Position numbers and translations under genes: made by a program. Under the pieces are notes generated by a model. The model saw only the letters and a list, made by a program, of their open reading frames with translations. It had not been told where the DNA came from and ran no database searches. 63,751 nt of DNA from Nitrospirota bacterium. GTDB lineage: Bacteria; Nitrospirota; Thermodesulfovibrionia; UBA6902. Shown here piece after piece: positions 1 to 63,751 of this stretch; the stretch's first letter is position 1, and each line of letters opens with the position of its first letter. The stretch is from the NCBI GenBank assembly GCA_016234115.1, contig JACRHD010000066.1:1-63751 (forward strand). Reading direction: 5' to 3'.

Positions 1-30
1 CTTGAGGGCGGGTTTCAAACCCGCCCCTAC
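1..30. repeat. TAGGGGC-type palindromic repeat
   Basis: GC-rich inverted repeat: a GGGCGGGTTT arm faces its complement AAACCCGCCC and the copy ends in CCCCTAC. Similar palindromes ending in (G)TAGGGGC occur at 2314-2367, 2780-2805, 6841-6886, 23071-23095 and 46646-46674, always between genes or at gene ends. The left end may be cut by the window edge. Confidence 0.75.
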
Positions 31-96
31 ATCTTGAATGTTCCTGTATTAATAAAACCGCCTGCCTAACACCCCCTCTCACTCATGAAGTTAGAA

Positions 97-174
97 AGTC
101 GGAAGTGAGAAGTGAGAAGTCGGGAAAAAAGTCTTTGCCTCACCTCTTAACTCATAACTCTTGACTCTTAACTC
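97..174. repeat. Heptanucleotide arrays downstream of sat
   Basis: Two short degenerate 7-nt tandem arrays. The left one (97-122) is built on GAAGTGA. The right one (147-174) is built on TTAACTC and reads TTAACTC, ATAACTC, TTGACTC, TTAACTC. The right array ends a few bases before the sat stop codon. The units have roughly opposite polarity, so a weak hairpin is possible. Confidence 0.8.
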
Positions 175-177
175 TTT

Positions 178-1392
178 CTATCCGCCTTCCGCATGTTTAT
201 GCAGCTTAATCTCAACTTTTTCACTCAAGCCTTCATAATAGGCCCTCAGAATCTTAAGGACTTCCGGCCTGCTGAATTTGTCGGAGACTTCCTCGCCTTC
301 GGACAGCATCTTTCTCAGTTTCGTTCCGCTGAGCATCAGCCTGTCTTCCTTGCCGTGAGGACAGGTCTTCATGGAAGCCATTCCATCACATTTGTGACAC
401 CAGAATGTATGGTCTATCTTCAGCGGCTTGGTCTCAAGCGCGCCTGCGGGAATCTCATCAAATATCTTGTGAGCGTCGAACGGGCCGTAGTAGTCGCCGA
501 CACCTGCATGGTCGCGGCCCACGATGAGATGACTGCAGCCGTAGTTCTGCCTGAAAAGCGCGTGCAGGAGGGCCTCCCTCGGACCCGCGTATCTCATATC
601 GAGAGGATATCCGCCGACCAGGACTGTGTCTTTCACGAAATATTTGGAGATAAGGACGTCAATCGCGTTCTGTCTTACGTCAGCCGGAATGTCGCCTGCT
701 TTTAATTTTCCCAAAAGCATGTGGATGAAGGCGCCGTCGCAGATTTCAATGGCGATTTTTGTGAGGTATTCGTGGGAGCGGTGCATCGGGTTACGGGTCT
801 GGAATGCCGCGACCGTGGCCCAGCCTTTCTCAGTAAAGAACTTCCTCGATTCAGCCGGAGTCATGTAGATGCCGGGATATTCTTCAGGAAATTTTCCCTG
901 GCTCAGGACCTTCACCGGGCCCGCGAGATTGATCTCGGCCTGCGCCATTACCTTTGCGACGCCGGGATGCTCGGTATCGGTCGTCCAGAACACCTTCTTG
1001 CATTCATGCTCTTTGTCGATGGTGTATTTCTCTTTTACCGTCATAAGTCCCATTATCTCGCCGCTGTCCTCATCGGTAAGGGCCACGTCCTCGCCGATCT
1101 TGATGCTGTCGGCCTGACCCTTTGTGGTTGAAAGGGTGATGGGAATGGGCCAGAAGGTCCCGTCCGCCATTGTGTAATTGTCGCAGACCCCCTTCCAGTC
1201 GGCAGACCCCATGAAGCCTTCAAGCGGGGTAAACCCGCCGATGCCTAACATGATGAGATCGCCTGTCTCCCTCGAGGTCATCTTGACCTGTGTGAGGGTC
1301 TTCGCCTTTGCCTTTGCTTCTTCCAGCGCCTTGCCTTCGAGAAGAAGGGGTTTAAGTTTCTTCTCTTTGCCGTGTGGATTAACTAATGCCAT
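178..1392 (-). CDS. sat: Sulfate adenylyltransferase (ATP sulfurylase)
   Basis: Converts ATP and sulfate to APS and pyrophosphate, or runs in reverse during sulfur oxidation. The 404-aa length fits the single-polypeptide bacterial/archaeal dissimilatory type and not CysD/CysN. Visible motifs are the nucleotide-binding TRNPMHRSH segment near residue 200 and [15 protein letters not shown] near residue 290. Cysteines in the C-terminal third ([18 protein letters not shown]) form a zinc-site pattern common in this type. A perfect AGGAGG lies just upstream of the ATG. adk follows 40 bp upstream on the same strand. In sulfate reducers sat often lies near aprAB, which would be outside this window. 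Assignment is secure; the direction of the reaction in this organism is inference. Confidence 0.97.
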
Positions 1393-1432
1393 TTCTTCCT
1401 CCTTAATTTTTTTTCAATCAACGTGCTGTATT

Positions 1433-2077
1433 TTATGATCCGAGCATTGCGCAGATCTTACCGAAAATCTCATCTATGCTGCCGACGCCTTTTACGGACT
1501 TGAGGATGCCTTTCCTGCCGTAATAATCGATAAGGGGCGCGGTCGCTTTTTCATATACGTCGAGCCTGTTCTTGATGGTCGCTTCCTTATCATCGTCCCG
1601 CTGGAAAAGTTCCCCGCTGCATTTATCGCATACGCCGTCCTTCTTTGACGGAGAAAAGTAAATATTATACATTTGCTGACAACTCTTGCAAGTGCGCCTG
1701 CCTGTAAGCCTCTTCATCAGGTCATCCTTGTCCACATCGACACTCAGGGCGACATCAAGGGGCGCCTTCATATCAGTCAACACGTTATCGAGTGTCTCAG
1801 CCTGGGCAGTGTTGCGCGGGAAGCCGTCAAGGATATACCCTTTCTTGCAATCATCCTGCGCTATCCTTTCCTTGACGAGTCCGATAACAATTGCATCAGA
1901 GACAAGCCCTCCCTTGTCCATAATTATCTTTGCTTCTTTCCCGAGGGGCGTTCCGTCGGCAACGGCCTTTCTCAGGATATCGCCGGTTGAAATCTGGGGG
2001 ATGCCGTACTTCTCAATGAGTTTCTTCGCCTGCGTCCCCTTACCTGCTCCGGGGGCTCCTAACAATACAAGTCTCAT
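1433..2077 (-). CDS. adk: Adenylate kinase
   Basis: Phosphotransfer between ATP and AMP in the cytoplasm. The Walker A loop GAPGAGKGTQ is at residues 7-16, and DGFPRN, the AMP-site signature, is near residue 85. The lid domain carries two CxxC pairs (CKSC near 130, CDKC near 150), the zinc-binding form of the enzyme. Length 214 aa is normal. A GGAGAG Shine-Dalgarno precedes the ATG. Its place just upstream of sat makes functional sense: adenylate kinase recycles AMP, which the APS pathway generates. That link is inference from position. Confidence 0.97.
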   Translation of the reverse strand: MRLVLLGAPGAGKGTQAKKLIEKYGIPQISTGDILRKAVADGTPLGKEAKIIMDKGGLVSDAIVIGLVKERIAQDDCKKGYILDGFPRNTAQAETLDNVLTDMKAPLDVALSVDVDKDDLMKRLTGRRTCKSCQQMYNIYFSPSKKDGVCDKCSGELFQRDDDKEATIKNRLDVYEKATAPLIDYYGRKGILKSVKGVGSIDEIFGKICAMLGS

Positions 2078-2313
2078 GCGTCTCTCCTTTTCATAACAGA
2101 AAGATAAGGTACCAGTTTTTCTTCAATGAAAGATGTGAAGAATATATAAAAGGGTATTATTCCGTAAAAATGCAAGAATCCTTAAAGTAACGAGTATCTA
2201 TGATATGGAAGACCTTGGGGCAAGTCAATATAAAAATTCAAATTAATTTATAATTTTTGCTTATTTGTACGGCGGGCCCAGGAAATTGATTAAAAATCAG
2301 ATGGTTTGCAGGT

Positions 2314-2367
2314 GTAGGGGTGATTCGGTGAATCGCCCATCCGGGCGACCCGCCGGGTCGCCCCTAC
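2314..2367. repeat. TAGGGGC-type palindromic repeats, tandem
   Basis: Two overlapping palindromes: TAGGGGTGATTCGGTGAATC followed by GGGCGACCCGCCGGGTCGCCC and CCTAC. The right end overlaps the last codons of the following minus-strand gene. The rest of 2078-2363 shows no coding sequence that can be supported. Confidence 0.75.
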
Positions 2368-2669
2368 TTCATGATCTCGTCTAATACGCTCTCGATCTGC
2401 TTCAGGGTCATCATTCCCTTTTCAAAGAGTATCTCCCCGATAAGCTTGTGAGGTCTCGTGACGGAGGAATTATCATTTGACATCTGCACGTCAAGGGCTT
2501 CCATGACCTGTGAGTACGTTACAAAGCCCTTCTCTATCGCAATCCGGCCGAAAAGGTGGGCATACTTTTCGGCAAGGGCGCTCTCGCTTACATGGTCCAT
2601 ATTTTTTAATTCATCCGCTCCATCCGGTGTACTAAATAAAAAAGCGCATTCCCCGTAGCGCTTATACAT
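2364..2669 (-). CDS. Small MshEN/GspE N-terminal-like protein
   Basis: A 101-aa protein with no signal peptide. It carries a pattern typical of the N-terminal domain of type II secretion/pilus ATPases (MshEN-like): HKLIGEILFEKGMMTLKQIE, with an earlier half-repeat FGRIAIEKGFVTYSQVMEAL. Here it stands alone, without an ATPase. MshEN domains are known to bind c-di-GMP in some proteins; whether this one does cannot be told from the sequence. The upstream end is unsure: an internal ATG at 2600 (MDHVSES) is an alternative start, and neither start has a convincing ribosome-binding site. The gene ends inside a palindromic repeat. Confidence 0.6.
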   Translation of the reverse strand: MYKRYGECAFLFSTPDGADELKNMDHVSESALAEKYAHLFGRIAIEKGFVTYSQVMEALDVQMSNDNSSVTRPHKLIGEILFEKGMMTLKQIESVLDEIMK

Positions 2670-2779
2670 TTTTTATCACATTTCCGATGACCTGTCAATG
2701 TAGGGGCGCACCTGCGTCTTCTATAGATGTAATCATGTTCCCGGCATGCCTTTCAGGGCTGGTATGCTTCTGCTGTCCA

Positions 2780-2805
2780 GGGCAGACACACAGGTCTGCC
2801 CCTAC
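2780..2805. repeat. TAGGGGC-type palindrome at the aspS stop
   Basis: GGGCAGAC and its complement GTCTGCCC around a short loop, then CCTAC. The TAG stop codon of aspS (complement of CTA, 2802-2804) lies in the conserved end of this repeat, so the repeat supplies the stop. Confidence 0.7.
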
Positions 2806-4595
2806 TCCACTATATCAAGCTTGATGCTCAGCTCCCTGAGCTGCTTCGGGTCTACTTCTGAAGGGGCGTTGCTGAGGGGACATACGGCCTTCTGTGTCTT
2901 GGGGAAGGAGATCACGTCCCTTATAGAGGAGGCGCCTGCCATGATCATCACAAGCCTGTCGAGGCCAAGGGCTATCCCTCCATGCGGCGGCGCGCCAAAT
3001 TCCAGGGCCTCGAGGAGGAAGCCGAATTTCACGGATGCGTCCTCCGGGCTGATGTTCAGGAGCTGGAACATCCGGTCCTGGACTTCCTTTTTATAAATAC
3101 GGATGCTGCCACCGCCGATCTCATAACCGTTGAGCACGATATCATAGGCCTGCGCCCGCAGTGAAGAGAGTTTGGAGTTTGGAGTTCGGAGTTCGGAGAG
3201 AGGCACGGAAAGAAAGCCCTCCAGGTCCTCTTCCATCGGGCTCGTAAACGGATGGTGCATGGCCTCGTATCTCTTTTCTTCCTCATTCCATTGAAAAAGC
3301 GGGAAGTCCGTTATCCATGCGAACGCGTAAACCCCGTCCTTTATCAGATCAAGTCTTCGGCCCATCTCGTTCCTGAGCCTTGAGAGGCAGTCATTGGCAA
3401 CCTTCACGCTGTCCGCTACAAAAAGGAGGAGGTCGCCCTCTTTTGCTTCGAGCCTTTCAGCAAGGGCCTTCAACGCCTGTTCCGGGAAGAACTTCGCTAT
3501 CGGGGATTCGAAGCCGTTTTTTATCTTTATCCACGCGAGTCCTTTTGCGCCGAAAGACCGGACTTCCTTTGTGAGGTCGTCAAGCTCTTTTCTCGAATAG
3601 ACTGCGAGGCCTTTTGCGTTGAGGCCCTTTACGATGCCTCCCCTTGAGAGGGTGTCCAAAAATACCTTGAACGACGAATCCTTGACAATGTCGCTGACGT
3701 CTTTGAGCTCAAGCGCAAATCTCATATCAGGCTTGTCGCAGCCGAACCTCTCCATCGCTTCGTAATAAGTCAGCCTCTGAAAAGGGGTCTGCAGGTCCAC
3801 TCCGGCGGCGTCCGCGAAGACCTTTCTTATCATACCTTCCGTGACGGCGATAATGTCCTCCCTGCCGGCAAAGGACATCTCCATATCGACCTGTGTGAAT
3901 TCAGGCTGTCTGTCGGCCCTGAGGTCCTCGTCGCGGAAGCATTTGACTATCTGATAATACCTGTCCATTCCGGACACCATGAGTATCTGTTTGAACAACT
4001 GAGGAGATTGAGGGAGCGCGAAGAAATGCCCTGGGTTCGTCCTGCTGGGCACGAGGTAATCCCTCGCGCCTTCGGGCGTGCTCTTTGTGAGCATCGGGGT
4101 CTCTATTTCGATAAATCCCTGTGAATCGAGATACGCGCGTATGCCCTTTACGGCCTTATGCCTGGTGATCAGGTTTTTCTGGATGACCGGCCTTCTGAGA
4201 TCGAGATACCGGTGCTTGTACCTGAGGGACTCGGAGGCGTCTGTTTCGTCTTCAATCATGAACGGGAGCGGCCTGCATTCATTGAGGATCTTCAGCTCCT
4301 TTGCGATAATCTCGATTTGACCGGTGGGGATGGAGGGATTGACCGTGCCTTCAGGTCTCTTCCTCACTTCTCCGGCTACCTGGATTACAAATTCATTCCT
4401 CACCCTGTGGGCAAGCGCGTGGATATCCGAACTGATTTCAGGATTGAATACTACCTGCACAATGCCGCTCCTGTCGCGGAGGTCGATAAATATCACCCCC
4501 CCGTGGTCGCGCCACTTGTTGGCCCAGCCCGCAATATTTAAAGTCGAGCCGATGTCCTGTTCGTTTATCTCACCGCAATATTTGTCCCTTAGCAT
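2802..4595 (-). CDS. aspS: Aspartyl-tRNA synthetase
   Basis: Charges tRNA-Asp. An N-terminal OB-fold anticodon domain is followed by class II motif 2 ([18 protein letters not shown], about residues 220-237), the bacterial GAD insertion, and motif 3 ([10 protein letters not shown]) near the C-terminus. I start it at the ATG at 4595 ([10 protein letters not shown]), which has a GAGA Shine-Dalgarno and gives 597 aa. The open frame extends to 4664, but that extension ([11 protein letters not shown]) is translated palindromic repeat. About residues 465-476 ([11 protein letters not shown]) are encoded by an in-frame heptanucleotide array that does not look like AspRS sequence. Discriminating versus non-discriminating specificity cannot be judged here. 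Confidence 0.95.
3166..3201. repeat. Heptanucleotide array inside aspS
   Basis: On the plus strand the units run GGAGTTT, GGAGTTT, GGAGTTC, GGAGTTC. On the coding strand this is AACTCCG/AACTCCA, free of stops in every frame, and encodes [12 protein letters not shown]. It is the same heptapeptide family as in purL (TPNSELQT) and in the kinase at 21946 (NSKLQTP). Confidence 0.9.
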
Positions 4596-4625
4596 ATATT
4601 TTCTCTCATACTGAATTTCATCTGA

Positions 4626-4662
4626 AAATCCCCCTTCATCCCCCTTTTTCAAAGGGGGAATC
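4626..4662. repeat. CCCCCTTT-type palindromic repeat upstream of aspS
   Basis: AATCCCCCTTCATCCCCC and TTTTTCAAAGGGGGAATC form an inverted repeat. A related but diverged element continues to about 4722, and relatives lie at 6179-6270 and 17067-17102. Confidence 0.65.
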
Positions 4663-4738
4663 AATGCTCCCCCTCCTTGGCAAAGACCAACAGTAGGTGC
4701 CTTAAGCAGGGGTCAGGGGAGATTTTATGTAGAATTTC

Positions 4739-5464
4739 CTATTGCGTCCTTCCTACGTCCTTTTTTAATTTCTTTATCTCCTCAGGCGTTAAATGCCGGA
4801 ATGTTCCGGGTTCAAGCCTCCCAAGAGAAAGCCCGTTGATCCTGGTCCTCTTCAGCTTTATCACCGGATGCCCGACCCTTTCAAGCATCCTCCTGACCTG
4901 CCTTTTTTTGCCTTCATAGATCGTCATTTCAATCCATGAATTGGCTTCCGTCTCTTTCACCTTTTTAACCTTCGCAGGCGCCGTCAGTCCGTCCTCGAGC
5001 CTGATCCCTTTTTCCAGCCTGGCCTTGTCCTTGTCTTCGAGAAAACCGTCAACCTTCACAAGATATGTCTTCGGGACCTTTTTGGCCGGGTGGAGTATAG
5101 CGTGCGCCATGTCTCCGTCATTGGTAAGGACGAGGAGTCCCTCGGAATTATAGTCGAGCCTTCCCACAGGAAACACGTGCGCCTTCACGCCCTTGAGGAA
5201 ATCCTTCACGGTCGCCCGCCCCTCGGAATCCGACATGGTTGTAAGGCACTTGTCCGGCTTGTTAAACATCAGGTAGACCTTTTGTTCCGCTGTATGTATA
5301 AGCTTGCCCCTGACCTTGATGTGGTCTCTCTCAAGGTCGGCCTTCATGCCGAGAACTGCGCGAGTGCCGTTTACAGTGACCATTCCCTCAAGAATCATGT
5401 CCTCCGCTTTCCTCCGGGAGGCTATGCCGCATTTCGCTAAAATTTTCTGTATCCGTTCTTCCAT
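4739..5464 (-). CDS. rluB: rRNA pseudouridine synthase, RsuA/RluB family
   Basis: Isomerises a specific uridine of rRNA. An S4 RNA-binding domain occupies residues 1-60 (RIQKILAKCGIASRRKAE, then VTVNG). The catalytic domain shows the family signature VGRLDYNSEGLLVLTNDG around residue 100, with the catalytic Asp in GRLD. The 241-aa length matches RluB/RsuA-like enzymes. RluB (23S), RluE and RsuA (16S) share this architecture, so the target is inferred and the symbol is provisional. Upstream is a long imperfect hairpin repeat. Confidence 0.9.
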   Translation of the reverse strand: MEERIQKILAKCGIASRRKAEDMILEGMVTVNGTRAVLGMKADLERDHIKVRGKLIHTAEQKVYLMFNKPDKCLTTMSDSEGRATVKDFLKGVKAHVFPVGRLDYNSEGLLVLTNDGDMAHAILHPAKKVPKTYLVKVDGFLEDKDKARLEKGIRLEDGLTAPAKVKKVKETEANSWIEMTIYEGKKRQVRRMLERVGHPVIKLKRTRINGLSLGRLEPGTFRHLTPEEIKKLKKDVGRTQ

Positions 5465-5498
5465 AATAAGTTAATTACCGAGGATAAAAAAGATTTTT

Positions 5499-5585
5499 AG
5501 CCACAGATTGACGCGGATATACACAGATTTAAAACATGTATTCGTGAAACTCATTGTTGAAAAAAATCCGTGTGAATCCGTGGCT
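5499..5585. repeat. Long imperfect hairpin repeat (AGCCAC type)
   Basis: Opens with AGCCACAGATTGACGCGGAT and closes with its near complement ATCCGTGTGAATCCGTGGCT, separated by about 45 bp of loop. The same family occurs at 11854-11938 and 43275-43402, each in an intergenic region. Confidence 0.75.
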
Positions 5586-5637
5586 AATGCCTCTTAATGG
5601 TTCACCCTGAAAACCATTAATGTTATCACAAACCCTG

Positions 5638-5679
5638 AAAAACAAAAAGGGCTGACCCATTTTTTCGGGACAGCCCCTG
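5638..5679 (-). terminator. Rho-independent terminator of the lipoprotein gene
   Basis: On the minus strand GGGGCTGTCCC pairs with GGGTCAGCCC around an A-rich loop and is followed by TTTTTGTTTTT. It lies about 45 bp after the stop of the 5721 gene. Confidence 0.85.
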
Positions 5680-5720
5680 AAATGCACCTCTTATTTTCCT
5701 GTGAACTCTGCGGCGATTAT

Positions 5721-6137
5721 TTAGTACTTCTTCTCGCTCTTCTCGCCTTCACAGACCTCTTTTATCTGGTCTTTAACCAGCTTGCCGTCTTCCCATACCC
5801 TTTCCTGCACCTTGTGGCACTTTGTCCTGGCGTCATAATCCAGCGGATATGCCTCGACTACTCCGCGGCCGTCAGCCGTCCTGTACTCCACAGGCTTGTT
5901 CTGCTGCACCGCCTCCTGGGTGGCCTGCATGGATACTTCCGTCAGAGTGGCCCCCGCGATAGCTCCCAGAACCGCGCCGATCACGCCCCCTCGCCAGGGA
6001 TTTTTACTGTCAAGAAGCGCGCCGGCAACACCGCCTACCGCCCCTCCGACTCCCGCGCCCCTGGCATGATACTGCGTACAGCCCGCGGCGATCCACAGCA
6101 GGGACAAGGCCAACAGCAGAGAAATAAGTTTTTTCAT
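5721..6137 (-). CDS. Glycine-zipper lipoprotein
   Basis: A 138-aa predicted lipoprotein. The signal peptide MKKLISLLLALSLLWIAAG ends at a lipobox with Cys20. Residues 27-66 form a glycine-zipper segment (GAGVGGAVGGVAGALL and GGVIGAVLGAIAGA) of the type found in small outer-membrane proteins such as the 17-kDa surface antigen/SlyB group. The C-terminal 60 residues are soluble and charged (VEYRTADGRG, KVQERVWEDGK). AAGGAGGG precedes the ATG, and a strong terminator follows the gene. It is probably transcribed alone. Envelope localisation is well supported; its role is unknown. Confidence 0.85.
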   Translation of the reverse strand: MKKLISLLLALSLLWIAAGCTQYHARGAGVGGAVGGVAGALLDSKNPWRGGVIGAVLGAIAGATLTEVSMQATQEAVQQNKPVEYRTADGRGVVEAYPLDYDARTKCHKVQERVWEDGKLVKDQIKEVCEGEKSEKKY

Positions 6138-6484
6138 GATGCCCTCCTTTGATTGTTAATTGCTCAGTTGCAGCATATTCCCCCTTTGAAAAAGGGGGAT
6201 GCAGGGGGATTTTGAAATAACAATATTCAGCAAAAAATCTCCCTTCCCCCCTCTTTGCCAAAGAGGGGATTTATGCGCTGTTTAGCTTTTATATAACACG
6301 TTTTGTCCGACTGCGCAAGCGTCCTTGCCTTGGCCCGGCTTATTCATAAACTCCGGGAGGTATGATTGAAAAACATGTTGCAGCAATCCCTTGGCCGGAA
6401 TTTTCGCGTGCTGTAAAAAGTACATTCTGTAAAGGCAATAACTTAGGTTCTTCAGGCTTTTCCTGTGAAAAAGCATATATTAAC

Positions 6485-6516
6485 CGTCATTCCCGAAGTT
6501 TTAATCGGGAATCCAG
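6485..6516. repeat. TCATTCCCG-type palindromic repeat
   Basis: CGTCATTCCCGAAGTTTTAA followed by the complement arm CGGGAATCCAG. Relatives lie at 6623-6655, 9215-9248, 12698-12731, 12782-12814, 27517-27549 and 27562-27595. Confidence 0.75.
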
Positions 6517-6622
6517 CTCCTTAAGAAGCAATTGCTTCCGCCTTTCCGCTCTTTAAGCGCCCATCTTCTTGAACAAACTTTATTATCATCTACTCTTTTA
6601 AAAGAAAATCATTTATATCCAC

Positions 6623-6655
6623 TGGATTCCCGCTTACTGACTGCGGGAATGACGG
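6623..6655. repeat. TCATTCCCG-type palindromic repeat
   Basis: CTGGATTCCCGC, a loop TTACTGACT, then GCGGGAATGACG. The sequence is almost identical to the copy at 27562-27595. Confidence 0.8.
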
Positions 6656-6840
6656 TGCTTACCCGCACAATTCCCGGAAGAACCATAACTTAACTGGCGA
6701 AAAGTCCTTACAAATAATCTCATTGCTTTGAAGATGTTTTTAAATCATGCCTCCCGAAGTGCGATATTTGTGAATTATCCGGGCTGAACTGTTCGTAGAT
6801 TTTAGCATGATAAATGTGAAATTCTTATGAAGGATTTGCG

Positions 6841-6907
6841 GGGCTGCCAGGTTTCACCCGGCAGGCACAGGGCGTGCCCCTACGCCAAACTCTTGACTCC
6901 TGACTCC
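6841..6907. repeat. TAGGGGC-type palindrome plus short heptad array
   Basis: The palindromic part (GCCAGG...CCTGGC-like arms, then GGGCGTGCCCCTAC) is followed directly by ACTCTTG, ACTCCTG, ACTCCGC. It ends four bases before the guaA stop codon. Confidence 0.6.
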
Positions 6908-6911
6908 GCCG

Positions 6912-8561
6912 CTACTCCCATTCAATAGTGCTCGGCGGCTTTGAGCTGATATCGAAAACGACCCTGTTGATGCCCTTGACCTCGTTTATGATCCTGTTGG
7001 ATATAATGCCTAAAATGTCGTATGGGAGCCTGGCCCAGTCGGCGGTCATGCCGTCAACGCTCTTGACCGCGCGTATGGCGACTACATTTTCGTATGTCCT
7101 CTCGTCCCCCATCACGCCGACGGTCTTTATGGGGAGAAGGACGGCAAACGCCTGCCAGAGCTCATGATAAAGTCCCGCTTTCTTTATCTCATCGAGCACT
7201 ATCGTGTCCGCTTTTCTGAGGATATCGGCCCTGCCCTGAGTGACTTCATCTATGATTCGGATTGCCAGCCCCGGCCCGGGAAATGGGTGCCGGTTGATGA
7301 CCTCGTCCGGCATGCCGAGCTCCCTTCCGAGGACCCTGACCTCATCCTTGAAGAGCTCCCTCAGCGGTTCGACGAGCTTCAGTTTCATATTCTTCAGCAG
7401 TCCGCCGACATTGTGATGGCTTTTTATCATGGCGGACGGGCCTTTGAACGATATGCTTTCGATGACGTCGGGATATAATGTGCCCTGGGCGAGATACTCC
7501 GCGCCCTTTATCTTTTTCGCCTCTTCCTGAAATACATGTATAAATTCATTGCCGATGATCTTTCTCTTCTTCTCGGGATCAGCGACGCCCTTGAGCTTCT
7601 TTAGAAATCTTTGCGCGGCGTCCACGCAGACGATGTTCATACGAAAGTGTTTTTTCAGCATGCCTTCAACCTTCAGGGCCTCGCCTTCCCTCAAAACACC
7701 GTTGTCGACAAATATGCAGGTAAGCTGCCTGCCTATCGCTTTATTAATAAGCACGGCGGTCACAGCGGAATCAACGCCGCCGCTTATGGCGCAAACGACC
7801 TTGTCCCTGCCCACCTTCTCCCTTATGTCCCTTGTCGTGGTCTCTATAAAGGACTGCATGGTCCATTTGGGTCTGCACTTACAAATGTTGAATACGAAGT
7901 TCTTCAGTATCTTTGTCCCGTTGTCCGTATGGGCCACCTCGGGGTGAAACTGGAGGGCGTAGAATTTCCTGCCCCTGTCCGCCATGGCCGCAACCGGCGA
8001 GTTGTCCGTATGCGCGATGGGGGTGAATCCTTTGGGTTGTCTGACGATTTTATCGCCGTGGGACATCCAAACGATAGTGACAAGTGACGAGTGACGAGTG
8101 ACGAGTTTATTGAGTTTTGAATTTTGAATATTGAATTTTCCATCCCTTGCCCCTTGCCCCTGGACCCTGGACCCTTGCCCCTTGACCCTTGACCCTATTT
8201 TTTGAAGTAAATCCGTATCGTCATCAATGATTAATTCCGCCCGCCCGTATTCCCTCTTTGCCGATTTTGCAACTTTCCCGCCTAACATATGGGCCATGAG
8301 CTGCATGCCGTAGCATATGCCTAACACAGGGATACCGAGGTTGAAAATCTCTTTATCAGGAAGGGGCGCGTCGTTATCATAAACGCTCGAAGGCCCGCCG
8401 GATAGTATTATCCCCTTCGGGGCGAATTCCCTTATCCTGTCGATGGTGACGTTATAGGGTAAAATTTCCGAATAAACCTTCTGCTCCCTCACCCTCCTTG
8501 CGATAAGCTGGGTGTACTGGGAGCCGAAGTCGAGCACGAGTATTTTTTCAGTAAAGTGCAT
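6912..8561 (-). CDS. guaA: GMP synthase (glutamine-hydrolysing)
   Basis: Amidates XMP to GMP. The N-terminal class I glutaminase has its catalytic Cys in [15 protein letters not shown] (about residue 83) and its His-Glu in [10 protein letters not shown]. The ATP pyrophosphatase domain has the PP-loop SGGVDS near residue 257. The C-terminal dimerisation domain ends in [10 protein letters not shown], the conserved GuaA terminus. At 549 aa it is some 30-40 residues longer than usual. The excess is residues 122-162, encoded by a composite heptanucleotide array (8076-8196) just before the conserved VWMSHGD. The array is in frame and stop-free, so the gene is probably functional. Confidence 0.96.
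8076..8196. repeat. Composite heptanucleotide array inside guaA
   Basis: About 121 bp made of three different 7-nt arrays in a row (plus-strand units): GTGACGA (8076-8105), GAATTTT (about 8110-8140) and CCCTTGC/CCCTGGA (8143-8196). On the coding strand the peptide runs [14 protein letters not shown], then [10 protein letters not shown], then [11 protein letters not shown]. It accounts for the extra length of GuaA. Confidence 0.92.
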
Positions 8562-8569
8562 ATTCTTTT

Positions 8570-8591
8570 TTGAATCTTGAATTTTGAGTTT
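8570..8591. repeat. Heptad array upstream of guaA
   Basis: TGAATCT, TGAATTT, TGAGTTT: three degenerate 7-nt units just before the guaA start codon. They may overlap its leader. Confidence 0.6.
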
Positions 8592-8665
8592 CTTAGTTAT
8601 CGGCCAATTAGTATACTAAAGTCGGCAGAAATATTTCAGGAGAGGAGAGGCAACCTGCTTCTATC

Positions 8666-9109
8666 TTAATAATGCGCTGCAAATATCCCGGCGGCAACGG
8701 CGGAATAGCTGAGGGTCAATATCACATAGTGGAAGACCTGGAGTATGGAGAATATCTTCTTAGTGTCGAGCTCTTCGCCCGTGGGCTTTGCGAATATTTG
8801 TTTGAAGAGTATTTTTTCGAGGCCGAACAAGAGGGACGCATAAAAAGTCCAGACTGATATCATTATCCATGAACCGACGCTCATACCCTTTACCTTTATA
8901 AGATAGGCCCCTGAAAGCCCGGCAAGTATGACCATTATCTTTGCGATCTTCACGAAGCGATGCTCGGTCCCCTGGAACATCATGACCTGCTCAAGTGAAC
9001 TGTTAGCCCGCTGTATCATGGGGAAGGTAATCATCGTAACGAATGATACCCCGCCGATCCAGATAATGACGGAAAGGACGTGAATTGTTAAGGCTATTAC
9101 ATATAGCAT
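8666..9109 (-). CDS. Small integral membrane protein, CopD/DUF2269-like
   Basis: A 147-aa protein with four hydrophobic segments: residues 1-30 (VIALTIHVLSVIIWIGG), about 55-75, 82-105 and 122-145. A conserved His sits in the first helix and an HY pair in the last (VFHYVILTLSYS). This four-helix layout with His residues resembles CopD-domain/DUF2269 proteins, some linked to heme or copper; that is a weak family guess. A GAGGAGA ribosome-binding site lies upstream. It sits between argS and guaA with repeats on both sides, so the context says nothing about its role. Confidence 0.75.
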   Translation of the reverse strand: MLYVIALTIHVLSVIIWIGGVSFVTMITFPMIQRANSSLEQVMMFQGTEHRFVKIAKIMVILAGLSGAYLIKVKGMSVGSWIMISVWTFYASLLFGLEKILFKQIFAKPTGEELDTKKIFSILQVFHYVILTLSYSAVAAGIFAAHY

Positions 9110-9133
9110 ATCCGATTCTCCTCTACCTCTCTG

Positions 9134-9283
9134 TATTTCGGGAATCCTTCCCGAAACGCGAAACGGTTCGACAGGCTCACCATGACAAGCTTGTCGCCTG
9201 AGTTTGTTGAAGGGCTGGATTCCCGCTCAACAGACTGCGGGAATGACGTAACTCTTAACTCCGAACTCTCAACTCTGAACTCC
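9134..9283. repeat. Cluster of repeats between argS and the membrane gene
   Basis: Four elements in sequence: a TTTCGGGAATCC palindrome (9134-9157; relatives at 11042-11065 and 11107-11132), a GTTCGACAGGCTCACC/TTGTCGCC unit (9165-9214; relative at 12732-12780), a TCATTCCCG-type palindrome (9215-9248) and a heptanucleotide array AACTCTT, AACTCCG, AACTCTC, AACTCTG (9249-9283) that ends at the argS stop. Confidence 0.75.
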
Positions 9284-9284
9284 A

Positions 9285-10973
9285 TCACATCCTCTCCGGG
9301 GCAGAGACGCCGAGCATATTTAATCCTTCTTTCAGCACAATCTGCACTGCCCTGCAAAGGGACAATCTCGCGTTTGCAAGGTCGGCGTCATCCGATATCA
9401 CCCGGTGCTTATTGTAATAGGAGTGGAACATGCCGGCAAGCTCCTGCAGGTAGTAAGTTATCCTGTGAGGCTCAAGGGAAAGCGCCGCCCCTTCAAACAC
9501 CATCGGATACTGAAGGAGCTTTTTGATGAGGGACAGTTCCTCATTTTCTGTTAAGAGGTCGAGGCGCCGCCTCGTGTCTTTGTCGTCCCCTTGCCACATG
9601 CCCCTTGCCCCATGCCCCCTTTTTTCCGCCGCCTGCCTGAATATGCTCGATATCCGCGCAAACGCATATTGCACATAGAACACGGGGTTTTCAGCGGACT
9701 GCTCTTTTGCCACCTCTATGTCGAATTCGAGCTGGCTGTCGGCGCGGCGAGTGAGGAAGATGAATTTCGTGATATCAGCGCCGACCTCATCGACCACCTC
9801 GCGCAAAGTAACGAATTCTCCCGCCCTCTTCGACATCTGGACCGGCTCGCCGTGTCTGAGGAGGCTTACCATCTGGATCAGGATGACCCTGAATTTGTCC
9901 CTGGGCAGGCCAAAGGCCTCAAGCGCGGACTTTATCCTCGGTATGTAACCGTGATGGTCCGCTCCCCATATATTGATGATCGTGTCGAACCCCCTGTCGA
10001 GCTTGTCTTTGTGATAGGCGATATCGGGCGCGAAATAAGTGAACTCTCCGTCCTTTTTTACTACGACCCTGTCCTTGTCGTCTCCGAACCGGCTCGACTC
10101 AAACCACCGTGCCCCGTCTTTTTCATAAATGAGGTTTTTCTGCTGAAGCGAGGCCAACGCCTCCCGGACCTTTCCCTTTTCATATAGCTCTTTTTCACTC
10201 TGCCACCTGTCGAAGACGACGCCGAAATCCTTCAGGTCTTCTTCGAGATCCGCAAGCATCCTCTTGTAGGAGTAATCGATGAAAAACTCCCCGCATTCTT
10301 CAAAAGACTTGTTGAGATATTCTTCGCCGGCGCTTTTTACAATTTCCTCCGCAATGGGTTCCACATAGTCGCCCTTGTAGCCGTCTTCGGGCAGGGGCGC
10401 GTCATAGCCCATCAGTTGAAGGTAACGGGCAAAGACCGATTCCCCCAAAAGCCTGACTTGCAACCCGGCGTCATTGATGTAAAACTCCCTCTGCACATCA
10501 AAGCCGGCGGCCTTCAGTATTCTGCACAACGCATTGCCCACGGCAGCGCCCCTTCCGTGTCCCACGTGCAGGGGACCCGTAGGATTGGCGCTCACGAACT
10601 CGACCTGGACCCTGCTGCCCTTCCCGATATCACTCCTGAGGGATGAATGCTCTTCCCTTAAAAGCCGTTCAAGTCCGGCATGGAGAAATTCTTTTTTGAG
10701 TTTAAAGTTGATGAATCCCGCGCCTGCTATTTCAATTTCGTCGAAGATATCAGCGCCCGCAATTCCTTTTATTTCAGCAACGATCTCATCAGCAATTTTT
10801 TTCGGGGGCCTTTTAAGTGCCTTTGCCAGCCTCATCGCAATCGTTGTCGCGAAGTCCCCCATCGCTTCATTCTTCGGGACTTCAATATCGATATCAGGCA
10901 GGCTTTCAAGTCCCCATTTTTCCTGAAGGCTTTTCAGGGCTTTTTGAATTATGCCGACGGTTTCCTGTTTCAC
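9285..10973 (-). CDS. argS: Arginyl-tRNA synthetase
   Basis: Charges tRNA-Arg. A class I HIGH-type motif lies in NPTGPLHVGHGRGAAVGNAL near residue 130, preceded by the ArgRS-specific N-terminal domain. The KMSKS-like loop is QMSKRAGEFVTLR near residue 380. The C-terminal DALR domain begins around VQYAFARISSIF. Length 562 aa is normal. The start codon is GTG (complement of CAC at 10971-10973), with no strong Shine-Dalgarno. Residues 449-461 (KRGHGARGMWQG) come from a GCCCCTT/GCCCCAT heptad array at 9589-9625 that interrupts the start of the DALR domain. Confidence 0.96.
   Translation of the reverse strand: MKQETVGIIQKALKSLQEKWGLESLPDIDIEVPKNEAMGDFATTIAMRLAKALKRPPKKIADEIVAEIKGIAGADIFDEIEIAGAGFINFKLKKEFLHAGLERLLREEHSSLRSDIGKGSRVQVEFVSANPTGPLHVGHGRGAAVGNALCRILKAAGFDVQREFYINDAGLQVRLLGESVFARYLQLMGYDAPLPEDGYKGDYVEPIAEEIVKSAGEEYLNKSFEECGEFFIDYSYKRMLADLEEDLKDFGVVFDRWQSEKELYEKGKVREALASLQQKNLIYEKDGARWFESSRFGDDKDRVVVKKDGEFTYFAPDIAYHKDKLDRGFDTIINIWGADHHGYIPRIKSALEAFGLPRDKFRVILIQMVSLLRHGEPVQMSKRAGEFVTLREVVDEVGADITKFIFLTRRADSQLEFDIEVAKEQSAENPVFYVQYAFARISSIFRQAAEKRGHGARGMWQGDDKDTRRRLDLLTENEELSLIKKLLQYPMVFEGAALSLEPHRITYYLQELAGMFHSYYNKHRVISDDADLANARLSLCRAVQIVLKEGLNMLGVSAPERM
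9589..9625. repeat. Heptanucleotide array inside argS
   Basis: Plus-strand units are degenerate CCCCTTG, CCACATG, CCCCTTG, CCCCATG, CCCCCTT. It is in frame in argS and stop-free on the coding strand. Confidence 0.8.
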
Positions 10974-11041
10974 GATAAATAAGTTTAAGGATACTAAGAA
11001 GGCAAGTCAACTTTTGCTGATGGAGGCACTGTCTATTTTTG

Positions 11042-11132
11042 TGTTTCGGGAGTCCCTCCCGAAACCGGTCCGGTATTCAACGGGCAGGGCTCGTGATAGT
11101 AGGGATAGATTTCGGGAAGGATTCCCGAAATA
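11042..11132. repeat. TTTCGGGA palindromes upstream of argS
   Basis: Two copies, 11042-11065 (TTTCGGGAGTCCCTCCCGAAA) and 11107-11132 (TTTCGGGAAGGATTCCCGAAA), around about 40 bp of unassigned sequence. The region lies between argS and the HAD phosphatase gene. Confidence 0.75.
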
Positions 11133-11138
11133 CAAAAC

Positions 11139-11819
11139 TCAAAACCCTCTCAGTATGAAATCAATGCACGTATCCCGGTCGGCCAGCGAATCAAATACAA
11201 CATCCGCATCAGTCTTCAGCAGGTCTTCCCGTGAATAAGGGCCGGTTGCCACGGCTATGCATCTCGCTCCGTGGACTTTTGCGCATCTGACGTCCCTCGG
11301 GGTGTCCCCGACCACGATACAATCTTCAAATCTGAACGGCAGGCCTCTGGCCGCGAATTTCTCCACCGCGATGGGCAGCAGATAATCCCTGTCCTCATGG
11401 TCGCTGCCGAAGGCCCCGTCGACAAAATATTCATTCAGACCGAACGGGCCGAGTTTGATCCTCGCCCCGTCCTCGAGGTTGCCGGTCAGCAGGCCGACAG
11501 GCATATTCAGCTCGGACAATTTCCGAAGGATTTCTTTTATCCCGGGCTTCAGACTTTTCAGAGGAGTCTTTATCTCTTCGCGAAGGTACTGAATATACAT
11601 ATCCTTCATCTTCTCAACATTGCCGTCCATATTGGGAAAGCCGTGTGTGCCGAGACCATCCCTGATAATCTGCAAGTCCGTCCTCCCCGCCATCGCTATG
11701 CCGTTAAATGCGTCCGCAATGCCGAAAAGTTTGTGAAAGGCCCTTTCAAGCGCCCTTACCCCGGCGCCTCCGGTAGATATCAGCGTCCCGTCTATATCAA
11801 AGAGAACCAGTTTCTTCAT
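11139..11819 (-). CDS. HAD-family phosphatase, phosphoglycolate phosphatase-like
   Basis: A 226-aa HAD hydrolase. Motif I is LFDIDGTLI at residues 5-13 with the nucleophile Asp8 and Asp10. Motif II is the Thr in GLLTGNLED (about residue 115). Motif IV is DCIVVGDTPRDVRCA near residue 170. The helical cap follows motif I (residues 20-85), as in the Gph/PGMB group. The substrate cannot be read from sequence; phosphoglycolate or another small phosphate ester is likely. It is followed by a long hairpin repeat and divergent from rplU. Confidence 0.88.
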   Translation of the reverse strand: MKKLVLFDIDGTLISTGGAGVRALERAFHKLFGIADAFNGIAMAGRTDLQIIRDGLGTHGFPNMDGNVEKMKDMYIQYLREEIKTPLKSLKPGIKEILRKLSELNMPVGLLTGNLEDGARIKLGPFGLNEYFVDGAFGSDHEDRDYLLPIAVEKFAARGLPFRFEDCIVVGDTPRDVRCAKVHGARCIAVATGPYSREDLLKTDADVVFDSLADRDTCIDFILRGF

Positions 11820-11853
11820 TGTCCTATTATACTAATTATTCTAAAAACGGAAA

Positions 11854-11938
11854 TCAGCCACTGATTTGCGCGGATTGACACAGATATTTTCAATAGTTTT
11901 TTATGTATCCGTGATCATCCGAGTAAATCCGTGGCTGA
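11854..11938. repeat. Long imperfect hairpin repeat (AGCCAC type)
   Basis: CAGCCACTGATTTGCGCGGA at one end and ATCCGAGTAAATCCGTGGCTG at the other, with an AT-rich centre. Second copy of the family seen at 5499-5585 and 43275-43402. It lies between the divergent HAD and rplU genes. Confidence 0.75.
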
Positions 11939-12011
11939 AGGCGTGGCTGATTTGACTTTACCACCGACTATATGTTAAAAAATATGTCTATTTCTGGAAC
12001 GGAGGCATGTC

Positions 12012-12317
12012 ATGTACGCAATAATTGAAACAGGCGGGAAACAGTACAGGGTTTCCCAGGGCGATATTCTGAATGTCGAGAAGCTTGAAGAAAGCGGCCC
12101 GGTGACCTTTGATAAGGTGCTTGTAATCTCTGACGGTGATAAAATATCGGTAGGACAACCGTATCTCGCATCGGCAAAGGTTACCGCTGATGTCGTGGGC
12201 ACAGGCAAAGGAAAGAAAGTGCTCGTGTTCAAGATGAAGCCGAGAAAGAACTTTCGGAAGATCAGGGGGCACAGGCAGCCCTATACGTCGGTCAAGATTA
12301 CGGGAATTCAGGCGTAA
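12012..12317 (+). CDS. rplU: 50S ribosomal protein L21
   Basis: The 101-aa sequence starts [18 protein letters not shown] and contains the conserved [19 protein letters not shown] segment with KITGI at the end, which binds 23S rRNA. GGAGG lies nine bases before the ATG. The rplU-rpmA-obgE order is the one most bacteria use. A 26-bp gap separates it from rpmA. Confidence 0.98.
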
Positions 12318-12343
12318 TAAATATTTTTTGGAGGATACAGGAA

Positions 12344-12610
12344 ATGGCTCATAAGAAAGGCGTCGGAAGCACAAGGAATGGCCGTGACAGCCATTCACAG
12401 CGTTTGGGAGTAAAGGTGTTCGGCGGTCAGCTCGCAAAGGCCGGTAATGTCCTCGTCAGACAGAGGGGCACTAAATTTCATCCGGGTCATAATGTTGGCA
12501 AAGGAAGCGATGATACGCTTTTCGCTACGGCTGCCGGTATTGTGAAATTCGAGCGCAAGGGAAAAGACAGGCAGAAGATCAGCGTCTATCCGGTGGCAGC
12601 GAGCGCATAG
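12344..12610 (+). CDS. rpmA: 50S ribosomal protein L27
   Basis: An 88-aa protein. It begins [20 protein letters not shown], so there is no Firmicutes-type N-terminal cleavage extension, and [21 protein letters not shown] is the L27 signature. The N-terminal tail reaches the peptidyl-transferase centre in known ribosomes. GGAGGATACAGGAA precedes the ATG. A terminator follows 26 bp later. Confidence 0.98.
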
Positions 12611-12635
12611 AGACATAAATATTTCAGGACTATTG

Positions 12636-12666
12636 AAGGCGGATACTATCCGCCTTTTTTGTTTTA
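12636..12666 (+). terminator. Rho-independent terminator after rplU-rpmA
   Basis: GGCGGATACTATCCGCC followed by TTTTTTGTTTT. It separates the ribosomal protein pair from obgE, which is often co-transcribed with them in other bacteria. Confidence 0.9.
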
Positions 12667-12697
12667 TTCTCACTGGACAGTGTAAACAATAAAACCG

Positions 12698-12814
12698 CCG
12701 TCATTCCCGCGGTCCTTAAGCGGGAATCCATGGTTCGACAGGCCCACCATGACAAGCGTGTCACTCTGAGCCTGTCGAAGGGTGGATTCCCGATAAAAAA
12801 CTTCGGGAATGACG
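12698..12814. repeat. Compound palindromic repeat between rpmA and obgE
   Basis: A TCATTCCCG palindrome (12698-12731), a GTTCGACAGG...CCTGTCGAAG inverted repeat (12732-12780) and a second TCATTCCCG palindrome in opposite orientation (12782-12814). The trio is itself symmetric and resembles the set at 9165-9248. Confidence 0.75.
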
Positions 12815-12888
12815 AAGTGAACCTGTGTCTCAATGTTCCTGAACATATGCTCAAATCCCGGAAGAGCCGGAAATTATAACCATTACCC

Positions 12889-13899
12889 ATGCAATTCATA
12901 GATCAGGTAAAAGTTTACGTAAAGGCCGGAGACGGCGGCAGAGGCTGTGTAAGCTTCCGAAGGGAGAAGTACGTTCCGAAAGGGGGACCTGACGGAGGAG
13001 ACGGCGGCAGGGGCGGGCACGTTATTTTTAAACCTTCAAGGGAGCTTAATACCCTTCTGGATATTAAATACCAGCAGCAATACGCGGCCCAGAGAGGCGA
13101 GCATGGAATGGGCAAGAACATGCACGGTAAAAACGGAAAAGACCTCATCATCCCGGTTCCGTTAGGCACACTGATCAAGGAATTTGAATCCGGCGAGGTC
13201 CTTTGCGACCTGACGGACGAAGGGCAGGAGTTTGTCGCTGCAAAGGCAGGCAGGGGCGGGCTCGGCAATTCTCATTTCAAGACGGCGACAAGACAGGCGC
13301 CGAAGTTCGCGCAACCCGGCGAGCACGGCGAAGAAAAGACCCTGACGCTGGAGTTGAAACTCCTCGCGGACGTCGGCCTGATAGGGCTGCCCAACGCGGG
13401 CAAATCGACATTGATATCCGTAATGTCCGCGGCGAGACCAAAGATCGCAGATTATCCCTTTACAACACTTATTCCCAACCTCGGCGTCGTCAAGTACGGA
13501 GACTTCAGGAGCTATGTAATCGCCGATATCCCCGGACTGATAGAAGGCGCCCATAGAGGCGCAGGCCTCGGGTTCCAGTTCCTGCGCCACGTGGAGCGGA
13601 CCTCCATTCTCCTTCATCTCGTTGACATATCGGAGATGAAGGAAGGCGACCCTGTGGAGAATTTTGAAAAGATCAATAAGGAGCTGGAGCTTTACAGCCC
13701 CGAGCTGATGAAGAAGCCGCTGACAGTGGTGGGAACAAAACTCGATATAAAGGGCAACGGGGAAAGACTTGACAGACTTGCCGGTTATTGTAAAGATAGA
13801 GGCTATGATTTTTTCCCCATTTGCGCCGTGACCGGGGACGGGATAAAAGAGTTGATGATTTATCTCGGGACAAAGGTGGAGGAGTATAAGAAGAGTTAA
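12889..13899 (+). CDS. obgE: Obg-family GTPase
   Basis: A ribosome-assembly and stress GTPase. The N-terminal glycine-rich Obg fold (residues 1-158) contains KAGDGGRGCVSFRREKYVPK and GGDGGRGGHV. The G domain follows: G1 GLPNAGKST near 166, G3 DIPGLIEGAH near 213, G4 as GTKLD near 281 and G5 with ICAVTG. Length 336 aa is normal for the form without a long C-terminal extension. The last codons (KKS and the TAA) fall in the first units of a GAGTTAA heptad array, so the array appears to define the C-terminus. Confidence 0.96.
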   Translation: MQFIDQVKVYVKAGDGGRGCVSFRREKYVPKGGPDGGDGGRGGHVIFKPSRELNTLLDIKYQQQYAAQRGEHGMGKNMHGKNGKDLIIPVPLGTLIKEFESGEVLCDLTDEGQEFVAAKAGRGGLGNSHFKTATRQAPKFAQPGEHGEEKTLTLELKLLADVGLIGLPNAGKSTLISVMSAARPKIADYPFTTLIPNLGVVKYGDFRSYVIADIPGLIEGAHRGAGLGFQFLRHVERTSILLHLVDISEMKEGDPVENFEKINKELELYSPELMKKPLTVVGTKLDIKGNGERLDRLAGYCKDRGYDFFPICAVTGDGIKELMIYLGTKVEEYKKS

Positions 13900-14009
13900 G
13901 AGTTAAGAGTTAAGAGTTATGAGTTAAGAGTTATGAGTCAAGAGTTAAGAGTTATGAGTCGGCTTGCAGATTACTCACTCGTTACCCGTCACTCGTCACT
14001 CGTTACTGC
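13890..14009. repeat. Two heptanucleotide arrays between obgE and proB
   Basis: The first (13890-13965) has about ten units of GAGTTAA/GAGTTAT/GAGTCAA. The second (13969-14009) has TTACTCA, CTCGTTA and TCACTCG units. Units of the first contain TAA in one of the three frames on both strands. That fits their absence from coding regions and their role here as the obgE stop. Confidence 0.92.
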
Positions 14010-14012
14010 CTT

Positions 14013-15107
14013 ATGAAACGCCTTGTCATTAAAATAGGCAGCAACATCCTCGCCTCGGCTGAGCAGGGGCTGAATACGGAGCGCCTGCATGCGCTGACAA
14101 GGGACATCTCCGAAGTCGCCGGCAAAGGCTATAATGTCGTGGTCGTATCTTCCGGGGCTGTTGCGGCAGGGCTTAAAAAGCTCGGGCTGAAGGAAAAGCC
14201 GAAAGACATAAAGCTCAAGCAGGCTGCTGCGGCCATCGGTCAGTCCAGCCTGATGTGGGCGTATGAACAGAACTTTGCCGGTTTCCATAAAAAAGTCGCC
14301 CAGGTGCTGCTGACAAAGGACGACATATCCAACCGTCAGAGATATATCAATGCGAAGAATACCCTGTTCACCCTTTTGAGTTATGACGTCATTCCGATAA
14401 TCAATGAGAACGACCCTGTGGCGGTCGACGAAATCAAGTTCGGCGACAACGATATGCTGGCAGCGCTTGTGGCGGGTCTTGTCGAGGCCGATATGTTTGT
14501 CATCCTTTCAGACGTTGACGGACTTTATTCTAAGAATCCCGCCCATAAAGATGCCGGGCTCATAGGGTGTGTCGATGAGATTACGCCTGATATCGAGAAG
14601 ATGGCCGGAGGAGTCGGAAGCGCGGTCGGCACAGGCGGGATGTATTCAAAGATACTTGCGGCAAAACAGGCGACCGGACACGGAATCCCGGTAATAATAA
14701 TGAACGGAAAGAGAAGCGGGCTTCTCACAAGGTTAATCCGGGGTGAATCCGTGGGGACCTGTTTTAAGCCGAAGAGCAGGAGGCTTTCCCTGAAGAAGGG
14801 ATGGATTGCCTACGGCGTAAAGTCGAAAGGCGCTGTTTATATCGACGACGGCGCGGTGAACGCGTTATTGACCAAGGGCAAAAGCCTTCTCCCTTCGGGC
14901 ATCATAAAAATAGAGGGCCACTTCGACGTCGGAGATTATGTGAGCTGCATGAATAAAGAGGGCAGGAAAATCGCCAAGGGACTGACCAACTATTCCGCAA
15001 AAGACCTCGAACGGATCAGGGGGAAAAAGACCTCCGAAATAGAGAAGGTATTGGGGTATAAATATTCGGACGAAGTAATTCACCGGAACAACCTGGTATT
15101 GGTATAG
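14013..15107 (+). CDS. proB: Glutamate 5-kinase
   Basis: First step of proline synthesis, ATP-dependent phosphorylation of glutamate. The amino-acid kinase domain spans residues 1-255: KIGSNILAS at the start, VSSGAVAAGLKKLG near 48, NENDPVAVDEIKFGDND near 130 and GTGGMYSKILAAKQA near 208. A C-terminal PUA domain (about 275-355) includes GAVYIDDGAVNALLTKGKSLL. Length 364 aa matches the PUA-containing form, which is usually inhibited by proline. The ATG is only three bases after a heptad array and lacks a clear Shine-Dalgarno. Confidence 0.96.
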   Translation: MKRLVIKIGSNILASAEQGLNTERLHALTRDISEVAGKGYNVVVVSSGAVAAGLKKLGLKEKPKDIKLKQAAAAIGQSSLMWAYEQNFAGFHKKVAQVLLTKDDISNRQRYINAKNTLFTLLSYDVIPIINENDPVAVDEIKFGDNDMLAALVAGLVEADMFVILSDVDGLYSKNPAHKDAGLIGCVDEITPDIEKMAGGVGSAVGTGGMYSKILAAKQATGHGIPVIIMNGKRSGLLTRLIRGESVGTCFKPKSRRLSLKKGWIAYGVKSKGAVYIDDGAVNALLTKGKSLLPSGIIKIEGHFDVGDYVSCMNKEGRKIAKGLTNYSAKDLERIRGKKTSEIEKVLGYKYSDEVIHRNNLVLV

Positions 15108-15168
15108 GGCGGGAGAGGGGAGCCTGTTCCAAAATTTCTATAATCGACAAACACCATCTTACATTTTT

Positions 15169-15213
15169 GCTTCTGCTCTTTGCCCTAAGCCCTTTGCGCT
15201 ATGCCCTATCCCC
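15169..15213. repeat. Heptanucleotide array between proB and uvrC
   Basis: GCTCTTT, GCCCTAA, GCCCTTT, GCGCTAT, GCCCTAT. Same unit family as the array upstream of eboF (40619-40662). Confidence 0.8.
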
Positions 15214-15237
15214 CAGCCGTTAAGTTATAATTTCCTT

Positions 15238-17094
15238 ATGGACATCGCGAAAAAACTGGAGCAGACGCCTTCTTCCCCTGGTATTTACATCCTGAAGGGC
15301 GCAAAGGAGAAAGTGCTCTATGTGGGAAAGGCGATAAACCTCAAGAACAGGCTGAGGTCGTATTTTCAGAAGTCCGCTTCCCTGGACGCGCGAAAAACGA
15401 AGATGGTGCAGGAGGTCGGGGACTTTGAATATGTCGTCACAAAAAATGAGCTTGAAGCGCTGGCCCTTGAGGCGAATTTCATAAAGAAAGAAAAACCTCC
15501 ATACAATATAATCCTGAGGGATGACAAGAATTATCCATACCTGAAACTCGGCATCAATGAAGACTGGCCGGGGCTCGAAGTGGTCAGGAGGGTCCGGAAA
15601 GACGGCGCCCTGTATTTCGGTCCCTACATACCCGCGGGAGGTATGTGGGAGATGATGAAATTTATCCGGCGTAATTTCCCCATAAGGATGTGCAGGTATA
15701 ATCTCGATAAACCCTTCAGGCCGTGCGTGCAGCATCAGATGGGAAGGTGCCCGGCCCCCTGCGCAGAGTCGTTCAGAAATTCAGACGGCAAGGAAAGGTA
15801 CGCGGAGATCGTCAATGAGGTAAGATCATTTATACTGGGAGAAAAGAAGGAGCTCCTTGCCAGCCTGCGCAACCGTATGCAAAGGCTCTCCGATGAACAG
15901 CAGTTTGAAGAGGCCGCAGTAATAAGGGACCGGCTGCAGGCGCTTGAGCGGGCGTGGGAATCGCAGCGTGTAAGGGCCCCGGAGCTCGGAGATGCGGACG
16001 TTATCGGTCTGTACAGGGAAGGGGCGGATGCGTCGGTGTTCATGCTGTTTGTCAGAAACGGCATGGTCATCGGGCAAAAAGACTTCTTCCTGAAAAAGGC
16101 CGGGGACATGGGCAACAGGGAACTGATAGAGGGCTTCATAGAGCAGTTTTATTCAAAAGAGATGCCGCTTCCCTCCGCCATACTGCTTCCTTTAAAGATT
16201 AAGCTGTCGACCCAGCAGGAATGGCTGAGCGGGAAAAAGGGAGACGCTGTTCGTATTTACTTTCCGAAAAATGAATCAGAGGGCAGCTTAGTGAAGATGG
16301 CGAATGACAATGCATATTACTCGTTCAGCAGGCATAAAGAGACGAGGACCGATGATGTGCTGTTAAAGATAAAGGACCTTCTGTGCCTCGGCATGGTCCC
16401 CAAAAGGATCGGGGCCATTGACGTATCGAACATATCCGGGTCCGAGGCTGTCGGCGCGCTGGTCGTTTATGAAGACGGGAAATTCGTGAAAGACAACTAC
16501 AGGTTATTCAAGATAAAGACGGTCGAGGGGATTGACGATTTCGCGATGATCGGGGAAACGGCAGGCAGGTATCTGAAGAATATTTCAGGCGATGAAGACA
16601 AACTTCCCCGGCTATTGCTCATCGACGGAGGAAGAGGACAGCTTGAGTCCGCATTGAAGGCCATGAAGCCTTTTGATCTCCCGATTGAAGTGGCCGGGAT
16701 TGCAAAGGCTAAAGACCGGAGAGAAAAGACCTCCGGCGTACGCACGGATATGGACAGGATTTATCTCCCCGGCAAAAGGGCGCCTGTCTACCTGGAGCCT
16801 TTTCTTGAAACAACCCACCTGCTGCAGAAGATACGCGACGAGGTGCACCGCTTTGCCGTCGGTTATCATAAGAAGCTCCGCTCAAAGAGGACGCTCGAAT
16901 CGCCGCTTGAGAAGATCAAGGGAATCGGCAAGACGAGAAGGCTCGCGCTCCTGAAACATTTCGGCAGTCTCGATGGAATAAGGAAGGCGTCGGCGGAGGA
17001 GATAGCGGCGCTGAAGGGGATGAACAGGAAGGTGGCCGCGTTGATTAAGGAATCGCTGGGAGAGTTATCCCCCTCTTTGGAAAAGAGGGGTTAG
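15238..17094 (+). CDS. uvrC: UvrABC excision nuclease subunit C
   Basis: Makes both incisions in nucleotide excision repair. An N-terminal GIY-YIG nuclease domain (PGIYILKG, then VLYVGKAINLKNRLRSYF, residues 14-46) is followed by a Cys cluster (CRYN...CVQHQMGRCPAPC). A UVR motif (EQQFEEAAVIRDRLQAL) lies near 225, the RNase H-like second nuclease (AIDVSNISGSEAVGALVVYE) near 395, and C-terminal helix-hairpin-helix repeats (IKGIGKTRRLALLKHFGS). Length 618 aa is normal. The last eight or so residues (SPSLEKRG) are translated CCCCTCTTT palindromic repeat, so the native tail has probably been replaced. Confidence 0.97.
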   Translation: MDIAKKLEQTPSSPGIYILKGAKEKVLYVGKAINLKNRLRSYFQKSASLDARKTKMVQEVGDFEYVVTKNELEALALEANFIKKEKPPYNIILRDDKNYPYLKLGINEDWPGLEVVRRVRKDGALYFGPYIPAGGMWEMMKFIRRNFPIRMCRYNLDKPFRPCVQHQMGRCPAPCAESFRNSDGKERYAEIVNEVRSFILGEKKELLASLRNRMQRLSDEQQFEEAAVIRDRLQALERAWESQRVRAPELGDADVIGLYREGADASVFMLFVRNGMVIGQKDFFLKKAGDMGNRELIEGFIEQFYSKEMPLPSAILLPLKIKLSTQQEWLSGKKGDAVRIYFPKNESEGSLVKMANDNAYYSFSRHKETRTDDVLLKIKDLLCLGMVPKRIGAIDVSNISGSEAVGALVVYEDGKFVKDNYRLFKIKTVEGIDDFAMIGETAGRYLKNISGDEDKLPRLLLIDGGRGQLESALKAMKPFDLPIEVAGIAKAKDRREKTSGVRTDMDRIYLPGKRAPVYLEPFLETTHLLQKIRDEVHRFAVGYHKKLRSKRTLESPLEKIKGIGKTRRLALLKHFGSLDGIRKASAEEIAALKGMNRKVAALIKESLGELSPSLEKRG

Positions 17095-17102
17095 GGGAGA
17101 TT
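17067..17102. repeat. CCCCCTCTTT-type palindrome at the end of uvrC
   Basis: TATCCCCCTCTTTGGAAAAG followed by AGGGGTTAGGGGAGA. The uvrC stop codon (TAG) is inside it. Related to 4626-4662 and 6179-6270. Confidence 0.7.
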
Positions 17103-17191
17103 GATTTTTGGGCTGAAAAAAGAGTCACTTTGGTATAAAATGTGTAATGGTTTTTATTCCAAAGCGGACTTTTGAATCTCCGGGCGATTAA

Positions 17192-20100
17192 GTGGATAAA
17201 CAACAAAAGCTTTTCTACTTAAACAATCAAAATCTCTTTTCCAATAACTATCTCGAACACCGCTTGCCTGAGACTGATCTGTGGAAGGGGCAGAGGGACA
17301 GGGCATCTGCTGCTTTTGAGTTGATCAGGAAGGCATATGCATCAATCAAAGTCTCAAAACTCGGCCCCGGAGAAGAGGCGGAGCTTGAGAATAAGTTTAT
17401 CCAGCCTGTGCTTTCGGCGCTTGGATTTACTTATCACGTGCAGCCGGTTACGCAAAGAGGCGCGAAAAAGAAGAGACCGGATTATGCATTATTTAAAGAT
17501 ACTGAATCCTACAAGACCGCCAGAAAATCAAAAGATGATCCCGATAAATTCTTTTCACAGAGCTTGACTATTCTCGAAGCAAAATACTGGGGCCGACGGC
17601 TCAACGACAGCGACCGAAAAGATATTCTCGACAGCCGCGACCCGACTGCGCAGACCGTCAAGTATCTCGATTCGGTGAATTATAATACAGATGGGAAAAT
17701 CAACTGGGCAATTCTCACTAACGGCAGGCTCTGGCGTTTGTTCTATTACAGGGCTGCTTCACGTTCCGGGAATTTCTTTGAGGTAGACCTTGAAGAAATA
17801 ATCACAAGTGGAAACATGGAGAAGTTCCTCCACTTCTATCTCTTTTTCTCAAGAGACGCCTTTATCCCTGATCCAGTCACTGGAAAGACATGGCTCGACT
17901 TTCATCTGCAAGGCACGGAGGAGTACGCCGCAAGGGTCAGCTCTAAGCTCAAAGAGTTAATCTTCGACCGCGTGTTTGAGGGGCTTGCGTCAGGGTTTGT
18001 TCACTATGGAAGGAATGAACTTTCAATAACGTCCGAGACAGAGGAAAGCAGGCGGGACATCTTTAAAGGCTGTCTCACAATCCTTTACCGGATGCTTTTC
18101 ATCCTCTATGCGGAAAGCAGGAATCTCCTCCCCGTTGAGGAAGGCGGCTATGAAAAGGTCAGCCTCCTCAGGCTCAAGAAAGACATATACAACGACCTCA
18201 AGACTGCGGGCGTCGGGAAGATGAGCAAGCGGTCATACACATACTGGGCGCGGCTTGAGAGTCTCTTTGACATAATCGCAAAAGGCGATCCGGCGTTGAA
18301 CGTCCCGATATACAACGGCGGATTGTTCGACACGCCGAAGGGCGGATTTCTTTCAATGCACAAGATACCCGATCCGTTTCTTGCCGATGCGATTGAGCAA
18401 TTGACCATTGACCACGAAGGAGATTACAAGCCCGGCGCAATCCCGTTCATCGACTATTCATCGCTCAACGTACGCCATCTCGGTGACATTTACGAGGGGA
18501 TTCTCGAATTCCACATTCAAGTTGCGGATGTCGGGATTGTCGAGGTCAGGGAGAAAGGCAAATCCTTCTGGAAGAAAGCGTCTGACGTAAAGACGGGCGC
18601 AAAGACGTTCAGCAGGAAGGCGGCGGGCGAGGTCTATATTGAAAACTCCAAACACGAGCGCAAGGCGACAGGCTCATACTACACGCCGCATTACATTGTC
18701 GAATACATCGTGAAGAACACGGTCGGCCCCGTGCTTGAAGAAAAGCTGTATGCCGCATTGGGATTGCTTGCACAGCTTGAAGACGTGAAGAAGGCAAAAA
18801 ACAGGCAGCGGTCAACAACCGGGATTCAGGGTTATAACATGAAAATCAGGGAGCTTGAAGATGCGCTGTTTGACGCCATGTTTGACGTCAAGGCGCTGGA
18901 CCCTGCAATTGGAAGCGGGCATTTTCTTGTCCACACCGTTGACTTCATTTCTGATAAGATCGTCGCCTTTCTTGCGGACTTCCCGGAAAATCCCGTCATC
19001 AAAAAGATCGAAGAGCTTAAACAGCAGATCATTGATGAAATAAAACATCAGGGCGTGAAGATAGACGAAGGCAAACTCACCGAGGTCAACCTCATCAAGA
19101 GGATGGTCATGAAGAAATGCATCTACGGCGTAGACCTCAATGATATGGCGGTGGAGCTTGCAAAGCTGTCGCTGTGGCTTGACTCCTTTACCCTCGGTGC
19201 TCCGCTGTCGTTCCTCGATCATCATTTGAAGTGCGGGAACAGCTTGATAGGTATATTCGACATTTCGGGCGTGATTGCCCAAGGGTCGGAGATGTACGGG
19301 AAAGTGCAGAGGGCGCTTGCATTCATGCTGCAAGTGTCCGAACTTACAGATGCGACAATCACTGAGGCAAAAAAGAGTTATGAGCTTTTTAGCAGAGGGA
19401 AAGAGAATATCGAGCCGATCAGGAGAAGGTTTGACGCTTCAACTGCAAAGTATTTTATGGACAGCGGTTGGATCCCTCAAATAGAACAGCTTGCTTACAC
19501 CCTCAACTTTGAAGGCGCATATCCTGAGGTGGTTGAAAACTGCAAGAAGGCTTTGCGCATTGCAAAAGAAAAGGGCTTCTTCCACTGGAAGATAGAGTTC
19601 CCGGAGGTGTTTTACACCGAGAGAGGGGAGAAGGAAACCCCTGGATTCGACTGCGTCATCGGCAATCCGCCGTATGGATTATTATCTGAAAAAACTTACA
19701 TCAAAAGTATTTTTACTGCGACATCTAAAAACTATGATGCTTATTCCGCGTTTATTGAACAAGGACAGCGACTTTTGAAAGCCAATGGGCTTCACAGTTA
19801 TATCGCGCCTGTGTCGTGGCAAACAGGCTCGTTGTTTGGATCGCTGAGAGGCGGGCTGTTAGAACAAAATAAATTTATTTCGATAATCAATTTGCCGTTT
19901 GACGTATTCAAGGATGCATATATTGACACCGGGGTATTTGTGCTTCAGAAACAACTCCATGAAAAAGCAGATAGTTCGGTAGCCGTATATGAGTTTCCAA
20001 AGAGCTCCAAAATAGACAGCCTGAATTCTTTTAACTATCAGATAATCCATCAACACCAATGGCTTCATAGCGAGCAAAAGAAAATTATTCTGAATGCGAA

Positions 20101-20860
20101 GGCTGTTTCTCTGATTTCGAAACTTTCTGATGCGGACCTGCCCCATTTAGGTACTTTAACGGAATCAGTGCGAGGAATATTAGCTAAATCTAAAGATATC
20201 ACGTTATCAAATATACAAGGGATGCAGCCATTCTTTGACGGTGAAATGTTTAGATACGAAATGACACAACCGAACAAGTTTATACTTTATGGCGACAATC
20301 TGATTGAATCCCCTGCGTCATTTGATTTCTTTACCGGACAAAGAGTTCTTGTAAGGAGACTTGTAAGCAGACAAGATAGACTGATGGCTAACGCCGTCGC
20401 TGAAACTTTCGTGAATAAAAAGGACATCTATATTTTCAAATCAATAGTCCATCTCTCTCCTTATTATCTTTCAGCATTATTAAACTCAAAATTGCTTTCA
20501 TATATTTATCTAAGCAGTGACGTGGTTGCTCAGAAAGATGATTTTAGACAAACTACTTTGGAAGGGCTGAGGAATCTCCCCATTCCCAAAATCTCCTTCA
20601 CCACTCCCGAAAAGGAGCGGAAGGAACGGGTTGCGGGGGCGATTGAGTTGTATGAAAAATATGTGTTAGAGTTAGGTAAAGGCGGATACGATGAAAAAAC
20701 AGAAGCTTCACCAGAACATAATCGAGCAGTGGGTGTCTCTCTCCCCGGAGGAGAAAAGGAAGAAATATCTGGAAAGCATTCCGGAACAGGTAAGCGCCTC
20801 CATGGCGTTCGAGGGCGAGCACGTAAGCCTGAAGATGCTGAAAGAATATCTGAAGAGTGA
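17192..20860 (+). CDS. Type IIG restriction-modification enzyme (Eco57I-like), C-terminus displaced
   Basis: A single-chain restriction and adenine-methyltransferase protein. The N-terminal PD-(D/E)xK nuclease has RPDYALF (Asp97) and ILEAKYWG (Glu129, Lys131). The gamma-class N6-methyltransferase has motif I ALDPAIGSGHF near residue 568 and motif IV NPPYG near 825. The target-recognition region runs from about 950 to 1160. Family-like sequence stops at IELYEKYVLELGK (about 20680). The remaining 60 codons read like a wrong frame and overlap the 60-aa gene at 20691. The expected continuation (HDFLAHLAEQMIELN to LYGLT) is at 21386-21832. The start is GTG at 17192 without an obvious Shine-Dalgarno. 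Activity of the truncated chain is uncertain. Confidence 0.85.
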   Translation: MDKQQKLFYLNNQNLFSNNYLEHRLPETDLWKGQRDRASAAFELIRKAYASIKVSKLGPGEEAELENKFIQPVLSALGFTYHVQPVTQRGAKKKRPDYALFKDTESYKTARKSKDDPDKFFSQSLTILEAKYWGRRLNDSDRKDILDSRDPTAQTVKYLDSVNYNTDGKINWAILTNGRLWRLFYYRAASRSGNFFEVDLEEIITSGNMEKFLHFYLFFSRDAFIPDPVTGKTWLDFHLQGTEEYAARVSSKLKELIFDRVFEGLASGFVHYGRNELSITSETEESRRDIFKGCLTILYRMLFILYAESRNLLPVEEGGYEKVSLLRLKKDIYNDLKTAGVGKMSKRSYTYWARLESLFDIIAKGDPALNVPIYNGGLFDTPKGGFLSMHKIPDPFLADAIEQLTIDHEGDYKPGAIPFIDYSSLNVRHLGDIYEGILEFHIQVADVGIVEVREKGKSFWKKASDVKTGAKTFSRKAAGEVYIENSKHERKATGSYYTPHYIVEYIVKNTVGPVLEEKLYAALGLLAQLEDVKKAKNRQRSTTGIQGYNMKIRELEDALFDAMFDVKALDPAIGSGHFLVHTVDFISDKIVAFLADFPENPVIKKIEELKQQIIDEIKHQGVKIDEGKLTEVNLIKRMVMKKCIYGVDLNDMAVELAKLSLWLDSFTLGAPLSFLDHHLKCGNSLIGIFDISGVIAQGSEMYGKVQRALAFMLQVSELTDATITEAKKSYELFSRGKENIEPIRRRFDASTAKYFMDSGWIPQIEQLAYTLNFEGAYPEVVENCKKALRIAKEKGFFHWKIEFPEVFYTERGEKETPGFDCVIGNPPYGLLSEKTYIKSIFTATSKNYDAYSAFIEQGQRLLKANGLHSYIAPVSWQTGSLFGSLRGGLLEQNKFISIINLPFDVFKDAYIDTGVFVLQKQLHEKADSSVAVYEFPKSSKIDSLNSFNYQIIHQHQWLHSEQKKIILNAKAVSLISKLSDADLPHLGTLTESVRGILAKSKDITLSNIQGMQPFFDGEMFRYEMTQPNKFILYGDNLIESPASFDFFTGQRVLVRRLVSRQDRLMANAVAETFVNKKDIYIFKSIVHLSPYYLSALLNSKLLSYIYLSSDVVAQKDDFRQTTLEGLRNLPIPKISFTTPEKERKERVAGAIELYEKYVLELGKGGYDEKTEASPEHNRAVGVSLPGGEKEEISGKHSGTGKRLHGVRGRARKPEDAERISEE

Positions 20861-20873
20861 CATATGCAGGTAA
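20691..20873 (+). CDS. 60-aa protein of the inserted cassette
   Basis: A short, charged, probably helical protein: WVSLSPEEKRKKYLESIPE, then SMAFEGEHVSLKMLKEYL. I do not recognise a family. It is preferred over the overlapping tail of the restriction gene because its composition is protein-like, GGCGGA precedes the ATG, and its end overlaps the DUF4258 start by 10 bases (ATGCAGGTAA), which suggests translational coupling. It could be an antitoxin-type partner of the DUF4258 protein; that is inference from arrangement only. Confidence 0.6.
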   Translation: MKKQKLHQNIIEQWVSLSPEEKRKKYLESIPEQVSASMAFEGEHVSLKMLKEYLKSDICR

Positions 20874-21115
20874 AGATTCATCCTCATGCAAGAGAAAGGC
20901 TTGTCGAACGTGGCGCAACTGAACAGGAGGTTATAGCGACAGTTGAAAATGGGGAGACCTTCCCTGTAAAGTTCGGACGTACTGGATTCAGGAGAAACTT
21001 TTACTTTAACGGAACATGGCGAGGCAAGCATTATCCGACCAAGCAGGTTGAAGCATATGCTGTTAAAGAAAAAGAAGAATGGGTTGTCATTACAGTGATA
21101 ACCAGATATTTTTAA
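20864..21115 (+). CDS. DUF4258-family protein (toxin-like)
   Basis: An 83-aa protein with the DUF4258 pattern: an N-terminal HPHARERLVERGATEQEV helix, a central ENGE turn, and strands ending in AYAVKEKEEWVVITVITRYF. DUF4258 proteins resemble small RelE/BrnT-like folds and often sit in toxin-antitoxin-like pairs; the toxin role is a family-level guess. It overlaps the 60-aa gene upstream. The DUF2283 gene follows after 15 bp. The three genes sit exactly where the restriction gene is interrupted. Confidence 0.78.
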   Translation: MQVKIHPHARERLVERGATEQEVIATVENGETFPVKFGRTGFRRNFYFNGTWRGKHYPTKQVEAYAVKEKEEWVVITVITRYF

Positions 21116-21130
21116 GAGGAGGGCAAGACA

Positions 21131-21373
21131 ATGAAACTAACATATGACCCCCGATACAACATAGCTTATTTAAGACTTCATGAAAAGACCGGTGAAGTTG
21201 AGACAATAAAAGTAAGCGATGAAATCAATATCGACATAGCGCCTGACGGATCTATTTATGGTATTGAACTACTGAATGCAAATGACCAACTCAGGAAACA
21301 AGACGAGGGGAAGCTTCTTGTAGTTAATGAATCTACAGGCGAAAAAGCAGAAGTGGTGCTCTCAGATAAATAA
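21131..21373 (+). CDS. DUF2283-family protein
   Basis: An 80-aa protein with the DUF2283 layout: YDPRYNIAYLRL at the start, then VSDEINIDIAPDGSIYGIELLNA. These small beta-rich proteins commonly follow DUF4258 genes and are predicted antitoxin or accessory partners. A strong AGGAGGG lies upstream of the ATG. It is the last gene of the cassette; the displaced restriction C-terminus starts 13 bp downstream. Confidence 0.82.
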   Translation: MKLTYDPRYNIAYLRLHEKTGEVETIKVSDEINIDIAPDGSIYGIELLNANDQLRKQDEGKLLVVNESTGEKAEVVLSDK

Positions 21374-21385
21374 TTTTCAAAAGAA

Positions 21386-21832
21386 ATGAAAGATATTCTC
21401 CACTGGGTCAGCAACGAGCTCTCTGAAGACCGCACGGACACCGTCCATGACTTCCTCGCCCATCTTGCCGAACAGATGATTGAATTGAATAAGCAGAAGA
21501 ACGAGGAGATCACAGGTTTCCTCAAATGGCTTGAGCGTGAGATCGGCGCAGATATCGACGACTTAACAAATAAGACCGCTATCAAAGAATATCATGAGCA
21601 TGACTTCAATCATTTCCTTGAAGTCCTCAAGAAAAACAGAAACAAACTTTCCATAGACCCCTCAGACAGGAAGAAGCAGGAACTTCTTGAGAATCATTTC
21701 ACAAAAAGCATATCGGTTCTTGAGCCGGCAAAAGTTAAAATCAAAGTAACCGACAATTTAATAGATGAGATTGTGTTTAAATTATACGGGTTAACGGATG
21801 AGGAGATTGCGATTGTGGAGGGAAAGAAATGA
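21386..21832 (+). pseudogene. Displaced C-terminal part of the Type IIG enzyme
   Basis: A 148-aa frame that matches the usual C-terminus of Eco57I-like Type IIG enzymes: VHDFLAHLAEQMIELNKQK, FLKWLEREIGADIDDLTNK, and the closing IDEIVFKLYGLTDEEIAIVE. It contains no nuclease or methylase motif. The ATG (AAGAAATGAAAG) may allow separate translation, in which case it might complement the main chain. Otherwise it is a remnant. In uninterrupted relatives this segment directly follows the region that ends here at about 20680 (family knowledge from memory, to be verified by alignment). Confidence 0.72.
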
Positions 21833-21945
21833 GCCATAAACCGTCATCTTCCTTTTAACCTAAAATCCTACGCCCTCAAAAATTCCTTGAATTCAATCCG
21901 GCTAATTGATAGCATTACTATAAATCACTGAGAGACTCCTTCAGC

Positions 21946-23046
21946 ATGATCAACGAAAAGGCATTAAAGGCATATCTAAAAAAAGAATTCCCCGATGCCG
22001 TCCGGGTGGATATTCGTAAGCTTGGCGAAGGGGTGCAGGGCGCGGGTTTTCTCATTGAGGTGCAATCGCCCGGAGGGGTCAGGGAATATGTCGTCAAAGG
22101 GCTTTTCCCGGAAGGATTAGAGCATGACTATCCGGCAGACAGGGCGGGGGTGTTTTTGCTTGATCTTGATGAATTCAAAAACCTGCCCAAGCATGTGAAG
22201 GCGCTTGACGTGCTTGCGGAGATGCCGGACGGCTCTATAAAATCCATCGGCGGCGGCAGGGAATATTACCTCCTGATGGAAAGGGCGGAAGGCAGGCACT
22301 ATTTTCATGACCTGGCGGCCTTCTCTGAAAAGGAAAGACTCGATGATACGGACATCGCGAAAATAAAAGCGATGACGTCCTATCTTGCCGGGTTACATTC
22401 GGTCAAAAAAGAATCAAGGCATCTTTACTGGAGAAAGATAAGGGACACCATCGGACACGGTGAATGCCTGATGGGTGTATTTGACACGTACCCTGACGGG
22501 ACAATTCTCTATGAGGAAATGGCGGAGATAGAAAAAAAATGTGTGGACTGGCGGGTGAAGTTAAAGCACAAGGTCAAAAGGCTTTGCAGGATACACGGGG
22601 ATTTTCATCCGGGGAATATATGGTTCAGAGAAGAGGGGAAAGGAGCGGAAAAGCACCGAACTCTAAACTCTAAACTCCAAACTCCGGACTTCATTCTCCT
22701 TGACCGCAGTCGCGGCCCGTGGGGGGAGGCGGCGGATGACATAACGGCGCTGACCATCAACTATATCTTCTTCTCGATCAACCATTACGGCAAGGTCCAG
22801 GGACCTTATCTCGAAGCGCTGCAATTGTTCTATAATGAGTACATTAATGAAACGGGCGACAGGGAGGTCATGGAGGTTGTTGCGCCTTTTTATGCCTTCA
22901 GGGGCGCGGTCGTGGCGGACCCTGTTTTTTACCCTGAGGTAACGCCGGAGAACAGAAAAAAGATTTTTAATTTTATGCATGGTGTTCTGGATGACGAATC
23001 GTTTAGAATTGATAGGGTGAATGAATATATAAATAACAGGGTATAG
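21946..23046 (+). CDS. Phosphotransferase (APH/choline-kinase fold)
   Basis: A 366-aa kinase-like protein. The Brenner-type catalytic loop is RIHGDFHPGNIWF (about residues 217-229) and the metal-binding position is ILLDRSRGPWGEAADD (near 250), where family members usually have IDFE/D. An N-terminal lobe with LGEGVQGAGFLIEV fits the nucleotide-binding strand. Residues 236-249 (HRTLNSKLQTPD) come from a heptad array between these two motifs. The substrate is unknown. The IMPase-like gene follows after 60 bp with a palindrome between them. Confidence 0.8.
   Translation: MINEKALKAYLKKEFPDAVRVDIRKLGEGVQGAGFLIEVQSPGGVREYVVKGLFPEGLEHDYPADRAGVFLLDLDEFKNLPKHVKALDVLAEMPDGSIKSIGGGREYYLLMERAEGRHYFHDLAAFSEKERLDDTDIAKIKAMTSYLAGLHSVKKESRHLYWRKIRDTIGHGECLMGVFDTYPDGTILYEEMAEIEKKCVDWRVKLKHKVKRLCRIHGDFHPGNIWFREEGKGAEKHRTLNSKLQTPDFILLDRSRGPWGEAADDITALTINYIFFSINHYGKVQGPYLEALQLFYNEYINETGDREVMEVVAPFYAFRGAVVADPVFYPEVTPENRKKIFNFMHGVLDDESFRIDRVNEYINNRV
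22653..22692. repeat. Heptanucleotide array inside the kinase gene
   Basis: GAACTCT, AAACTCT, AAACTCC, AAACTCC. It encodes RTLNSKLQTP in the gene frame. Confidence 0.85.
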
Positions 23047-23070
23047 GGATCGAGGGTCCCAGGGTTCAAG

Positions 23071-23095
23071 TAGGGGCGGGTTTTAAACCCGCCCT
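23071..23095. repeat. TAGGGGC-type palindrome
   Basis: TAGGGGCGGGTTTTAAACCC and GCCC. Nearly the same as the copy at 1-30 but in the other orientation. Confidence 0.75.
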
Positions 23096-23105
23096 TCATT
23101 GCCCA

Positions 23106-23936
23106 TTGAATCCGTTTTATAAAACTATGACTATCGAGCAACTCAGAAAAATCGGCAAACGTCTGAGGACGGAGGTCCTCTCCCATCTGAAAGATCTGCG
23201 CAAAGAGGATTCTTTCGGCAGGGGCGCGAGCGGAGACATAACAAACCCGATCGATAAGAAAGCTGAAGACATTGTAATTGAAGAGATTGAAAAACTCAGA
23301 GAGCCTGTAACGCTTGTGTCTGAAGAGTGCGGGATCAGGGACATCAACGGAGGCGGGCTGAAATTATTACTGGACCCTATTGACGGCAGCAGGAACGCGC
23401 TGAGCGGCATTCCCTTATTTTCTACATCGATAGCCGTTGTAGACGGGGAGACAATAAGTGACACTTTGATCGGGTATGTTATTAACCTGATAAGCGGTGA
23501 CGAGTATTGGGCATTGAAGGGACAGGGCAGTTATCTGAATGCGGCCAGGGTGACCACGCAGCAGGATGATGCCCTGATGGTCATTGCTTATGAGGCCCAG
23601 ACCCCGAAAGTGGATATGCCTGCGATCATCCCCCTGCTGTCATTGTTCCGGAGGGCGCGCTGCTTTGGGTCAACCGCGCTCGACATGGCGTTTCTCTCTC
23701 AGGGAGCCGTCAGCATGTTTGTGACGCCGGCACTCTCAAGAAGTTTTGACTTTGTTGCAGGATACCTGCTGGTTAAAGAAGCAGGAGGCATTGTTACCGA
23801 CCTCAGCGGCAATGGGATAGAGGACCTTGAAGTGGGATTGAAAAGGATAACGCCCCTGCTCGCCTCCGCAAACGAGTCTCTGCACAGGAGGGCTCTGCAG
23901 GTTTTGCTTAAGAATTCACAAATAAAGAAACATTAG
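23106..23936 (+). CDS. Inositol monophosphatase-family phosphatase
   Basis: A 276-aa Mg-dependent phosphatase of the IMPase/FBPase/CysQ fold. PIDKKAEDIVIEEIE supplies the early metal ligand region, EECG near residue 78, and LDPIDGSRNALSGIPLFSTS (about residues 92-111) is the family metal-binding motif. The second motif is SFDFVAGYLLVKEAGGIVTD (about 218-237), slightly diverged from the usual WDxAAG. The substrate may be inositol phosphate, fructose bisphosphate, or PAP. PAP would suit an organism with sat, but nothing in the sequence decides this. Confidence 0.85.
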   Translation: MNPFYKTMTIEQLRKIGKRLRTEVLSHLKDLRKEDSFGRGASGDITNPIDKKAEDIVIEEIEKLREPVTLVSEECGIRDINGGGLKLLLDPIDGSRNALSGIPLFSTSIAVVDGETISDTLIGYVINLISGDEYWALKGQGSYLNAARVTTQQDDALMVIAYEAQTPKVDMPAIIPLLSLFRRARCFGSTALDMAFLSQGAVSMFVTPALSRSFDFVAGYLLVKEAGGIVTDLSGNGIEDLEVGLKRITPLLASANESLHRRALQVLLKNSQIKKH

Positions 23937-23943
23937 CTGTAAA

Positions 23944-24019
23944 GCGACAAGTAACGAGTAACAAGTGACAGGTAATAAAATACAGGCACTCGTTACTTGT
24001 TACTTGTTACCAGTTACTT
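23944..24019. repeat. Inverted pair of heptanucleotide arrays
   Basis: The left array (GTAACGA, GTAACAA, GTGACAG) and the right array (CTCGTTA, CTTGTTA, CTTGTTA, CCAGTTA) are mutually complementary around a 20-bp loop. The transcript could form a long hairpin between the phosphatase gene and the RRM gene. Confidence 0.85.
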
Positions 24020-24060
24020 TTTTTGATGGTGCTTTTTTGCTTTATATATGGTAAGCTTAA

Positions 24061-24111
24061 TTCAACTTTTAAAGTTGAAAAAGCCTCGTGGCTTTAAAGG
24101 CCGGGAGGCTT
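24061..24111 (+). promoter_or_regulatory. Structured leader of the RRM gene
   Basis: Two hairpins in the 5' leader: a perfect palindrome TTCAACTTTTAAAGTTGAA (24061-24079) and AAGCCTC with GAGGCTT enclosing GGCTTTAAAGGCC (24081-24111). They lie 27 bp or more before the ATG, ahead of a GAGGAGA ribosome-binding site. RRM/cold-shock type genes often have structured leaders. No regulator can be named. Confidence 0.4.
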
Positions 24112-24138
24112 AATATTTTTGTGAGGAGAGATTAGAAA

Positions 24139-24504
24139 ATGGGAAAAAAACTTTACGTAGGCAACATTTCGTTCCAGGCGACAGAAGATGATCTGAAAGA
24201 AAAATTCTCAACCGCCGGCGAAGTGGAATCAGTCAAGATCATAACCGATGCGTACTCCGGTCAGGCGAAGGGTTTCGGTTTTATCGAAATGGCGTCCGAA
24301 GAAGACGCGAAGAAGGCCATCGCTGAAATCAACGGTACGTCATTTATGGACAGGGTAATCGTTGTAAATGAGGCGCGGCCGCAGGCTCCGAGAGAAAAAA
24401 GAGGTGGTTTCGGAGGCGGTAGGGGCGGCGGTGGCGGCGGTAATTATGACAGAGGTGGTTATGGCGGCGGTGGCGGCAGAGGTGGAAAAGGCGGCAGAAG
24501 GTAA
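24139..24504 (+). CDS. RRM-domain RNA-binding protein with Gly-rich tail
   Basis: A 121-aa protein. The RRM (residues 1-80) shows RNP2 as KLYVGNISF and RNP1 as GQAKGFGFIEM. The C-terminal 40 residues are an RGG/glycine-rich tail. This layout is that of bacterial and cyanobacterial Rbp proteins, thought to act in cold or stress-related RNA metabolism. GAGGAGA precedes the ATG. The TAA stop at 24502 is followed in the same frame by 54 sense codons encoding a Cys-rich segment. Confidence 0.93.
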   Translation: MGKKLYVGNISFQATEDDLKEKFSTAGEVESVKIITDAYSGQAKGFGFIEMASEEDAKKAIAEINGTSFMDRVIVVNEARPQAPREKRGGFGGGRGGGGGGNYDRGGYGGGGGRGGKGGRR

Positions 24505-24669
24505 GCAGTTATTGCAGGTCGCCGGAAAAAGCTGAAGAAGAACCCCTGCCCGGATTGTAATTTTTGCCAGTGGTGCAGCGACGAACGCTGCGCCATGTGC
24601 AGGTGGCCGGGGTGCAAGCGGAAGATAAAGAAGAAAAAACCGCATAAGCCGCTTTTTCTGAAGTATTAG
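24505..24669 (+). CDS. Cys-rich reading frame in phase with the RRM gene
   Basis: 54 codons between the RRM TAA and a TAG, in the same frame. The readable core is lysine-rich, then CPDCNFCQWCSDERCAMC and a seventh Cys in WPGC, then a second lysine-rich tail ending LFLKY. The dense CxxC spacing looks like a zinc- or metal-binding knuckle, not random sequence. There is no ATG before the Cys cluster. Translation would need readthrough of UAA, a rare start (ATT at 24511, with AGAAGG nine bases upstream), or an error at the stop codon. It may be a real small gene or a lost C-terminal domain of the RRM protein. Confidence 0.45.
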   Translation, partial: AVIAGRRKKLKKNPCPDCNFCQWCSDERCAMCRWPGCKRKIKKKKPHKPLFLKY

Positions 24670-24696
24670 TCTCTGCTGTAAAAGTAACGAGAATCG

Positions 24697-24756
24697 AAAC
24701 TCGTAATGCGTGATGAGTGGAATTTTTTCACCTGTTGCTCATTACGAGTTTTTTTT
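24697..24756 (+). terminator. Terminator after the RRM gene, made from heptad-like sequence
   Basis: AAACTCGTAATG pairs with CATTACGAGTTT across about 31 bases and is followed by a T-run (TTTTTTTT). The arms carry the same ACTCGTA-type units as the heptad arrays. It works only in the plus direction and separates the gene from the convergent formate dehydrogenase operon. Confidence 0.7.
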
Positions 24757-24792
24757 GTGATGATGCGTGAAAAGTCGTGACTAATACCTTTT

Positions 24793-27483
24793 CTACTTCT
24801 CTATCTTCACCGCGCAGGCCTTGTATTCCGGCGTGCCGGTGATCGGGTCCCTGTGTTCCGAGGTCAATATGTTGGACAGCGTCATCCTGTGATGGAATGT
24901 GAGGAACACGTTGCCCGGCTGCGAGCGGTCGGTCACTTTCACTTTTACGTCTATTCCGCCCCTCTTTGATGAGACTTTCACCATGTCGCCGTTTTTAATG
25001 TTCAGCGCAGTTGCATCTTCCCGGCTTATTTCCAGCAACTCCTCAGGGACCAGTTCCATAATCCCCGGGACTCTCCCCGTCATCGAGCCGTTATTGTAGT
25101 GTTCGCGTATCCTTCCCGTGATGAGCACGAACGGATAGTCCCTGTCCGCGACCTCGCCTGAACCCTTATGGTCAAGGGACATGAACTTTGCCAGGCCTCC
25201 GGGCCTTGAGAATAAATCCGTGTAAAGCGTTGACGTGCCGGGGTGATCTGTTGTAGGACAGGGCCATTGTATCCCCTGCTTTGCAATACGGTTATAGTTG
25301 ATGCCGCCGTATATCGGCACTAAGCTTGCGATCTCATCCATTATGTAGGAGGGGTGATTATAATGCATCGGGTAACCCATCAATGTCGAAAGCTTGCATA
25401 TGACCTCCCACTCTGCCATTCCGGCAAGGGGCTCTATCGCCTTTCTTACGCGCTGCACCCTCCGCTCGCCGTTTGTGAAGGTCCCGTCTTTTTCAGCGAA
25501 GCTTGCGCCCGGAAGTATCACATGGGCAAACCGCGTTGTCTCCGTATGGAATATGTCCTGCACCACAAGGAACTCAACGGATTCAAGCGCCTTCCAGACA
25601 TGGTGAAGGTCCGGGTCGGTCTGGGCCGGGTCTTCTCCCAAAATGAAGAGTCCCTTGAAATTTCCCCTGCGGCACTCGTCAAGCATCTCAACGGATTTCA
25701 GTCCGGGCTTGTCCTTGATTTTCACGCCCCAGGCCTTTTCAAATTTTTCACGCGACTTCGCGTCAGTCACAGACTGATATCCCGGAAGCGTTGCCGGCAG
25801 CGGTCCCAGGTCGGACGCCCCCTGCACATTGTTCTGTCCCCTGAGGGCCATAATGCCTGTTGAAGGTCTTCCGATCTGCCCGCAGATCAGCGCGAGATTG
25901 GCTATCGCCATTGCGTTTTCAGTGCCTGTCTGGTGCTCGGTCACGCCGAGGCCGTAAACGATCATCGACTTTTCGGCCTGTGCATATAAACGGGCGGCTT
26001 CGATGATCTTCTCTTTCGCCACTCCCGTAAGCTTTTCGACACGGTCAAGGTCATACTCCGCGACCTTGGCCTTGAACTCCTCGAACCCTTCCGCCCTTTT
26101 TGAGATAAACTCCCTGTTCTCCCATCCGTTTTGAAGTATTACATTGGCAAGCCCGTTCATCATGGCGATATTGCTTCCCGGCTTGAGGTTCAGCCAGACG
26201 TCGGCGCGTCTCGCCATCCAGGTCTTTCGGGGATCGCCTACTATGAGTTTCGCGCCCCTGCGCAGCGCTTTTTTAAGCCATAAGGAAATTATCGGATGGC
26301 CTTCCGTGGGGTTGGAGCCGAACAGAAAGAGTGTGTCGATGTCCGGCATCTGTGATAATGAATTTGTGGCAGCTCCCGCTCCGAGGCTTGTTGCCAGACC
26401 GGCAACAGTCGGGGCGTGTCAGACACGCGCGCAATTGTCTATATTATTGGAGCCGATCGCGCATCTGACCCACTTTGACATCAGGTAATTTTCTTCATTT
26501 GTGCATCTTGAAGATGAAAAGCCCCCGACCTTTTCCGGGCCGTGCTTTTCGATCAGCTCTTTAAATTTATTTGCAATAAGCCCGAGCGCTTCGTCCCATG
26601 TCGCTTCATGAAACGTCGAGCCTTTTCTGATGAGCGGAGTAGTTATCCTTTCAGGGCTGTGAATGAAATCATATCCGTACCGTCCCTTTATGCAGAGGTT
26701 CCCCTGGTTTACCGGCGCGTCATAGTCCGAGGTCACTTTTATGACCTTGTTGTTCCTGACATTCAAAAAGAAATTGCAGCCCGTCCCGCAATAGGAGCAG
26801 GTGGTCTTCACCTTCGTCATCTCGTATGAACGTCCCTTGCCCCTTCCTTTCCTGTCGGTCAGCGCGCCGGTCGGGCACGTGGAGACGCACTGCCCGCAGA
26901 ATTCACAGTTGTCCAGGGAGCGGGGTTTTCTGAAGGCGGTGTCGGGCATTGAATTAAAGCCCCTGCCGACGAGGTCTATTGTCCCGGCCATTACGATTTC
27001 GTTGCATATCCTTACGCACCTTCCGCAGAGAATGCATTTGTTGGGCTCATATGTTATAAAGGGGTTGTCCTCCCGAATCGGCAGGTCCCATGCCTCGCCC
27101 TCGAACCTCTTGCCGTCCACTCCGTATTCATACGCAAGGTCCTGAAGGTCGCAGTCGCCTGTCTTTTCACACCTCATGCAATCATTGGGATGGTTTGAAA
27201 GTATCAGGGAAAGGAGGTTCTTGCGGACCCGGGTGATCGTATCATTGTCAGTATGGACTTCCATGTTCGGCGTAACAGGGGTAGTGCATGACGGCAGGGG
27301 CCTGTTTATGCCCTTCACTTCCACAATGCATAAGCGGCATCCCCCATAAGGCTCAAGACGGGGATCGTTGCACAGTGTAGGAATCCGTATCCCGGCTTTC
27401 TGAGCGGCCTGAAGGATAGTGTCGTCCTTTTCACAGGAGACTTCTGTTCCGTTTATCGTTATTTTCAGTTGTTTGTCGGTCAA
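24793..27483 (-). CDS. fdhA: Formate dehydrogenase large subunit, selenocysteine-containing
   Basis: Catalyses reversible formate/CO2 conversion at a Mo- or W-bis-MGD centre. I read it as one 896-aa selenoprotein across the UGA at 26419-26421. Domains: a [2Fe-2S] ferredoxin (Cys38, 49, 52, 66), a His-Cys3 cluster (SNHPNDCMRCEKTGDC, 97-111), two [4Fe-4S] sites (Cys150/153/156/160 and 193/196/199/203), and the molybdopterin domain with CSYCGTGC at 229-236. Sec355 lies in NCARV-U-HAPTVAGLA, the exact active-site context of Sec-FDHs. A SECIS-like hairpin follows the UGA. The start is TTG with GGGAGG. NuoG-type N-terminal clusters plus the neighbouring NuoE/F homologues indicate NAD(P)-linked electron transfer. 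Confidence 0.95.
26390..26406 (-). promoter_or_regulatory. SECIS-like hairpin for selenocysteine insertion
   Basis: On the coding strand GTTGCC-GGTCT-GGCAAC forms a perfect 6-bp stem with a GGUCU apical loop, starting 12 nt after the UGA. E. coli fdhF has the same GGUCU loop recognised by SelB at a similar distance. The match is what turns the apparent stop into a Sec codon. Confidence 0.88.
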
Positions 27484-27516
27484 GACTTACCTCCCAATAA
27501 AGACACTTCAATAGAC

Positions 27517-27595
27517 TGTCATGCCCGAGGTTCTCAATCGGGCATCCAGTTGCTTCTACTGTCTGGATTCCCGCTTACTGACTGCGGGAATGACG
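27517..27595. repeat. Two TCATTCCCG-type palindromes upstream of fdhA
   Basis: Copy one (27517-27549) reads TGTCATGCCCGAGG...CGGGCATCCAG. Copy two (27562-27595) reads CTGGATTCCCGC...GCGGGAATGACG. They stand in opposite orientation between the cNMP-domain gene and fdhA, inside the probable operon. Confidence 0.78.
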
Positions 27596-27613
27596 CTGCT
27601 ACGTTCTATTTCT

Positions 27614-28075
27614 TTACTCCCATACATAATCCACCAGCTTCATGAACTTGTCATTCATCTCGCGTAATATTTCGACGATGGCAATAGTCATTTCACTCAC
27701 AATCTTGTATGCGGTCTGCGGGGCTTCCGCCAGGAGCCTGTCCATGTCCGCCTTGGACAGAATGAACACCTTGGTGTCTTCCAGAGCTTCTACCGAGGCG
27801 GAATGCGCGCGGCCGTCCAATATCGAAAGCTCGCCGAAAAAATTGTTCGCCTTCAGAACCGCAAGTATTTGTCTGGTCCCATCCTTGGTCCTCCTCGTGA
27901 CCCTTACCCTGCCGTAATCGATTATCTGGAGTCCCTGTTCCGGGCTGTCTTTTTCCCATACTACCGTCCCTTTCGGGTAGAATGATTCTTTCAGTGTGGT
28001 TGATATCTTTAAGAGCTCTTCCTGGGTAAAATCTTTAAATAGTATAATTTCCTTTAAACGCCTCGTGCTGACCAT
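27614..28075 (-). CDS. Cyclic-nucleotide-binding-domain protein, no HTH
   Basis: A 153-aa stand-alone CAP_ED domain: LFKDFTQEELLKIS at the start, GTVVWEKDSPEQGLQIIDYG, then FFGELSILDGRAHSASVEALED (about residues 90-111), the phosphate-binding cassette position. No DNA-binding helix-turn-helix follows; the C-terminus is a helix (EILREMNDKFMKLVDYVWE). It is likely a sensor or regulatory subunit and not a transcription factor. It sits between nuoF-like and fdhA genes of the formate dehydrogenase operon, so it may modulate that complex. GGGAGAAGT precedes the ATG. Confidence 0.85.
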   Translation of the reverse strand: MVSTRRLKEIILFKDFTQEELLKISTTLKESFYPKGTVVWEKDSPEQGLQIIDYGRVRVTRRTKDGTRQILAVLKANNFFGELSILDGRAHSASVEALEDTKVFILSKADMDRLLAEAPQTAYKIVSEMTIAIVEILREMNDKFMKLVDYVWE

Positions 28076-28104
28076 ACTTCTCCCGTAATGATTACCTTGA
28101 TTGA

Positions 28105-29934
28105 TTACATTATTGAATTAAACGGGCATGCCTCAAAACATGCGCCGCACTTCACACACTTTGATTTATCTATTTCCGCCTTTTTCTTGGGCTCCCATTT
28201 AATGGCCCCGGACGGACAAACCCTGAAGCACTTGCCGCACATCTTGCACACCTCCGCGTTCACTACATACCGGCGCAGAGCCTTGCAGACACTTGCGGGA
28301 CAGACGCCGTCTTTGATGTGGGCCTCATATTCGTCCCTGAAAAATTTTATGGTTGAAAGGACCGGGTTGGGCGCCGACTGGCCGAGACCGCATAACGAAG
28401 AAAGTTTTATATCGGCGCCGATCTCAAGGAGGAGTTCAATATCTCCTTCCCTGCCCTTGCCTTCGGTTATCCTCGTCAGGATCTCCAACATCCTCTTGGT
28501 GCCGATCCTGCAGGGAACGCACTTGCCGCAGGATTCGTGCTGGGTGAAAGAGAGGAAGAACTTCGACATATCGACCATACAGGTGGCGTCGTCCATGACG
28601 ACCATGCCGCCTGAACCCATCATTGAGCCGATGCTGATGAGGGACTCGTAATCCACGGGCATGTCGATGTGCGAAGCCGGGATGCAGCCCCCTGACGGCC
28701 CACCGGTCTGCACGGCCTTGAACTTGCGGTTCCTCTCCATCCCGCCGCCGATGTCGTAGATGATCTCTTTCACCGAGATGCCCATGGGCACTTCGATGAG
28801 ACCTGAATTCTTTATCTTCCCTGTCAGCGCAAAGACCTTGGTCCCTTTGCTCTTCTCGGTCCCGATAGACGAATACCATTTGGCGCCGTTTGTGATAATA
28901 GACGGGAGGTTTGAGAGCGTCTCGACATTATTTATAACCGTGGGCTTGCCCCATAAGCCTTTGTTTACGGGGAACGGCGGTTTGGAGCGGGGCATGCCGC
29001 GCTTTCCTTCAATCGAGGCGATGAGCGCGGTTTCCTCACCGCAGATGAATGCGCCTGCGCCCTGTTTGATTTTGATATCGAAGTCAAATCCGGTCTTGAA
29101 AATGTTTTTTCCCAATAGACCCCTTTCAGTCGCCTGACTGATGGCAATCTCCAGTCGCTCGATCGCAAGAGGATATTCAGCTCGTATGTAAATATACCCG
29201 TGGTTCGATCCGATAGCATACCCCCCGATGATCATGCCTTCGAGCACGGAGTGCGGGTTGCCTTCAATTACGGACCTGTCCATGAAGGCCCCGGGGTCGC
29301 CTTCATCGGCATTGCAGATAATATACCTCGGGGTCCCTTTCGCCATGCTGCAGAGCTCCCATTTAAGACCGGTGAGAAACCCCGCTCCGCCCCTTCCGCG
29401 AAGGCCCGAGGCCTTGACCTCTTCGATTACTTCAAAGGGTGTCAGGGAGAGGGCCTTCCTGGCGCCTTCGTACCCCCCGATGCCGGTATATGCGTCTATG
29501 TCTTCAGGGTCTATCTGCCCGCACTGCTTGAGGAGGATTTTGGTCTGTTTGTCGTGGAAGGTATGATAGTCGGGACCGACCAGCCATTCAGTAACAGGGT
29601 TGCCCCCGATGATATGCTCGTTTATAATGCGGCTGACCATGTCCGGCTTTATGAACTGATAGGTTGAGAGGTCCCCGTCACTGATTACATCTACAAGGAC
29701 GTCTTTTGCGCAAAAGCCCCGGCAGCCGGTCTTGTTGACGCATTTTTTCTCAATGCAAGGCGGCAGGCCGTGACTCTTCAACTCGGAGTAAAACTCATCG
29801 ATGACTTCCTGACTCCCTGCGGCAAGTCCGCCGGTGCCGACGCACACCCTGACGGTCAGGTCTTTCGGGATCCGCGCATTTGCTTTCTTCGGTTTGCCTT
29901 TAGTTTTAGATTCGGTTTTCTTCTTTTCCGCCAT
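28105..29934 (-). CDS. NuoF-like flavoprotein subunit with C-terminal ferredoxin domain
   Basis: NAD(P)H-oxidising diaphorase subunit of the formate dehydrogenase complex, 609 aa. An N-terminal thioredoxin-like [2Fe-2S] domain (RVCVGTGG, then KKCVNKTGCRGFC) is followed by the NuoF core with FMN/NAD-binding GLRGRGGAGFLTGLKW near residue 175 and NADEGDPGAFMDR near 210. An SLBB segment and the [4Fe-4S] site CGKCVPCRIGTKRM near 475 come next. A two-cluster ferredoxin tail ends the chain (CKMCGKCFRVCPSG, CVKCGACFEACPF). This architecture is that of HydB/HndC and of electron-bifurcating enzymes. The exact partner (NAD, NADP, ferredoxin) is not decided by sequence. Confidence 0.92.
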   Translation of the reverse strand: MAEKKKTESKTKGKPKKANARIPKDLTVRVCVGTGGLAAGSQEVIDEFYSELKSHGLPPCIEKKCVNKTGCRGFCAKDVLVDVISDGDLSTYQFIKPDMVSRIINEHIIGGNPVTEWLVGPDYHTFHDKQTKILLKQCGQIDPEDIDAYTGIGGYEGARKALSLTPFEVIEEVKASGLRGRGGAGFLTGLKWELCSMAKGTPRYIICNADEGDPGAFMDRSVIEGNPHSVLEGMIIGGYAIGSNHGYIYIRAEYPLAIERLEIAISQATERGLLGKNIFKTGFDFDIKIKQGAGAFICGEETALIASIEGKRGMPRSKPPFPVNKGLWGKPTVINNVETLSNLPSIITNGAKWYSSIGTEKSKGTKVFALTGKIKNSGLIEVPMGISVKEIIYDIGGGMERNRKFKAVQTGGPSGGCIPASHIDMPVDYESLISIGSMMGSGGMVVMDDATCMVDMSKFFLSFTQHESCGKCVPCRIGTKRMLEILTRITEGKGREGDIELLLEIGADIKLSSLCGLGQSAPNPVLSTIKFFRDEYEAHIKDGVCPASVCKALRRYVVNAEVCKMCGKCFRVCPSGAIKWEPKKKAEIDKSKCVKCGACFEACPFNSIM

Positions 29935-29956
29935 ATTAATAATTTTCCTGTGGCCG

Positions 29957-30421
29957 CTATTTATTTTTCTCGAAATCCTTCAGTGCCCTTGAAGCCTTCT
30001 CGGGAGACATATTCCCGTGGATCTTTTTATTAATTATGAGCACCGGCGCGATACTGCAGGCGCCGACACAGGCTATTTTTTCAAGAGTGAACTGGCTGTC
30101 ATAGGTTGTGTCTTCACCTTCGGCAATTGCGAGGTCGGCCCGTATCCTGTTGATCATCGGCTCCGCGCCTTTTACATGACACGCGGTGCCGCAGCAGGCC
30201 GTGATAATATTCTTGCCTCGCGGCTTTAAATAGAACTGGGCATAGAATGTCGCGACGCCGAAGAAGTTGCTCGCCGGGATGTTCAGTTTCTCGGAGAACC
30301 AGAACACTGTGTCCTCCGGGATATACCCATATGCTTCCTGAACGTCCTGAAGTATGGATATCACACTGCCTTTTTCCAGGTAGTATTTATCAAGAATTTT
30401 CCTGCATGCTTTCTCAATCAT
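29957..30421 (-). CDS. NuoE-like [2Fe-2S] subunit
   Basis: A 154-aa thioredoxin-like ferredoxin subunit, partner of NuoF-like proteins in formate dehydrogenases and soluble hydrogenases. The four cluster ligands appear as TACCGTACHVKG and ACVGACSIAP. The N-terminal helical part (QDVQEAYGYIPEDTVFW) is typical of NuoE. I start it at the ATG at 30421, preceded by GAGAGGTGG; the in-frame GTG at 30430 lies inside that ribosome-binding site. It is the first gene of the minus-strand operon nuoE-like, nuoF-like, cNMP-domain, fdhA. Confidence 0.93.
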   Translation of the reverse strand: MIEKACRKILDKYYLEKGSVISILQDVQEAYGYIPEDTVFWFSEKLNIPASNFFGVATFYAQFYLKPRGKNIITACCGTACHVKGAEPMINRIRADLAIAEGEDTTYDSQFTLEKIACVGACSIAPVLIINKKIHGNMSPEKASRALKDFEKNK

Positions 30422-30430
30422 CCAACCCAC

Positions 30431-31013
30431 CTCTCAGGGAATAAAGCGGAGTTTCTTGTATCCACAAAAACGTTTAGTTGTAACTCGGGCGAGCCGCTAT
30501 TCTATAAAAAAAAGAAAAATAAGTCAAAGGGCGGGGTAAGCCTTCAGTTACGAGTTATTACACACCCCTGCACCCCTCTCGAGAGGGGAGTAAAGACAAA
30601 GTCCCCTCCTGGGAGGGGTAAGGGGTGGGTCTCTTTAGGAACGTATATCTATCCCGTAAATGAATGCTTACAGGGCGGGATGTTGTGTCGGTATTCTTAA
30701 CTATGTCGGATTTTCTTACTCTTTGATGGAGAATGCAGTTTGAGATATAACTATTTATATTCTAAGAGTTCTTTATCTGCGGCATGGCTGGATTAAGAGG
30801 TTCTTTTATAAACAAATGTAGAAATTCTTTACAGAAAAATAAAAAAACACGGGGCTCGAATACACAGTATTACATTATTTCAAGCAGTTAAATGATAGGG
30901 CACAGAACTTGCAACGTTACCTCAGAACCTGAAAATTCGGGATAACAGACTTGAAAGGAAGGTGGAATTTGTTAGTCATGAAAAACAGTTCAAAATTTAA
31001 GGAGGTGAAGTTA
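30431..31013. other. Intergenic region between divergent operons
   Basis: 583 bp between the formate dehydrogenase operon (minus) and the PEP-CTERM gene (plus). It holds the 92-bp compound palindrome at 30541-30632 and an AT-rich stretch (30720-30900) that probably carries promoters for both sides. I see no supportable gene; an upstream extension of the PEP-CTERM frame to 30951 lacks a ribosome-binding site. Confidence 0.6.
30541..30632 (+). repeat. 92-bp compound palindromic element, copy 1
   Basis: Begins CTTCAGTTACGAGTTATTAC, continues ACACCCCTGCACCCCTCTC with its complement GAGAGGGG, then a spacer TAAAGACAAAG and a second hairpin CCCCTCCTGGGAGGGG, and ends GGGTGGGT. The copy at 42792-42884 is nearly identical in reverse orientation. 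Confidence 0.88.
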
Positions 31014-31652
31014 ATGAAAAAAATTACACAATTTGGTGTGATTTTTCTCGCCATTTGCGCCCTGGCGAGCACGGCTTTCGCAATAGCTTTTGATGAGGTC
31101 CCCTTAGGAAAGACTGACCCGGTTATCGACGGCGTCGGTTTCTGGGCCGGGGACCCGGCAGCGATTAATGACACGATAACAGATGACTCATGGTCTTCCG
31201 GCAACGCGTATCTGATGAGTGGGTATGATGACGGCACCGGCCTGAGCCCGGCCTCCTATGATTCTTTCATCGGGGTAAGCGCGCCTGTTGCTACGCTCTT
31301 CGGCGATGTGTCTCTTGATATTTTGTCGGAGTATCAGTTGCCGGGTGGAACTACGCTCTGGTTGCAGGGCGTGCTCGGAGGGGCGTTGGTTGAAGGCATA
31401 TCTCTGACGCTTCCCGATGTTGATAACGACTACCACAGCTTGTCGCTTGCCTTTGCGTCCGGGGCCGACACTCTTTACATCTATGATGATCTCGACAGCT
31501 TTGGTTTCGGCGAGGCTTTCCACATCGACAACTTTGGAAGCAATCCCTATGTGCCTGTTACGCCGCCGCCGGTACCCGAACCGTCTACGTTTTTGCTCTT
31601 GGCAGCCGGTTTGTTAGGCGCCGGATACTTAAAGACAAAGAAGAAGTTTTAG
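31014..31652 (+). CDS. PEP-CTERM sorting-domain protein
   Basis: A 212-aa secreted protein. The signal peptide MKKITQFGVIFLAICALAS ends around TAFA. The body is a beta-rich, Asp/Gly-rich domain of unknown function. The C-terminus VPEPSTFLLLAAGLLGAGYL followed by KTKKKF is a textbook PEP-CTERM signal: VPEP motif, membrane helix, basic tail. It is predicted to be processed by an exosortase (EpsH/XrtA type), not encoded here. AAGGAGGTGAAGTTA directly precedes the chosen ATG, which rules out the longer upstream frame. Confidence 0.92.
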   Translation: MKKITQFGVIFLAICALASTAFAIAFDEVPLGKTDPVIDGVGFWAGDPAAINDTITDDSWSSGNAYLMSGYDDGTGLSPASYDSFIGVSAPVATLFGDVSLDILSEYQLPGGTTLWLQGVLGGALVEGISLTLPDVDNDYHSLSLAFASGADTLYIYDDLDSFGFGEAFHIDNFGSNPYVPVTPPPVPEPSTFLLLAAGLLGAGYLKTKKKF

Positions 31653-31748
31653 ACGTCCTGACGATTGATCGTGGCAGTATTCAAGTTTAAAGTCCCTCCC
31701 CCATTCACGGGGGAGGGATAACCATTAATGAAGGGGGGAGACGCGAAA

Positions 31749-34700
31749 ATGAAACACAAATTTGTAGCAACGTACAGGAAGCATTTGTTTCTGCTTGTTT
31801 TTCTTATGTCCTTCTGTTTGTTTCTGGTCCAGCCCGTCCTGGCTGATCCGCTTGTCGTGAGAGTTCAGCCAAGCGGCGAGGCCTTCTCCAATGCCTATGT
31901 TATATCAGGCGAGGCAAGGACGTATTTCGGCAATGTTGAAGGGGGTACACCTCCTTATAGCGCCAGATGGGAACTCAGCAACGGTACTGATACCGGTTTT
32001 GCCGGCGTCGGCGACCCGAGGTATATTCCCATTGACGGACAGGCCTTCGGCAGCGCCGGAGATCACTGGGCCAGACTGACGGTGACTGACGCGGACGGCG
32101 CTTCCAGCTCCGCAACTATCGGGCTGAAAGTCATTGCCGCTGCCGACGATACAATGAACCGCCGGAAGAATTCGGCAATCGACAGGGGCCTCAGGTATCT
32201 TTACCAGTCTGAAATTCTTACGGCTTCCGGCAGTTACTGGCCGGGCAGCGGAGAACCTGTTGCAAGCACAGGCATGGCCCTGATCGCCCTGGAAAACCAC
32301 GGACACAATCTGCAGTCGCCGGACAGCGACATCTATAAAAAATCCGCGCAGCAGGGCGTCCAGTATCTTCTGAACAACGCTTATAATGTCCCGCTCGCGG
32401 ACCAGGTCTGCATAGGCAACCCCGAGGCCAATGACGGCGATGCCGACAACGACGGGATAGGGGTGATTTTTACGCCACTCGGCAATAACGGCCAATATTG
32501 GGATGAAATGTATATAGACCCGATAGCCATGCTGGCCCTGGTAAATAGCTGCGATGAGGCATTTGCCAGGACCTTAACGGCAGACACTACGTCAGGAGAC
32601 GTTAACGGCATGACTTTGTGGGACATCATTGTAGACGCCAAGGACTTTCTTGCTTATTCGCAGAATGACAACCAGTCGTCGTCAGGCAGCGGGTACTTTA
32701 GTTGCGAAGGTATGGACAGTAGCATGTGGGGAAACATATCGGGGTTGACCCTAAATGGTGTCGGCGCTGATATGTGGGTTGATTCTTCCTGGTACTATGA
32801 TTACAGCGACGACTGGAACAGTTACGCACAGGTTTATCTGACAGGTCCCGTAGTATCAGATTTCTATGCTTTTAAATATAACCCGGAAGAACTGCCGTGT
32901 CCGGGAGACTTTGAGGTAGACTGGGGAGACGGCAGCCCGGTTGAGACCTTCCATACAGAAGTCGATTGTACGCAGTGGCCGTGGATTGATGTGTACGGTG
33001 CACTCCATACATATCCCGGAGCGGGCGATTACACGATCTCTGTTTCATATGAAGGGACCTTTTTCGCTGCAATGACTGTTACTGCTACAGAAGCATCCTC
33101 TTTTACATGCCCCGGTGCTTTTGAGTTGGACTGGGGTGACGGAACAAGCACAAGCATCGAGGGCTGGGATGATTGTCCGGATTATACCTGGACAGACGGC
33201 CTCTCCCACTCATATGCTGAAGGAGGGACATACACGGTATCGGCCTATCACGACGGCGTCTTTATCTGTTCTTCGGATGTTACCGTTGCCGGGACTTCCG
33301 GCGCGTGTGAAAATGTGCCTGGAAACGGCTGGCGCTATGAGAGGAACTATCCCGACAGCGACAACTCCGTTACCCAATGGCCTGTCCTTGCGTTACAGGA
33401 AGCGCGCGACCGCTGGGGCATAAATCTCAACCCGAATGTCAATACCGAGCTTGATCATTGGCTCCTCTACAGTCAGAATGCCAACGGTGGATTCGGCTAT
33501 ACCGGCGGCGAGGATTATAACTGGCTCAACTTCCCCAAGACAGGCGCGGGGCTGATCATGCTCAAGTATCTCGGACAAACGCCGGCAGAGCCGCGTGTCT
33601 CCAATGCCTTGAGCTTCCTCGATTTGAACTGGGACTGGGAAAACCTCGGACACATGTACGGCATGTACGGCTTCTATAAAGGCATGAAGCTTCTGGGCCT
33701 TGCAGACCTGGACGGCAGGGCGTGGGAAGATATCTACACCGAGTATCTTGTCGCCAATCAGTGGGCGTCGAATGCATGGGGTGACAATGGATACTGGTTT
33801 GACCAGAATTTTTCGACCTATACAGCGCTGGCCATCCTCGCACCCGCGGTTGCGGGACTGCCGCCTGTGGCTGACGCCGGAGGTCCGTATCCTGACGTAA
33901 ATGCCGGCCAGACCGTGCAACTCGACGGCAGCGGCTCATACCATCAGGATTCCGCAAGAAGCATTGTGAAGTATGAATGGGATTTCAACTCATCAAACGG
34001 ACTGTGGTGGGACACCAAACCTGCCCCTGACGCAGGTGAAGGCGCCGTGGGCATGGCTGCCGACGCCTCTTATCCTGATGCGGGCAGCGACCAGACATAT
34101 ACCGTAACTCTGCGTGTAACAGATGACGGCGCGCCTGTCCAGACGGACACTGATACAGCGGCCGTAAATGTGACGTCAGGCGAAGTCGCGCCTGTTGCGC
34201 TCACCAACGGCCCATGGACCGGATTGCCGAATGACGTAATCACGTTTGACGGCTCCGCGTCTCATGATCCGAATTCCTGCACAACGGCCGGTGACCCGTC
34301 CTGTTTAGGCGATTCAATTGTGTTATACGAATGGGACCTCGACGGCGACGGCAATTTCAATGAGCCCGGCGACGACGGCACGCCTGTAACTCCGGGTGAT
34401 TACAGTGTAGTGACAAAGAGCTTCCCTGAGCCGATTTCACTCTCGGCGGTATTGAGGGTAACAGATGAATACGGCAAACAGGGCGTATCCGCCGCCGCAT
34501 ACAACATCATCTCTATTGCCATTGTCTACGGTCAGGAGTACAGTACCTGTTTCAAGGTAAAAATTGATCGCTTCAATGAACGCCATGGCATATCGGTCAT
34601 ATTCCAGAACCTCGGCAACGGCGACGCGGAGAATCTGGTGATGACGCTGATGCAGACGCCTACGAACCTCTCGATACTCAAATCTGTCGTGAATATCGGC

Positions 34701-34877
34701 AGCCTCGGGGCAGGTGACTCGGAAACATCCGACTGTGATCCGGTGGCCAAGACCGCGGAAGTCGAGTTAAAGTTCGACAGACGCGTTGTCCCGACGGGCT
34801 CATGGCTCTGGAAGGCGGAATTCGACTTTAACGGCAAGCATTATGTCGTAAACAACATTCCACCGCTCGCGCCATAG
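31749..34877 (+). CDS. Secreted alpha-toroid and PKD repeat protein
   Basis: A 1042-aa exported protein. The signal peptide has a hydrophobic core LFLLVFLMSFCLFLVQPVLA. Two stretches resemble prenyltransferase/squalene-cyclase type toroid repeats: about residues 135-320 (IDRGLRYLYQSE, STGMALIALENHG) and 530-700 (DHWLLYSQNANGGFGY, GAGLIMLKYLG). Between them (about 382-514) are two PKD-like modules, each with a WGDG strand and a HTYPGAGDY or HSYAEGGTY turn. Two more PKD domains follow (PPVADAGGPYPDVNAGQTVQLDGSGS and PVALTNGPW), and a CARDB-like end. There is no membrane anchor or sorting signal. No catalytic residues can be assigned. The start at 31749 is preceded by a GGGGGGAG run. Confidence 0.8.
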   Translation: MKHKFVATYRKHLFLLVFLMSFCLFLVQPVLADPLVVRVQPSGEAFSNAYVISGEARTYFGNVEGGTPPYSARWELSNGTDTGFAGVGDPRYIPIDGQAFGSAGDHWARLTVTDADGASSSATIGLKVIAAADDTMNRRKNSAIDRGLRYLYQSEILTASGSYWPGSGEPVASTGMALIALENHGHNLQSPDSDIYKKSAQQGVQYLLNNAYNVPLADQVCIGNPEANDGDADNDGIGVIFTPLGNNGQYWDEMYIDPIAMLALVNSCDEAFARTLTADTTSGDVNGMTLWDIIVDAKDFLAYSQNDNQSSSGSGYFSCEGMDSSMWGNISGLTLNGVGADMWVDSSWYYDYSDDWNSYAQVYLTGPVVSDFYAFKYNPEELPCPGDFEVDWGDGSPVETFHTEVDCTQWPWIDVYGALHTYPGAGDYTISVSYEGTFFAAMTVTATEASSFTCPGAFELDWGDGTSTSIEGWDDCPDYTWTDGLSHSYAEGGTYTVSAYHDGVFICSSDVTVAGTSGACENVPGNGWRYERNYPDSDNSVTQWPVLALQEARDRWGINLNPNVNTELDHWLLYSQNANGGFGYTGGEDYNWLNFPKTGAGLIMLKYLGQTPAEPRVSNALSFLDLNWDWENLGHMYGMYGFYKGMKLLGLADLDGRAWEDIYTEYLVANQWASNAWGDNGYWFDQNFSTYTALAILAPAVAGLPPVADAGGPYPDVNAGQTVQLDGSGSYHQDSARSIVKYEWDFNSSNGLWWDTKPAPDAGEGAVGMAADASYPDAGSDQTYTVTLRVTDDGAPVQTDTDTAAVNVTSGEVAPVALTNGPWTGLPNDVITFDGSASHDPNSCTTAGDPSCLGDSIVLYEWDLDGDGNFNEPGDDGTPVTPGDYSVVTKSFPEPISLSAVLRVTDEYGKQGVSAAAYNIISIAIVYGQEYSTCFKVKIDRFNERHGISVIFQNLGNGDAENLVMTLMQTPTNLSILKSVVNIGSLGAGDSETSDCDPVAKTAEVELKFDRRVVPTGSWLWKAEFDFNGKHYVVNNIPPLAP

Positions 34878-34913
34878 GCGCAGGCAGTGTCAATGTCTGA
34901 GACGCTGTAAACG

Positions 34914-34948
34914 GGAGGAGGGGGTATTATGAAATATCCCCTCCTTTC
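34914..34948 (+). terminator. Probable terminator after the PKD protein
   Basis: AGGAGGGGGTATT pairs with AATATCCCCTCCT around a tiny loop. It is a strong stem but followed only by TTTCC, so termination may be partial. Confidence 0.55.
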
Positions 34949-35119
34949 CACTTCATCTTCTTCTTATGGATCCTGTTTGACCAAAACAGTGGAAATCAAC
35001 TTCATGGTCCTTTTCTCATGTTAATGAAACGAGGTTTGTCGCATTGCCAACAGCGCCGAAACTCCATATAATAAACAGAAACAAATATCACTAACCAACA
35101 GGAAAGAGAGAAATGCAGT

Positions 35120-35962
35120 ATGAAAAAGAACAGGAGCCTGTATTTTTTCCTTTGCGCGTTATTCTGCATTCCGATTGTTATTAATAATGCATTCGCGCAG
35201 AATCTGCCTTCGGAAAAAGCGCCGGAGCAAAATGGTCCGCAGGAAAAGCCCCCTGCCGTAAGTGTCCCTCTGCAAAGGCCCTTTGAGCCTAAGGCCCCGC
35301 AGGCGCAGGGACAAGCGGCGATAAACATCGAGAAGGCCGCGCCGGGTATTTTCCGCATCGGCGAAATTACCATAAACAAGAAAATAGGGTCCGTTTCGTT
35401 TCCTGCCCGGATCAACATGGACAAGGGACTCCTGGAATATCTTATAGTCAATAAGGGGGGCAAAACTCACGAAAGTCTCTTGAGGACGGATGTGACGCCT
35501 TATGATCTTCAGATCGCTTTTTTGCTCATCGGGTTTGAGGGTTCGGACCGTCCCCTTAAGGGGCAGGGAGACCCTGAAAGGCCTAAGGGCGAACCTGTGG
35601 AAATAACAATCGCCTTCAATGATAAAGAAGACAGGACCGTACAGGTAAAAGGCGAGGATTGGATCATCATAAAAAATAAGGATGAACAGAGGAACGTAGA
35701 GAAACTGGATTATGTTTTCACAGGCTCTATGGTCTATAACGGGCAATTTCTCGCCCAGAGCAGCGGGTCCATTGCCGCCCTGTACCACGACCCGGCCGCC
35801 TTGATCGACAATTCCTCAACAGGCGGGGAAAGCGATGATATATGGTTTGTCAAGGAAGGGGCCGTCCCCGCTGTGGGGACACCCGTCAAGGTAAATATAA
35901 AGGCGATAGGCACACGGGCAAAAGGTCCCGGAAGGGGCATCTTCAAAAAGGAGGCTCAATGA
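35120..35962 (+). CDS. YdjY-domain secreted protein
   Basis: A 280-aa protein with the signal peptide MKKNRSLYFFLCALFCIPIV ending near NAFA. A Pro-rich linker occupies residues 28-72. The YdjY domain follows: KKIGSVSFPARINMDKGLLE, GGKTHESLLRTDVTPYDLQIAFLLIG, and a second half with VEKLDYVFTGSMVYNGQFLAQ and SGSIAALYHDPAALIDN. YdjY domains have no established function. The ATG of the next gene overlaps its stop (ATGA), so the two are translationally coupled and probably act together. Confidence 0.88.
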   Translation: MKKNRSLYFFLCALFCIPIVINNAFAQNLPSEKAPEQNGPQEKPPAVSVPLQRPFEPKAPQAQGQAAINIEKAAPGIFRIGEITINKKIGSVSFPARINMDKGLLEYLIVNKGGKTHESLLRTDVTPYDLQIAFLLIGFEGSDRPLKGQGDPERPKGEPVEITIAFNDKEDRTVQVKGEDWIIIKNKDEQRNVEKLDYVFTGSMVYNGQFLAQSSGSIAALYHDPAALIDNSSTGGESDDIWFVKEGAVPAVGTPVKVNIKAIGTRAKGPGRGIFKKEAQ

Positions 35963-37128
35963 AACTGCTGGCCGGATTACTTCTGATTATGCTGACATGC
36001 CTGCCGCTCCCGCTCAATTCGTACGCCGGGAATACGGTAAGCTCGTCAACGACGGACGTCTCTCTTAAAAATGAGGTCGAAAGCGCTATCGGCAAAGGAC
36101 TTACGTGGCTTGCCGCCCGGCAGAACCCGGAGGGGTGGTGGTCTCAGCAGGAGCATCCCGCATTAACGGCCCTTGCGTTAATGTCGTTTCAGGGAGACCC
36201 TACGGGTTTTTATAAGAAGAAATATGCGGACCGGATCAATAAAGGATATGATTTTCTAAGGACTGCCGTGAAGCCGGACGGCTCCATTTATATCAAGGAC
36301 GTTTACGTCAATTACAACACCGCCGTATGCAACACCGCGTTTGTAGTGGCCGGGCGTCCTGAATTCGAGCCGATCATAAAGAACGCCCGCGACTACCTCA
36401 TCGGCAGCCAGCATGACGAAGGGGAGGCCGGCATGGCCGATTCACCATATGACGGCGGCATCGGCTATGGACGCACCGACAGAAACCCTGACCTTTCCAA
36501 TACGGTCCTGGCCCTGGAATCCATCTACTACAGCCGTTACCTGAAGGGGGAGGAAGACGCAGACCTCAACTGGGAGGCCGCTATAAAGTTCATAACCCGC
36601 ACCCAGCACCTGCCCGGATATAATGACGAGAAATGGGCCAGCGATGACCCGTACAATAAGGGAGGCTTCGCATATTTCCCCGGAAACAGCAGGGCCGGAG
36701 ACATGACGCTTCCCGACGGCAAGGTGGTCCCACGGGCCTACGGCAGCATGAGCTACGCGGGTCTTCTGAGTTACATATACGCCCAGATGGACAGAAACGA
36801 TCCCCGGGTAAAGGCAGTCTACGAATGGCTGGGCCGGAACTTTTCCGTCGATGAGAACCCCGGCGCCGGAGAGAGAGGACAGGACGGCCTTTACTATTAC
36901 TATCATACTATGGCAAAGGGACTTTCCCTTTACGGCGCGGACAACATAAAACTTGCCGACGGCAGGATGGTCAACTGGCGTGAGGCGCTTGCAAAGAAAT
37001 TGATGAACCTGCAAAACAGCGAGGGTTTCTGGGTAAATGAAAAGAGCGCCCGCTGGATGGAGAAGGACCCCGTGCTGGTGACGGCCTATTCTCTGCTGGC
37101 GCTGGAGATGGTGTGGAGAGGGATGTAA
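35959..37128 (+). CDS. Secreted prenyltransferase/squalene-oxidase-repeat protein
   Basis: A 389-aa exported protein with signal peptide MKLLAGLLLIMLTCLPLPL ending near SYAG. The mature part carries toroid repeats: GKGLTWLAARQNPEGWWSQQ, ALTALALMSFQGD, NTVLALESIYYSRYL, MSYAGLLSYIYAQMDRND, and a final NSEGFWVNEKSARWMEKDP. Classical cyclase DxDD or protein-prenyltransferase zinc motifs are not evident, so catalysis should not be assumed. AAGGAGG inside the YdjY gene serves this ATG. It is coupled to the YdjY gene and just upstream of the ebo cluster; whether it belongs to that cluster is unknown. Confidence 0.85.
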   Translation: MKLLAGLLLIMLTCLPLPLNSYAGNTVSSSTTDVSLKNEVESAIGKGLTWLAARQNPEGWWSQQEHPALTALALMSFQGDPTGFYKKKYADRINKGYDFLRTAVKPDGSIYIKDVYVNYNTAVCNTAFVVAGRPEFEPIIKNARDYLIGSQHDEGEAGMADSPYDGGIGYGRTDRNPDLSNTVLALESIYYSRYLKGEEDADLNWEAAIKFITRTQHLPGYNDEKWASDDPYNKGGFAYFPGNSRAGDMTLPDGKVVPRAYGSMSYAGLLSYIYAQMDRNDPRVKAVYEWLGRNFSVDENPGAGERGQDGLYYYYHTMAKGLSLYGADNIKLADGRMVNWREALAKKLMNLQNSEGFWVNEKSARWMEKDPVLVTAYSLLALEMVWRGM

Positions 37129-37137
37129 CATGACGAT

Positions 37138-37168
37138 CTCAAATTTCAGATTTCAAATTTCAGATTCA
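37138..37168. repeat. Heptanucleotide array upstream of eboD
   Basis: AAATTTC, AGATTTC, AAATTTC, AGATTCA. It fills most of the 51-bp gap between the toroid gene and eboD. Confidence 0.75.
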
Positions 37169-37179
37169 CCGCAACCAAA

Positions 37180-38391
37180 ATGAAAATAATTCAACAGCAG
37201 TTCACGGTGAGCTATTCATACCCCGTCATTTTCACCCGCGACGTCTTCGGCGTCCCTAATCGCGCCCTTTCGGATATTTTGCCGTCCTCCGGCCAGCAGA
37301 AGAACAGGGTGCTTGTTGTGATCGATTCCAGGGTATTCGACGCGACCCCCGGGTTGATAGAGAAGATCGAGAAATATGCCAGCCGTAACGGCGGCGTGAT
37401 GGAATTTATCACTTCCCCCGTCATCATAAAAGGCGGGGAAGAATGCAAGAAGGACCACTCCGAAGTGGAGAAGATCCACGCTCTTATAGAAAAGAACCAC
37501 ATGTGCCGGCATTCTTTTGTGCTGGCCCTCGGAGGGGGGGCGGTGCTTGATGTGGCCGGCTATGCCGCGGCGACCGCCCACAGGGGCCTCCGCCTCATCC
37601 GCGTGCCGACCACGACGCTCGCTCAAAATGACGCGGGGGTCGGCGTAAAAAACGGGATCAACGCATTCGGCAGGAAGAATTTCATCGGCGCCTTTGCGCC
37701 GCCTTACGCGATCATCAATGATTTCGATTTTCTTAAAACGCTCCCGGCAAGGACCCTTCGGGCCGGGCTTGCGGAGGCGGTGAAAGTCGCCCTTATAAAG
37801 GACAGGGACTTTTTTGATTTCCTGTATAACGAGAGACGCAGGCTTTCCACGTTTGTCCCTGAAGTCATGGAGCGGGCCATCATCAGGTGCGCGGAGCTGC
37901 ATATCGAGCACATTGGCACAAGCGGAGACCCCTTTGAATTCGGTTCTTCGCGGCCGCTTGATTTCGGCCACTGGTCGGCCCATAAGATTGAAGAGCTGAC
38001 GGAAGGCGAGGTCCAGCACGGCGAAGCGGTGGCGATGGGGATCGCCCTTGATTCGCTATACTCCCGCTGCTGCGGACTCATCAGCGAGATCGATTTGCAC
38101 AGGATATTCTCGACGCTGGAGGAGATAGGGTTCGATCTTTATCACTGGGCCCTCAGTTGGATAGACATAAAGGGCGCTATCCGGGAATTTCAGGAGCATA
38201 TCGGGGGCGAACTCACCCTCCCCCTTCTGAAGGGAATCGGCGACAAGATCGAGACGCGGGAAATAGATTCTAATTTGTTTAAGCAGTGTGTTAATATCCT
38301 TGCTGAGAGGAGCAAAGGAAAGGAGAGCAAAAATGTCCATGGAGATCTCCCCGATGTCGGCCGTGCAGGCGCTGGAAACCTACTTCCTTGA
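37180..38391 (+). CDS. eboD: Dehydroquinate synthase-like sugar phosphate cyclase EboD
   Basis: A 403-aa member of the AroB/sugar-phosphate-cyclase fold. The NAD-binding GGGAVLDVAGYAAATAHRG is near residue 115, RVPTTTLAQNDAGVGVKNGI near 142, and the metal-ligand region RAGLAEAVKVALIKD near 195, with later His ligands in DFGHWSAHKIEEL and HGEAVAMG. In the ebo cluster this enzyme is EboD and its substrate is unknown; it should not be annotated as shikimate-pathway AroB. It is first in the plus-strand run and its 3' end overlaps eboA by 59 bp. The weak Shine-Dalgarno leaves the start slightly open. Confidence 0.85.
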   Translation: MKIIQQQFTVSYSYPVIFTRDVFGVPNRALSDILPSSGQQKNRVLVVIDSRVFDATPGLIEKIEKYASRNGGVMEFITSPVIIKGGEECKKDHSEVEKIHALIEKNHMCRHSFVLALGGGAVLDVAGYAAATAHRGLRLIRVPTTTLAQNDAGVGVKNGINAFGRKNFIGAFAPPYAIINDFDFLKTLPARTLRAGLAEAVKVALIKDRDFFDFLYNERRRLSTFVPEVMERAIIRCAELHIEHIGTSGDPFEFGSSRPLDFGHWSAHKIEELTEGEVQHGEAVAMGIALDSLYSRCCGLISEIDLHRIFSTLEEIGFDLYHWALSWIDIKGAIREFQEHIGGELTLPLLKGIGDKIETREIDSNLFKQCVNILAERSKGKESKNVHGDLPDVGRAGAGNLLP

Positions 38392-38644
38392 CAATCGCGC
38401 AAGGCTGCTTGAAATAGCCTCGTTTCTCGACCGCATCGACAGGTACAAGGAATCCTCGGCGGCGAAAGACGACTTCCGCTACAAGTCTTTCATAAAAGCG
38501 CTCAGGCTCGTCATTGAGTGCGGAAAAGACAGGACCCAGAATGTTCAGCTCCTGTTCAGCGATTTATCGGCGGGGCCGATTGAAAATGCTGCCGGACTGA
38601 AGGCGCACGGGGCCTGGGAAGGGGCCTTCCGTGAAGGCAATTGA
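38333..38644 (+). CDS. eboA: EboA-like protein
   Basis: A 103-aa helical protein (AVQALETYFLDNRARLLEIA, then FRYKSFIKALRLVIECG). I identify it as EboA mainly from position, between EboD and the TatD-like EboB; the sequence alone is not decisive, and the protein appears short for EboA as I remember it. AAGGAGAGC lies upstream of the ATG. It overlaps eboD at its start and the next gene by 14 bp at its end, so all are one transcription unit. Confidence 0.55.
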   Translation: MSMEISPMSAVQALETYFLDNRARLLEIASFLDRIDRYKESSAAKDDFRYKSFIKALRLVIECGKDRTQNVQLLFSDLSAGPIENAAGLKAHGAWEGAFREGN

Positions 38645-39434
38645 TCCTCATATCCACATGGTCTCAAGGACCACGGATGATTACCTTGCCCTTGCGATAA
38701 ACGGGATACATACTATTACCGAACCTGCTTTCTGGCCGGGATTCGACCGCAAAGGCGTAGACGGTTTTCACGACTATTTCCACCATCTCACCGTTGTGGA
38801 GCCGGCGCGCGCCGCGAGGTTCAGGATACGGCATTACTGCTGGATAGGCCTTAACTCCAAGGAGTCCGAAAACCCGGAATTAGCTGAAGAAGTGTTGAAA
38901 ATAATCCCCCAATACCTCGACAGGCCCACAGTGCTGGGACTCGGAGAGATAGGTCTGAACAAGAACAGCCTTAACGAGATAAAGGCGCTGGAAAGGCAGC
39001 TTGGTATCGCCGCGGAAAGAAATGATATGATTCTGGTCCATACCCCCCACCTCGAGGACAAGCTCAAAGGCACACGCATAATCATGGACATGATCCTGAG
39101 CGACAAACGCCTCAGTCCTTCCCGCGTGCTTATAGACCACGCTGAAGAGCACACCATCGGGGAGATAAAAGACAACGGTTTCTGGTTCGGCCTTACACTT
39201 TATCCGAACTCAAAGGGCAGTCCCGAGCGCGCGGTCGATGCCGTAGAGGTATTCGGCCCGGACAATATCTGCATCAACTCATCCGCCGACTGGAGCGTCA
39301 GCGATCCCCTGGCGACTGTGAAATGCGCGAATGAAATGAGAAGAAGGGGGCATCCCGAGGCGACAATCCATAAGGTGTTTTACGAAAACCCGAAGGCCTT
39401 TCTGGGCCAATCCCCGAAATTCAGGGCGGAATGA
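38631..39434 (+). CDS. eboB: TatD-like metal-dependent hydrolase EboB
   Basis: A 267-aa TIM-barrel hydrolase. It begins with the metal-binding DPHIHM motif (residues 4-9). LGLGEIGLNK near 105 supplies the catalytic Glu, MILVHTPH near 137 and VLIDHAEEH near 170 supply His ligands, and INSSADWSVSDP near 222 supplies the terminal Asp. This is the amidohydrolase/TatD ligand set. In ebo clusters the TatD-like protein is EboB. The start codon is GTG at 38631, inside the eboA end, and the ATGA overlap with eboE continues the coupling. The substrate is unknown. Confidence 0.82.
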   Translation: MKAIDPHIHMVSRTTDDYLALAINGIHTITEPAFWPGFDRKGVDGFHDYFHHLTVVEPARAARFRIRHYCWIGLNSKESENPELAEEVLKIIPQYLDRPTVLGLGEIGLNKNSLNEIKALERQLGIAAERNDMILVHTPHLEDKLKGTRIIMDMILSDKRLSPSRVLIDHAEEHTIGEIKDNGFWFGLTLYPNSKGSPERAVDAVEVFGPDNICINSSADWSVSDPLATVKCANEMRRRGHPEATIHKVFYENPKAFLGQSPKFRAE

Positions 39435-40531
39435 TCACCTACTGCACGAACATCCATCCCGGTGAAAGCTGGGATGAGGTGCTGGCGAATCTGAACACCT
39501 GTTTACCCGAAGTGAAAAAGGCCGTTTCGCCGGACCGGTCCTTCCCCGTAGGCATGAGGCTCTCAAATCACGCTTCACGGGAAATATCCGAAGAGGCCTC
39601 GTCGCGGTTTAAGGACTGGTGTCAACAGCATGATTATTACGTTTCCACAATAAACGGTTTCCCGTTCGGGACCTTCCATTCCTTAACCGTAAAAGAAAAT
39701 GTATACCTGCCTGACTGGCGGCATCCGGAGCGTGCTGAATACACAAAAAGACTGGCGCGTCTGCTGGACGCGTGGATGCCTCCGGGCAGGACGGGGTCGA
39801 TTTCCACTGTGCCCATCGGCTTCAGGAGACACACCGGACGCGGGGACTACGGTCTGATCAGAAATAACCTTACAGGCACGCTTGAGTATCTTGACGGTCT
39901 GAAGCAGAGGAGCGGCAAAGAGATTATTCTCTCCCTCGAGCCGGAGCCCGGGTGTCTCCTTGAGACGGCGGCGGACGTGGTGGAATTTTTTGAGGAGATG
40001 AGGTTCCCGGATGAGCTGAGTAGCGCAATCGGCGTCTGTTATGACTGCTGTCATCACGCAGTTGAATTTGAAGGGCCGCTTGAATCCCTCGCCCGGCTCT
40101 CCGACTGCGGTATAAAGATCGGCAAGCTGCAGGTATCGGCCGCCCTGAGTATTTTACACCGGCAGCGCGGGGCGCTGGATAAGTTTACCGAGCCGCGCTA
40201 TCTGCACCAGGTGGTCATTAGGCGACGGGACGGCGCGCTGGCGCGTTACGACGATCTGCCGGAGGCGTTAAGTGATTACAATAGTGAGACGGATGACGAG
40301 TGGCGCGTTCATTTTCATGTGCCCGTTTTTTTTGAAGGGACGGACACGTACGCGACAACTAAAAGCTTTACGGAAAAGGTCATCTCAATAATCGATAAAG
40401 ACATACTGCTTGAAGTCGAGACATATACCTATGATGTTCTGCCGCAGGAGCTGCGGATGAGGACGGTCACTGAGTTAATAATCCGGGAGATACAATGGGT
40501 GCAGGAGCAGCTCAAAGCGCAGAGAGCATAG
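39431..40531 (+). CDS. eboE: Metabolite traffic protein EboE (TIM barrel)
   Basis: A 366-aa xylose-isomerase-like TIM-barrel protein. YCTNIHPGESWDEVLANL at the N-terminus is a recognisable EboE feature. Metal-ligand positions appear in LSLEPEPGCLLETAADV (near residue 180), GVCYDCCHHAVEFE (near 208) and FHVPVFFEG (near 295). It starts with ATGA overlapping the eboB stop. In cyanobacteria an ebo cluster is required for export of the scytonemin monomer to the periplasm (established from memory, Nostoc). No scytonemin genes are seen here, so the cargo must be another metabolite. Confidence 0.88.
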   Translation: MITYCTNIHPGESWDEVLANLNTCLPEVKKAVSPDRSFPVGMRLSNHASREISEEASSRFKDWCQQHDYYVSTINGFPFGTFHSLTVKENVYLPDWRHPERAEYTKRLARLLDAWMPPGRTGSISTVPIGFRRHTGRGDYGLIRNNLTGTLEYLDGLKQRSGKEIILSLEPEPGCLLETAADVVEFFEEMRFPDELSSAIGVCYDCCHHAVEFEGPLESLARLSDCGIKIGKLQVSAALSILHRQRGALDKFTEPRYLHQVVIRRRDGALARYDDLPEALSDYNSETDDEWRVHFHVPVFFEGTDTYATTKSFTEKVISIIDKDILLEVETYTYDVLPQELRMRTVTELIIREIQWVQEQLKAQRA

Positions 40532-40618
40532 GGCAAAGCGTTAAAGCAAAGCAGAAGAGAAGGCAGCGAACAAAATGCTAAGGGCAGAAGGCGCAAAGTA
40601 TGGAACAGCTAAAACGAT

Positions 40619-40662
40619 ATGCGCTTTGCGCTATGCCCCATGCACTATGCGCTATGCGATTC
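40619..40662. repeat. Heptanucleotide array upstream of eboF
   Basis: GCGCTTT, GCGCTAT, GCCCCAT, GCACTAT, GCGCTAT. It ends five bases before the eboF ATG and creates a spurious N-terminal extension of the open frame. A looser GCAAAGC-like stretch precedes it (40530-40600). Confidence 0.85.
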
Positions 40663-40666
40663 TTAT

Positions 40667-42034
40667 ATGAAACGTACTGTCGTCCTTAACGTCGTCGGGC
40701 TTACCCGCTCTCTAATCGGAGGGCAAACGCCGAATTTACGGGCGCTGCTGTCAAACAGCGTAAACATAAAAGCGATCACCCCGGCCGTCACCTGCTCAAT
40801 GCAGTCGACTTACCTGACGGGAAGGCCCCCTTCGGAGCACGGCATAGTCGGCAACGGGTGGTACTTCCGCGACCTCTCGGAGGTCCTGTTCTGGAGGCAG
40901 TCGAACCGCCTCGTGCAGTCCGAAAAGATCTGGCATGTTGCAAAGCGGCGCGACCCTTCATTCACCTGCGCGAACAATTTCTGGTGGTACAACATGGCGA
41001 CCGACGCCGATTACGCGGTGACGCCGAGACCGCTGTATTGCGCCGACGGCAGGAAACTCCCTGACTGCTATTCCATTCCGGCGGATTTGCGAGACAGGTT
41101 TAACCGGGAGTTCGGCCTGTTTCCGCTTTTCCAGTTCTGGGGGCCTGCGACTTCCATCGTTTCCAGCGAATGGATCGGCAAGGCCGCAATGGCCGTTGAG
41201 GAAATGTATAAACCGGCCCTGAACCTTGTATATCTTCCGCACCTCGACTATGCGCTTCAGAAGGAGGGTCCCGACGGCGATATAGAAAAGGACCTCGCTG
41301 AAATCGACGCCCTCTGCGGCAGGCTCATCGGCTTCTTCCGGGACAGGGGATGCAGGGTGGTCGTGCTTTCGGAATACGGCATCACCGCGGTAAAAAATGC
41401 AATCCACCCAAACAGGATACTGAGGGACGCCGGATATCTTTCTCTTAAGGTCGATCTCGGCAGGGAATACATGGATTTCGGGACTTGCCGCGCCTTTGCG
41501 GTCTCGGACCACCAGGTTGCGCACATTTATATCAGGAAGAAAGAAGACATCCCGGCAGTGAAGGCGCTGTTCGGTAAGGCGCCGGGCGTGGAGAGTGTTT
41601 TGGATGAAGAAGGGAAAAGGCAATACGGTCTCGCTCACGAGAGGGCGGGAGAGCTGGTCCTCATCTCAAACAGCGACGCCTGGTTCACTTACTATTACTG
41701 GGCGGATGACGCAAAGGCCCCGGATTACGCAAGGACCGTAAACATCCATGCAAAGCCGGGTTACGACCCGTGCGAATTGTTCATAGACCCTGCCGTTTCA
41801 TTTCCAAAAATGAAGATAGGGTGGACGCTGCTGAAAAAAATTTTAGGTTTCCGGTACCTGATGGACGTAATCCCCCTCGATGCCGCGCTGGTCAAAGGCT
41901 CTCACGGCAGGGTGACTGATAACGACGATGAAGGGCCTTTATTCATGACAACGGAACCGAAGTTTGTTAATTCACAAACCGTAAAGGCGCGGGAAGTCTT
42001 TGAGCTCCTCCTAAATCATGTTTTCAACGATTAA
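40667..42034 (+). CDS. eboF: Alkaline-phosphatase-superfamily phosphodiesterase EboF
   Basis: A 455-aa nucleotide pyrophosphatase/phosphodiesterase-like enzyme. TPAVTCSMQSTYLTGRPPSE near residue 36 includes the nucleophile Thr in the TCSMQST segment. YLPHLDYALQK near 190, VVLSEYGI near 235 and KGSHGRV near 410 supply the remaining metal ligands. The start at 40667 (MKRTVVLNVVGL) excludes the array-derived extension. No clear ribosome-binding site is visible because the array occupies the leader. It overlaps eboC by 17 bp. Confidence 0.85.
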   Translation: MKRTVVLNVVGLTRSLIGGQTPNLRALLSNSVNIKAITPAVTCSMQSTYLTGRPPSEHGIVGNGWYFRDLSEVLFWRQSNRLVQSEKIWHVAKRRDPSFTCANNFWWYNMATDADYAVTPRPLYCADGRKLPDCYSIPADLRDRFNREFGLFPLFQFWGPATSIVSSEWIGKAAMAVEEMYKPALNLVYLPHLDYALQKEGPDGDIEKDLAEIDALCGRLIGFFRDRGCRVVVLSEYGITAVKNAIHPNRILRDAGYLSLKVDLGREYMDFGTCRAFAVSDHQVAHIYIRKKEDIPAVKALFGKAPGVESVLDEEGKRQYGLAHERAGELVLISNSDAWFTYYYWADDAKAPDYARTVNIHAKPGYDPCELFIDPAVSFPKMKIGWTLLKKILGFRYLMDVIPLDAALVKGSHGRVTDNDDEGPLFMTTEPKFVNSQTVKAREVFELLLNHVFND

Positions 42035-42727
42035 GAATTATCTCGAACTCTGCCGGATCGGCAATCTCCCGACTGTGTGGACGAACGTTCTTGCGGCGAT
42101 GATCCTTGCCGGGCCGGGATTTTCCATCCATGACTTTCCGGCGCTCTCTTTTCCATGTCGCTTTTTTATTCAGGCGGCATGTCTCTTAATGACGTCTTCG
42201 ACGCGGAAGGCGACAGGACAAAAAAGCCTTTCCGGCCGATTCCCTCCGGGCGGATTTCCGGCAGAAGCGCCTTTCGGTTTACAATCATACTTTTTGCGGG
42301 CGCGTTATCGCTTCTCGTATTTGTTCCCCATCGTGAGGCCGTCCTCGCCGGTATTACTCTTCTGACCCTGATTATTATTTATGATAAGTACCACAAGCCC
42401 AATCCTCTGAGTGTTATCCTTATGGCGGCGTGCAGGTTGATGGTCTTTGCAGTCGCTTCGATAGCAGTTACGGGGACGGTGGGAAAATTTGCGGCAACAG
42501 CGGGTCTTATTCAGTTTGCATATGTGCTTGTCGTCAGCATTGCTGCAAGGCGCGAAGTCGCCGGAGAGGCCCCTGACTCTGCTTCCGCAATTCCCTTCAT
42601 GATCGCCGGTATTTCTCTACTGGACGGCATTGTCATGGCAGTCCTCGAGTCGCCCGGATGGCTTGCGGCGGGAGTCGCCGGATTTGTACTGACATTGGCG
42701 GGGCAAAAATATTTCAGGGGAGATTGA
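42018..42727 (+). pseudogene. eboC: UbiA-like prenyltransferase EboC, frameshifted
   Basis: The reading is split between two frames: MFSTIKNYLELCRIGNLPTV from 42018, and from about 42140 the frame containing LFYSGGMSLNDVFDAEGD, where NDVFDAEGD is the UbiA-family Asp-rich motif. The shift equals a 1-nt loss near the TCTCTTTT or CTTTTTT runs at 42145-42165. Four or more hydrophobic helices follow (FTIILFAGALSLLVFV, LAAGVAGFVLTLAGQ). It could be a true inactivating deletion, a slippage site, or an assembly error. UbiA-like EboC is normally part of the cluster, so this affects whether the whole cluster works. Confidence 0.82.
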
Positions 42728-42729
42728 AG

Positions 42730-42925
42730 AAGTAACGAGTGACAAGTAACAAGGGACAGGTAATTTTGGGGTGTATCTTTGTGCCGGAAAGAAACCCACC
42801 CCCCCTACCCCTCCCAGGAGGGGACCTTGTCTTTAGTCCCCTCTTGAGAGGGGTGCAGGGGTGTGTTATAACTTGTAACTGAATGGATACCACGTAACAT
42901 GTTACTCGTTGCTTGTCACTAATGA
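42730..42925. repeat. Heptad arrays flanking the compound palindrome
   Basis: Left array 42730-42764 (GTAACGA, GTGACAA, GTAACAA, GGGACAG) and right array 42893-42925 (GTAACAT, GTTACTC, GTTGCTT, GTCACTA) are opposite in polarity. They enclose the element at 42792-42884. Confidence 0.75.
42792..42884 (-). repeat. Compound palindromic element, copy 2
   Basis: Reverse complement of the 30541-30632 element, with only scattered differences over about 92 bp, including the non-palindromic arm CAGTTAC(A/G)AGTTAT. Shared ends of this kind suggest a mobilised unit and not two independent hairpins. Confidence 0.88.
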
Positions 42926-42940
42926 CCGGAGTGTTGTTCG

Positions 42941-43285
42941 ATGAGTAAAAGACCCAAAAAGCCGCATATCCCGGCAGACAGAAGAGAGACCATCCGGCAG
43001 GGCATCACGGCGGCCCTGAAAGGGAACACTCTCTCGGCAAAGGAGCTGTCGGGGGCCCTCAGGGTCTCTGAAAAAGAAATATATGAGCACCTCAGCCATA
43101 TTCAGAAGACCGTCCATAAGAGCGATTATGTCATGGTCATTACGCCGGCCGAATGCAGGAAGTGCGGCTTTGTCTTTGAAAAAAGGGAAAAGCTGCAAAA
43201 GCCCGGCAGGTGTCCCATATGCCGGAGTGAATCGATAGAAGAGCCGCTGTTTGGGATTGCATCTAAGACTGCAGACAGCCACTGA
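42941..43285 (+). CDS. HTH plus zinc-ribbon transcriptional regulator (COG3357-like)
   Basis: A 114-aa protein. A winged-helix type HTH (ETIRQGITAALKGNTLSAKE, ALRVSEKEIYEHLSHIQKT) is followed by a zinc ribbon (CRKCGFVFEKREKLQKPGRC then PICRSESIE). This fusion matches predicted regulators of the COG3357 type. The last six residues (KTADSH) run into an AGCCAC-type hairpin repeat, so the native C-terminus may have been altered. The target is unknown. Confidence 0.82.
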   Translation: MSKRPKKPHIPADRRETIRQGITAALKGNTLSAKELSGALRVSEKEIYEHLSHIQKTVHKSDYVMVITPAECRKCGFVFEKREKLQKPGRCPICRSESIEEPLFGIASKTADSH

Positions 43286-43402
43286 TTTACGCAGATCGAC
43301 ACGGATTTTATGAATGTTCCTGCAGCTCGGGAATCCTTCCTAAAACAAAAAGTAACATATAAGTTTTTTCCAATCCGTGATTATCCGTGTTCATCCGTGG
43401 CC
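43275..43402. repeat. Long imperfect hairpin repeat (AGCCAC type)
   Basis: CAGCCACTGATTTACGCAGA at the start and ATCCGTGTTCATCCGTGGCC at the end. The middle includes a partial CTCGGGAATCCTTCC unit. Third copy of the family. Confidence 0.75.
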
Positions 43403-43535
43403 GAATGCCTCTTTGCAGTATTAAAGTTTCCCTCCGAAAAGCCGATAAAAGCAACTATCAAACTAAAATTTGGATGATAATTGTCGCCCATGGTGGGCGT
43501 CAATTGCGTCCCATTTCTGTTAAGGAGGTAGACAT

Positions 43536-45887
43536 ATGAACAGAAAATTCGTGAGAACAATTTACGCAATGCTTGTCCTCTTTGCTGTAGCGGCATTGGC
43601 GGCCTGCGGCGGTGGCGGCGGCGGCGGCGGAAGCAGCAGCAGCGGCGCGGCTACTGCGCTGACGGTAGCAGAGCAGGTCAGCATTGTCGACGCCCAGCAG
43701 TCGCCCAGCAGGGTACAGGCGCTGAAGATAGGGAAACTCTATCTGGCCCCTTCGGACATTCCTGCCAACTCGGATTATTATAACGACCACCAGGAAGTTT
43801 ATGTACATGAGCGGTCGGCGGAGGCCTTCGAGCTCGTTAATGAAATTCTGTGCGCCATTGCGCAGTCCAAGTACGATGAGATGCTGAACGCGGGAGATTA
43901 TAAGGCGCAGATAGACATGAACCTTTGCAGCAGCGGCGGTGACGACGCCGGCAGCGCAGGCGAAAGTTCGCAGAACCAGTCCTCCGGCTCTACTGCTCCG
44001 GATTACGAGATGTGGACCGTGAATTCCTCGAGGGCCGACGCAGACTCACCCCATATTGTCAAAGTCTGGATTCATGAAGAGGGTGATGAGTTTGAGCCGG
44101 CAATGCTGATTACGGCAAAGGCCACTATCACGGAAGGCGTGAGCGACACGAACCCCTTCGGGTTGTTTACGATTAACTTCTCGGGTCACCCCGAGTCGGA
44201 CACGAGCGAAACAATGTTTAAAGGGTACCTTAAGACGGAAGTGGAATCAGGTCAGATATTGTTGAAACTGGCTGAGCAGGGTTACGGAGATTTCGCTTAC
44301 AGCGAGCAGGCAGTGCTGAACAGGTCGGCGGACGGTTCGACCGGTTCCGGCAGCGCATCCATAACGGAAAGCTTTGACGGCGCTCCCCATACAAAGAACT
44401 TCGATATGGCGTATGATTCGTCAAACTTTCTGAGATCTGACGGCGCGGACTCGATGTGCTTTGACAGGACAAATTTTGAAGAAACCGCGTGGAGATACGG
44501 GCTTTACGATTCCAGCGGAAGTCGGGTGACCAGGAACTCGGGGTTCAACATCAAGATAGGCGACGCGTACGGATGGATCGGCTATTACGGCTTATGGTTC
44601 CCCGATAGCGTGACATTAAGCGACGGCGATACTGTTTATAAAGTCGAATACGGCGAGGGTGGAGAAACAGCGACACCCTACACAGTCGTTGCAAAGGGCG
44701 GCAGGCTCAAGAAGCATACAAGGAACACGAATACACTTGGAGGCATCAAGAATATACCGCTTGACATGTGGACGGACGGCGGCGGTTTCCACGTTAAGTG
44801 GAACGGCTCTGCTTTCGTTAAATTCGCACAGCAGAATCCTGCAACTTATATGTGGGAAGATATTGCGGAAGTGCCGTTAGACTTGACCGCCCTCCCCTGG
44901 GGAGACCTGAATTTCTGGTCCCAGTCCCTTGGAGGGGAAGTACGGATAAAACTGGACGGCTGCGTCTGGAACGAGTTCACCTTCGATTGCTCTGATCCGG
45001 GTCCGTCAAATGCCACGGAAGTGATATTTTTCAAGGAAGATGTTGTCTTCCCCGGCGACTCGGTGCCGGCCGCTTTTACATGCTATGACAACTGCCCGAA
45101 ATATTCGGTGGACGTAGGCGGAATCAAGCCTTCGGACTCGAATTATTCCTATGGGGAAGAGCATGCCTATACTTTTGATTCATCATCAAGCGATATGATT
45201 CTCAAGGAGAGCGGTAACTCTTTGATATGGGCTGATGACGGCAGCGGTCAAAACCAGTGGGGAGCAATGAGCGGCCCCCTGTTTGAAGCCTCGGAAGCAA
45301 ATCTTGCCCTGTTGGCATGTGATGACTGGAATGCAAACGGCATAGCGGACGACGGCACATGCGGATGGAAGGCATGGAGTGAATTAAGCGAGTACTATAC
45401 ATGGGAAACCGGCGGGAATTCGTGGAACCAGTTTACTGCGCTGAAGGACTCGGGCGGGAGCGTCCTGGAATTCCAGGCCCCGCTGCAGGTGCAATATGTC
45501 CACTCAGCCGAGGCGGGAGCCCCGGATTTCAAGTACGACGGCACGACCTTCTATCTTGAATACAGCGGCTTCGGAAACCTGTGGGGCATCCCCGGCGCTT
45601 GCGTCGATATGGATACCGGAGAGGCCACAAGCTGCGGCCCGGATACGAGATGGGTGCCGGAGTTCGGGATTGCGGACGGCTCGGACGTCTATGACGGGAC
45701 CAATTACTATCTCGTAAAGGCGCTCGAGAAGGAGCAGAGGATGACCAGCGTAGACGTGAGTAATTGTTCGTCGTTGACGCTTACTACGTACGATCTGCCG
45801 TCAATCGATCTATGGGAAGACCCTGATATCGGAAGTGAACCGGCGGTAACAAACGCGCCCGCGGTAATAGGCGGAGTGGTCCAGTAA
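43536..45887 (+). CDS. Large lipoprotein of unknown function
   Basis: A 783-aa predicted lipoprotein. The signal peptide ends at a lipobox VAALAAC (Cys about residue 24), followed by an unusual tether of eight glycines and several serines. The mature protein is acidic and rich in Gly, Asp and Tyr, with many aromatic-rich strands (YGWIGYYGLWFPDSVTLSDG, DLNFWSQSLGGEVRI). It contains Cys pairs (TCYDNCPK, ACDDWNANGIADDGTCG) but no CxxCH heme motifs. I do not recognise a domain. TAAGGAGGTAGACAT precedes the ATG, and a strong terminator follows. It is a probable outer-membrane or surface protein. Confidence 0.8.
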   Translation: MNRKFVRTIYAMLVLFAVAALAACGGGGGGGGSSSSGAATALTVAEQVSIVDAQQSPSRVQALKIGKLYLAPSDIPANSDYYNDHQEVYVHERSAEAFELVNEILCAIAQSKYDEMLNAGDYKAQIDMNLCSSGGDDAGSAGESSQNQSSGSTAPDYEMWTVNSSRADADSPHIVKVWIHEEGDEFEPAMLITAKATITEGVSDTNPFGLFTINFSGHPESDTSETMFKGYLKTEVESGQILLKLAEQGYGDFAYSEQAVLNRSADGSTGSGSASITESFDGAPHTKNFDMAYDSSNFLRSDGADSMCFDRTNFEETAWRYGLYDSSGSRVTRNSGFNIKIGDAYGWIGYYGLWFPDSVTLSDGDTVYKVEYGEGGETATPYTVVAKGGRLKKHTRNTNTLGGIKNIPLDMWTDGGGFHVKWNGSAFVKFAQQNPATYMWEDIAEVPLDLTALPWGDLNFWSQSLGGEVRIKLDGCVWNEFTFDCSDPGPSNATEVIFFKEDVVFPGDSVPAAFTCYDNCPKYSVDVGGIKPSDSNYSYGEEHAYTFDSSSSDMILKESGNSLIWADDGSGQNQWGAMSGPLFEASEANLALLACDDWNANGIADDGTCGWKAWSELSEYYTWETGGNSWNQFTALKDSGGSVLEFQAPLQVQYVHSAEAGAPDFKYDGTTFYLEYSGFGNLWGIPGACVDMDTGEATSCGPDTRWVPEFGIADGSDVYDGTNYYLVKALEKEQRMTSVDVSNCSSLTLTTYDLPSIDLWEDPDIGSEPAVTNAPAVIGGVVQ

Positions 45888-45931
45888 CAAGAGCAGCTCA
45901 GCGATGAGCTGTAAGCTATAAGCTTTCAGGA

Positions 45932-45974
45932 AACCCCCATCCCCATCTGTAATCGGGGGATGGGGGGTTCTTTT
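45932..45974 (+). terminator. Rho-independent terminator of the 43536 gene
   Basis: AACCCCCATCCCC and GGGGGATGGGGGGTT around a nine-base loop, followed by CTTTT. Confidence 0.8.
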
Positions 45975-45992
45975 GGCAGTGAGAAACAGACT

Positions 45993-46562
45993 ATGCGGTT
46001 TTTGATATTTTCAATCTTGCTCCTCTTTTTAAACGCCGCCTGCGCAGGCACGGAGATGAAAACTGAAGACGCCGCCGCAGTACGCGTATTCGACGGGACC
46101 TCTCTTAAAGAAATCCCCCCGCCGGCCGGTAAATTAACCGAGGCGCACGGGATAACGCCGGGACTTTACGGCGCGCTTTTTTTCTCGAAGAAGGGTTTTT
46201 ATCCAGAGACGGTAATTTTCAGGGTCGATGATAAACTGGCTGAAGTTGACAAGGTCTTTCTCCAGCCGCTGAAAGACGCGGGCATGGGCGTCCTGACAGG
46301 AGTCGTATTTAAGCCCGTGACAGGAGGCAAGCTCAGAGAACACAATGGCATCTTTCATACATATAAAGGTGAGAAGATAGTCCTGATCAAAGATGATATT
46401 CCCCTAACAATAGCGACGGACGACGCAGGGACATTTTCGGTTGAGCTTTCACCGGGTGATTATGATGTCGTATTTAACAATGAAAATGCCGGCAGGGCGC
46501 ATATCACGAGGGGAGAAACAACAATCATAAACATACAAAAGGGAATGGTGCTGAAGGATTGA
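45993..46562 (+). CDS. Small lipoprotein with carboxypeptidase-regulatory-like domain
   Basis: A 189-aa predicted lipoprotein. MRFLIFSILLLFLNAAC gives a short signal peptide and lipobox Cys17. The second half resembles a transthyretin/CarboxypepD_reg-like beta sandwich: GVLTGVVFKPVTGGKL, TIATDDAGTFSVELSPGDYDVVF, then ITRGETTIINIQKG. The upstream extension of the frame to 45960 overlaps the terminator of the previous gene and is rejected. The ribosome-binding site is weak. Confidence 0.75.
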   Translation: MRFLIFSILLLFLNAACAGTEMKTEDAAAVRVFDGTSLKEIPPPAGKLTEAHGITPGLYGALFFSKKGFYPETVIFRVDDKLAEVDKVFLQPLKDAGMGVLTGVVFKPVTGGKLREHNGIFHTYKGEKIVLIKDDIPLTIATDDAGTFSVELSPGDYDVVFNNENAGRAHITRGETTIINIQKGMVLKD

Positions 46563-46645
46563 CACAATTAATTTCCAAGCATCGTAAATTACGGATAACA
46601 TCTTTACGGGCGCAAGGGGGGGCCTGCCCTGTGTACGTCTTTGCT

Positions 46646-46674
46646 GTAGGGGCGACCCGGCGGGTCGCCCCTAC
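46646..46674. repeat. TAGGGGC-type palindrome
   Basis: TAGGGGCGACCC, GGCG, then GGGTCGCCCCTAC: a nearly perfect copy of the second palindrome at 2341-2367. CGCCGTACGCCGTAC follows as a small direct repeat. Confidence 0.8.
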
Positions 46675-46725
46675 GCCGTACGCCGTACTTTTTTCCTTGC
46701 CCCCTGTCTTTCAACGGAGTTCGAC

Positions 46726-48624
46726 ATGACTGCAAGCAAAAAGATTCTCACTTTTATAATTACGTTAGCTGTTGTATCTTGCCTGCGCGTCGCAGCTTCA
46801 TCTGCTTCAGAAGACAGCATCGTTCTTTTACAGAGGGCATTAGAGCGGGGAGAGATGGATTATCAGACTGCTCTTAATTATAAGCTTGACGCAATCTTTA
46901 ATAAGAAAAAACTCCCGAAGGCGTACCAGTCCGATGTGCCGCTTAAATCAGCAACCGGCGTAATCCACGAGGCCGTTCAGAACGGGCATCTCCTTTACAG
47001 GGACAATCAATATATCCTGTCGAGACCGACTGAGGGGGCCGACGAAGATTACTACGGCATAGGCGTAGCGGTTTGGTCGTATGACAGTCCCGGGGGGCAC
47101 TTCAAGATCCATTATACGGAAGATAATACAAACGGCGACGCAGTTTATGACTCGGACGGAAATCAGGGCACTGTTCCTCAGTATGTCACCGACCTTGTCG
47201 GGTATCTTGAAAATTCATGGGACCAGATTGTGACCGGCATGAGTTATACTGAGCCGCCCCCGGACGGCGCGGCAGGGGGGGACGGCAGGCTGGATGTATA
47301 CTTGATGGACATGAGCTCCTATGGGTATACAAATACGGGCGACGTATATATTGCCATAGAGAACGATTTCGCCGGCTTTCCTGAAAATCTCGACCCCGAT
47401 CAGAGACAGGGGGACCAGAAGGTAACAGCGGCCCATGAGTTCTTCCATACGTCCCAGCTTGAGTACACCACTAATTTTACTGCGAACCTCTGGTGGATGG
47501 AGGCGGCAGCGGTATGGGTCGAAGACATCGTTTATCCTGAGGTAAAAGATTACCTTAATTACGTCGGCTTCAAATATGATGACGCCAACGACAACGGACA
47601 ATGGGACAACGGCGAGACATGGTATAAAATAGACGGCGTGACAGAGGGGGGCGCCTCCGGGAGACCGGCCAGATGGTTCGACTTTACCTCATACCCATTG
47701 AATTCCACGGACAATACACACGAATACGGAACAAGCATATTCGCGCGATATCTTGCGGGCTCATATGGAAACGGCGTAATATCATCCATTTGGGAGAGGA
47801 TAGGAAATGGAGACACCGCGCTTTCAGCGATATCCAATGAGCTCTTGTCGCGGGGGACGACCTTAAGCGCGACTTTTAGCCTGTTTCAGGCCGCAAATTA
47901 CAGGAGGGATTATTCCGACGGCGATTATTACCCGCTTATTATGCATGAGGCGACGCGTGCGTCGTATCCCTGGAGTATCTCGGGAACGGTCGATCACCTG
48001 TCTTCCCGCTTTTATGCCTTCAAGCCTGACGGGACCTCATCGACGTTGACCCTGCTGTTTACTGACATGAACTCAGGCAGCCTCGCGGTCAAACTTGTAT
48101 TAACCAGGACCTCAGGCGGATATGATGAACAGGACATAGCCCTGGACAGTTCTTCCACGCAATATCAGGTAAACGGCTTCGGCGCGGACTCGACATATTC
48201 GAAAGTTGTTGCGATAATCATTAATGCGTCATCCTCCCTGGACGGGCAGGCATACGAAATATCGTCGGATATTGGAGGGACTCTTAGTGACGATGGAGGA
48301 GGGGGAGGAGGAGGAGGCTGTTTTATTGCAACTGCCGCATACGGCAGCTACCTTGCGGAGGAGGTGCGGGTCTTAAGAAAGTTCAGGGACACCCGCCTTT
48401 TGACAAATTCCGCGGGCAAGATGTTTGTACGCTATTATTATGAATTTTCGCCTCCTGTTGCGGATTATATCAGCAGGCACGCGGCCCTGAGGACTGCTGC
48501 AAGATTCATGCTTACTCCCGTAGTTTTCGCGGTCAAATATCCTTCGTGCTCCCTGATATTCGCGGGCCTTCTATTGCTTGTTTTATTCTGCAGGAAGCAT
48601 TCAACCACAGATAACTGCCTATAG
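46726..48624 (+). CDS. Putative metalloprotease with CFI-box-CTERM domain
   Basis: A 632-aa secreted protein with an N-terminal signal ([20 protein letters not shown]). A HEFFH motif ([17 protein letters not shown], about residues 232-248) is the HExxH zinc site, with [16 protein letters not shown] following as in MXAN_6640-like putative metalloproteases. A Gly run near residue 530 leads to [20 protein letters not shown], the CFI-box C-terminal domain, then [16 protein letters not shown] and a terminal hydrophobic helix with a basic end. That C-terminus is probably an anchoring or sorting signal. Proteolytic activity is inferred. Confidence 0.85.
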
Positions 48625-48856
48625 AACATCCTTCCTGTCTTCTTATCTTCTGTCTTCGCAATAACATTTTCTATTTGAATTCCTCAGTCGTCCTGTTTAT
48701 AATAGAAGCATATAATTTTTGAGGGCATAGGTAACGGGACACGCAAATGACCTCTGAAATGATGACCGGCCTCCTGCATTTTGCAATACGAGTAAGTGGT
48801 CCGTCGAAAGCAATTAGTCCCTTTACGGGTCACAGTTTCCGGACACGGTTTATTGC

Positions 48857-49195
48857 ATGACGACAGTAATTAATTTAAATTTTCTGAATTTCTTCAGGCT
48901 GAGGGTAAATAACAACATCACCCTGAATAACGACGCCAGGTCATATAACCAGTACCTGGATAACAGAAGGCAATATTATTCCTCCGAACAAGACGGCTTC
49001 AGTGACGTCATCGATATAACACCCTATAGTCCTGCTATAGTTGATAATCGTGACAATACAGGTTCTCTCTCGCGGGAGACGGAGAAGAGACATTATTTTA
49101 CCAATCCCGCGAAAGTCGAAAACACATATAATCATAAAGGGAAGACCGTTCAACTTGTAGACTCAAAAGGTTTGTTAATCGATTCATATGCCTGA
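48857..49195 (+). CDS. Hypothetical protein, 112 aa
   Basis: Unrecognised. The N-terminus is hydrophobic and Asn-rich (MTTVINLNFLNFFRLRVNNN), the rest polar (DNRRQYYSSEQDGFSDVIDI, HKGKTVQLVDSKGLLIDSYA). It has no signal peptide or membrane helix. The ribosome-binding site is weak, but the composition looks coding and a terminator follows at 49227. The 232-bp gap before it (48625-48856) shows no gene I can support. Confidence 0.55.
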   Translation: MTTVINLNFLNFFRLRVNNNITLNNDARSYNQYLDNRRQYYSSEQDGFSDVIDITPYSPAIVDNRDNTGSLSRETEKRHYFTNPAKVENTYNHKGKTVQLVDSKGLLIDSYA

Positions 49196-49226
49196 TTCTC
49201 TTTGAAGGACATGCCTGGATAAGAAT

Positions 49227-49260
49227 AAAAAGCCCCGCCGGGATAAGCGCGGGGCTTTTT
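49227..49260. terminator. Bidirectional terminator between the orphan gene and secG
   Basis: AAAAAGCCCCGC, a loop CGGGATAA, then GCGCGGGGCTTTTT. A- and T-runs flank the stem, so it serves both convergent genes. Confidence 0.9.
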
Positions 49261-49283
49261 ATATATCAAAATATTGGTATTAA

Positions 49284-49649
49284 CTACTGTGCAGGAGGAG
49301 CAGGCTGCTGTTGTGCCTCGCCCTGTCCCGGCGCAGCCGGCTTTTCCTGAACGGGTCCCGCCGGCGCTCCCGGCATTGGAGACTGCGATTCTCTTGCAGG
49401 AACTGAAGAGACAACCGACCCTCTTTTTACGGACAGGACCGCAAGAGTAAGAGAAGTCAGCATGAACAGAATCGCGGCAATGGTTGTGGCCTTGCTCAGC
49501 GCCGTGGCCGCGCCCCTGCTTCCAAACAGGGTCTGGCTTGAGCCTCCAAAGGCGGCGCCCATTTCAGCGCCTTTGCTGCTCTGGATTAAAATAATAAAAA
49601 TCAGGAAAAGACAAACTATTAAGTGAAGTATGACGACAAGTGTATACAT
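49284..49649 (-). CDS. secG: Preprotein translocase subunit SecG
   Basis: A 121-aa inner-membrane protein of the SecYEG channel. Helix 1 is LVVILHLIVCLFLIFIILIQ, then the signature SSKGAEMGAAFGGSSQTLFGSRG, then helix 2 (ATTIAAILFMLTSLTLAVLS). The C-terminal tail is Pro/Gln/Ala-rich, as is common. It lies directly downstream of tpiA on the same strand, a pairing found in many bacteria. Confidence 0.95.
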   Translation of the reverse strand: MYTLVVILHLIVCLFLIFIILIQSSKGAEMGAAFGGSSQTLFGSRGAATALSKATTIAAILFMLTSLTLAVLSVKRGSVVSSVPARESQSPMPGAPAGPVQEKPAAPGQGEAQQQPAPPAQ

Positions 49650-49711
49650 TTCAAATCTGAAAACCTCCTCAGGATATTTTATAAATTCTTAAACTTTATT
49701 CAGGTAAGCAG

Positions 49712-50455
49712 TTACTTCCTCGCTCCAAGGACAAGCTGCGCGAAGCTGTCGGGTTTGAGGCTTGCGCCGCCTACCAGTCCGCCGTCAACTTCAGGCTCCG
49801 ACATAAGGGACACGACATTTTCCGGCGTAACGCTGCCGCCGTAAAGTATCCTGATCGCATCGGCGCCTTCCTTGTTTTTCCTCAGCCAGCCTCTTATAAA
49901 GGCATGCGCTTCGTTGGCCTGCTCTTTTGTGGCGGTCTTGCCGGTCCCGATTGCCCAAACAGGCTCATATGCAATTGTCATCCCGTCGAGAGATACGTCT
50001 TTCAGGGAGCCTGAAAGCTGTTTTTCCAGCACGTCAAACGTCTTGTTGTCTTCCCTCTCCTTCAGTGTCTCGCCGATGCAGAGGATTACCTCAAGCCCGT
50101 TCTTTCTTGCGGTCTTGATTTTCCGGTTTACAATTTCATCTGTTTCAAGGAAATACTGTCTCCTCTCCGAATGCCCGATGATTACGTTTGTGCATCCGGC
50201 AGACAGCAGCATTGCCGGAGAAATTTCACCTGTAAAAGCCCCTTTTTCCTCATAAAAAACATTTTGTGCACAGAGTTTTATCCCGGTTCCTTTGAGCAAC
50301 CCGGCAGCCGCGCTCAAGGAAGTGAATGGAGGGGCGATCAGGATGTCAACGTCATTTATACCTTTGACCAATGGAAGAAAGGCTTTGATAAAGTCCACGG
50401 TCTCCTCAATACCTTTATTCATCTTCCAGTTTGCCGAAATAAATGGTTTTCGCAT
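49712..50455 (-). CDS. tpiA: Triosephosphate isomerase
   Basis: Interconverts glyceraldehyde 3-phosphate and dihydroxyacetone phosphate. The 247-aa TIM barrel has the N-terminal SANWKMNK with the catalytic Lys, IIGHSERR with the catalytic His near residue 95, and IAYEPVWAIGTGKTA with the catalytic Glu near 165. Phosphate-binding ILYGGSVTPEN and GGLVGGASL follow. All key residues are present. Confidence 0.98.
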   Translation of the reverse strand: MRKPFISANWKMNKGIEETVDFIKAFLPLVKGINDVDILIAPPFTSLSAAAGLLKGTGIKLCAQNVFYEEKGAFTGEISPAMLLSAGCTNVIIGHSERRQYFLETDEIVNRKIKTARKNGLEVILCIGETLKEREDNKTFDVLEKQLSGSLKDVSLDGMTIAYEPVWAIGTGKTATKEQANEAHAFIRGWLRKNKEGADAIRILYGGSVTPENVVSLMSEPEVDGGLVGGASLKPDSFAQLVLGARK

Positions 50456-50556
50456 AGAGAATACTTTAGATGAATATGCGACTTAAAGTCAAGGATGACG
50501 CCGGCATAAGTTGCGTATTATATTATTGATCTGAATAATATAACCACGAGTTCGCC

Positions 50557-51936
50557 ATGAACATTCAATCATATGTCAGGCATATTGAAAAACTGGATAA
50601 AAGGTTCCTGTGGCACCCGTTTACCCAGATGAAGGATTGGGATGAAGGGTCCCCTGTCATAATAACCGGGGGGCGCGGGTCTTTTCTGAAAGATATTAAC
50701 GGGATATGGTATATAGATGGGGTGTCGTCTCTCTGGGTGACGGTCCATGGACACGGCAGAAAAGAGATAAATGACGCGATCAAAGAACAGGTCGATAAAG
50801 TCAGCCATTCCACACTACTTGGTCTCACCCACCCTCCGGCCGCGTTGCTGGCGGAAAAACTGGTGAAGCTCGTTAACTCGTCACTCGTCACTCGTCACTC
50901 GTCACTGTCAAAGGTCTTCTATTCCGACAACGGCTCAACATCGGTTGAGATAGGCCTTAAAATGGCTTTTCAGTACTGGCGGCTGAAAGGTATCAAAGGC
51001 AAAAAGACCTTCCTGTCTCTCGAAAATGCATATCACGGCGACACAATCGGGGCCGTAAGCGTCGGGGGGATAGATATCTTCCATAAGATATTTTCCCCGC
51101 TTCTTTTTAAAGCATATAAAGCCCCCGCACCGTATTGTTATCGCTGCGGCCTTGATAGAAGATATCCCTCCTGTAAGCTCCTCTGTCTGCGGGAAATGGA
51201 AAAAATTATGCAAAAGCGTCACGGCGAGATAGCCGCCCTGATAATCGAGCCCGTCGTGCAGGGGGCAGGAGGTATGATCACGGCCCCTGAAGGTTATTTG
51301 AAAGGGGCCAGGAAACTGTGCAGCAAATACGGTATCCTGATGATCGCCGATGAGGTGGCGACGGGATTCGGAAGGACCGGTAAGATGTTTGCCTGCGAAC
51401 ACGAGGGAGTGGTCCCGGACATCCTCTGTCTTGCCAAGGGAATAACCGGGGGGTATCTGCCGCTTGCTGCGACAATTACCAGTGAGGAAATATTCAGCGC
51501 GTTCATAGGAGAATTCAGGGAGCTGAAGACTTTTTTTCATGGGCATACATATACGGGCAACCAGCTTGCATGCGCTGCCGCCCTTTGCAGTCTTGAGATA
51601 TTTAAAAAAGAAAAAACACTGAAGCATATGCAGCGTAAGATCGAATTCCTCGGCAAGGCGCTGGACAGGATAAGGGACTTTCCCCACGTCGGCGAAGCGA
51701 GGCAGAGAGGGTTTATGGTCGGAATCGAGCTTGTGAAAGACAGGAACACAAAAGAGCCTTATCCGTTTGAACACAAAACGGGCTGGAAGGTCTGTTGCAG
51801 GGCAAGAGAAAAGGGCCTTCTCATCCGTCCGCTGGGAGACGTTATTGTGCTGATGCCGCCGCTCAGTGTATCTTACAGTGAATTAAAAAGCCTCATGCGG
51901 ATAACCGCAGAGGCTATTAAGGAAGTTACCGGATAA
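50557..51936 (+). CDS. bioA: Adenosylmethionine-8-amino-7-oxononanoate aminotransferase
   Basis: PLP enzyme of biotin synthesis (KAPA to DAPA). It shows HPFTQMKDW near residue 20, GVSSLWVTVHGH near 55, YSDNGSTSVEIGLKMA near 120, the PLP Asp in LMIADEVATGFGRTGKMFACE near 265, and the Schiff-base Lys in CLAKGITGGYLPLAAT near 293. Length 459 aa is normal. Residues 107-117 ([11 protein letters not shown]) are encoded by a TCACTCG heptad array just before the phosphate-binding loop. No other bio genes are in the window. Confidence 0.95.
   Translation: MNIQSYVRHIEKLDKRFLWHPFTQMKDWDEGSPVIITGGRGSFLKDINGIWYIDGVSSLWVTVHGHGRKEINDAIKEQVDKVSHSTLLGLTHPPAALLAEKLVKLVNSSLVTRHSSLSKVFYSDNGSTSVEIGLKMAFQYWRLKGIKGKKTFLSLENAYHGDTIGAVSVGGIDIFHKIFSPLLFKAYKAPAPYCYRCGLDRRYPSCKLLCLREMEKIMQKRHGEIAALIIEPVVQGAGGMITAPEGYLKGARKLCSKYGILMIADEVATGFGRTGKMFACEHEGVVPDILCLAKGITGGYLPLAATITSEEIFSAFIGEFRELKTFFHGHTYTGNQLACAAALCSLEIFKKEKTLKHMQRKIEFLGKALDRIRDFPHVGEARQRGFMVGIELVKDRNTKEPYPFEHKTGWKVCCRAREKGLLIRPLGDVIVLMPPLSVSYSELKSLMRITAEAIKEVTG
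50875..50909. repeat. Heptanucleotide array inside bioA
   Basis: About five units of TCACTCG, nearly perfect. In frame it gives SLVTRHS, the same peptide found in guaA and purL. Confidence 0.92.
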
Positions 51937-51946
51937 CAGGGAATCT

Positions 51947-52108
51947 TTAATTCAGTCTTCTTTCTATAAACTCTTCAAGATACTGGACCAGCTTCGGGTT
52001 GTTTACCGAAACTATGTAGAAATCATCACCTGAATTCTGCTTATAGTAAGAAAGAAAGTCCCTGTATAATGTCCTCTTTGGCGTGACGAAGATCATGAAA
52101 CTGTACAT
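51947..52108 (-). CDS. Small protein, 53 aa
   Basis: A convincing short gene in the bioA-purL gap. It begins MYSFMIFVTPKRTLYRDFLS, continues through YIVSVNNPKLVQYLEEFIER, and ends RLN with a TAA. The composition is protein-like, with an N-terminal hydrophobic strand and a C-terminal charged helix. GAGGAG lies six bases before the ATG. No family recognised. It overlaps nothing and runs opposite to both neighbours. The remaining gap (52109-52318) has a small GGCC hairpin just before purL. Confidence 0.65.
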   Translation of the reverse strand: MYSFMIFVTPKRTLYRDFLSYYKQNSGDDFYIVSVNNPKLVQYLEEFIERRLN

Positions 52109-52318
52109 TCTAACTCCTCTCTTCCTGTTCCTGTTTCCTGTCTTCTTTATCGGAATGCCGGAAGAAAAGCTTTAGGATTTCATTTATGGAAACCCCGGAA
52201 GGCGCGGAGAATTAATACTGTGTCAGTCTGCTGTCTCCGGGAAGCGCGGATATTCTACAAAGAAGGGTGTAAAATGCTAAAATAATTCGGCCTGAATTTT
52301 ATCGGGCCGTCATAACGT

Positions 52319-55300
52319 ATGAATATAATCCATTTTTACAGAACCCCTGTCCTGTCAGAGGACAAGAAGAGTGCCCTTCTGTCAGTCGTGAGGCAGAGGG
52401 CGTTTGCCGGCGTTGCGGACATCAGGACCGAGTACTGCTTTAATATAGAGACGGCGTCCCGGCTTTCACATGATGAGATGCGGGTCCTCCGCTGGCTGCT
52501 TTCCGAGACATTTGAGCAGGAGAAATTTTCTGACAGAAGTTTCTTTACTCCGGACTCTGAATCCCGAACTCTGTTAGAGGTCGGTCCAAGGATGAATTTT
52601 ACCACCGCCTGGTCGACAAATGCCGTCGCTGTCTGCGGGGCCTGCGGGCTTGACAAGATAACAAGGATTGAACGCTCACGCAGGTATGAGTTTACTTTTA
52701 CAGAAGATACTTCCCATGAACATACGAATGATTTTTACTCGTCACTCGTCACTCGTCACTCGTCACTTCTTTTCGACCGTATGACAGAATGCCCGTATTC
52801 GGGTCCGCTTGAAACATTTGAGACAGGAATAAAGCCTGAACCTGTTTTCACCCTGCCGTTGATTGAAGGCGGTCCGGATGTCCTGCGAAAGCTCAACCGC
52901 GAGATGGGGCTTGGCTTTGATGACTGGGACATAGATTATTACTATAATCTGTTCGTCCGCGACATCGGCAGGAACCCTACCAATGTGGAATGCTTTGACC
53001 TGAGCCAGTCGAACAGCGAGCACTCACGCCACTGGTTTTTCAAGGGCAAACTCGTCATTGATGATATAGAAATGCCCCTGAATCTTATCGAGATCGTCAA
53101 ACATCCACTCGATCTGAACCGGAACAACAGTGTGATCGCATTTTGTGACAATTCATCCTCAATAAGAGGATATAATGTACAGACGATAATTCCGGAAAAC
53201 CCTTCAGCCCCTTCGCGGTTTAATAAGGCCGGCCTTCAATATGATGTTATTTTTACTGCTGAAACACACAATTTTCCAAGCGGCGTCGCGCCGTTTCCAG
53301 GCGCTGAAACCGGCACCGGAGGGAGGATCCGCGATGTACAGGCCACAGGCAGAGGCGGACTGGTAATAGCTGGCACGGCTGCATACTGTGTAGGCAATCT
53401 TTTAATCCCCGATTATGAACTGCCGTGGGAGGACAGGTCCTTTCATTATCCCTCCAATCTGGCTTCTCCGCTTGAGATCGAAATCCAGGCGTCCAACGGC
53501 GCCTCCGACTACGGCAACAAATTCGGCGAACCTGTTATACAGGGGTTTACCCGATCATTCGGCATGAGATTGCCAAACGGAGAACGCTATGAATGGATTA
53601 AACCGATTATGTTTACCGGCGGCATAGGGCAAATGGATGCGCGCCACGTTGAAAAAGGCGGGCCGCGGAAAGGAATGCTCGTAGTAAAGATCGGCGGGCC
53701 TGCATACCGGATAGGGATCGGCGGAGGCGCCGCCTCGAGCATGATTCAGGGTGAAAATATCGCCGAGCTCGATTTTAACGCCGTCCAGCGTGGCGATGCG
53801 GAGATGGAGCAGAAGATGAACAGGGTCCTGCGGGCCTGCGTTGAAATGGGAGACGCCAATCCGGTTATCAGCATTCATGACCAGGGGGCGGGGGGGAACT
53901 GTAATGTTGTAAAAGAGATTATTTATCCTGCCGGGGCGAAGATAGAGGTCAGAAAAATACAGCTCGGCGACAAGACCCTTTCAGTCCTTGAAATATGGGG
54001 CGCTGAATATCAGGAACAAAATGCGCTGCTGTTAACGCTGGAGGGCGTCGGGCTTTTTGAAACGATGTGCGCTCGGGAAAAAGTCCCATTTGCGGTAATC
54101 GGCAACATAACCGGCGATGGTTATATTGTTTTGTATGATGAAACCGATGGGAGTACGCCCGTTAACCTTTCGCTGAAGAAGATTTTGGGCGATATGCCGC
54201 AGAAGACATTTTATCTGAATCGTATTCCAATGAAACCTGAACCCTTGCTTCTGCCGGACAATATCACTGTAAGAGAAGCGCTTGAAAGAGTGCTGCGTCT
54301 GGTATCGGTCGGCTCGAAGAGATTCCTTACGAACAAGGTTGACCGGAGCGTTACAGGTCTTATCGCACGGCAGCAGTGTGCAGGGCCTCTGCAGCTCACG
54401 GTTTCGGACGTTGCAGTGATCGCGCAGAGTCATTTCAGTCTGACAGGGGCCGCGATTTCCGTGGGAGAACAGCCCATAAAAACCCTGCTTGATCCCGCGG
54501 CTATGGCCCGAATGAGTCTTGGTGAAGCATTAACAAACATAGTTTGGGCGAGGATCAGCTCCCTTGAAGACATCAAATGCTCCGGCAACTGGATGTGGGC
54601 CGCCAAGCTTCCGGGGGAAGGCGCAAAGCTCTATGACGCGGCGGTGGCCCTGGGCGACATTTTGACCAGACTCGGTATCGCCATCGACGGAGGGAAGGAC
54701 AGCCTCTCAATGGCTGCCCAGGTAAAGGATGAATCCGGCAAGACGGAAACCGTTAAATCTCCCGGCACTCTCGTTGTCTCCGCTTATGCTACATGCCCCG
54801 ACATAACAAAAGTAATTACTCCTGATATAAAACAGCCGGGCAAAAGTAAACTTATATATATCGACCTTGGAAACGGGAGAAGCCGCCTCGGCGGAAGCGC
54901 CCTGGCGCAGGTGTACAATCAGATCGGAAGCGACTCTCCCGATGTTGACGATACGGGTTTGCTTAGGCGCTCTTTCAACGCAGTGCAGCGGCTTATTGAC
55001 GGGGATTTAATCCTTGCCGGCCATGACAGGAGCGATGGCGGCTTAATAACTGCACTGCTTGAAATGGCTTTTTCAGGGAATTGCGGAATAGAGATAGAGT
55101 TCAGAGTTCAGAGTTCAGAGTTCAGAGTAAAAGATAAAATAGCGCTCCTGTTCTCGGAAGAATTGGGAATGGTAATAGAATACCTACCTGAAAGGGAAGG
55201 AGAAATTATTTCGGTGCTTAATAATTTTGAGGTCCCTTGTCAAATACTGGGCAGAAGCTTAGAAGAAAAAAGGATCAAACTTGAACTCCAAACTCCAAAC

Positions 55301-56296
55301 TCTGAACTCCAAACTTTGCTCGACGAAGACATGAGGGTCTTGCGGGGCATATGGGAGGAGACGAGTTATCAACTGGAGCGTTTTCAGGTCGGTCCTTCAT
55401 GCGCGGTGGAAGAGAAGGAAAACATATATGACAGAAAAGGCCCTGAATTTATGCTGACCTTTACTCCTGCAGACACGCCGCTACATTTGCTTGAAAGCAG
55501 TGCAAAACCGAAAGTTGCCGTAATCCGCGAAGAGGGCAGTAACAGCGACAGGGAAATGACGTCGGCATTCTATCATGCCGGGTTTGAACCGTGGGACGTG
55601 ACAATGACGGATTTTATGGAGGGCAAGGTCAGGTCCGGAGATTTCAGAGGAATGGCATTTGTCGGCGGTTTCAGCTATGCGGACGTATTGGATTCCGCAA
55701 AGGGCTGGGCAGGCGTAATACGCTTCAATAAAGGGATATGGGATGAGTTTCAGGATTTCTATAATAGACGGGATACCTTCAGCCTCGGCGTGTGCAACGG
55801 ATGCCAGCTTATGGCTCTGCTTGGATGGGTACCATGGCAGGGGATCGATAATACGAAACAGCCGAGGTTCATTCATAACTCATCCGGACGCTTTGAATCA
55901 CGCTTCTCAACGGTAAAAATTTTGCCGAGCCCTTCAATTATGCTGAAAGGTATGGAAGGCTCTGTAACAGGTATATGGGTTGCGCATGGCGAAGGAAGGG
56001 CTTATTTTCCTGATAATGACATGCTGGAAAAAATAGAAAAAGATGACCTTGCCCCGGTGCGTTACGTAGACGACAAGAGCGAGATCAGCATGAAATATCC
56101 ATTCAATCCGAATGGTTCCGCACTCGGCATTGCCGCCCTGTGTTCTCCTGACGGAAGACATCTTGCCATAATGCCTCATCCCGAGAGGACATTTCTAAAA
56201 TGGCAGTGGCCATGGATGCCTGAGAAATGGCGGCAGGATATCAAGACATCGCCATGGCTGAAGATGTTTCAAAATGCCAGGCAATGGTGCGGGTAA
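52319..56296 (+). CDS. purL: Phosphoribosylformylglycinamidine synthase, single-chain
   Basis: Converts FGAR to FGAM in purine synthesis. At 1325 aa this is the large single-chain form with its own glutaminase. HNFPSGVAPFPGAETGTGGR near residue 318 is the ATP/substrate loop. The second AIRS-like half includes GRSRLGGSALAQ and DRSDGGLITALLEMAF. The C-terminal glutaminase shows GFSYADVLDSAKGWAG, the catalytic Cys in GVCNGCQLMALLGW near 1160, and PHPERTF near 1300. Three heptad arrays are built in: residues 140-150 ([10 protein letters not shown]), 926-937 (FRVQSSEFRV) and 987-1000 (LQTPNSELQT). All lie between conserved blocks, so function is probably kept. Confidence 0.96.
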   Translation: MNIIHFYRTPVLSEDKKSALLSVVRQRAFAGVADIRTEYCFNIETASRLSHDEMRVLRWLLSETFEQEKFSDRSFFTPDSESRTLLEVGPRMNFTTAWSTNAVAVCGACGLDKITRIERSRRYEFTFTEDTSHEHTNDFYSSLVTRHSSLLFDRMTECPYSGPLETFETGIKPEPVFTLPLIEGGPDVLRKLNREMGLGFDDWDIDYYYNLFVRDIGRNPTNVECFDLSQSNSEHSRHWFFKGKLVIDDIEMPLNLIEIVKHPLDLNRNNSVIAFCDNSSSIRGYNVQTIIPENPSAPSRFNKAGLQYDVIFTAETHNFPSGVAPFPGAETGTGGRIRDVQATGRGGLVIAGTAAYCVGNLLIPDYELPWEDRSFHYPSNLASPLEIEIQASNGASDYGNKFGEPVIQGFTRSFGMRLPNGERYEWIKPIMFTGGIGQMDARHVEKGGPRKGMLVVKIGGPAYRIGIGGGAASSMIQGENIAELDFNAVQRGDAEMEQKMNRVLRACVEMGDANPVISIHDQGAGGNCNVVKEIIYPAGAKIEVRKIQLGDKTLSVLEIWGAEYQEQNALLLTLEGVGLFETMCAREKVPFAVIGNITGDGYIVLYDETDGSTPVNLSLKKILGDMPQKTFYLNRIPMKPEPLLLPDNITVREALERVLRLVSVGSKRFLTNKVDRSVTGLIARQQCAGPLQLTVSDVAVIAQSHFSLTGAAISVGEQPIKTLLDPAAMARMSLGEALTNIVWARISSLEDIKCSGNWMWAAKLPGEGAKLYDAAVALGDILTRLGIAIDGGKDSLSMAAQVKDESGKTETVKSPGTLVVSAYATCPDITKVITPDIKQPGKSKLIYIDLGNGRSRLGGSALAQVYNQIGSDSPDVDDTGLLRRSFNAVQRLIDGDLILAGHDRSDGGLITALLEMAFSGNCGIEIEFRVQSSEFRVKDKIALLFSEELGMVIEYLPEREGEIISVLNNFEVPCQILGRSLEEKRIKLELQTPNSELQTLLDEDMRVLRGIWEETSYQLERFQVGPSCAVEEKENIYDRKGPEFMLTFTPADTPLHLLESSAKPKVAVIREEGSNSDREMTSAFYHAGFEPWDVTMTDFMEGKVRSGDFRGMAFVGGFSYADVLDSAKGWAGVIRFNKGIWDEFQDFYNRRDTFSLGVCNGCQLMALLGWVPWQGIDNTKQPRFIHNSSGRFESRFSTVKILPSPSIMLKGMEGSVTGIWVAHGEGRAYFPDNDMLEKIEKDDLAPVRYVDDKSEISMKYPFNPNGSALGIAALCSPDGRHLAIMPHPERTFLKWQWPWMPEKWRQDIKTSPWLKMFQNARQWCG
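52736..52769. repeat. Heptanucleotide array 1 inside purL
   Basis: TCACTCG units, four to five copies, encoding [10 protein letters not shown]. Confidence 0.92.
55096..55130. repeat. Heptanucleotide array 2 inside purL
   Basis: GAGTTCA repeated four times almost perfectly, encoding EFRVQSS. Complementary in polarity to the array at 55279-55317. Confidence 0.92.
55279..55317. repeat. Heptanucleotide array 3 inside purL
   Basis: GAACTCC, AAACTCC, AAACTCT, GAACTCC, AAACTTT, encoding ELQTPNSELQT. Confidence 0.92.
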
Positions 56297-56410
56297 ACAG
56301 GAAGCAGATTGGCGCAGATATTGGGCGGCAAGTCGTATCAGGTGATCAACCGGTCGAGTCCGAATTTTGAATTGAAGCCGTTAAGAAATATTTAATGGAA
56401 ATGTTATACT

Positions 56411-57895
56411 ATGACTGCCAGATTTAAATCTACTTTAATGAATAAACCACAACAGGTAAATATAACAAGTTCCAACTCTTCACTACCGTCTTCCGACAAG
56501 TTCCACGATGAATGCGGGGTTTTTGGCATTTATGGACACAGAGAGGCCGCAAACCTGACCTATCTCGGGCTTCATGCCCTTCAACACAGGGGACAGGAAG
56601 GCGCGGGCATATGCACTTCAGATGGAAGGCAGCTTTATGTTGAAAAATCAATGGGACTTGTTACCGATATCTTCACCGAAAAGAGGTTGAAACGTCTGCC
56701 GGGAGAGATCGCCATAGGCCATAACCGCTACTCCACGGCAGGCTCAAGCTCGCTGAAGAATGTCCAGCCTCTTATGGTGAATTTTTCCCTCGGATCGCTT
56801 GCAATCGCACATAACGGCAATCTCGTAAATGCTTTGGAATTAAGAAACGAACTTGAGGCAAAAGGAGCGATATTTCAGTCAACGTCAGACAGCGAAGTGA
56901 TTGTCCACCTGATTGCAAATTCACGGGCAGGGGGACTTTACGAACGACTCATTGAGGCAGCCAAGGCCGTCTCCGGCGCATTCAGTCTCCTTTTAATGAC
57001 TGAACATGAGCTTATAGCAGTTCGGGACCCCTATGGCTTCAGACCTCTGAGCATCGGCAGATATGACGGGGCATACGTCGTTGCTTCCGAAACATGCGCG
57101 TTCGACCTGATAGGCGCAAAATATGTGAGAGATGTTGAGCCGGGAGAGATGGTAATTATCAATGAAAATGGGATTAATTCCATGAAGCCGCTGCATTCCC
57201 CGAGACTTGCCCATTGCATCTTCGAATTTATATATTTTTCCAGACCCGACAGCAATATATTTGACAACATCAATGTTGACGCTGTAAGAAAAGAGCTGGG
57301 CCGTCAGCTTGCAAGGGAAAGTCATATTGACGCCGATGTCGTCATTCCCGTGCCTGATTCAGGGGTCCCTTCCGCTCTCGGGTACGCAGTGGAGAGTGGA
57401 GTACCCTTTGACTTCGGATTAATAAGAAATCACTATGTGGGCAGGACGTTTATTGAACCGCAGCAGTCGATACGCCATTTTGGGGTGAAGATAAAATTGA
57501 ATCCTGTTCGGAAGCTTCTTGAAGGCAAACGTGTTTTAGTGATTGATGATTCCATTGTGAGGGGAACTACCAGCAAAAAGATTGTAAAGATGATAAGGGA
57601 AGGCGGGGGAGCCAAAGAAGTGCATATGAGGATAAGCTCTCCGCCGACTATCGGGCCCTGTTTCTACGGCATTGACACGCCTACCAGAAAGGAACTGATA
57701 GCGTCAACGCACACGGTTGACGAGATCAGAAAGTATATTACAGCCGATACATTGCAGTATTTAAGTCTTGAAGGGCTGTTGAAAGTAGTGCCGAATCCTG
57801 AAAGATTCTGCACGGCGTGCTTTGACGATAACTACCCGCTTCTGACGCGTCAGGAAAAAATCGAGCAGATGGAGCTTTTTCTGTCGGGCTCTTAG
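56411..57895 (+). CDS. purF: Amidophosphoribosyltransferase
   Basis: First committed step of purine synthesis. The Ntn-type glutaminase begins at the Cys of [20 protein letters not shown]; the preceding 30 or so residues would be removed as a propeptide. [14 protein letters not shown] and [10 protein letters not shown] follow. The PRPP site is [20 protein letters not shown] near residue 375. Paired cysteines near the end ([11 protein letters not shown]) and in the FYGIDTP region fit the Fe-S type enzyme. An in-frame ATG at 56438 is an alternative start. It follows purL after 114 bp, and its stop overlaps the convergent pilin gene by four bases. Confidence 0.97.
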
Positions 57896-58329
57896 AAGTT
57901 TTTATTGTTATTGCAGTCTATATTAAAGGTGTCTCCGGCTACTCTCATACCGTCTACCCCTGTTGCTATCGCATGAAAGCACGGTGTCTGTGCAACACCG
58001 TTAATATCCTGATTCGCCACAATTCTGTAGGCAAAGTTCGTTCCGGCGCCTGGTTGAAAACCGGGGATAACAGCCTGGATCGCAGCAATATTGGCATCAC
58101 GAATTGCCGCAGCAGACCCTGCCGCCCCGGCGCTCACCGTGTAAGCTGCATTCTCAGAAAAGAACTGCTCTTCCAAAAGCCGCAGGGCCTCAAGATTTGT
58201 ATACGCTTCTGCCCTTGATGCGTTTCTCTGCTGTCCGACATAGGCAGGAATGGCGATAGCTGCGAGAATGCCGATGATTGCAAGAACTATGATTAATTCA
58301 CTTAGAGTAAATCCGTTGTTTTTTTTCAT
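57892..58329 (-). CDS. Type IV pilin-like protein 1
   Basis: A 145-aa prepilin. The leader MKKNNG is followed by the class III signal [19 protein letters not shown]; it has Ser where most pilins have Ile before Glu5. The mature body shows [20 protein letters not shown], common to PilA/PilE-like pilins, and a C-terminal Cys pair (CFHA..., DCNNN) that may form the D-loop disulphide. It is processed by PilD, which is not in the window. It lies downstream of a second pilin gene, with a strong terminator between them. Confidence 0.93.
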
Positions 58330-58365
58330 ATCATGACCCTATTAAACAGTTGTTGGATGAAGAAT

Positions 58366-58398
58366 AAAAAGGCCCAGATAATGATCTGGGCCTTTTTT
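58366..58398. terminator. Terminator between the two pilin genes
   Basis: AAAAAGGCCCAGAT, ATAATG-type loop, ATCTGGGCCTTTTTT. It ends transcription of the upstream pilin gene; the flanking A/T runs also allow the opposite direction. Confidence 0.9.
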
Positions 58399-58410
58399 AG
58401 ACAGCCAAGT

Positions 58411-58941
58411 TTAATCGGCGCTTATCATCTTATAGTAGATAACATTGGGAATGTTATCGCAAGCTGTAATCGAGATTTGGTTTGCTGTCTGTCCTACCGT
58501 GATCGCGCCATTATTTGCACATGCTCCCGGTGCGGGATCCACGGCAGCGGCAGCAACCCATAACGGATTAACATTATTCCAGGGTGAATTCTCAGTGCCG
58601 GCAAGGTTTCGTGCGGCAACATATTGGGCTGCCACAATTCCAGGAAGTGCATCGTTTCGAAGATCTCCACTTGCCAGACTTGACATCCCGTCCCAGTTTG
58701 TATCGCATTCATAAAGCAAGGCACCCGGTCCGGTCTTAAGTGATGATGTAAGCCATGCTGCGATATCAGAACTTGCCGCCTCGGAAGCCCTTATTGTGCC
58801 ACCTTGTCTACCTCTTTCCTGCATACCGATATATCCCGGAATCGCGATAGCTGCCAGAATGCCGATGATGGCGACAACTACCAGCAATTCAATTAAGGTA
58901 AAACCTTTCTGTTCTCTGAGATTGTTTATTACTTTATGCAT
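58411..58941 (-). CDS. Type IV pilin-like protein 2
   Basis: A 176-aa prepilin. The leader MHKVINNLREQKG precedes [22 protein letters not shown], the canonical N-methylated helix with Glu5. The globular domain is Ala/Gly-rich (RGRQGGTIRASEAASSDIAAW) with Cys residues at YECDTNWDG, GACANNG and TACDNIP. AAGGAGGAAG precedes the ATG. It is more abundantly expressed than its neighbour if the terminator and strong ribosome-binding site are a guide (inference). Possibly the major pilin. Confidence 0.93.
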   Translation of the reverse strand: MHKVINNLREQKGFTLIELLVVVAIIGILAAIAIPGYIGMQERGRQGGTIRASEAASSDIAAWLTSSLKTGPGALLYECDTNWDGMSSLASGDLRNDALPGIVAAQYVAARNLAGTENSPWNNVNPLWVAAAAVDPAPGACANNGAITVGQTANQISITACDNIPNVIYYKMISAD

Positions 58942-59253
58942 TTACTTCCTCCTTAAAGTTTATTTCGGGTCATATGACCTGGTTTACTGAAGGTAACCAC
59001 CTTTTTTACTGCTTAGATCACCACCTCCTCTTATTGAGACTGAACAGTTACCTGCTTTGTATTGAAGGTAAATGCATTTTCTATACCACTTGTCAACTTC
59101 CCAATAAAGTCAATACTTGCAAGGAGTTATGTGTCTGCTGATTATGAATAAGCATAAATAATTTAAACAATATGTCGCAACTGACGTTATTTGTCAGTTC
59201 CCGGGCTGCATTTGATATTGACAATAATTGCTTTTTTAATTAATTTAACTCCG
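58942..59253. other. Divergent intergenic region, pilin and ABC importer
   Basis: 312 bp, AT-rich. It must hold the promoters of the pilin gene (minus) and the peptide importer (plus). A TTG-started extension of the binding-protein frame to 59191 lacks a ribosome-binding site. I see no repeat, hairpin or other gene. Confidence 0.5.
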
Positions 59254-60906
59254 ATGAGTGGCCGATCTATCAAAACAAAACTGTACATTCTGTTTACAAT
59301 AATGGCGGTTATTTTTCAAGGAAATGAAGGCTTAGCATCTCATGAACCTGCAGACATCGTTGATATTTCTGACCAACCGACATACGGAGATGCCCTGATT
59401 ACAGGTTCTATCGGTGAGCCGAGCGTTCTTATGCCCATGCTCGCCGGGGACAGCGCTTCTCATGATGTTGCCGGGTTGATCTTTAACGGCCTTGTGAAAT
59501 ATGACACGGATCTCGGTGTAATCGGGGACCTTGCGGAATCATGGGATATTTCACCGGATGGGCTGATAATTACATTTCATCTGAAAAAAAATGTGAAATG
59601 GACCGACGGCGTCGAGTTCACTGCGGATGATGTTATGTTCGGGTATAAAACAATCATTGATGATAAAACCCCCACGCCGTATAAGGAAGATTATCTCCAG
59701 GTCAAAAAAGCCGAGGTCCTCGACAGATATACTTTCAGAGTAACTTATGGGAAACCCTTTGCTCCCTCGCTTACGACATGGGGCAATTTAGTTGTTCTGC
59801 CCAAACATCTGCTCGAAGGGAAAGATATAACAAAAAGTGATCTGACAAGAAAGCCGGTGGGTATGGGGCCGTACTTTTTAAATAAGTGGACTTCGGGACA
59901 GGAGGTTGTTCTGGATTCAAACAAGACATATTTTGAAGGAAGACCTTATATAGATAGATACATCTACAAAATAATCCCTGACTCGGCGACAATGTTTCTT
60001 GAACTGCAGGCCGGCGGGATCGACATGATGGGATTGACCCCGATTCAGTATACAAAGCAGACGGATACGGATTTTTTCAGGAACAATTTTCAGAGATACC
60101 GTTACCCGCAGTTTTCTTATACTTATATGGGATTTAATCTGAAGCATCCCTGGTTTAAAGATAAACGCGTGAGGCAGGCCATAGCGCATTCAATAGATAA
60201 AAGCGAGATCGTTGACGTGGTTCTGTTCGGACTCGGAAGCCCTTCCACCGGGCCGTATGTCCCTAATACCTGGCCATACAATCCTGATGTCAGGAAGTAC
60301 GCATATGATCTGAAGACGGCGAGACATCTTCTTGCAGAAGCTGGATGGGTAGATACGGACGGAGATGGAATCCTTGAGAAGGACGGAAGATCGTTTGAAT
60401 TTACTATCCTGACCAATCAGGGCAACAACCTAAGAATTAATACGGCGACTATTATTCAGTGGCGACTTGCCAAGATAGGAATAAAAGTAAATGTGAGGGC
60501 GGTTGAATGGAGCACATTTATTAATGAATTTGTGGATAAAAGACGTTTTGAGGTTGTGATACTCGGATGGAGCATTGGTATAGATCCTGATCAATTTGAC
60601 ATATGGCATTCAAGTAAAACGAAAGAAAAGGAATTTAATTTTGTCAGCTACAGCAATGCCGCAGTAGATGACCTGCTGGAAAAGGGCAGGAGGACATTCA
60701 ACATTGAGGAAAGGAAAAAGGCTTACTTCAGGATACAGGAAATACTTGCTGAGGAGCTGCCTTATATTTTTTTGTATGTCCCGGACGCAACGCCTGTCGT
60801 GCATTCGAGGATTAAAGGCATAAAACCCACGACAATCGGAATAAGCTATAATCTTTACAAGTGGTATGTGCCTAAGGGCCTGCAGAAACACAGGATAGAA
60901 CAATGA
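59254..60906 (+). CDS. Peptide ABC transporter substrate-binding protein
   Basis: A 550-aa family 5 (DppA/OppA-like) binding protein. A signal peptide ([17 protein letters not shown]) starts at the ATG at 59254. The body has [39 protein letters not shown] and [20 protein letters not shown], the family signature (about residues 95-130), then [20 protein letters not shown]. It delivers peptides or another ligand to the permeases encoded directly downstream. The ribosome-binding site is weak, so the start is provisional. The ligand is unknown. Confidence 0.9.
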
Positions 60907-60913
60907 AGGTCAT

Positions 60914-61912
60914 ATGTTAACTTATCTTGTCAAACGGCTTCTTGAAATGATCCCGACCCTGCTCGGCATTACTCTTATCTCTTTTTTCATAATCCATCTT
61001 GCGCCCGGCAAGCCTACCGATGTTCTTGCGGAGCTGAACCCCAAGATTACCCCTGAAGCCAGAGAAAAACTTGAAAAATACTACGGCCTCGACAAACCGA
61101 TAATAGTCCAGTACGGCATGTGGGTGAAAAGGGTCGTCGGGTTTGATTTCGGCGAATCTTTTTCAACCGACAGGAGGCCTGTTATGGAAAAAATATGGGA
61201 CACAAAACAGCCTCTTCTTGAGAGACGTCTGTTTATTACATTCATGCTCAATCTGCTCTCCATGTTTATTATCCTCATGATAGCGATACCGTTGGGTATT
61301 TCTTCCGCCACACACCAATACTCACTTTTTGACAAGATTACGACTCTTGTTGTATTTACGGGGTTCGCCATGCCGGCATTCTGGTTTGCATTGCTTCTGA
61401 TGCTTTTTTTCGGCATACATCTGCACTGGCTTCCTATATCCGGACTCAAGTCTGTGAATTATGAATCACTTCCTCTCGCCGGGCAAATATGGGACAGGGT
61501 CAGACACCTTATTCTTCCTATCTTCGTCTCGGCTTTTACCGGCCTTGCAGCAGACTCAAGGTATATGAGAAGCAGCATGCTTGAGGTCCTCAGGCAGGAC
61601 TATATTACGGCGGCCCGGGCAAAAGGGTTGCCTGAAAGAACGGTCATATATAAGCATGCCCTCAAGAACGCCTTGCTGCCGATCATTACAATAATGGGAC
61701 TTTCCGTTCCGGGATTAATCGGAGGGAGCGTCATATTCGAAAACATCTTCGGCATACCTGGGATGGGGCAATTATTTTATGCGGGCGTTATGCAGAGGGA
61801 TTATCCTCTGGTTATGGGCATACTGACAGTAGGCGCAATATTGACGTTGACAGGCAACCTTCTGGCCGATATCGGTTACATGATTGCGGACCCGCGGATA
61901 AGGGCAAGGTGA
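60914..61912 (+). CDS. ABC transporter permease, DppB-like
   Basis: A 332-aa inner-membrane permease with six helices. The N-terminal [20 protein letters not shown] and the following [14 protein letters not shown] are typical of DppB/OppB. The coupling-helix EAA-like motif is [27 protein letters not shown] near residue 230. It starts eight bases after the binding-protein stop and ends four bases before the next permease, one operon. Confidence 0.95.
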
Positions 61913-61916
61913 AGAT

Positions 61917-62768
61917 ATGAGCGCTTCGGGGGGAATATTCTGGAAAAGGTTTAAACGAAACAGGCTTGCCTTATGGGGCGGAATTGTTGTAATCGTCCTT
62001 TTCCTGATTGCGATATTTGCGGATATCCTTTCTCCGTTTGAACCTGATGCAATCGACAGAAGGCATATTCTCGAACCGCCGACAAGTTTGCACCCCCTGG
62101 GGACCGACGACCTCGGAAGAGACGTGCTTTCAAGAATGATATTCGGAAGCAGGATATCGCTTTCAGTGGGCTTTGTTGCGGTCGGCATAGCCTCAGTTAT
62201 CGGCATGATTTTCGGGGCGTTGGCGGGCTATTACGGCGGCTGGCCGGACAGGATAATCATGCGGTTCATTGATATCATGCTTTCAATTCCAACCTTTTTT
62301 CTCATCCTTGCGGTAATTGCCTTTATCGGGCCGAGTATATGGAATATTATGATTGTTATAGGAGTAACGTCGTGGATGGGAATTGCCCGTCTGGTGAGAG
62401 CAGAGTTTCTATCGCTCAAGGAGAGGGAGTTTGTACTTGCTGCACAGGCCATCGGGGCCGGCGACCTGAGAATAATTTTCGGGCACATTATGGTCAACAG
62501 CATGGCCCCGGTTTTTGTCTCAGCCATTCTCGGCGTGGCAAGCGCTATCCTTGTTGAATCAGCTCTCAGCTTCCTCGGCATAGGTATTCAGCCGCCGATT
62601 CCGAGCTGGGGTAATATTCTCACAATAGGCAAGGACAACCTCGAAATTGCTTGGTGGCTTTCGATTTTTCCCGGTATCGCGATTTTAGTAACCGGGCTTA
62701 GTTACTATCTTGTCGGCGAAGGTTTGAGGGATGCGCTTGACCCCCGCTTGCGCAGCGGGAGTAAATAA
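61917..62768 (+). CDS. ABC transporter permease, DppC-like
   Basis: A 283-aa permease. FKRNRLALWGGIVVIVLFLI gives the N-terminal helix, HPLGTDDLGRDVLSRMIFGSR near residue 60 is the DppC/OppC signature, and EFVLAAQAIGAGDLRIIFGH near 170 is the coupling motif. It is the last gene of the importer operon; the ATPase subunits are not found in the window and would have to be encoded elsewhere. A short GGGGGCG...CGCCC stem follows. Confidence 0.95.
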   Translation: MSASGGIFWKRFKRNRLALWGGIVVIVLFLIAIFADILSPFEPDAIDRRHILEPPTSLHPLGTDDLGRDVLSRMIFGSRISLSVGFVAVGIASVIGMIFGALAGYYGGWPDRIIMRFIDIMLSIPTFFLILAVIAFIGPSIWNIMIVIGVTSWMGIARLVRAEFLSLKEREFVLAAQAIGAGDLRIIFGHIMVNSMAPVFVSAILGVASAILVESALSFLGIGIQPPIPSWGNILTIGKDNLEIAWWLSIFPGIAILVTGLSYYLVGEGLRDALDPRLRSGSK

Positions 62769-62848
62769 CCCGGGGGCGGTTTTTTTCGCCCATCTGCTGA
62801 AACTACAGGCACTTGTAAAAGAAAAAAATCTTGTGTTATGATTACTGG

Positions 62849-62878
62849 TTGACCAAAACCTAATAAATCTTATATATT
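62849..62878 (+). promoter_or_regulatory. Probable promoter of the tRNA-tuf operon
   Basis: TTGACC and TATATT separated by 18 bp, a near-consensus sigma70-type promoter about 115 bp upstream of the first tRNA. Confidence 0.65.
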
Positions 62879-62993
62879 AACAGTTCCTAATATACGGGTT
62901 TTGGAATTAAAGTTAAATGACGCTTCAGCGGAACCTGAAAAGAGGGCTCCGGTTAAGTGTATTTTTGCGTTTGGATGAGACAGTGATTGGGAC

Positions 62994-63069
62994 GCCGATG
63001 TAGCTCAGTTGGCAGAGCATCTGATTTGTAATCAGAGGGTCGGGGGTTCAAATCCCTTCATCGGCTCCA
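62994..63069 (+). tRNA. tRNA-Thr (TGT anticodon)
   Basis: A full cloverleaf: acceptor GCCGATG with CATCGGC, D-loop TAGCTCAGTTGGCAGAGC, anticodon stem CTGAT and ATCAG around TTTGTAA, T-arm GGGGGTTCAAATCCC. The CCA end is encoded (63067-63069). It occupies the thrU position of a tufB-type operon. Confidence 0.96.
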
Positions 63070-63073
63070 GAAA

Positions 63074-63144
63074 AGACAGTGACAAGTGACGGGTAACGAG
63101 TGACGGGAAAAAACTCGTTACTCGTTACTGATTACTCGTCACTG
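63074..63144. repeat. Inverted heptad arrays in the tRNA-Thr/tRNA-Tyr spacer
   Basis: GTGACAA, GTGACGG, GTAACGA, GTGACGG on the left, and CTCGTTA, CTCGTTA, CTGATTA, CTCGTCA on the right. The two arms are complementary and could form a long hairpin in the tRNA precursor. Confidence 0.88.
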
Positions 63145-63150
63145 CAGTTA

Positions 63151-63235
63151 GGAGAGGTTCCCGAGCGGCCAAAGGGAGCAGACTGTAAATCTGCCGGCGA
63201 AGCCTACGGAGGTTCGAATCCTCCCCTCTCCACCA
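63151..63235 (+). tRNA. tRNA-Tyr (GTA anticodon)
   Basis: A class II tRNA with a long variable arm. Acceptor GGAGAGG pairs with CCTCTCC; the anticodon loop carries CTGTAAA; T-loop GGTTCGAATCC; CCA is encoded. Confidence 0.96.
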
Positions 63236-63258
63236 GTGATTTCGCGCCGTGAAATCGC

Positions 63259-63292
63259 AATTTGAGATTTGAAATTTCAAATTTGAAATTTT
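63259..63292. repeat. Heptad array in the tRNA-Tyr/tRNA-Gly spacer
   Basis: TTTGAGA, TTTGAAA, TTTCAAA, TTTGAAA, TTTTCAG. AT-rich and self-complementary. Confidence 0.8.
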
Positions 63293-63299
63293 CAGGAGT

Positions 63300-63374
63300 G
63301 CGGGAGTAGCTCAGTGGTAGAGCGTCAGCCTTCCAAGCTGAGGGTCGCGGGTTCGAATCCCGTTTCCCGCTCCA
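63300..63374 (+). tRNA. tRNA-Gly (TCC anticodon)
   Basis: Acceptor GCGGGAG pairs with TTCCCGC (one G-U pair); D-loop TAGCTCAGTGGTAGAGC; anticodon loop CTTCCAA; T-loop GGGTTCGAATCCC; CCA encoded. Confidence 0.95.
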
Positions 63375-63375
63375 T

Positions 63376-63407
63376 GTTTTGAATTTGAGATTTCAAATTT
63401 GAAATTA
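63376..63407. repeat. Heptad array in the tRNA-Gly/tRNA-Thr spacer
   Basis: TTTGAAT, TTGAGAT, TTCAAAT, TTGAAAT. Similar to the previous spacer array. Confidence 0.75.
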
Positions 63408-63414
63408 TAAAGGC

Positions 63415-63487
63415 GCCCATGTAGCTCAGTCGGCAGAGCACATCCTTGGTAAGGATGAGGTCACCGGTTCGATCCCGGTCATGGGCT
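63415..63487 (+). tRNA. tRNA-Thr (GGT anticodon)
   Basis: Acceptor GCCCATG pairs with CATGGGC; anticodon stem CATCC and GGATG around TTGGTAA; T-loop CGGTTCGATCCCG. CCA is not encoded, unlike in the other three tRNAs. About 130 bp of AT-rich spacer follows before tuf. Confidence 0.95.
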
Positions 63488-63619
63488 TGGTAAAATATGT
63501 TAATCATTAATCGTTATTTGTTGATTGCACCAAATAACGCGGGGTGACTTTTTTATAGCGAATAACATATAACATATAATTAATTTATTTATAACGAATG
63601 ACGAAAAACGGGAGGACTT

Positions 63620-63751
63620 ATGGCGAAGGCAAAATTTGAGAGAACGAAGCCGCATGTAAACGTAGGGACGATAGGGCACGTAGACCACGGCAAGACGTCG
63701 CTGACGGCGGCGATAACGAAGTATCTGGCGATGAAAGGTAAGGCGACGTAC
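63620..63751 (+). CDS. tuf: Elongation factor Tu, 5' part (cut by window edge)
   Basis: 44 codons beginning [20 protein letters not shown], then [16 protein letters not shown], which contains the G1 loop GHVDHGKTS. It carries aminoacyl-tRNA to the ribosome. GGGAGGACTT precedes the ATG. Its place behind Thr-Tyr-Gly-Thr tRNA genes is the classic tufB arrangement. The reading frame is open to the window end. Confidence 0.98.

Follow-up and report, generated by a model that had tools for sequence, protein, structure and literature searches.

What two exported alpha-toroid proteins might do outside the cytoplasm is the question raised by positions 31,014 to 37,128 of a 63,751-nucleotide stretch of Nitrospirota DNA (the whole stretch is referred to here as the window). 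This segment carries four genes whose products have Sec-type N-termini, and the four open reading frames described in an earlier sequence-only reading were all borne out. The segment includes the following features:

31014 to 31652, forward strand: PEP-CTERM protein (PF07589, E=1.6e-6), start ATG at 31014
31749 to 34877, forward strand: large exported toroid, start ATG at 31749, a ring with an insert and PKD-like ends
32898 to 33305, forward strand: two tandem PKD-like modules in the ring insert (residues 384-519)
35044 to 35072, forward strand: promoter-like site upstream of ydjY (11/12 matches)
35120 to 35962, forward strand: YdjY-domain protein, Sec-type N-terminus (NF040466, E=1.6e-39)
35959 to 37128, forward strand: small toroid, Sec-type N-terminus (PF13243, E=2.3e-6), its start overlapping the ydjY stop

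The four N-termini of the window were judged by eye, and those of both toroids look exported, as had been proposed; for the toroid family a crude export rule was used, which 72 of the 78 aligned toroids satisfy. The product of the first gene carries a PEP-CTERM motif (PF07589), and two exosortases scoring over the cut-off are encoded in the same genome. This gene can also be read as a longer frame with a TTG start at 30951. Promoter-like sites occur in the region at a frequency near chance (13 found, against a mean of 10.5 in shuffles).

The earlier reading did not include a set of genes that begins 52 bases downstream of the small toroid, in the order EboD-A-B-E-F-C:

37180 to 38391, forward strand: EboD, sugar-phosphate cyclase of the 3-dehydroquinate synthase superfamily (NF004852, E 2.5e-164), named by its position in the cluster
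38288 to 38644, forward strand: EboA-like frame, start uncertain, assigned from its place in the cluster and from blast hits across ebo loci
38631 to 39434, forward strand: EboB, TatD-type hydrolase (PF01026, E 3.7e-7)
39431 to 40531, forward strand: EboE (NF035939, E 1.5e-126; 422 bits against a cut-off of 250)
40619 to 42034, forward strand: EboF, phosphodiesterase/pyrophosphatase (PF01663, E 7.2e-58)
42018 to 42727, forward strand: EboC, UbiA prenyltransferase (PF01040 and NF035940 on the 3' part)

The presence of EboE over its cut-off beside genes for EboD and for UbiA, TatD and phosphodiesterase proteins identifies an ebo cluster. The EboA-like frame has no family match in Pfam or NCBIfam, and EboC is read in two frames, the break falling somewhere from about 42113 to 42167. 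This broken frame is why the match to NF035940 is partial (82.8 vs 250 bits). Ebo is a widespread and poorly understood system that exports small molecules from the cytoplasm of bacteria; we know of no solution for either its product or its export mechanism. With the Ebo systems of scytonemin export in Nostoc and of the EDB cluster of Pseudomonas fluorescens, the window shares EboD, A, B, E and F, and the frame-broken EboC. According to the available parts of PMC5133447 and PMC6282210, Ebo has been proposed to assist the transfer of a small molecule to the periplasm; these same parts do not mention toroids or YdjY (the name YdjY never occurs in that of PMC5133447). PEP-CTERM proteins are found at the scytonemin locus too, in the accessible portion of PMC12188702. 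The open-licence PMC literature yielded no paper linking the toroid or YdjY with ebo, consistent with the earlier statement that no role has been reported for secreted toroids.

The small toroid reaches the gathering score of the Pfam family SQHop_cyclase_C (27.3 vs 26.1 bits), and it matches TIGR01787 (squalene/oxidosqualene cyclase) at E=1.5e-8 with 33.7 bits, under the cut-off of 322.7. Its predicted fold (pLDDT 93.1) has 12 ring helices in an alpha6/alpha6 toroid, which would be closest to squalene-hopene cyclase 2sqc (best Z 26.7, rmsd 3.0 over 285 residues). The model of the large toroid has low confidence overall (AF2, pLDDT 65.2, pTM 0.51), and its residues 137-736 are likewise predicted to resemble 2sqc (Z 23.8, rmsd 3.5 over 291 residues). 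Structure prediction hence gave toroids for both products rather than unrelated folds, and the predicted folds and the profile agree with the earlier view that these proteins are kin to the cyclases of prenyl chains. With class II terpene cyclases such as squalene-hopene cyclase, MstE and drimenyl diphosphate synthase, the small toroid shares the fold and sequence kinship; in contrast to them, it has a Sec-type N-terminus and a single ring domain, is often paired with YdjY, and shows D-[L/M]-x-N in place of DxDD in nearly all members, together with conserved residues of its own.

Similar rings are found in proteins that act on sugars, and the small toroid could instead be a carbohydrate or cyclitol enzyme of the epimerase, hydrolase or aldolase type, working on a sugar-like head group or an exopolysaccharide, with its prenyl-cyclase ancestry as a relic. 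Its fold neighbours include AprG (titled transaldolase; Foldseek E 5.5e-6), MmpH, a hydrolase of methylmannose polysaccharide, and the GH76 mannanases, and cellobiose 2-epimerases reach Z values of up to 24.5, about 2 under squalene-hopene cyclase. AprG and MmpH share with it a single ring of similar size and are named in their entries as sugar-acting proteins; the likeness measured to these, to the epimerase (AGE) family and to GH76 is one of fold. Cyclitol or sugar enzymes are also encoded near the toroid at other loci, namely the inositol-phosphate synthase family in L020, L022, L033 and L037, and Gfo/Idh/MocA in L073. However, the best structural score belongs to squalene-hopene cyclase, and among solved structures the small-toroid profile (E 2.1e-15) finds terpene cyclases alone below E 0.001, AprG and MmpH not being matched at this threshold. 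We consider a sugar enzyme rather unlikely.

A different possibility is that the small toroid is a secreted, active class II terpene cyclase that makes a cyclic meroterpenoid outside the cytoplasm. Its kinship to squalene-hopene cyclase and to MstE, the latter solved with prenylated dihydroxybenzoates, and the UbiA prenyltransferase of the same cluster are in line with this idea, but the catalytic motif is not. The DVDDTA stretch of squalene-hopene cyclase aligns with D-L-S-N-T in the small toroid, so that DxDD is absent, and the middle aspartate is missing from all 78 toroids of a first alignment (the window and 77 of the 80 scanned loci, without L030, L083 and L086) and from all 21 of a second set (20 toroids chosen from Verrucomicrobiota profile matches plus the window). 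An active secreted cyclase was set aside for this reason as very improbable. Judged by its sequence, the small toroid is a cyclase-derived ring that has lost the proton-donor aspartate of the cyclases.

This loss did not leave the ring without conserved positions, and the description of these toroids as motif-less proved wrong. In the second set, G108, Y119, D178, L179, Y266, W290, N300, P301, G310, Q352, W358, N360, R365, E368 and Y377 are conserved in 21/21 toroids, and K320 in 20/21. A YYYYHTMAK run was at first found in 78/78 seeded toroids, a count that is not trusted because YYYYHTMA was among the peptide seeds that retrieved those loci; its universal invariance was withdrawn, given that the histidine is replaced in the 20 toroids picked from profile matches and in some of seven toroids from relatives and from G669 and G459. 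The conserved residues bear on whether the small toroid might be a non-catalytic carrier, which would bind the ebo compound and then shuttle or display it. Transcobalamin-type proteins are ligand-binding toroids, and the missing proton donor and the Sec-type N-terminus would suit such a protein. In addition, the immediate neighbour of the toroid in L021, L025, L032 and L077 belongs to a receptor family (annotated as TonB-dependent in L021 and L032). On the other hand, D178, R365, E368 and K320 exceed the needs of a purely hydrophobic carrier; some of these charged residues differ in G028, G032 and G459 (in G028 and G032, R365 does, as does P301 of the wider conserved set). A mere carrier seems unlikely to us.

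The YdjY protein is a clear member of its family (135.5 bits against NF040466, cut-off 50), and is here coupled to a toroid. In a local alignment, E106, H117 and E118 are each conserved in 69/70 sequences, D224 in 67/70 and D239 in 68/70; phmmer found no solved relative. The DNA at the junction of the two genes reads ...CTCAATGAAACTG..., so that the TGA of ydjY overlaps the ATG of the small toroid (ATGA), which confirms the stop/start overlap behind the proposed coupling. In other genomes the pair is conserved in one branch of the toroids and absent from another: a ydjY gene stands directly before the toroid at 58 of the 75 loci of the seeded scan that extend far enough upstream, in 2 of 20 profile-picked toroids (both of orthologue grade), and in 0/18 divergent sister toroids. 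The contrast between the seeded and profile-picked sets indicates two toroid branches, and the statement that YdjY always precedes the toroid was dropped. No indication of other roles was obtained: PADLOC gave no defence match for three of the proteins, none of the 56 stretches that matched a seed in the search for viral carriage encoded a relative, and Rfam had no match within 30000-44000.

The arrangement beside ebo recurs. In two congeners the exported genes lie directly upstream of ebo on the same strand, as in the window: G003 has the same gene order, and G006 likewise up to the contig end. In G048 the PEP-CTERM gene and a relative of the large toroid directly precede eboD, and a separate contig carries the YdjY-toroid pair. 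The tree includes 77 of the scanned toroid loci, and 11 of these also contain genes of ebo type (two or more of EboA/B/C/E/F, with identities from 35% upwards); L020 and L024 among the 11 are an inositol variant, and L011 and L012 share one ebo set. Co-location is scattered over the toroid tree, with 6 changes, one of which is L018, scored without ebo.

Presence in the genome follows the same trend. Among 61 relatives, the toroid, EboE and YdjY each occur in 6, the same six genomes; within one genus, the toroid and EboE are jointly and patchily present in 3/10 genomes. Of 245 genomes of the phylum, which overlap the 61 relatives, 3 have a full-length toroid and all belong to the 5 with EboE; YdjY alone is less specific (10/245, 4 of them with EboE). 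For 367 Verrucomicrobiota, both genes were found in 134, the toroid only in 36, EboE only in 12 and neither in 185, an odds ratio of 57 that is uncorrected for ancestry and has no unrelated control gene; the first pass scored at most five candidates per genome, so some toroids were possibly missed. When the toroid is of orthologue grade (E at most 1e-125), EboE is present in 33/34 of these genomes, compared with 134/170 when divergent toroids are included. Nine of the 33 carry both genes on one contig, and linkage alone does not explain the co-occurrence, since in eight of them the genes are 0.6-4.1 Mb apart (2.2 kb in the other). Citrifermentans bremense and Brevifollis gellanilyticus each have toroid and EboE; the toroid locus of the latter (L069) also contains ydjY, and in that of C. 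bremense YdjY was not detected.

The association is not obligatory. Among 50 toroid-bearing genomes, chosen mostly because a complete ebo set was absent next door, EboE is over the cut-off in 34, and 12 have no EboE match at all (L018, L022, L030, L032, L050, L070, L077, L079, L085, L088, L089 and L090). Conversely, 12 Verrucomicrobiota have EboE and no toroid match at E 1e-40; at E 1e-10 there is none in G182 and G229, which have EboE, nor in a plasmid collection with EboE in 47 records. The toroid and YdjY are thus not constant members of ebo, and the exported module is not universal to it, because ebo also occurs without toroids.

It could then be argued that toroid and ebo are functionally unlinked, old genes of certain lineages that co-occur by ancestry. 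The statistics indeed ignore phylogeny, and in L050 and L080, two annotated Verrucomicrobiota neighbourhoods, the YdjY-toroid pair is surrounded by housekeeping genes. However, co-location appears in distant branches of the toroid tree (G028/G032, G459, G669, L041 and the clade of Geobacter plus the window), some of them long and unsure, and the patchy presence within one genus is joint. We regard coincidence by ancestry as improbable, and the genomic link between toroid and ebo as strong, on counts uncorrected for ancestry.

The large toroid consists of an N-terminal PKD-like domain, the ring, and C-terminal PKD-type domains (PKD_4, E=7.3e-11 in Pfam). The ring is interrupted at residues about 304-526, and the insert that had been noticed in mid-toroid is real: its two modules, residues 384-453 and 454-519, align with a score of 122 (maximum 24 in 500 shuffles), and the insert is present in 3 of 10 aligned large toroids (window, L018 and L037) and missing from 7 (fragments and giant homologues in L012, L013, L015, L016, L019, L077 and L089 were excluded). 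Since no Pfam match occurs anywhere in the insert at E 0.1, PKD included, the PKD label of the modules is a tentative one that rests on the WGDG...HxY...G.Y hallmark and their tandem similarity. PEP-CTERM genes adjoin large toroids at other loci as well, besides those of G003, G006 and G048.

From these observations, we put it at about even that the exported proteins serve Ebo as a module outside the cytoplasm. The adjacency of 52 bases, the co-occurrence with EboE, the YdjY-toroid pair, the Sec-type N-termini and the cyclase-derived ring support this explanation, and the tendency of the small toroid to accompany ebo elsewhere suggests that it acts outside the membrane on the ebo product. In this scheme, which follows proposals in the available parts of PMC5133447 and PMC6282210, the product of the Ebo enzymes would be a prenylated compound, possibly a cyclitol, and Ebo would assist the passage of a small molecule into the periplasm. 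Once there, the compound would enter the cavity that the small toroid would owe to its origin from prenyl-chain cyclases, and the toroid, partnered by YdjY, would either process it or pass it on. The PEP-CTERM protein and the large PKD-toroid may tie the system to the cell surface or to the extracellular polysaccharide, a placement that PEP-CTERM proteins are thought to give in scytonemin producers (PMC12188702, in its accessible portion). Regarding the chemistry, the inositol-phosphate synthase family replaces EboD in a variant cluster beside the toroid, which hints at the involvement of cyclitols; in contrast, the available part of PMC9235831 reports in vitro farnesylation of quinoline derivatives by an EboC-type enzyme, which does not favour a cyclitol product.

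It is plausible, if somewhat short of probable, that one half of Ebo is dedicated to work outside the cytoplasm in several bacterial phyla. It would comprise a secreted protein descended from class II terpene cyclases, devoid of the proton donor and with its own conserved pocket, which together with YdjY would act on an exported prenylated compound as an enzyme or a chaperone; the PKD-toroid and PEP-CTERM protein would be the surface anchors. If true, this would be a case of a terpene-cyclase ring at work outside the cytoplasm, and a secreted partner whose presence follows that of ebo even across large chromosomal distances would provide a testable handle on the destination and identity of the ebo product.

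The genome that contains the window amounts to 3.5 Mb in 69 contigs, and the window is one of these, complete. It carries four genes whose products all have a Sec-type N-terminus:

31014-37128, + strand: PEP-CTERM protein, large toroid (1042 residues, with PKD domains), YdjY protein and small toroid (389 residues), in this order

The start codon of the small toroid gene lies within the YdjY stop codon (ATGA overlap). EboD, a sugar-phosphate cyclase, starts 52 bases past the small toroid and is followed by EboA, EboB, EboE, the phosphodiesterase EboF and the UbiA prenyltransferase EboC; EboE scores above its curated cut-off (E 1.5e-126). In the window eboC (42018-42727) is split over two frames, with the break at about 42113-42167, caused either by misassembly or by a genuine lesion; in genomes G003 and G006, an EboC match was absent from the stretches retrieved downstream of EboF. 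Inverted copies of a palindromic element of approximately 90 bases flank the cluster from the PEP-CTERM gene to eboC (~30545-30635, - strand, and ~42793-42885, + strand), and a search of the window for its core with up to 2 mismatches gave no copy beyond these two sites. This pair may be the sign of a mobile or recently acquired unit, consistent with the patchy presence of the cluster in the genus. Elsewhere, the window encodes a restriction-modification protein of Eco57I type (17192-20860) and a putative metalloprotease of MXAN_6640 type with a C-terminal CFI-box domain (46726-48624).

The small toroid, YdjY and EboE tend to occur together. Among 61 relatives each was found in 6 genomes, the identical six (G000, G003, G006, G028, G032 and G048). 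A partly overlapping set of 245 genomes from the phylum has EboE in 5 and a full-length toroid in 3, all inside those 5; three additional weak toroid matches fall in giant proteins. YdjY alone is less specific, given that it occurs in 10 of these 245 genomes, 4 of them with EboE. Of 367 Verrucomicrobiota genomes, 146 contain EboE and 170 a member of the wider toroid family (E 1e-40); the 134 with both correspond to an odds ratio of 57 (Fisher 1e-50, uncorrected for ancestry). EboE accompanies the toroid in 33 of 34 genomes with an orthologue-grade match (E <= 1e-125) and in 101 of 136 with a toroid at E 1e-40 only, and is found in 12 of the 197 without toroid. In 9 of the 33 orthologue-grade genomes with EboE, toroid and EboE share a contig, in eight at a distance of 0.6-4.1 Mb and in one at 2.2 kb. 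Fifty toroid genomes, sampled mostly for the absence of a complete adjoining ebo set, included 34 with EboE above the cut-off, 4 with weak matches (those of loci L020, L024, L033 and L037) and 12 with no EboE match at all. A quickly built tree of the toroids, from which the variant loci were omitted, requires 6 changes to account for co-location with ebo, one of which is L018, scored as without ebo; three separate cases of co-location (L041, L108, L109) sit on long branches.

A contig scan yielded 146 toroid relatives. Among the best 80 loci, 75 have at least 900 upstream bases, and in 58 of these YdjY lies directly upstream of the toroid on the same strand, 18 times with the ATGA end seen in the window; L081 and L084 also carry the pair and were not counted solely because the toroid ORF was over-extended. 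In L037 the two genes are divergent. The complete order from the PEP-CTERM gene to EboF is repeated in G003 (PEP-CTERM, large toroid, YdjY, toroid, EboD, EboA, EboB, EboE, EboF) and as far as the contig end in G006, where the large toroid shows no more than distant similarity. In G048 the contig with eboD has a PEP-CTERM gene and a relative of the large toroid ahead of it, and the YdjY-toroid pair is on a separate contig. In Geobacter-type loci the ebo genes come immediately after the toroid. Large toroids adjoin PEP-CTERM-type proteins in L011 (two, one being the gene counted in L012), L013, L015, L018, L019, L025, L032 and L037, and in L017 such a protein is next to a fragment at the contig end; 9 of 10 distinct neighbours bear the motif at the C-terminus, the exception being L025.

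L011 and L012 belong to one contig (CAIUWK010000095.1), with a full YdjY-toroid-ebo set followed by a second YdjY-toroid-EboD copy whose EboB match is a fragment only; a PEP-CTERM and large-toroid pair follows both the full set and the second copy. A variant Ebo-like cluster stands beside the toroid in L020, L033 and L037, and partially in L022 and L024. An inositol-phosphate synthase family gene (annotated from two tested members, L037 and L020) is near the toroid in L020, L022, L033 and L037, accompanied in L020, L033 and L037 by Ebo-like UbiA and phosphodiesterase genes; no EboD match was found in these three, where the phosphodiesterase is EboF-like and epimerase-like TIM barrels are also encoded. 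The EboC-like UbiA of L037 reaches 197.6 bits against a cut-off of 250. Another gene family directly adjoins the toroid in L021, L025, L032 and L077 (TonB-dependent receptor by annotation of the tested L032 and L021).

The AlphaFold2 model of the small toroid, built on an alignment of 78 toroids, is a 12-helix ring (mean pLDDT 93.1). In structure it is closest to squalene-hopene cyclase (Z 26.7, with an rmsd of 3.0 over 285 residues); next come further terpene cyclases, cellobiose 2-epimerases (Z up to 24.5), GH76 mannanases and AprG. With the sequence profile, terpene cyclases alone match among solved structures below E 0.001. The large toroid model is weak overall (pLDDT 65.2, pTM 0.51); despite this, the part from residue 137 to 736 aligns structurally with squalene-hopene cyclase at Z 23.8. 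Its insert, placed between two ring helices and found in 3 of 10 aligned proteins, contains two mutually similar modules.

In the alignment DVDDTA of squalene-hopene cyclase pairs with D-L-S-N-T of the toroid, and the middle Asp of DxDD, the catalytic motif of class II terpene cyclases, is absent in all 78 toroid sequences. The invariance of YYYYHTMAK (78/78) was discounted, since YYYYHTMA had been a search seed and the count is circular; in a second set of 21 (20 toroids selected from a profile search plus that of the window) its His is variable. All 21 keep G108, Y119, D178, L179, Y266, W290, N300, P301, Q352, W358, N360, R365, E368 and Y377, and 20 keep K320; the G028 and G032 toroids deviate at some conserved positions (P301, R365). 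Several conserved residues are at the start of ring helices in the predicted secondary structure, a placement that would fit a pocket.

A divergent toroid branch (L116-L133), common in Verrucomicrobiota, has no YdjY in the few kilobases retrieved (0 of 18 sampled loci with YdjY adjacent); divergent toroids adjoin ebo in G028, G032 and G459. Elsewhere ebo often occurs without the toroid: a collection of 72,556 plasmid records includes 47 with EboE and none with a toroid match, and no toroid is named in four annotated plasmid ebo clusters. In one of the four, on a Salipiger plasmid, a PQQ-dependent dehydrogenase comes directly after ebo (L112, 14666-16813), possibly a different exported partner.

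In published work, ebo has been linked to scytonemin monomer export in Nostoc, with a cyclitol-containing lipid carrier proposed (PMC6282210), and an earlier proposal made the product an isoprenoid-cyclitol (PMC5133447). An EboC-type enzyme was reported to farnesylate in vitro with quinoline derivatives as preferred substrates (PMC9235831); therefore, the cyclitol part of the proposal is unsure. Our search of the open-licence PMC literature found no paper joining toroid or YdjY with ebo. Since both the PEP-CTERM protein ScyE and an exosortase are required for scytonemin (PMC12188702), and ebo has been linked to export, we read the window cluster as a further case of Ebo with exported partners, namely the YdjY protein and cyclase-derived toroids. 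These proteins would contact the Ebo product, and the small toroid might serve in catalysis, in carriage, or in action on a sugar part.
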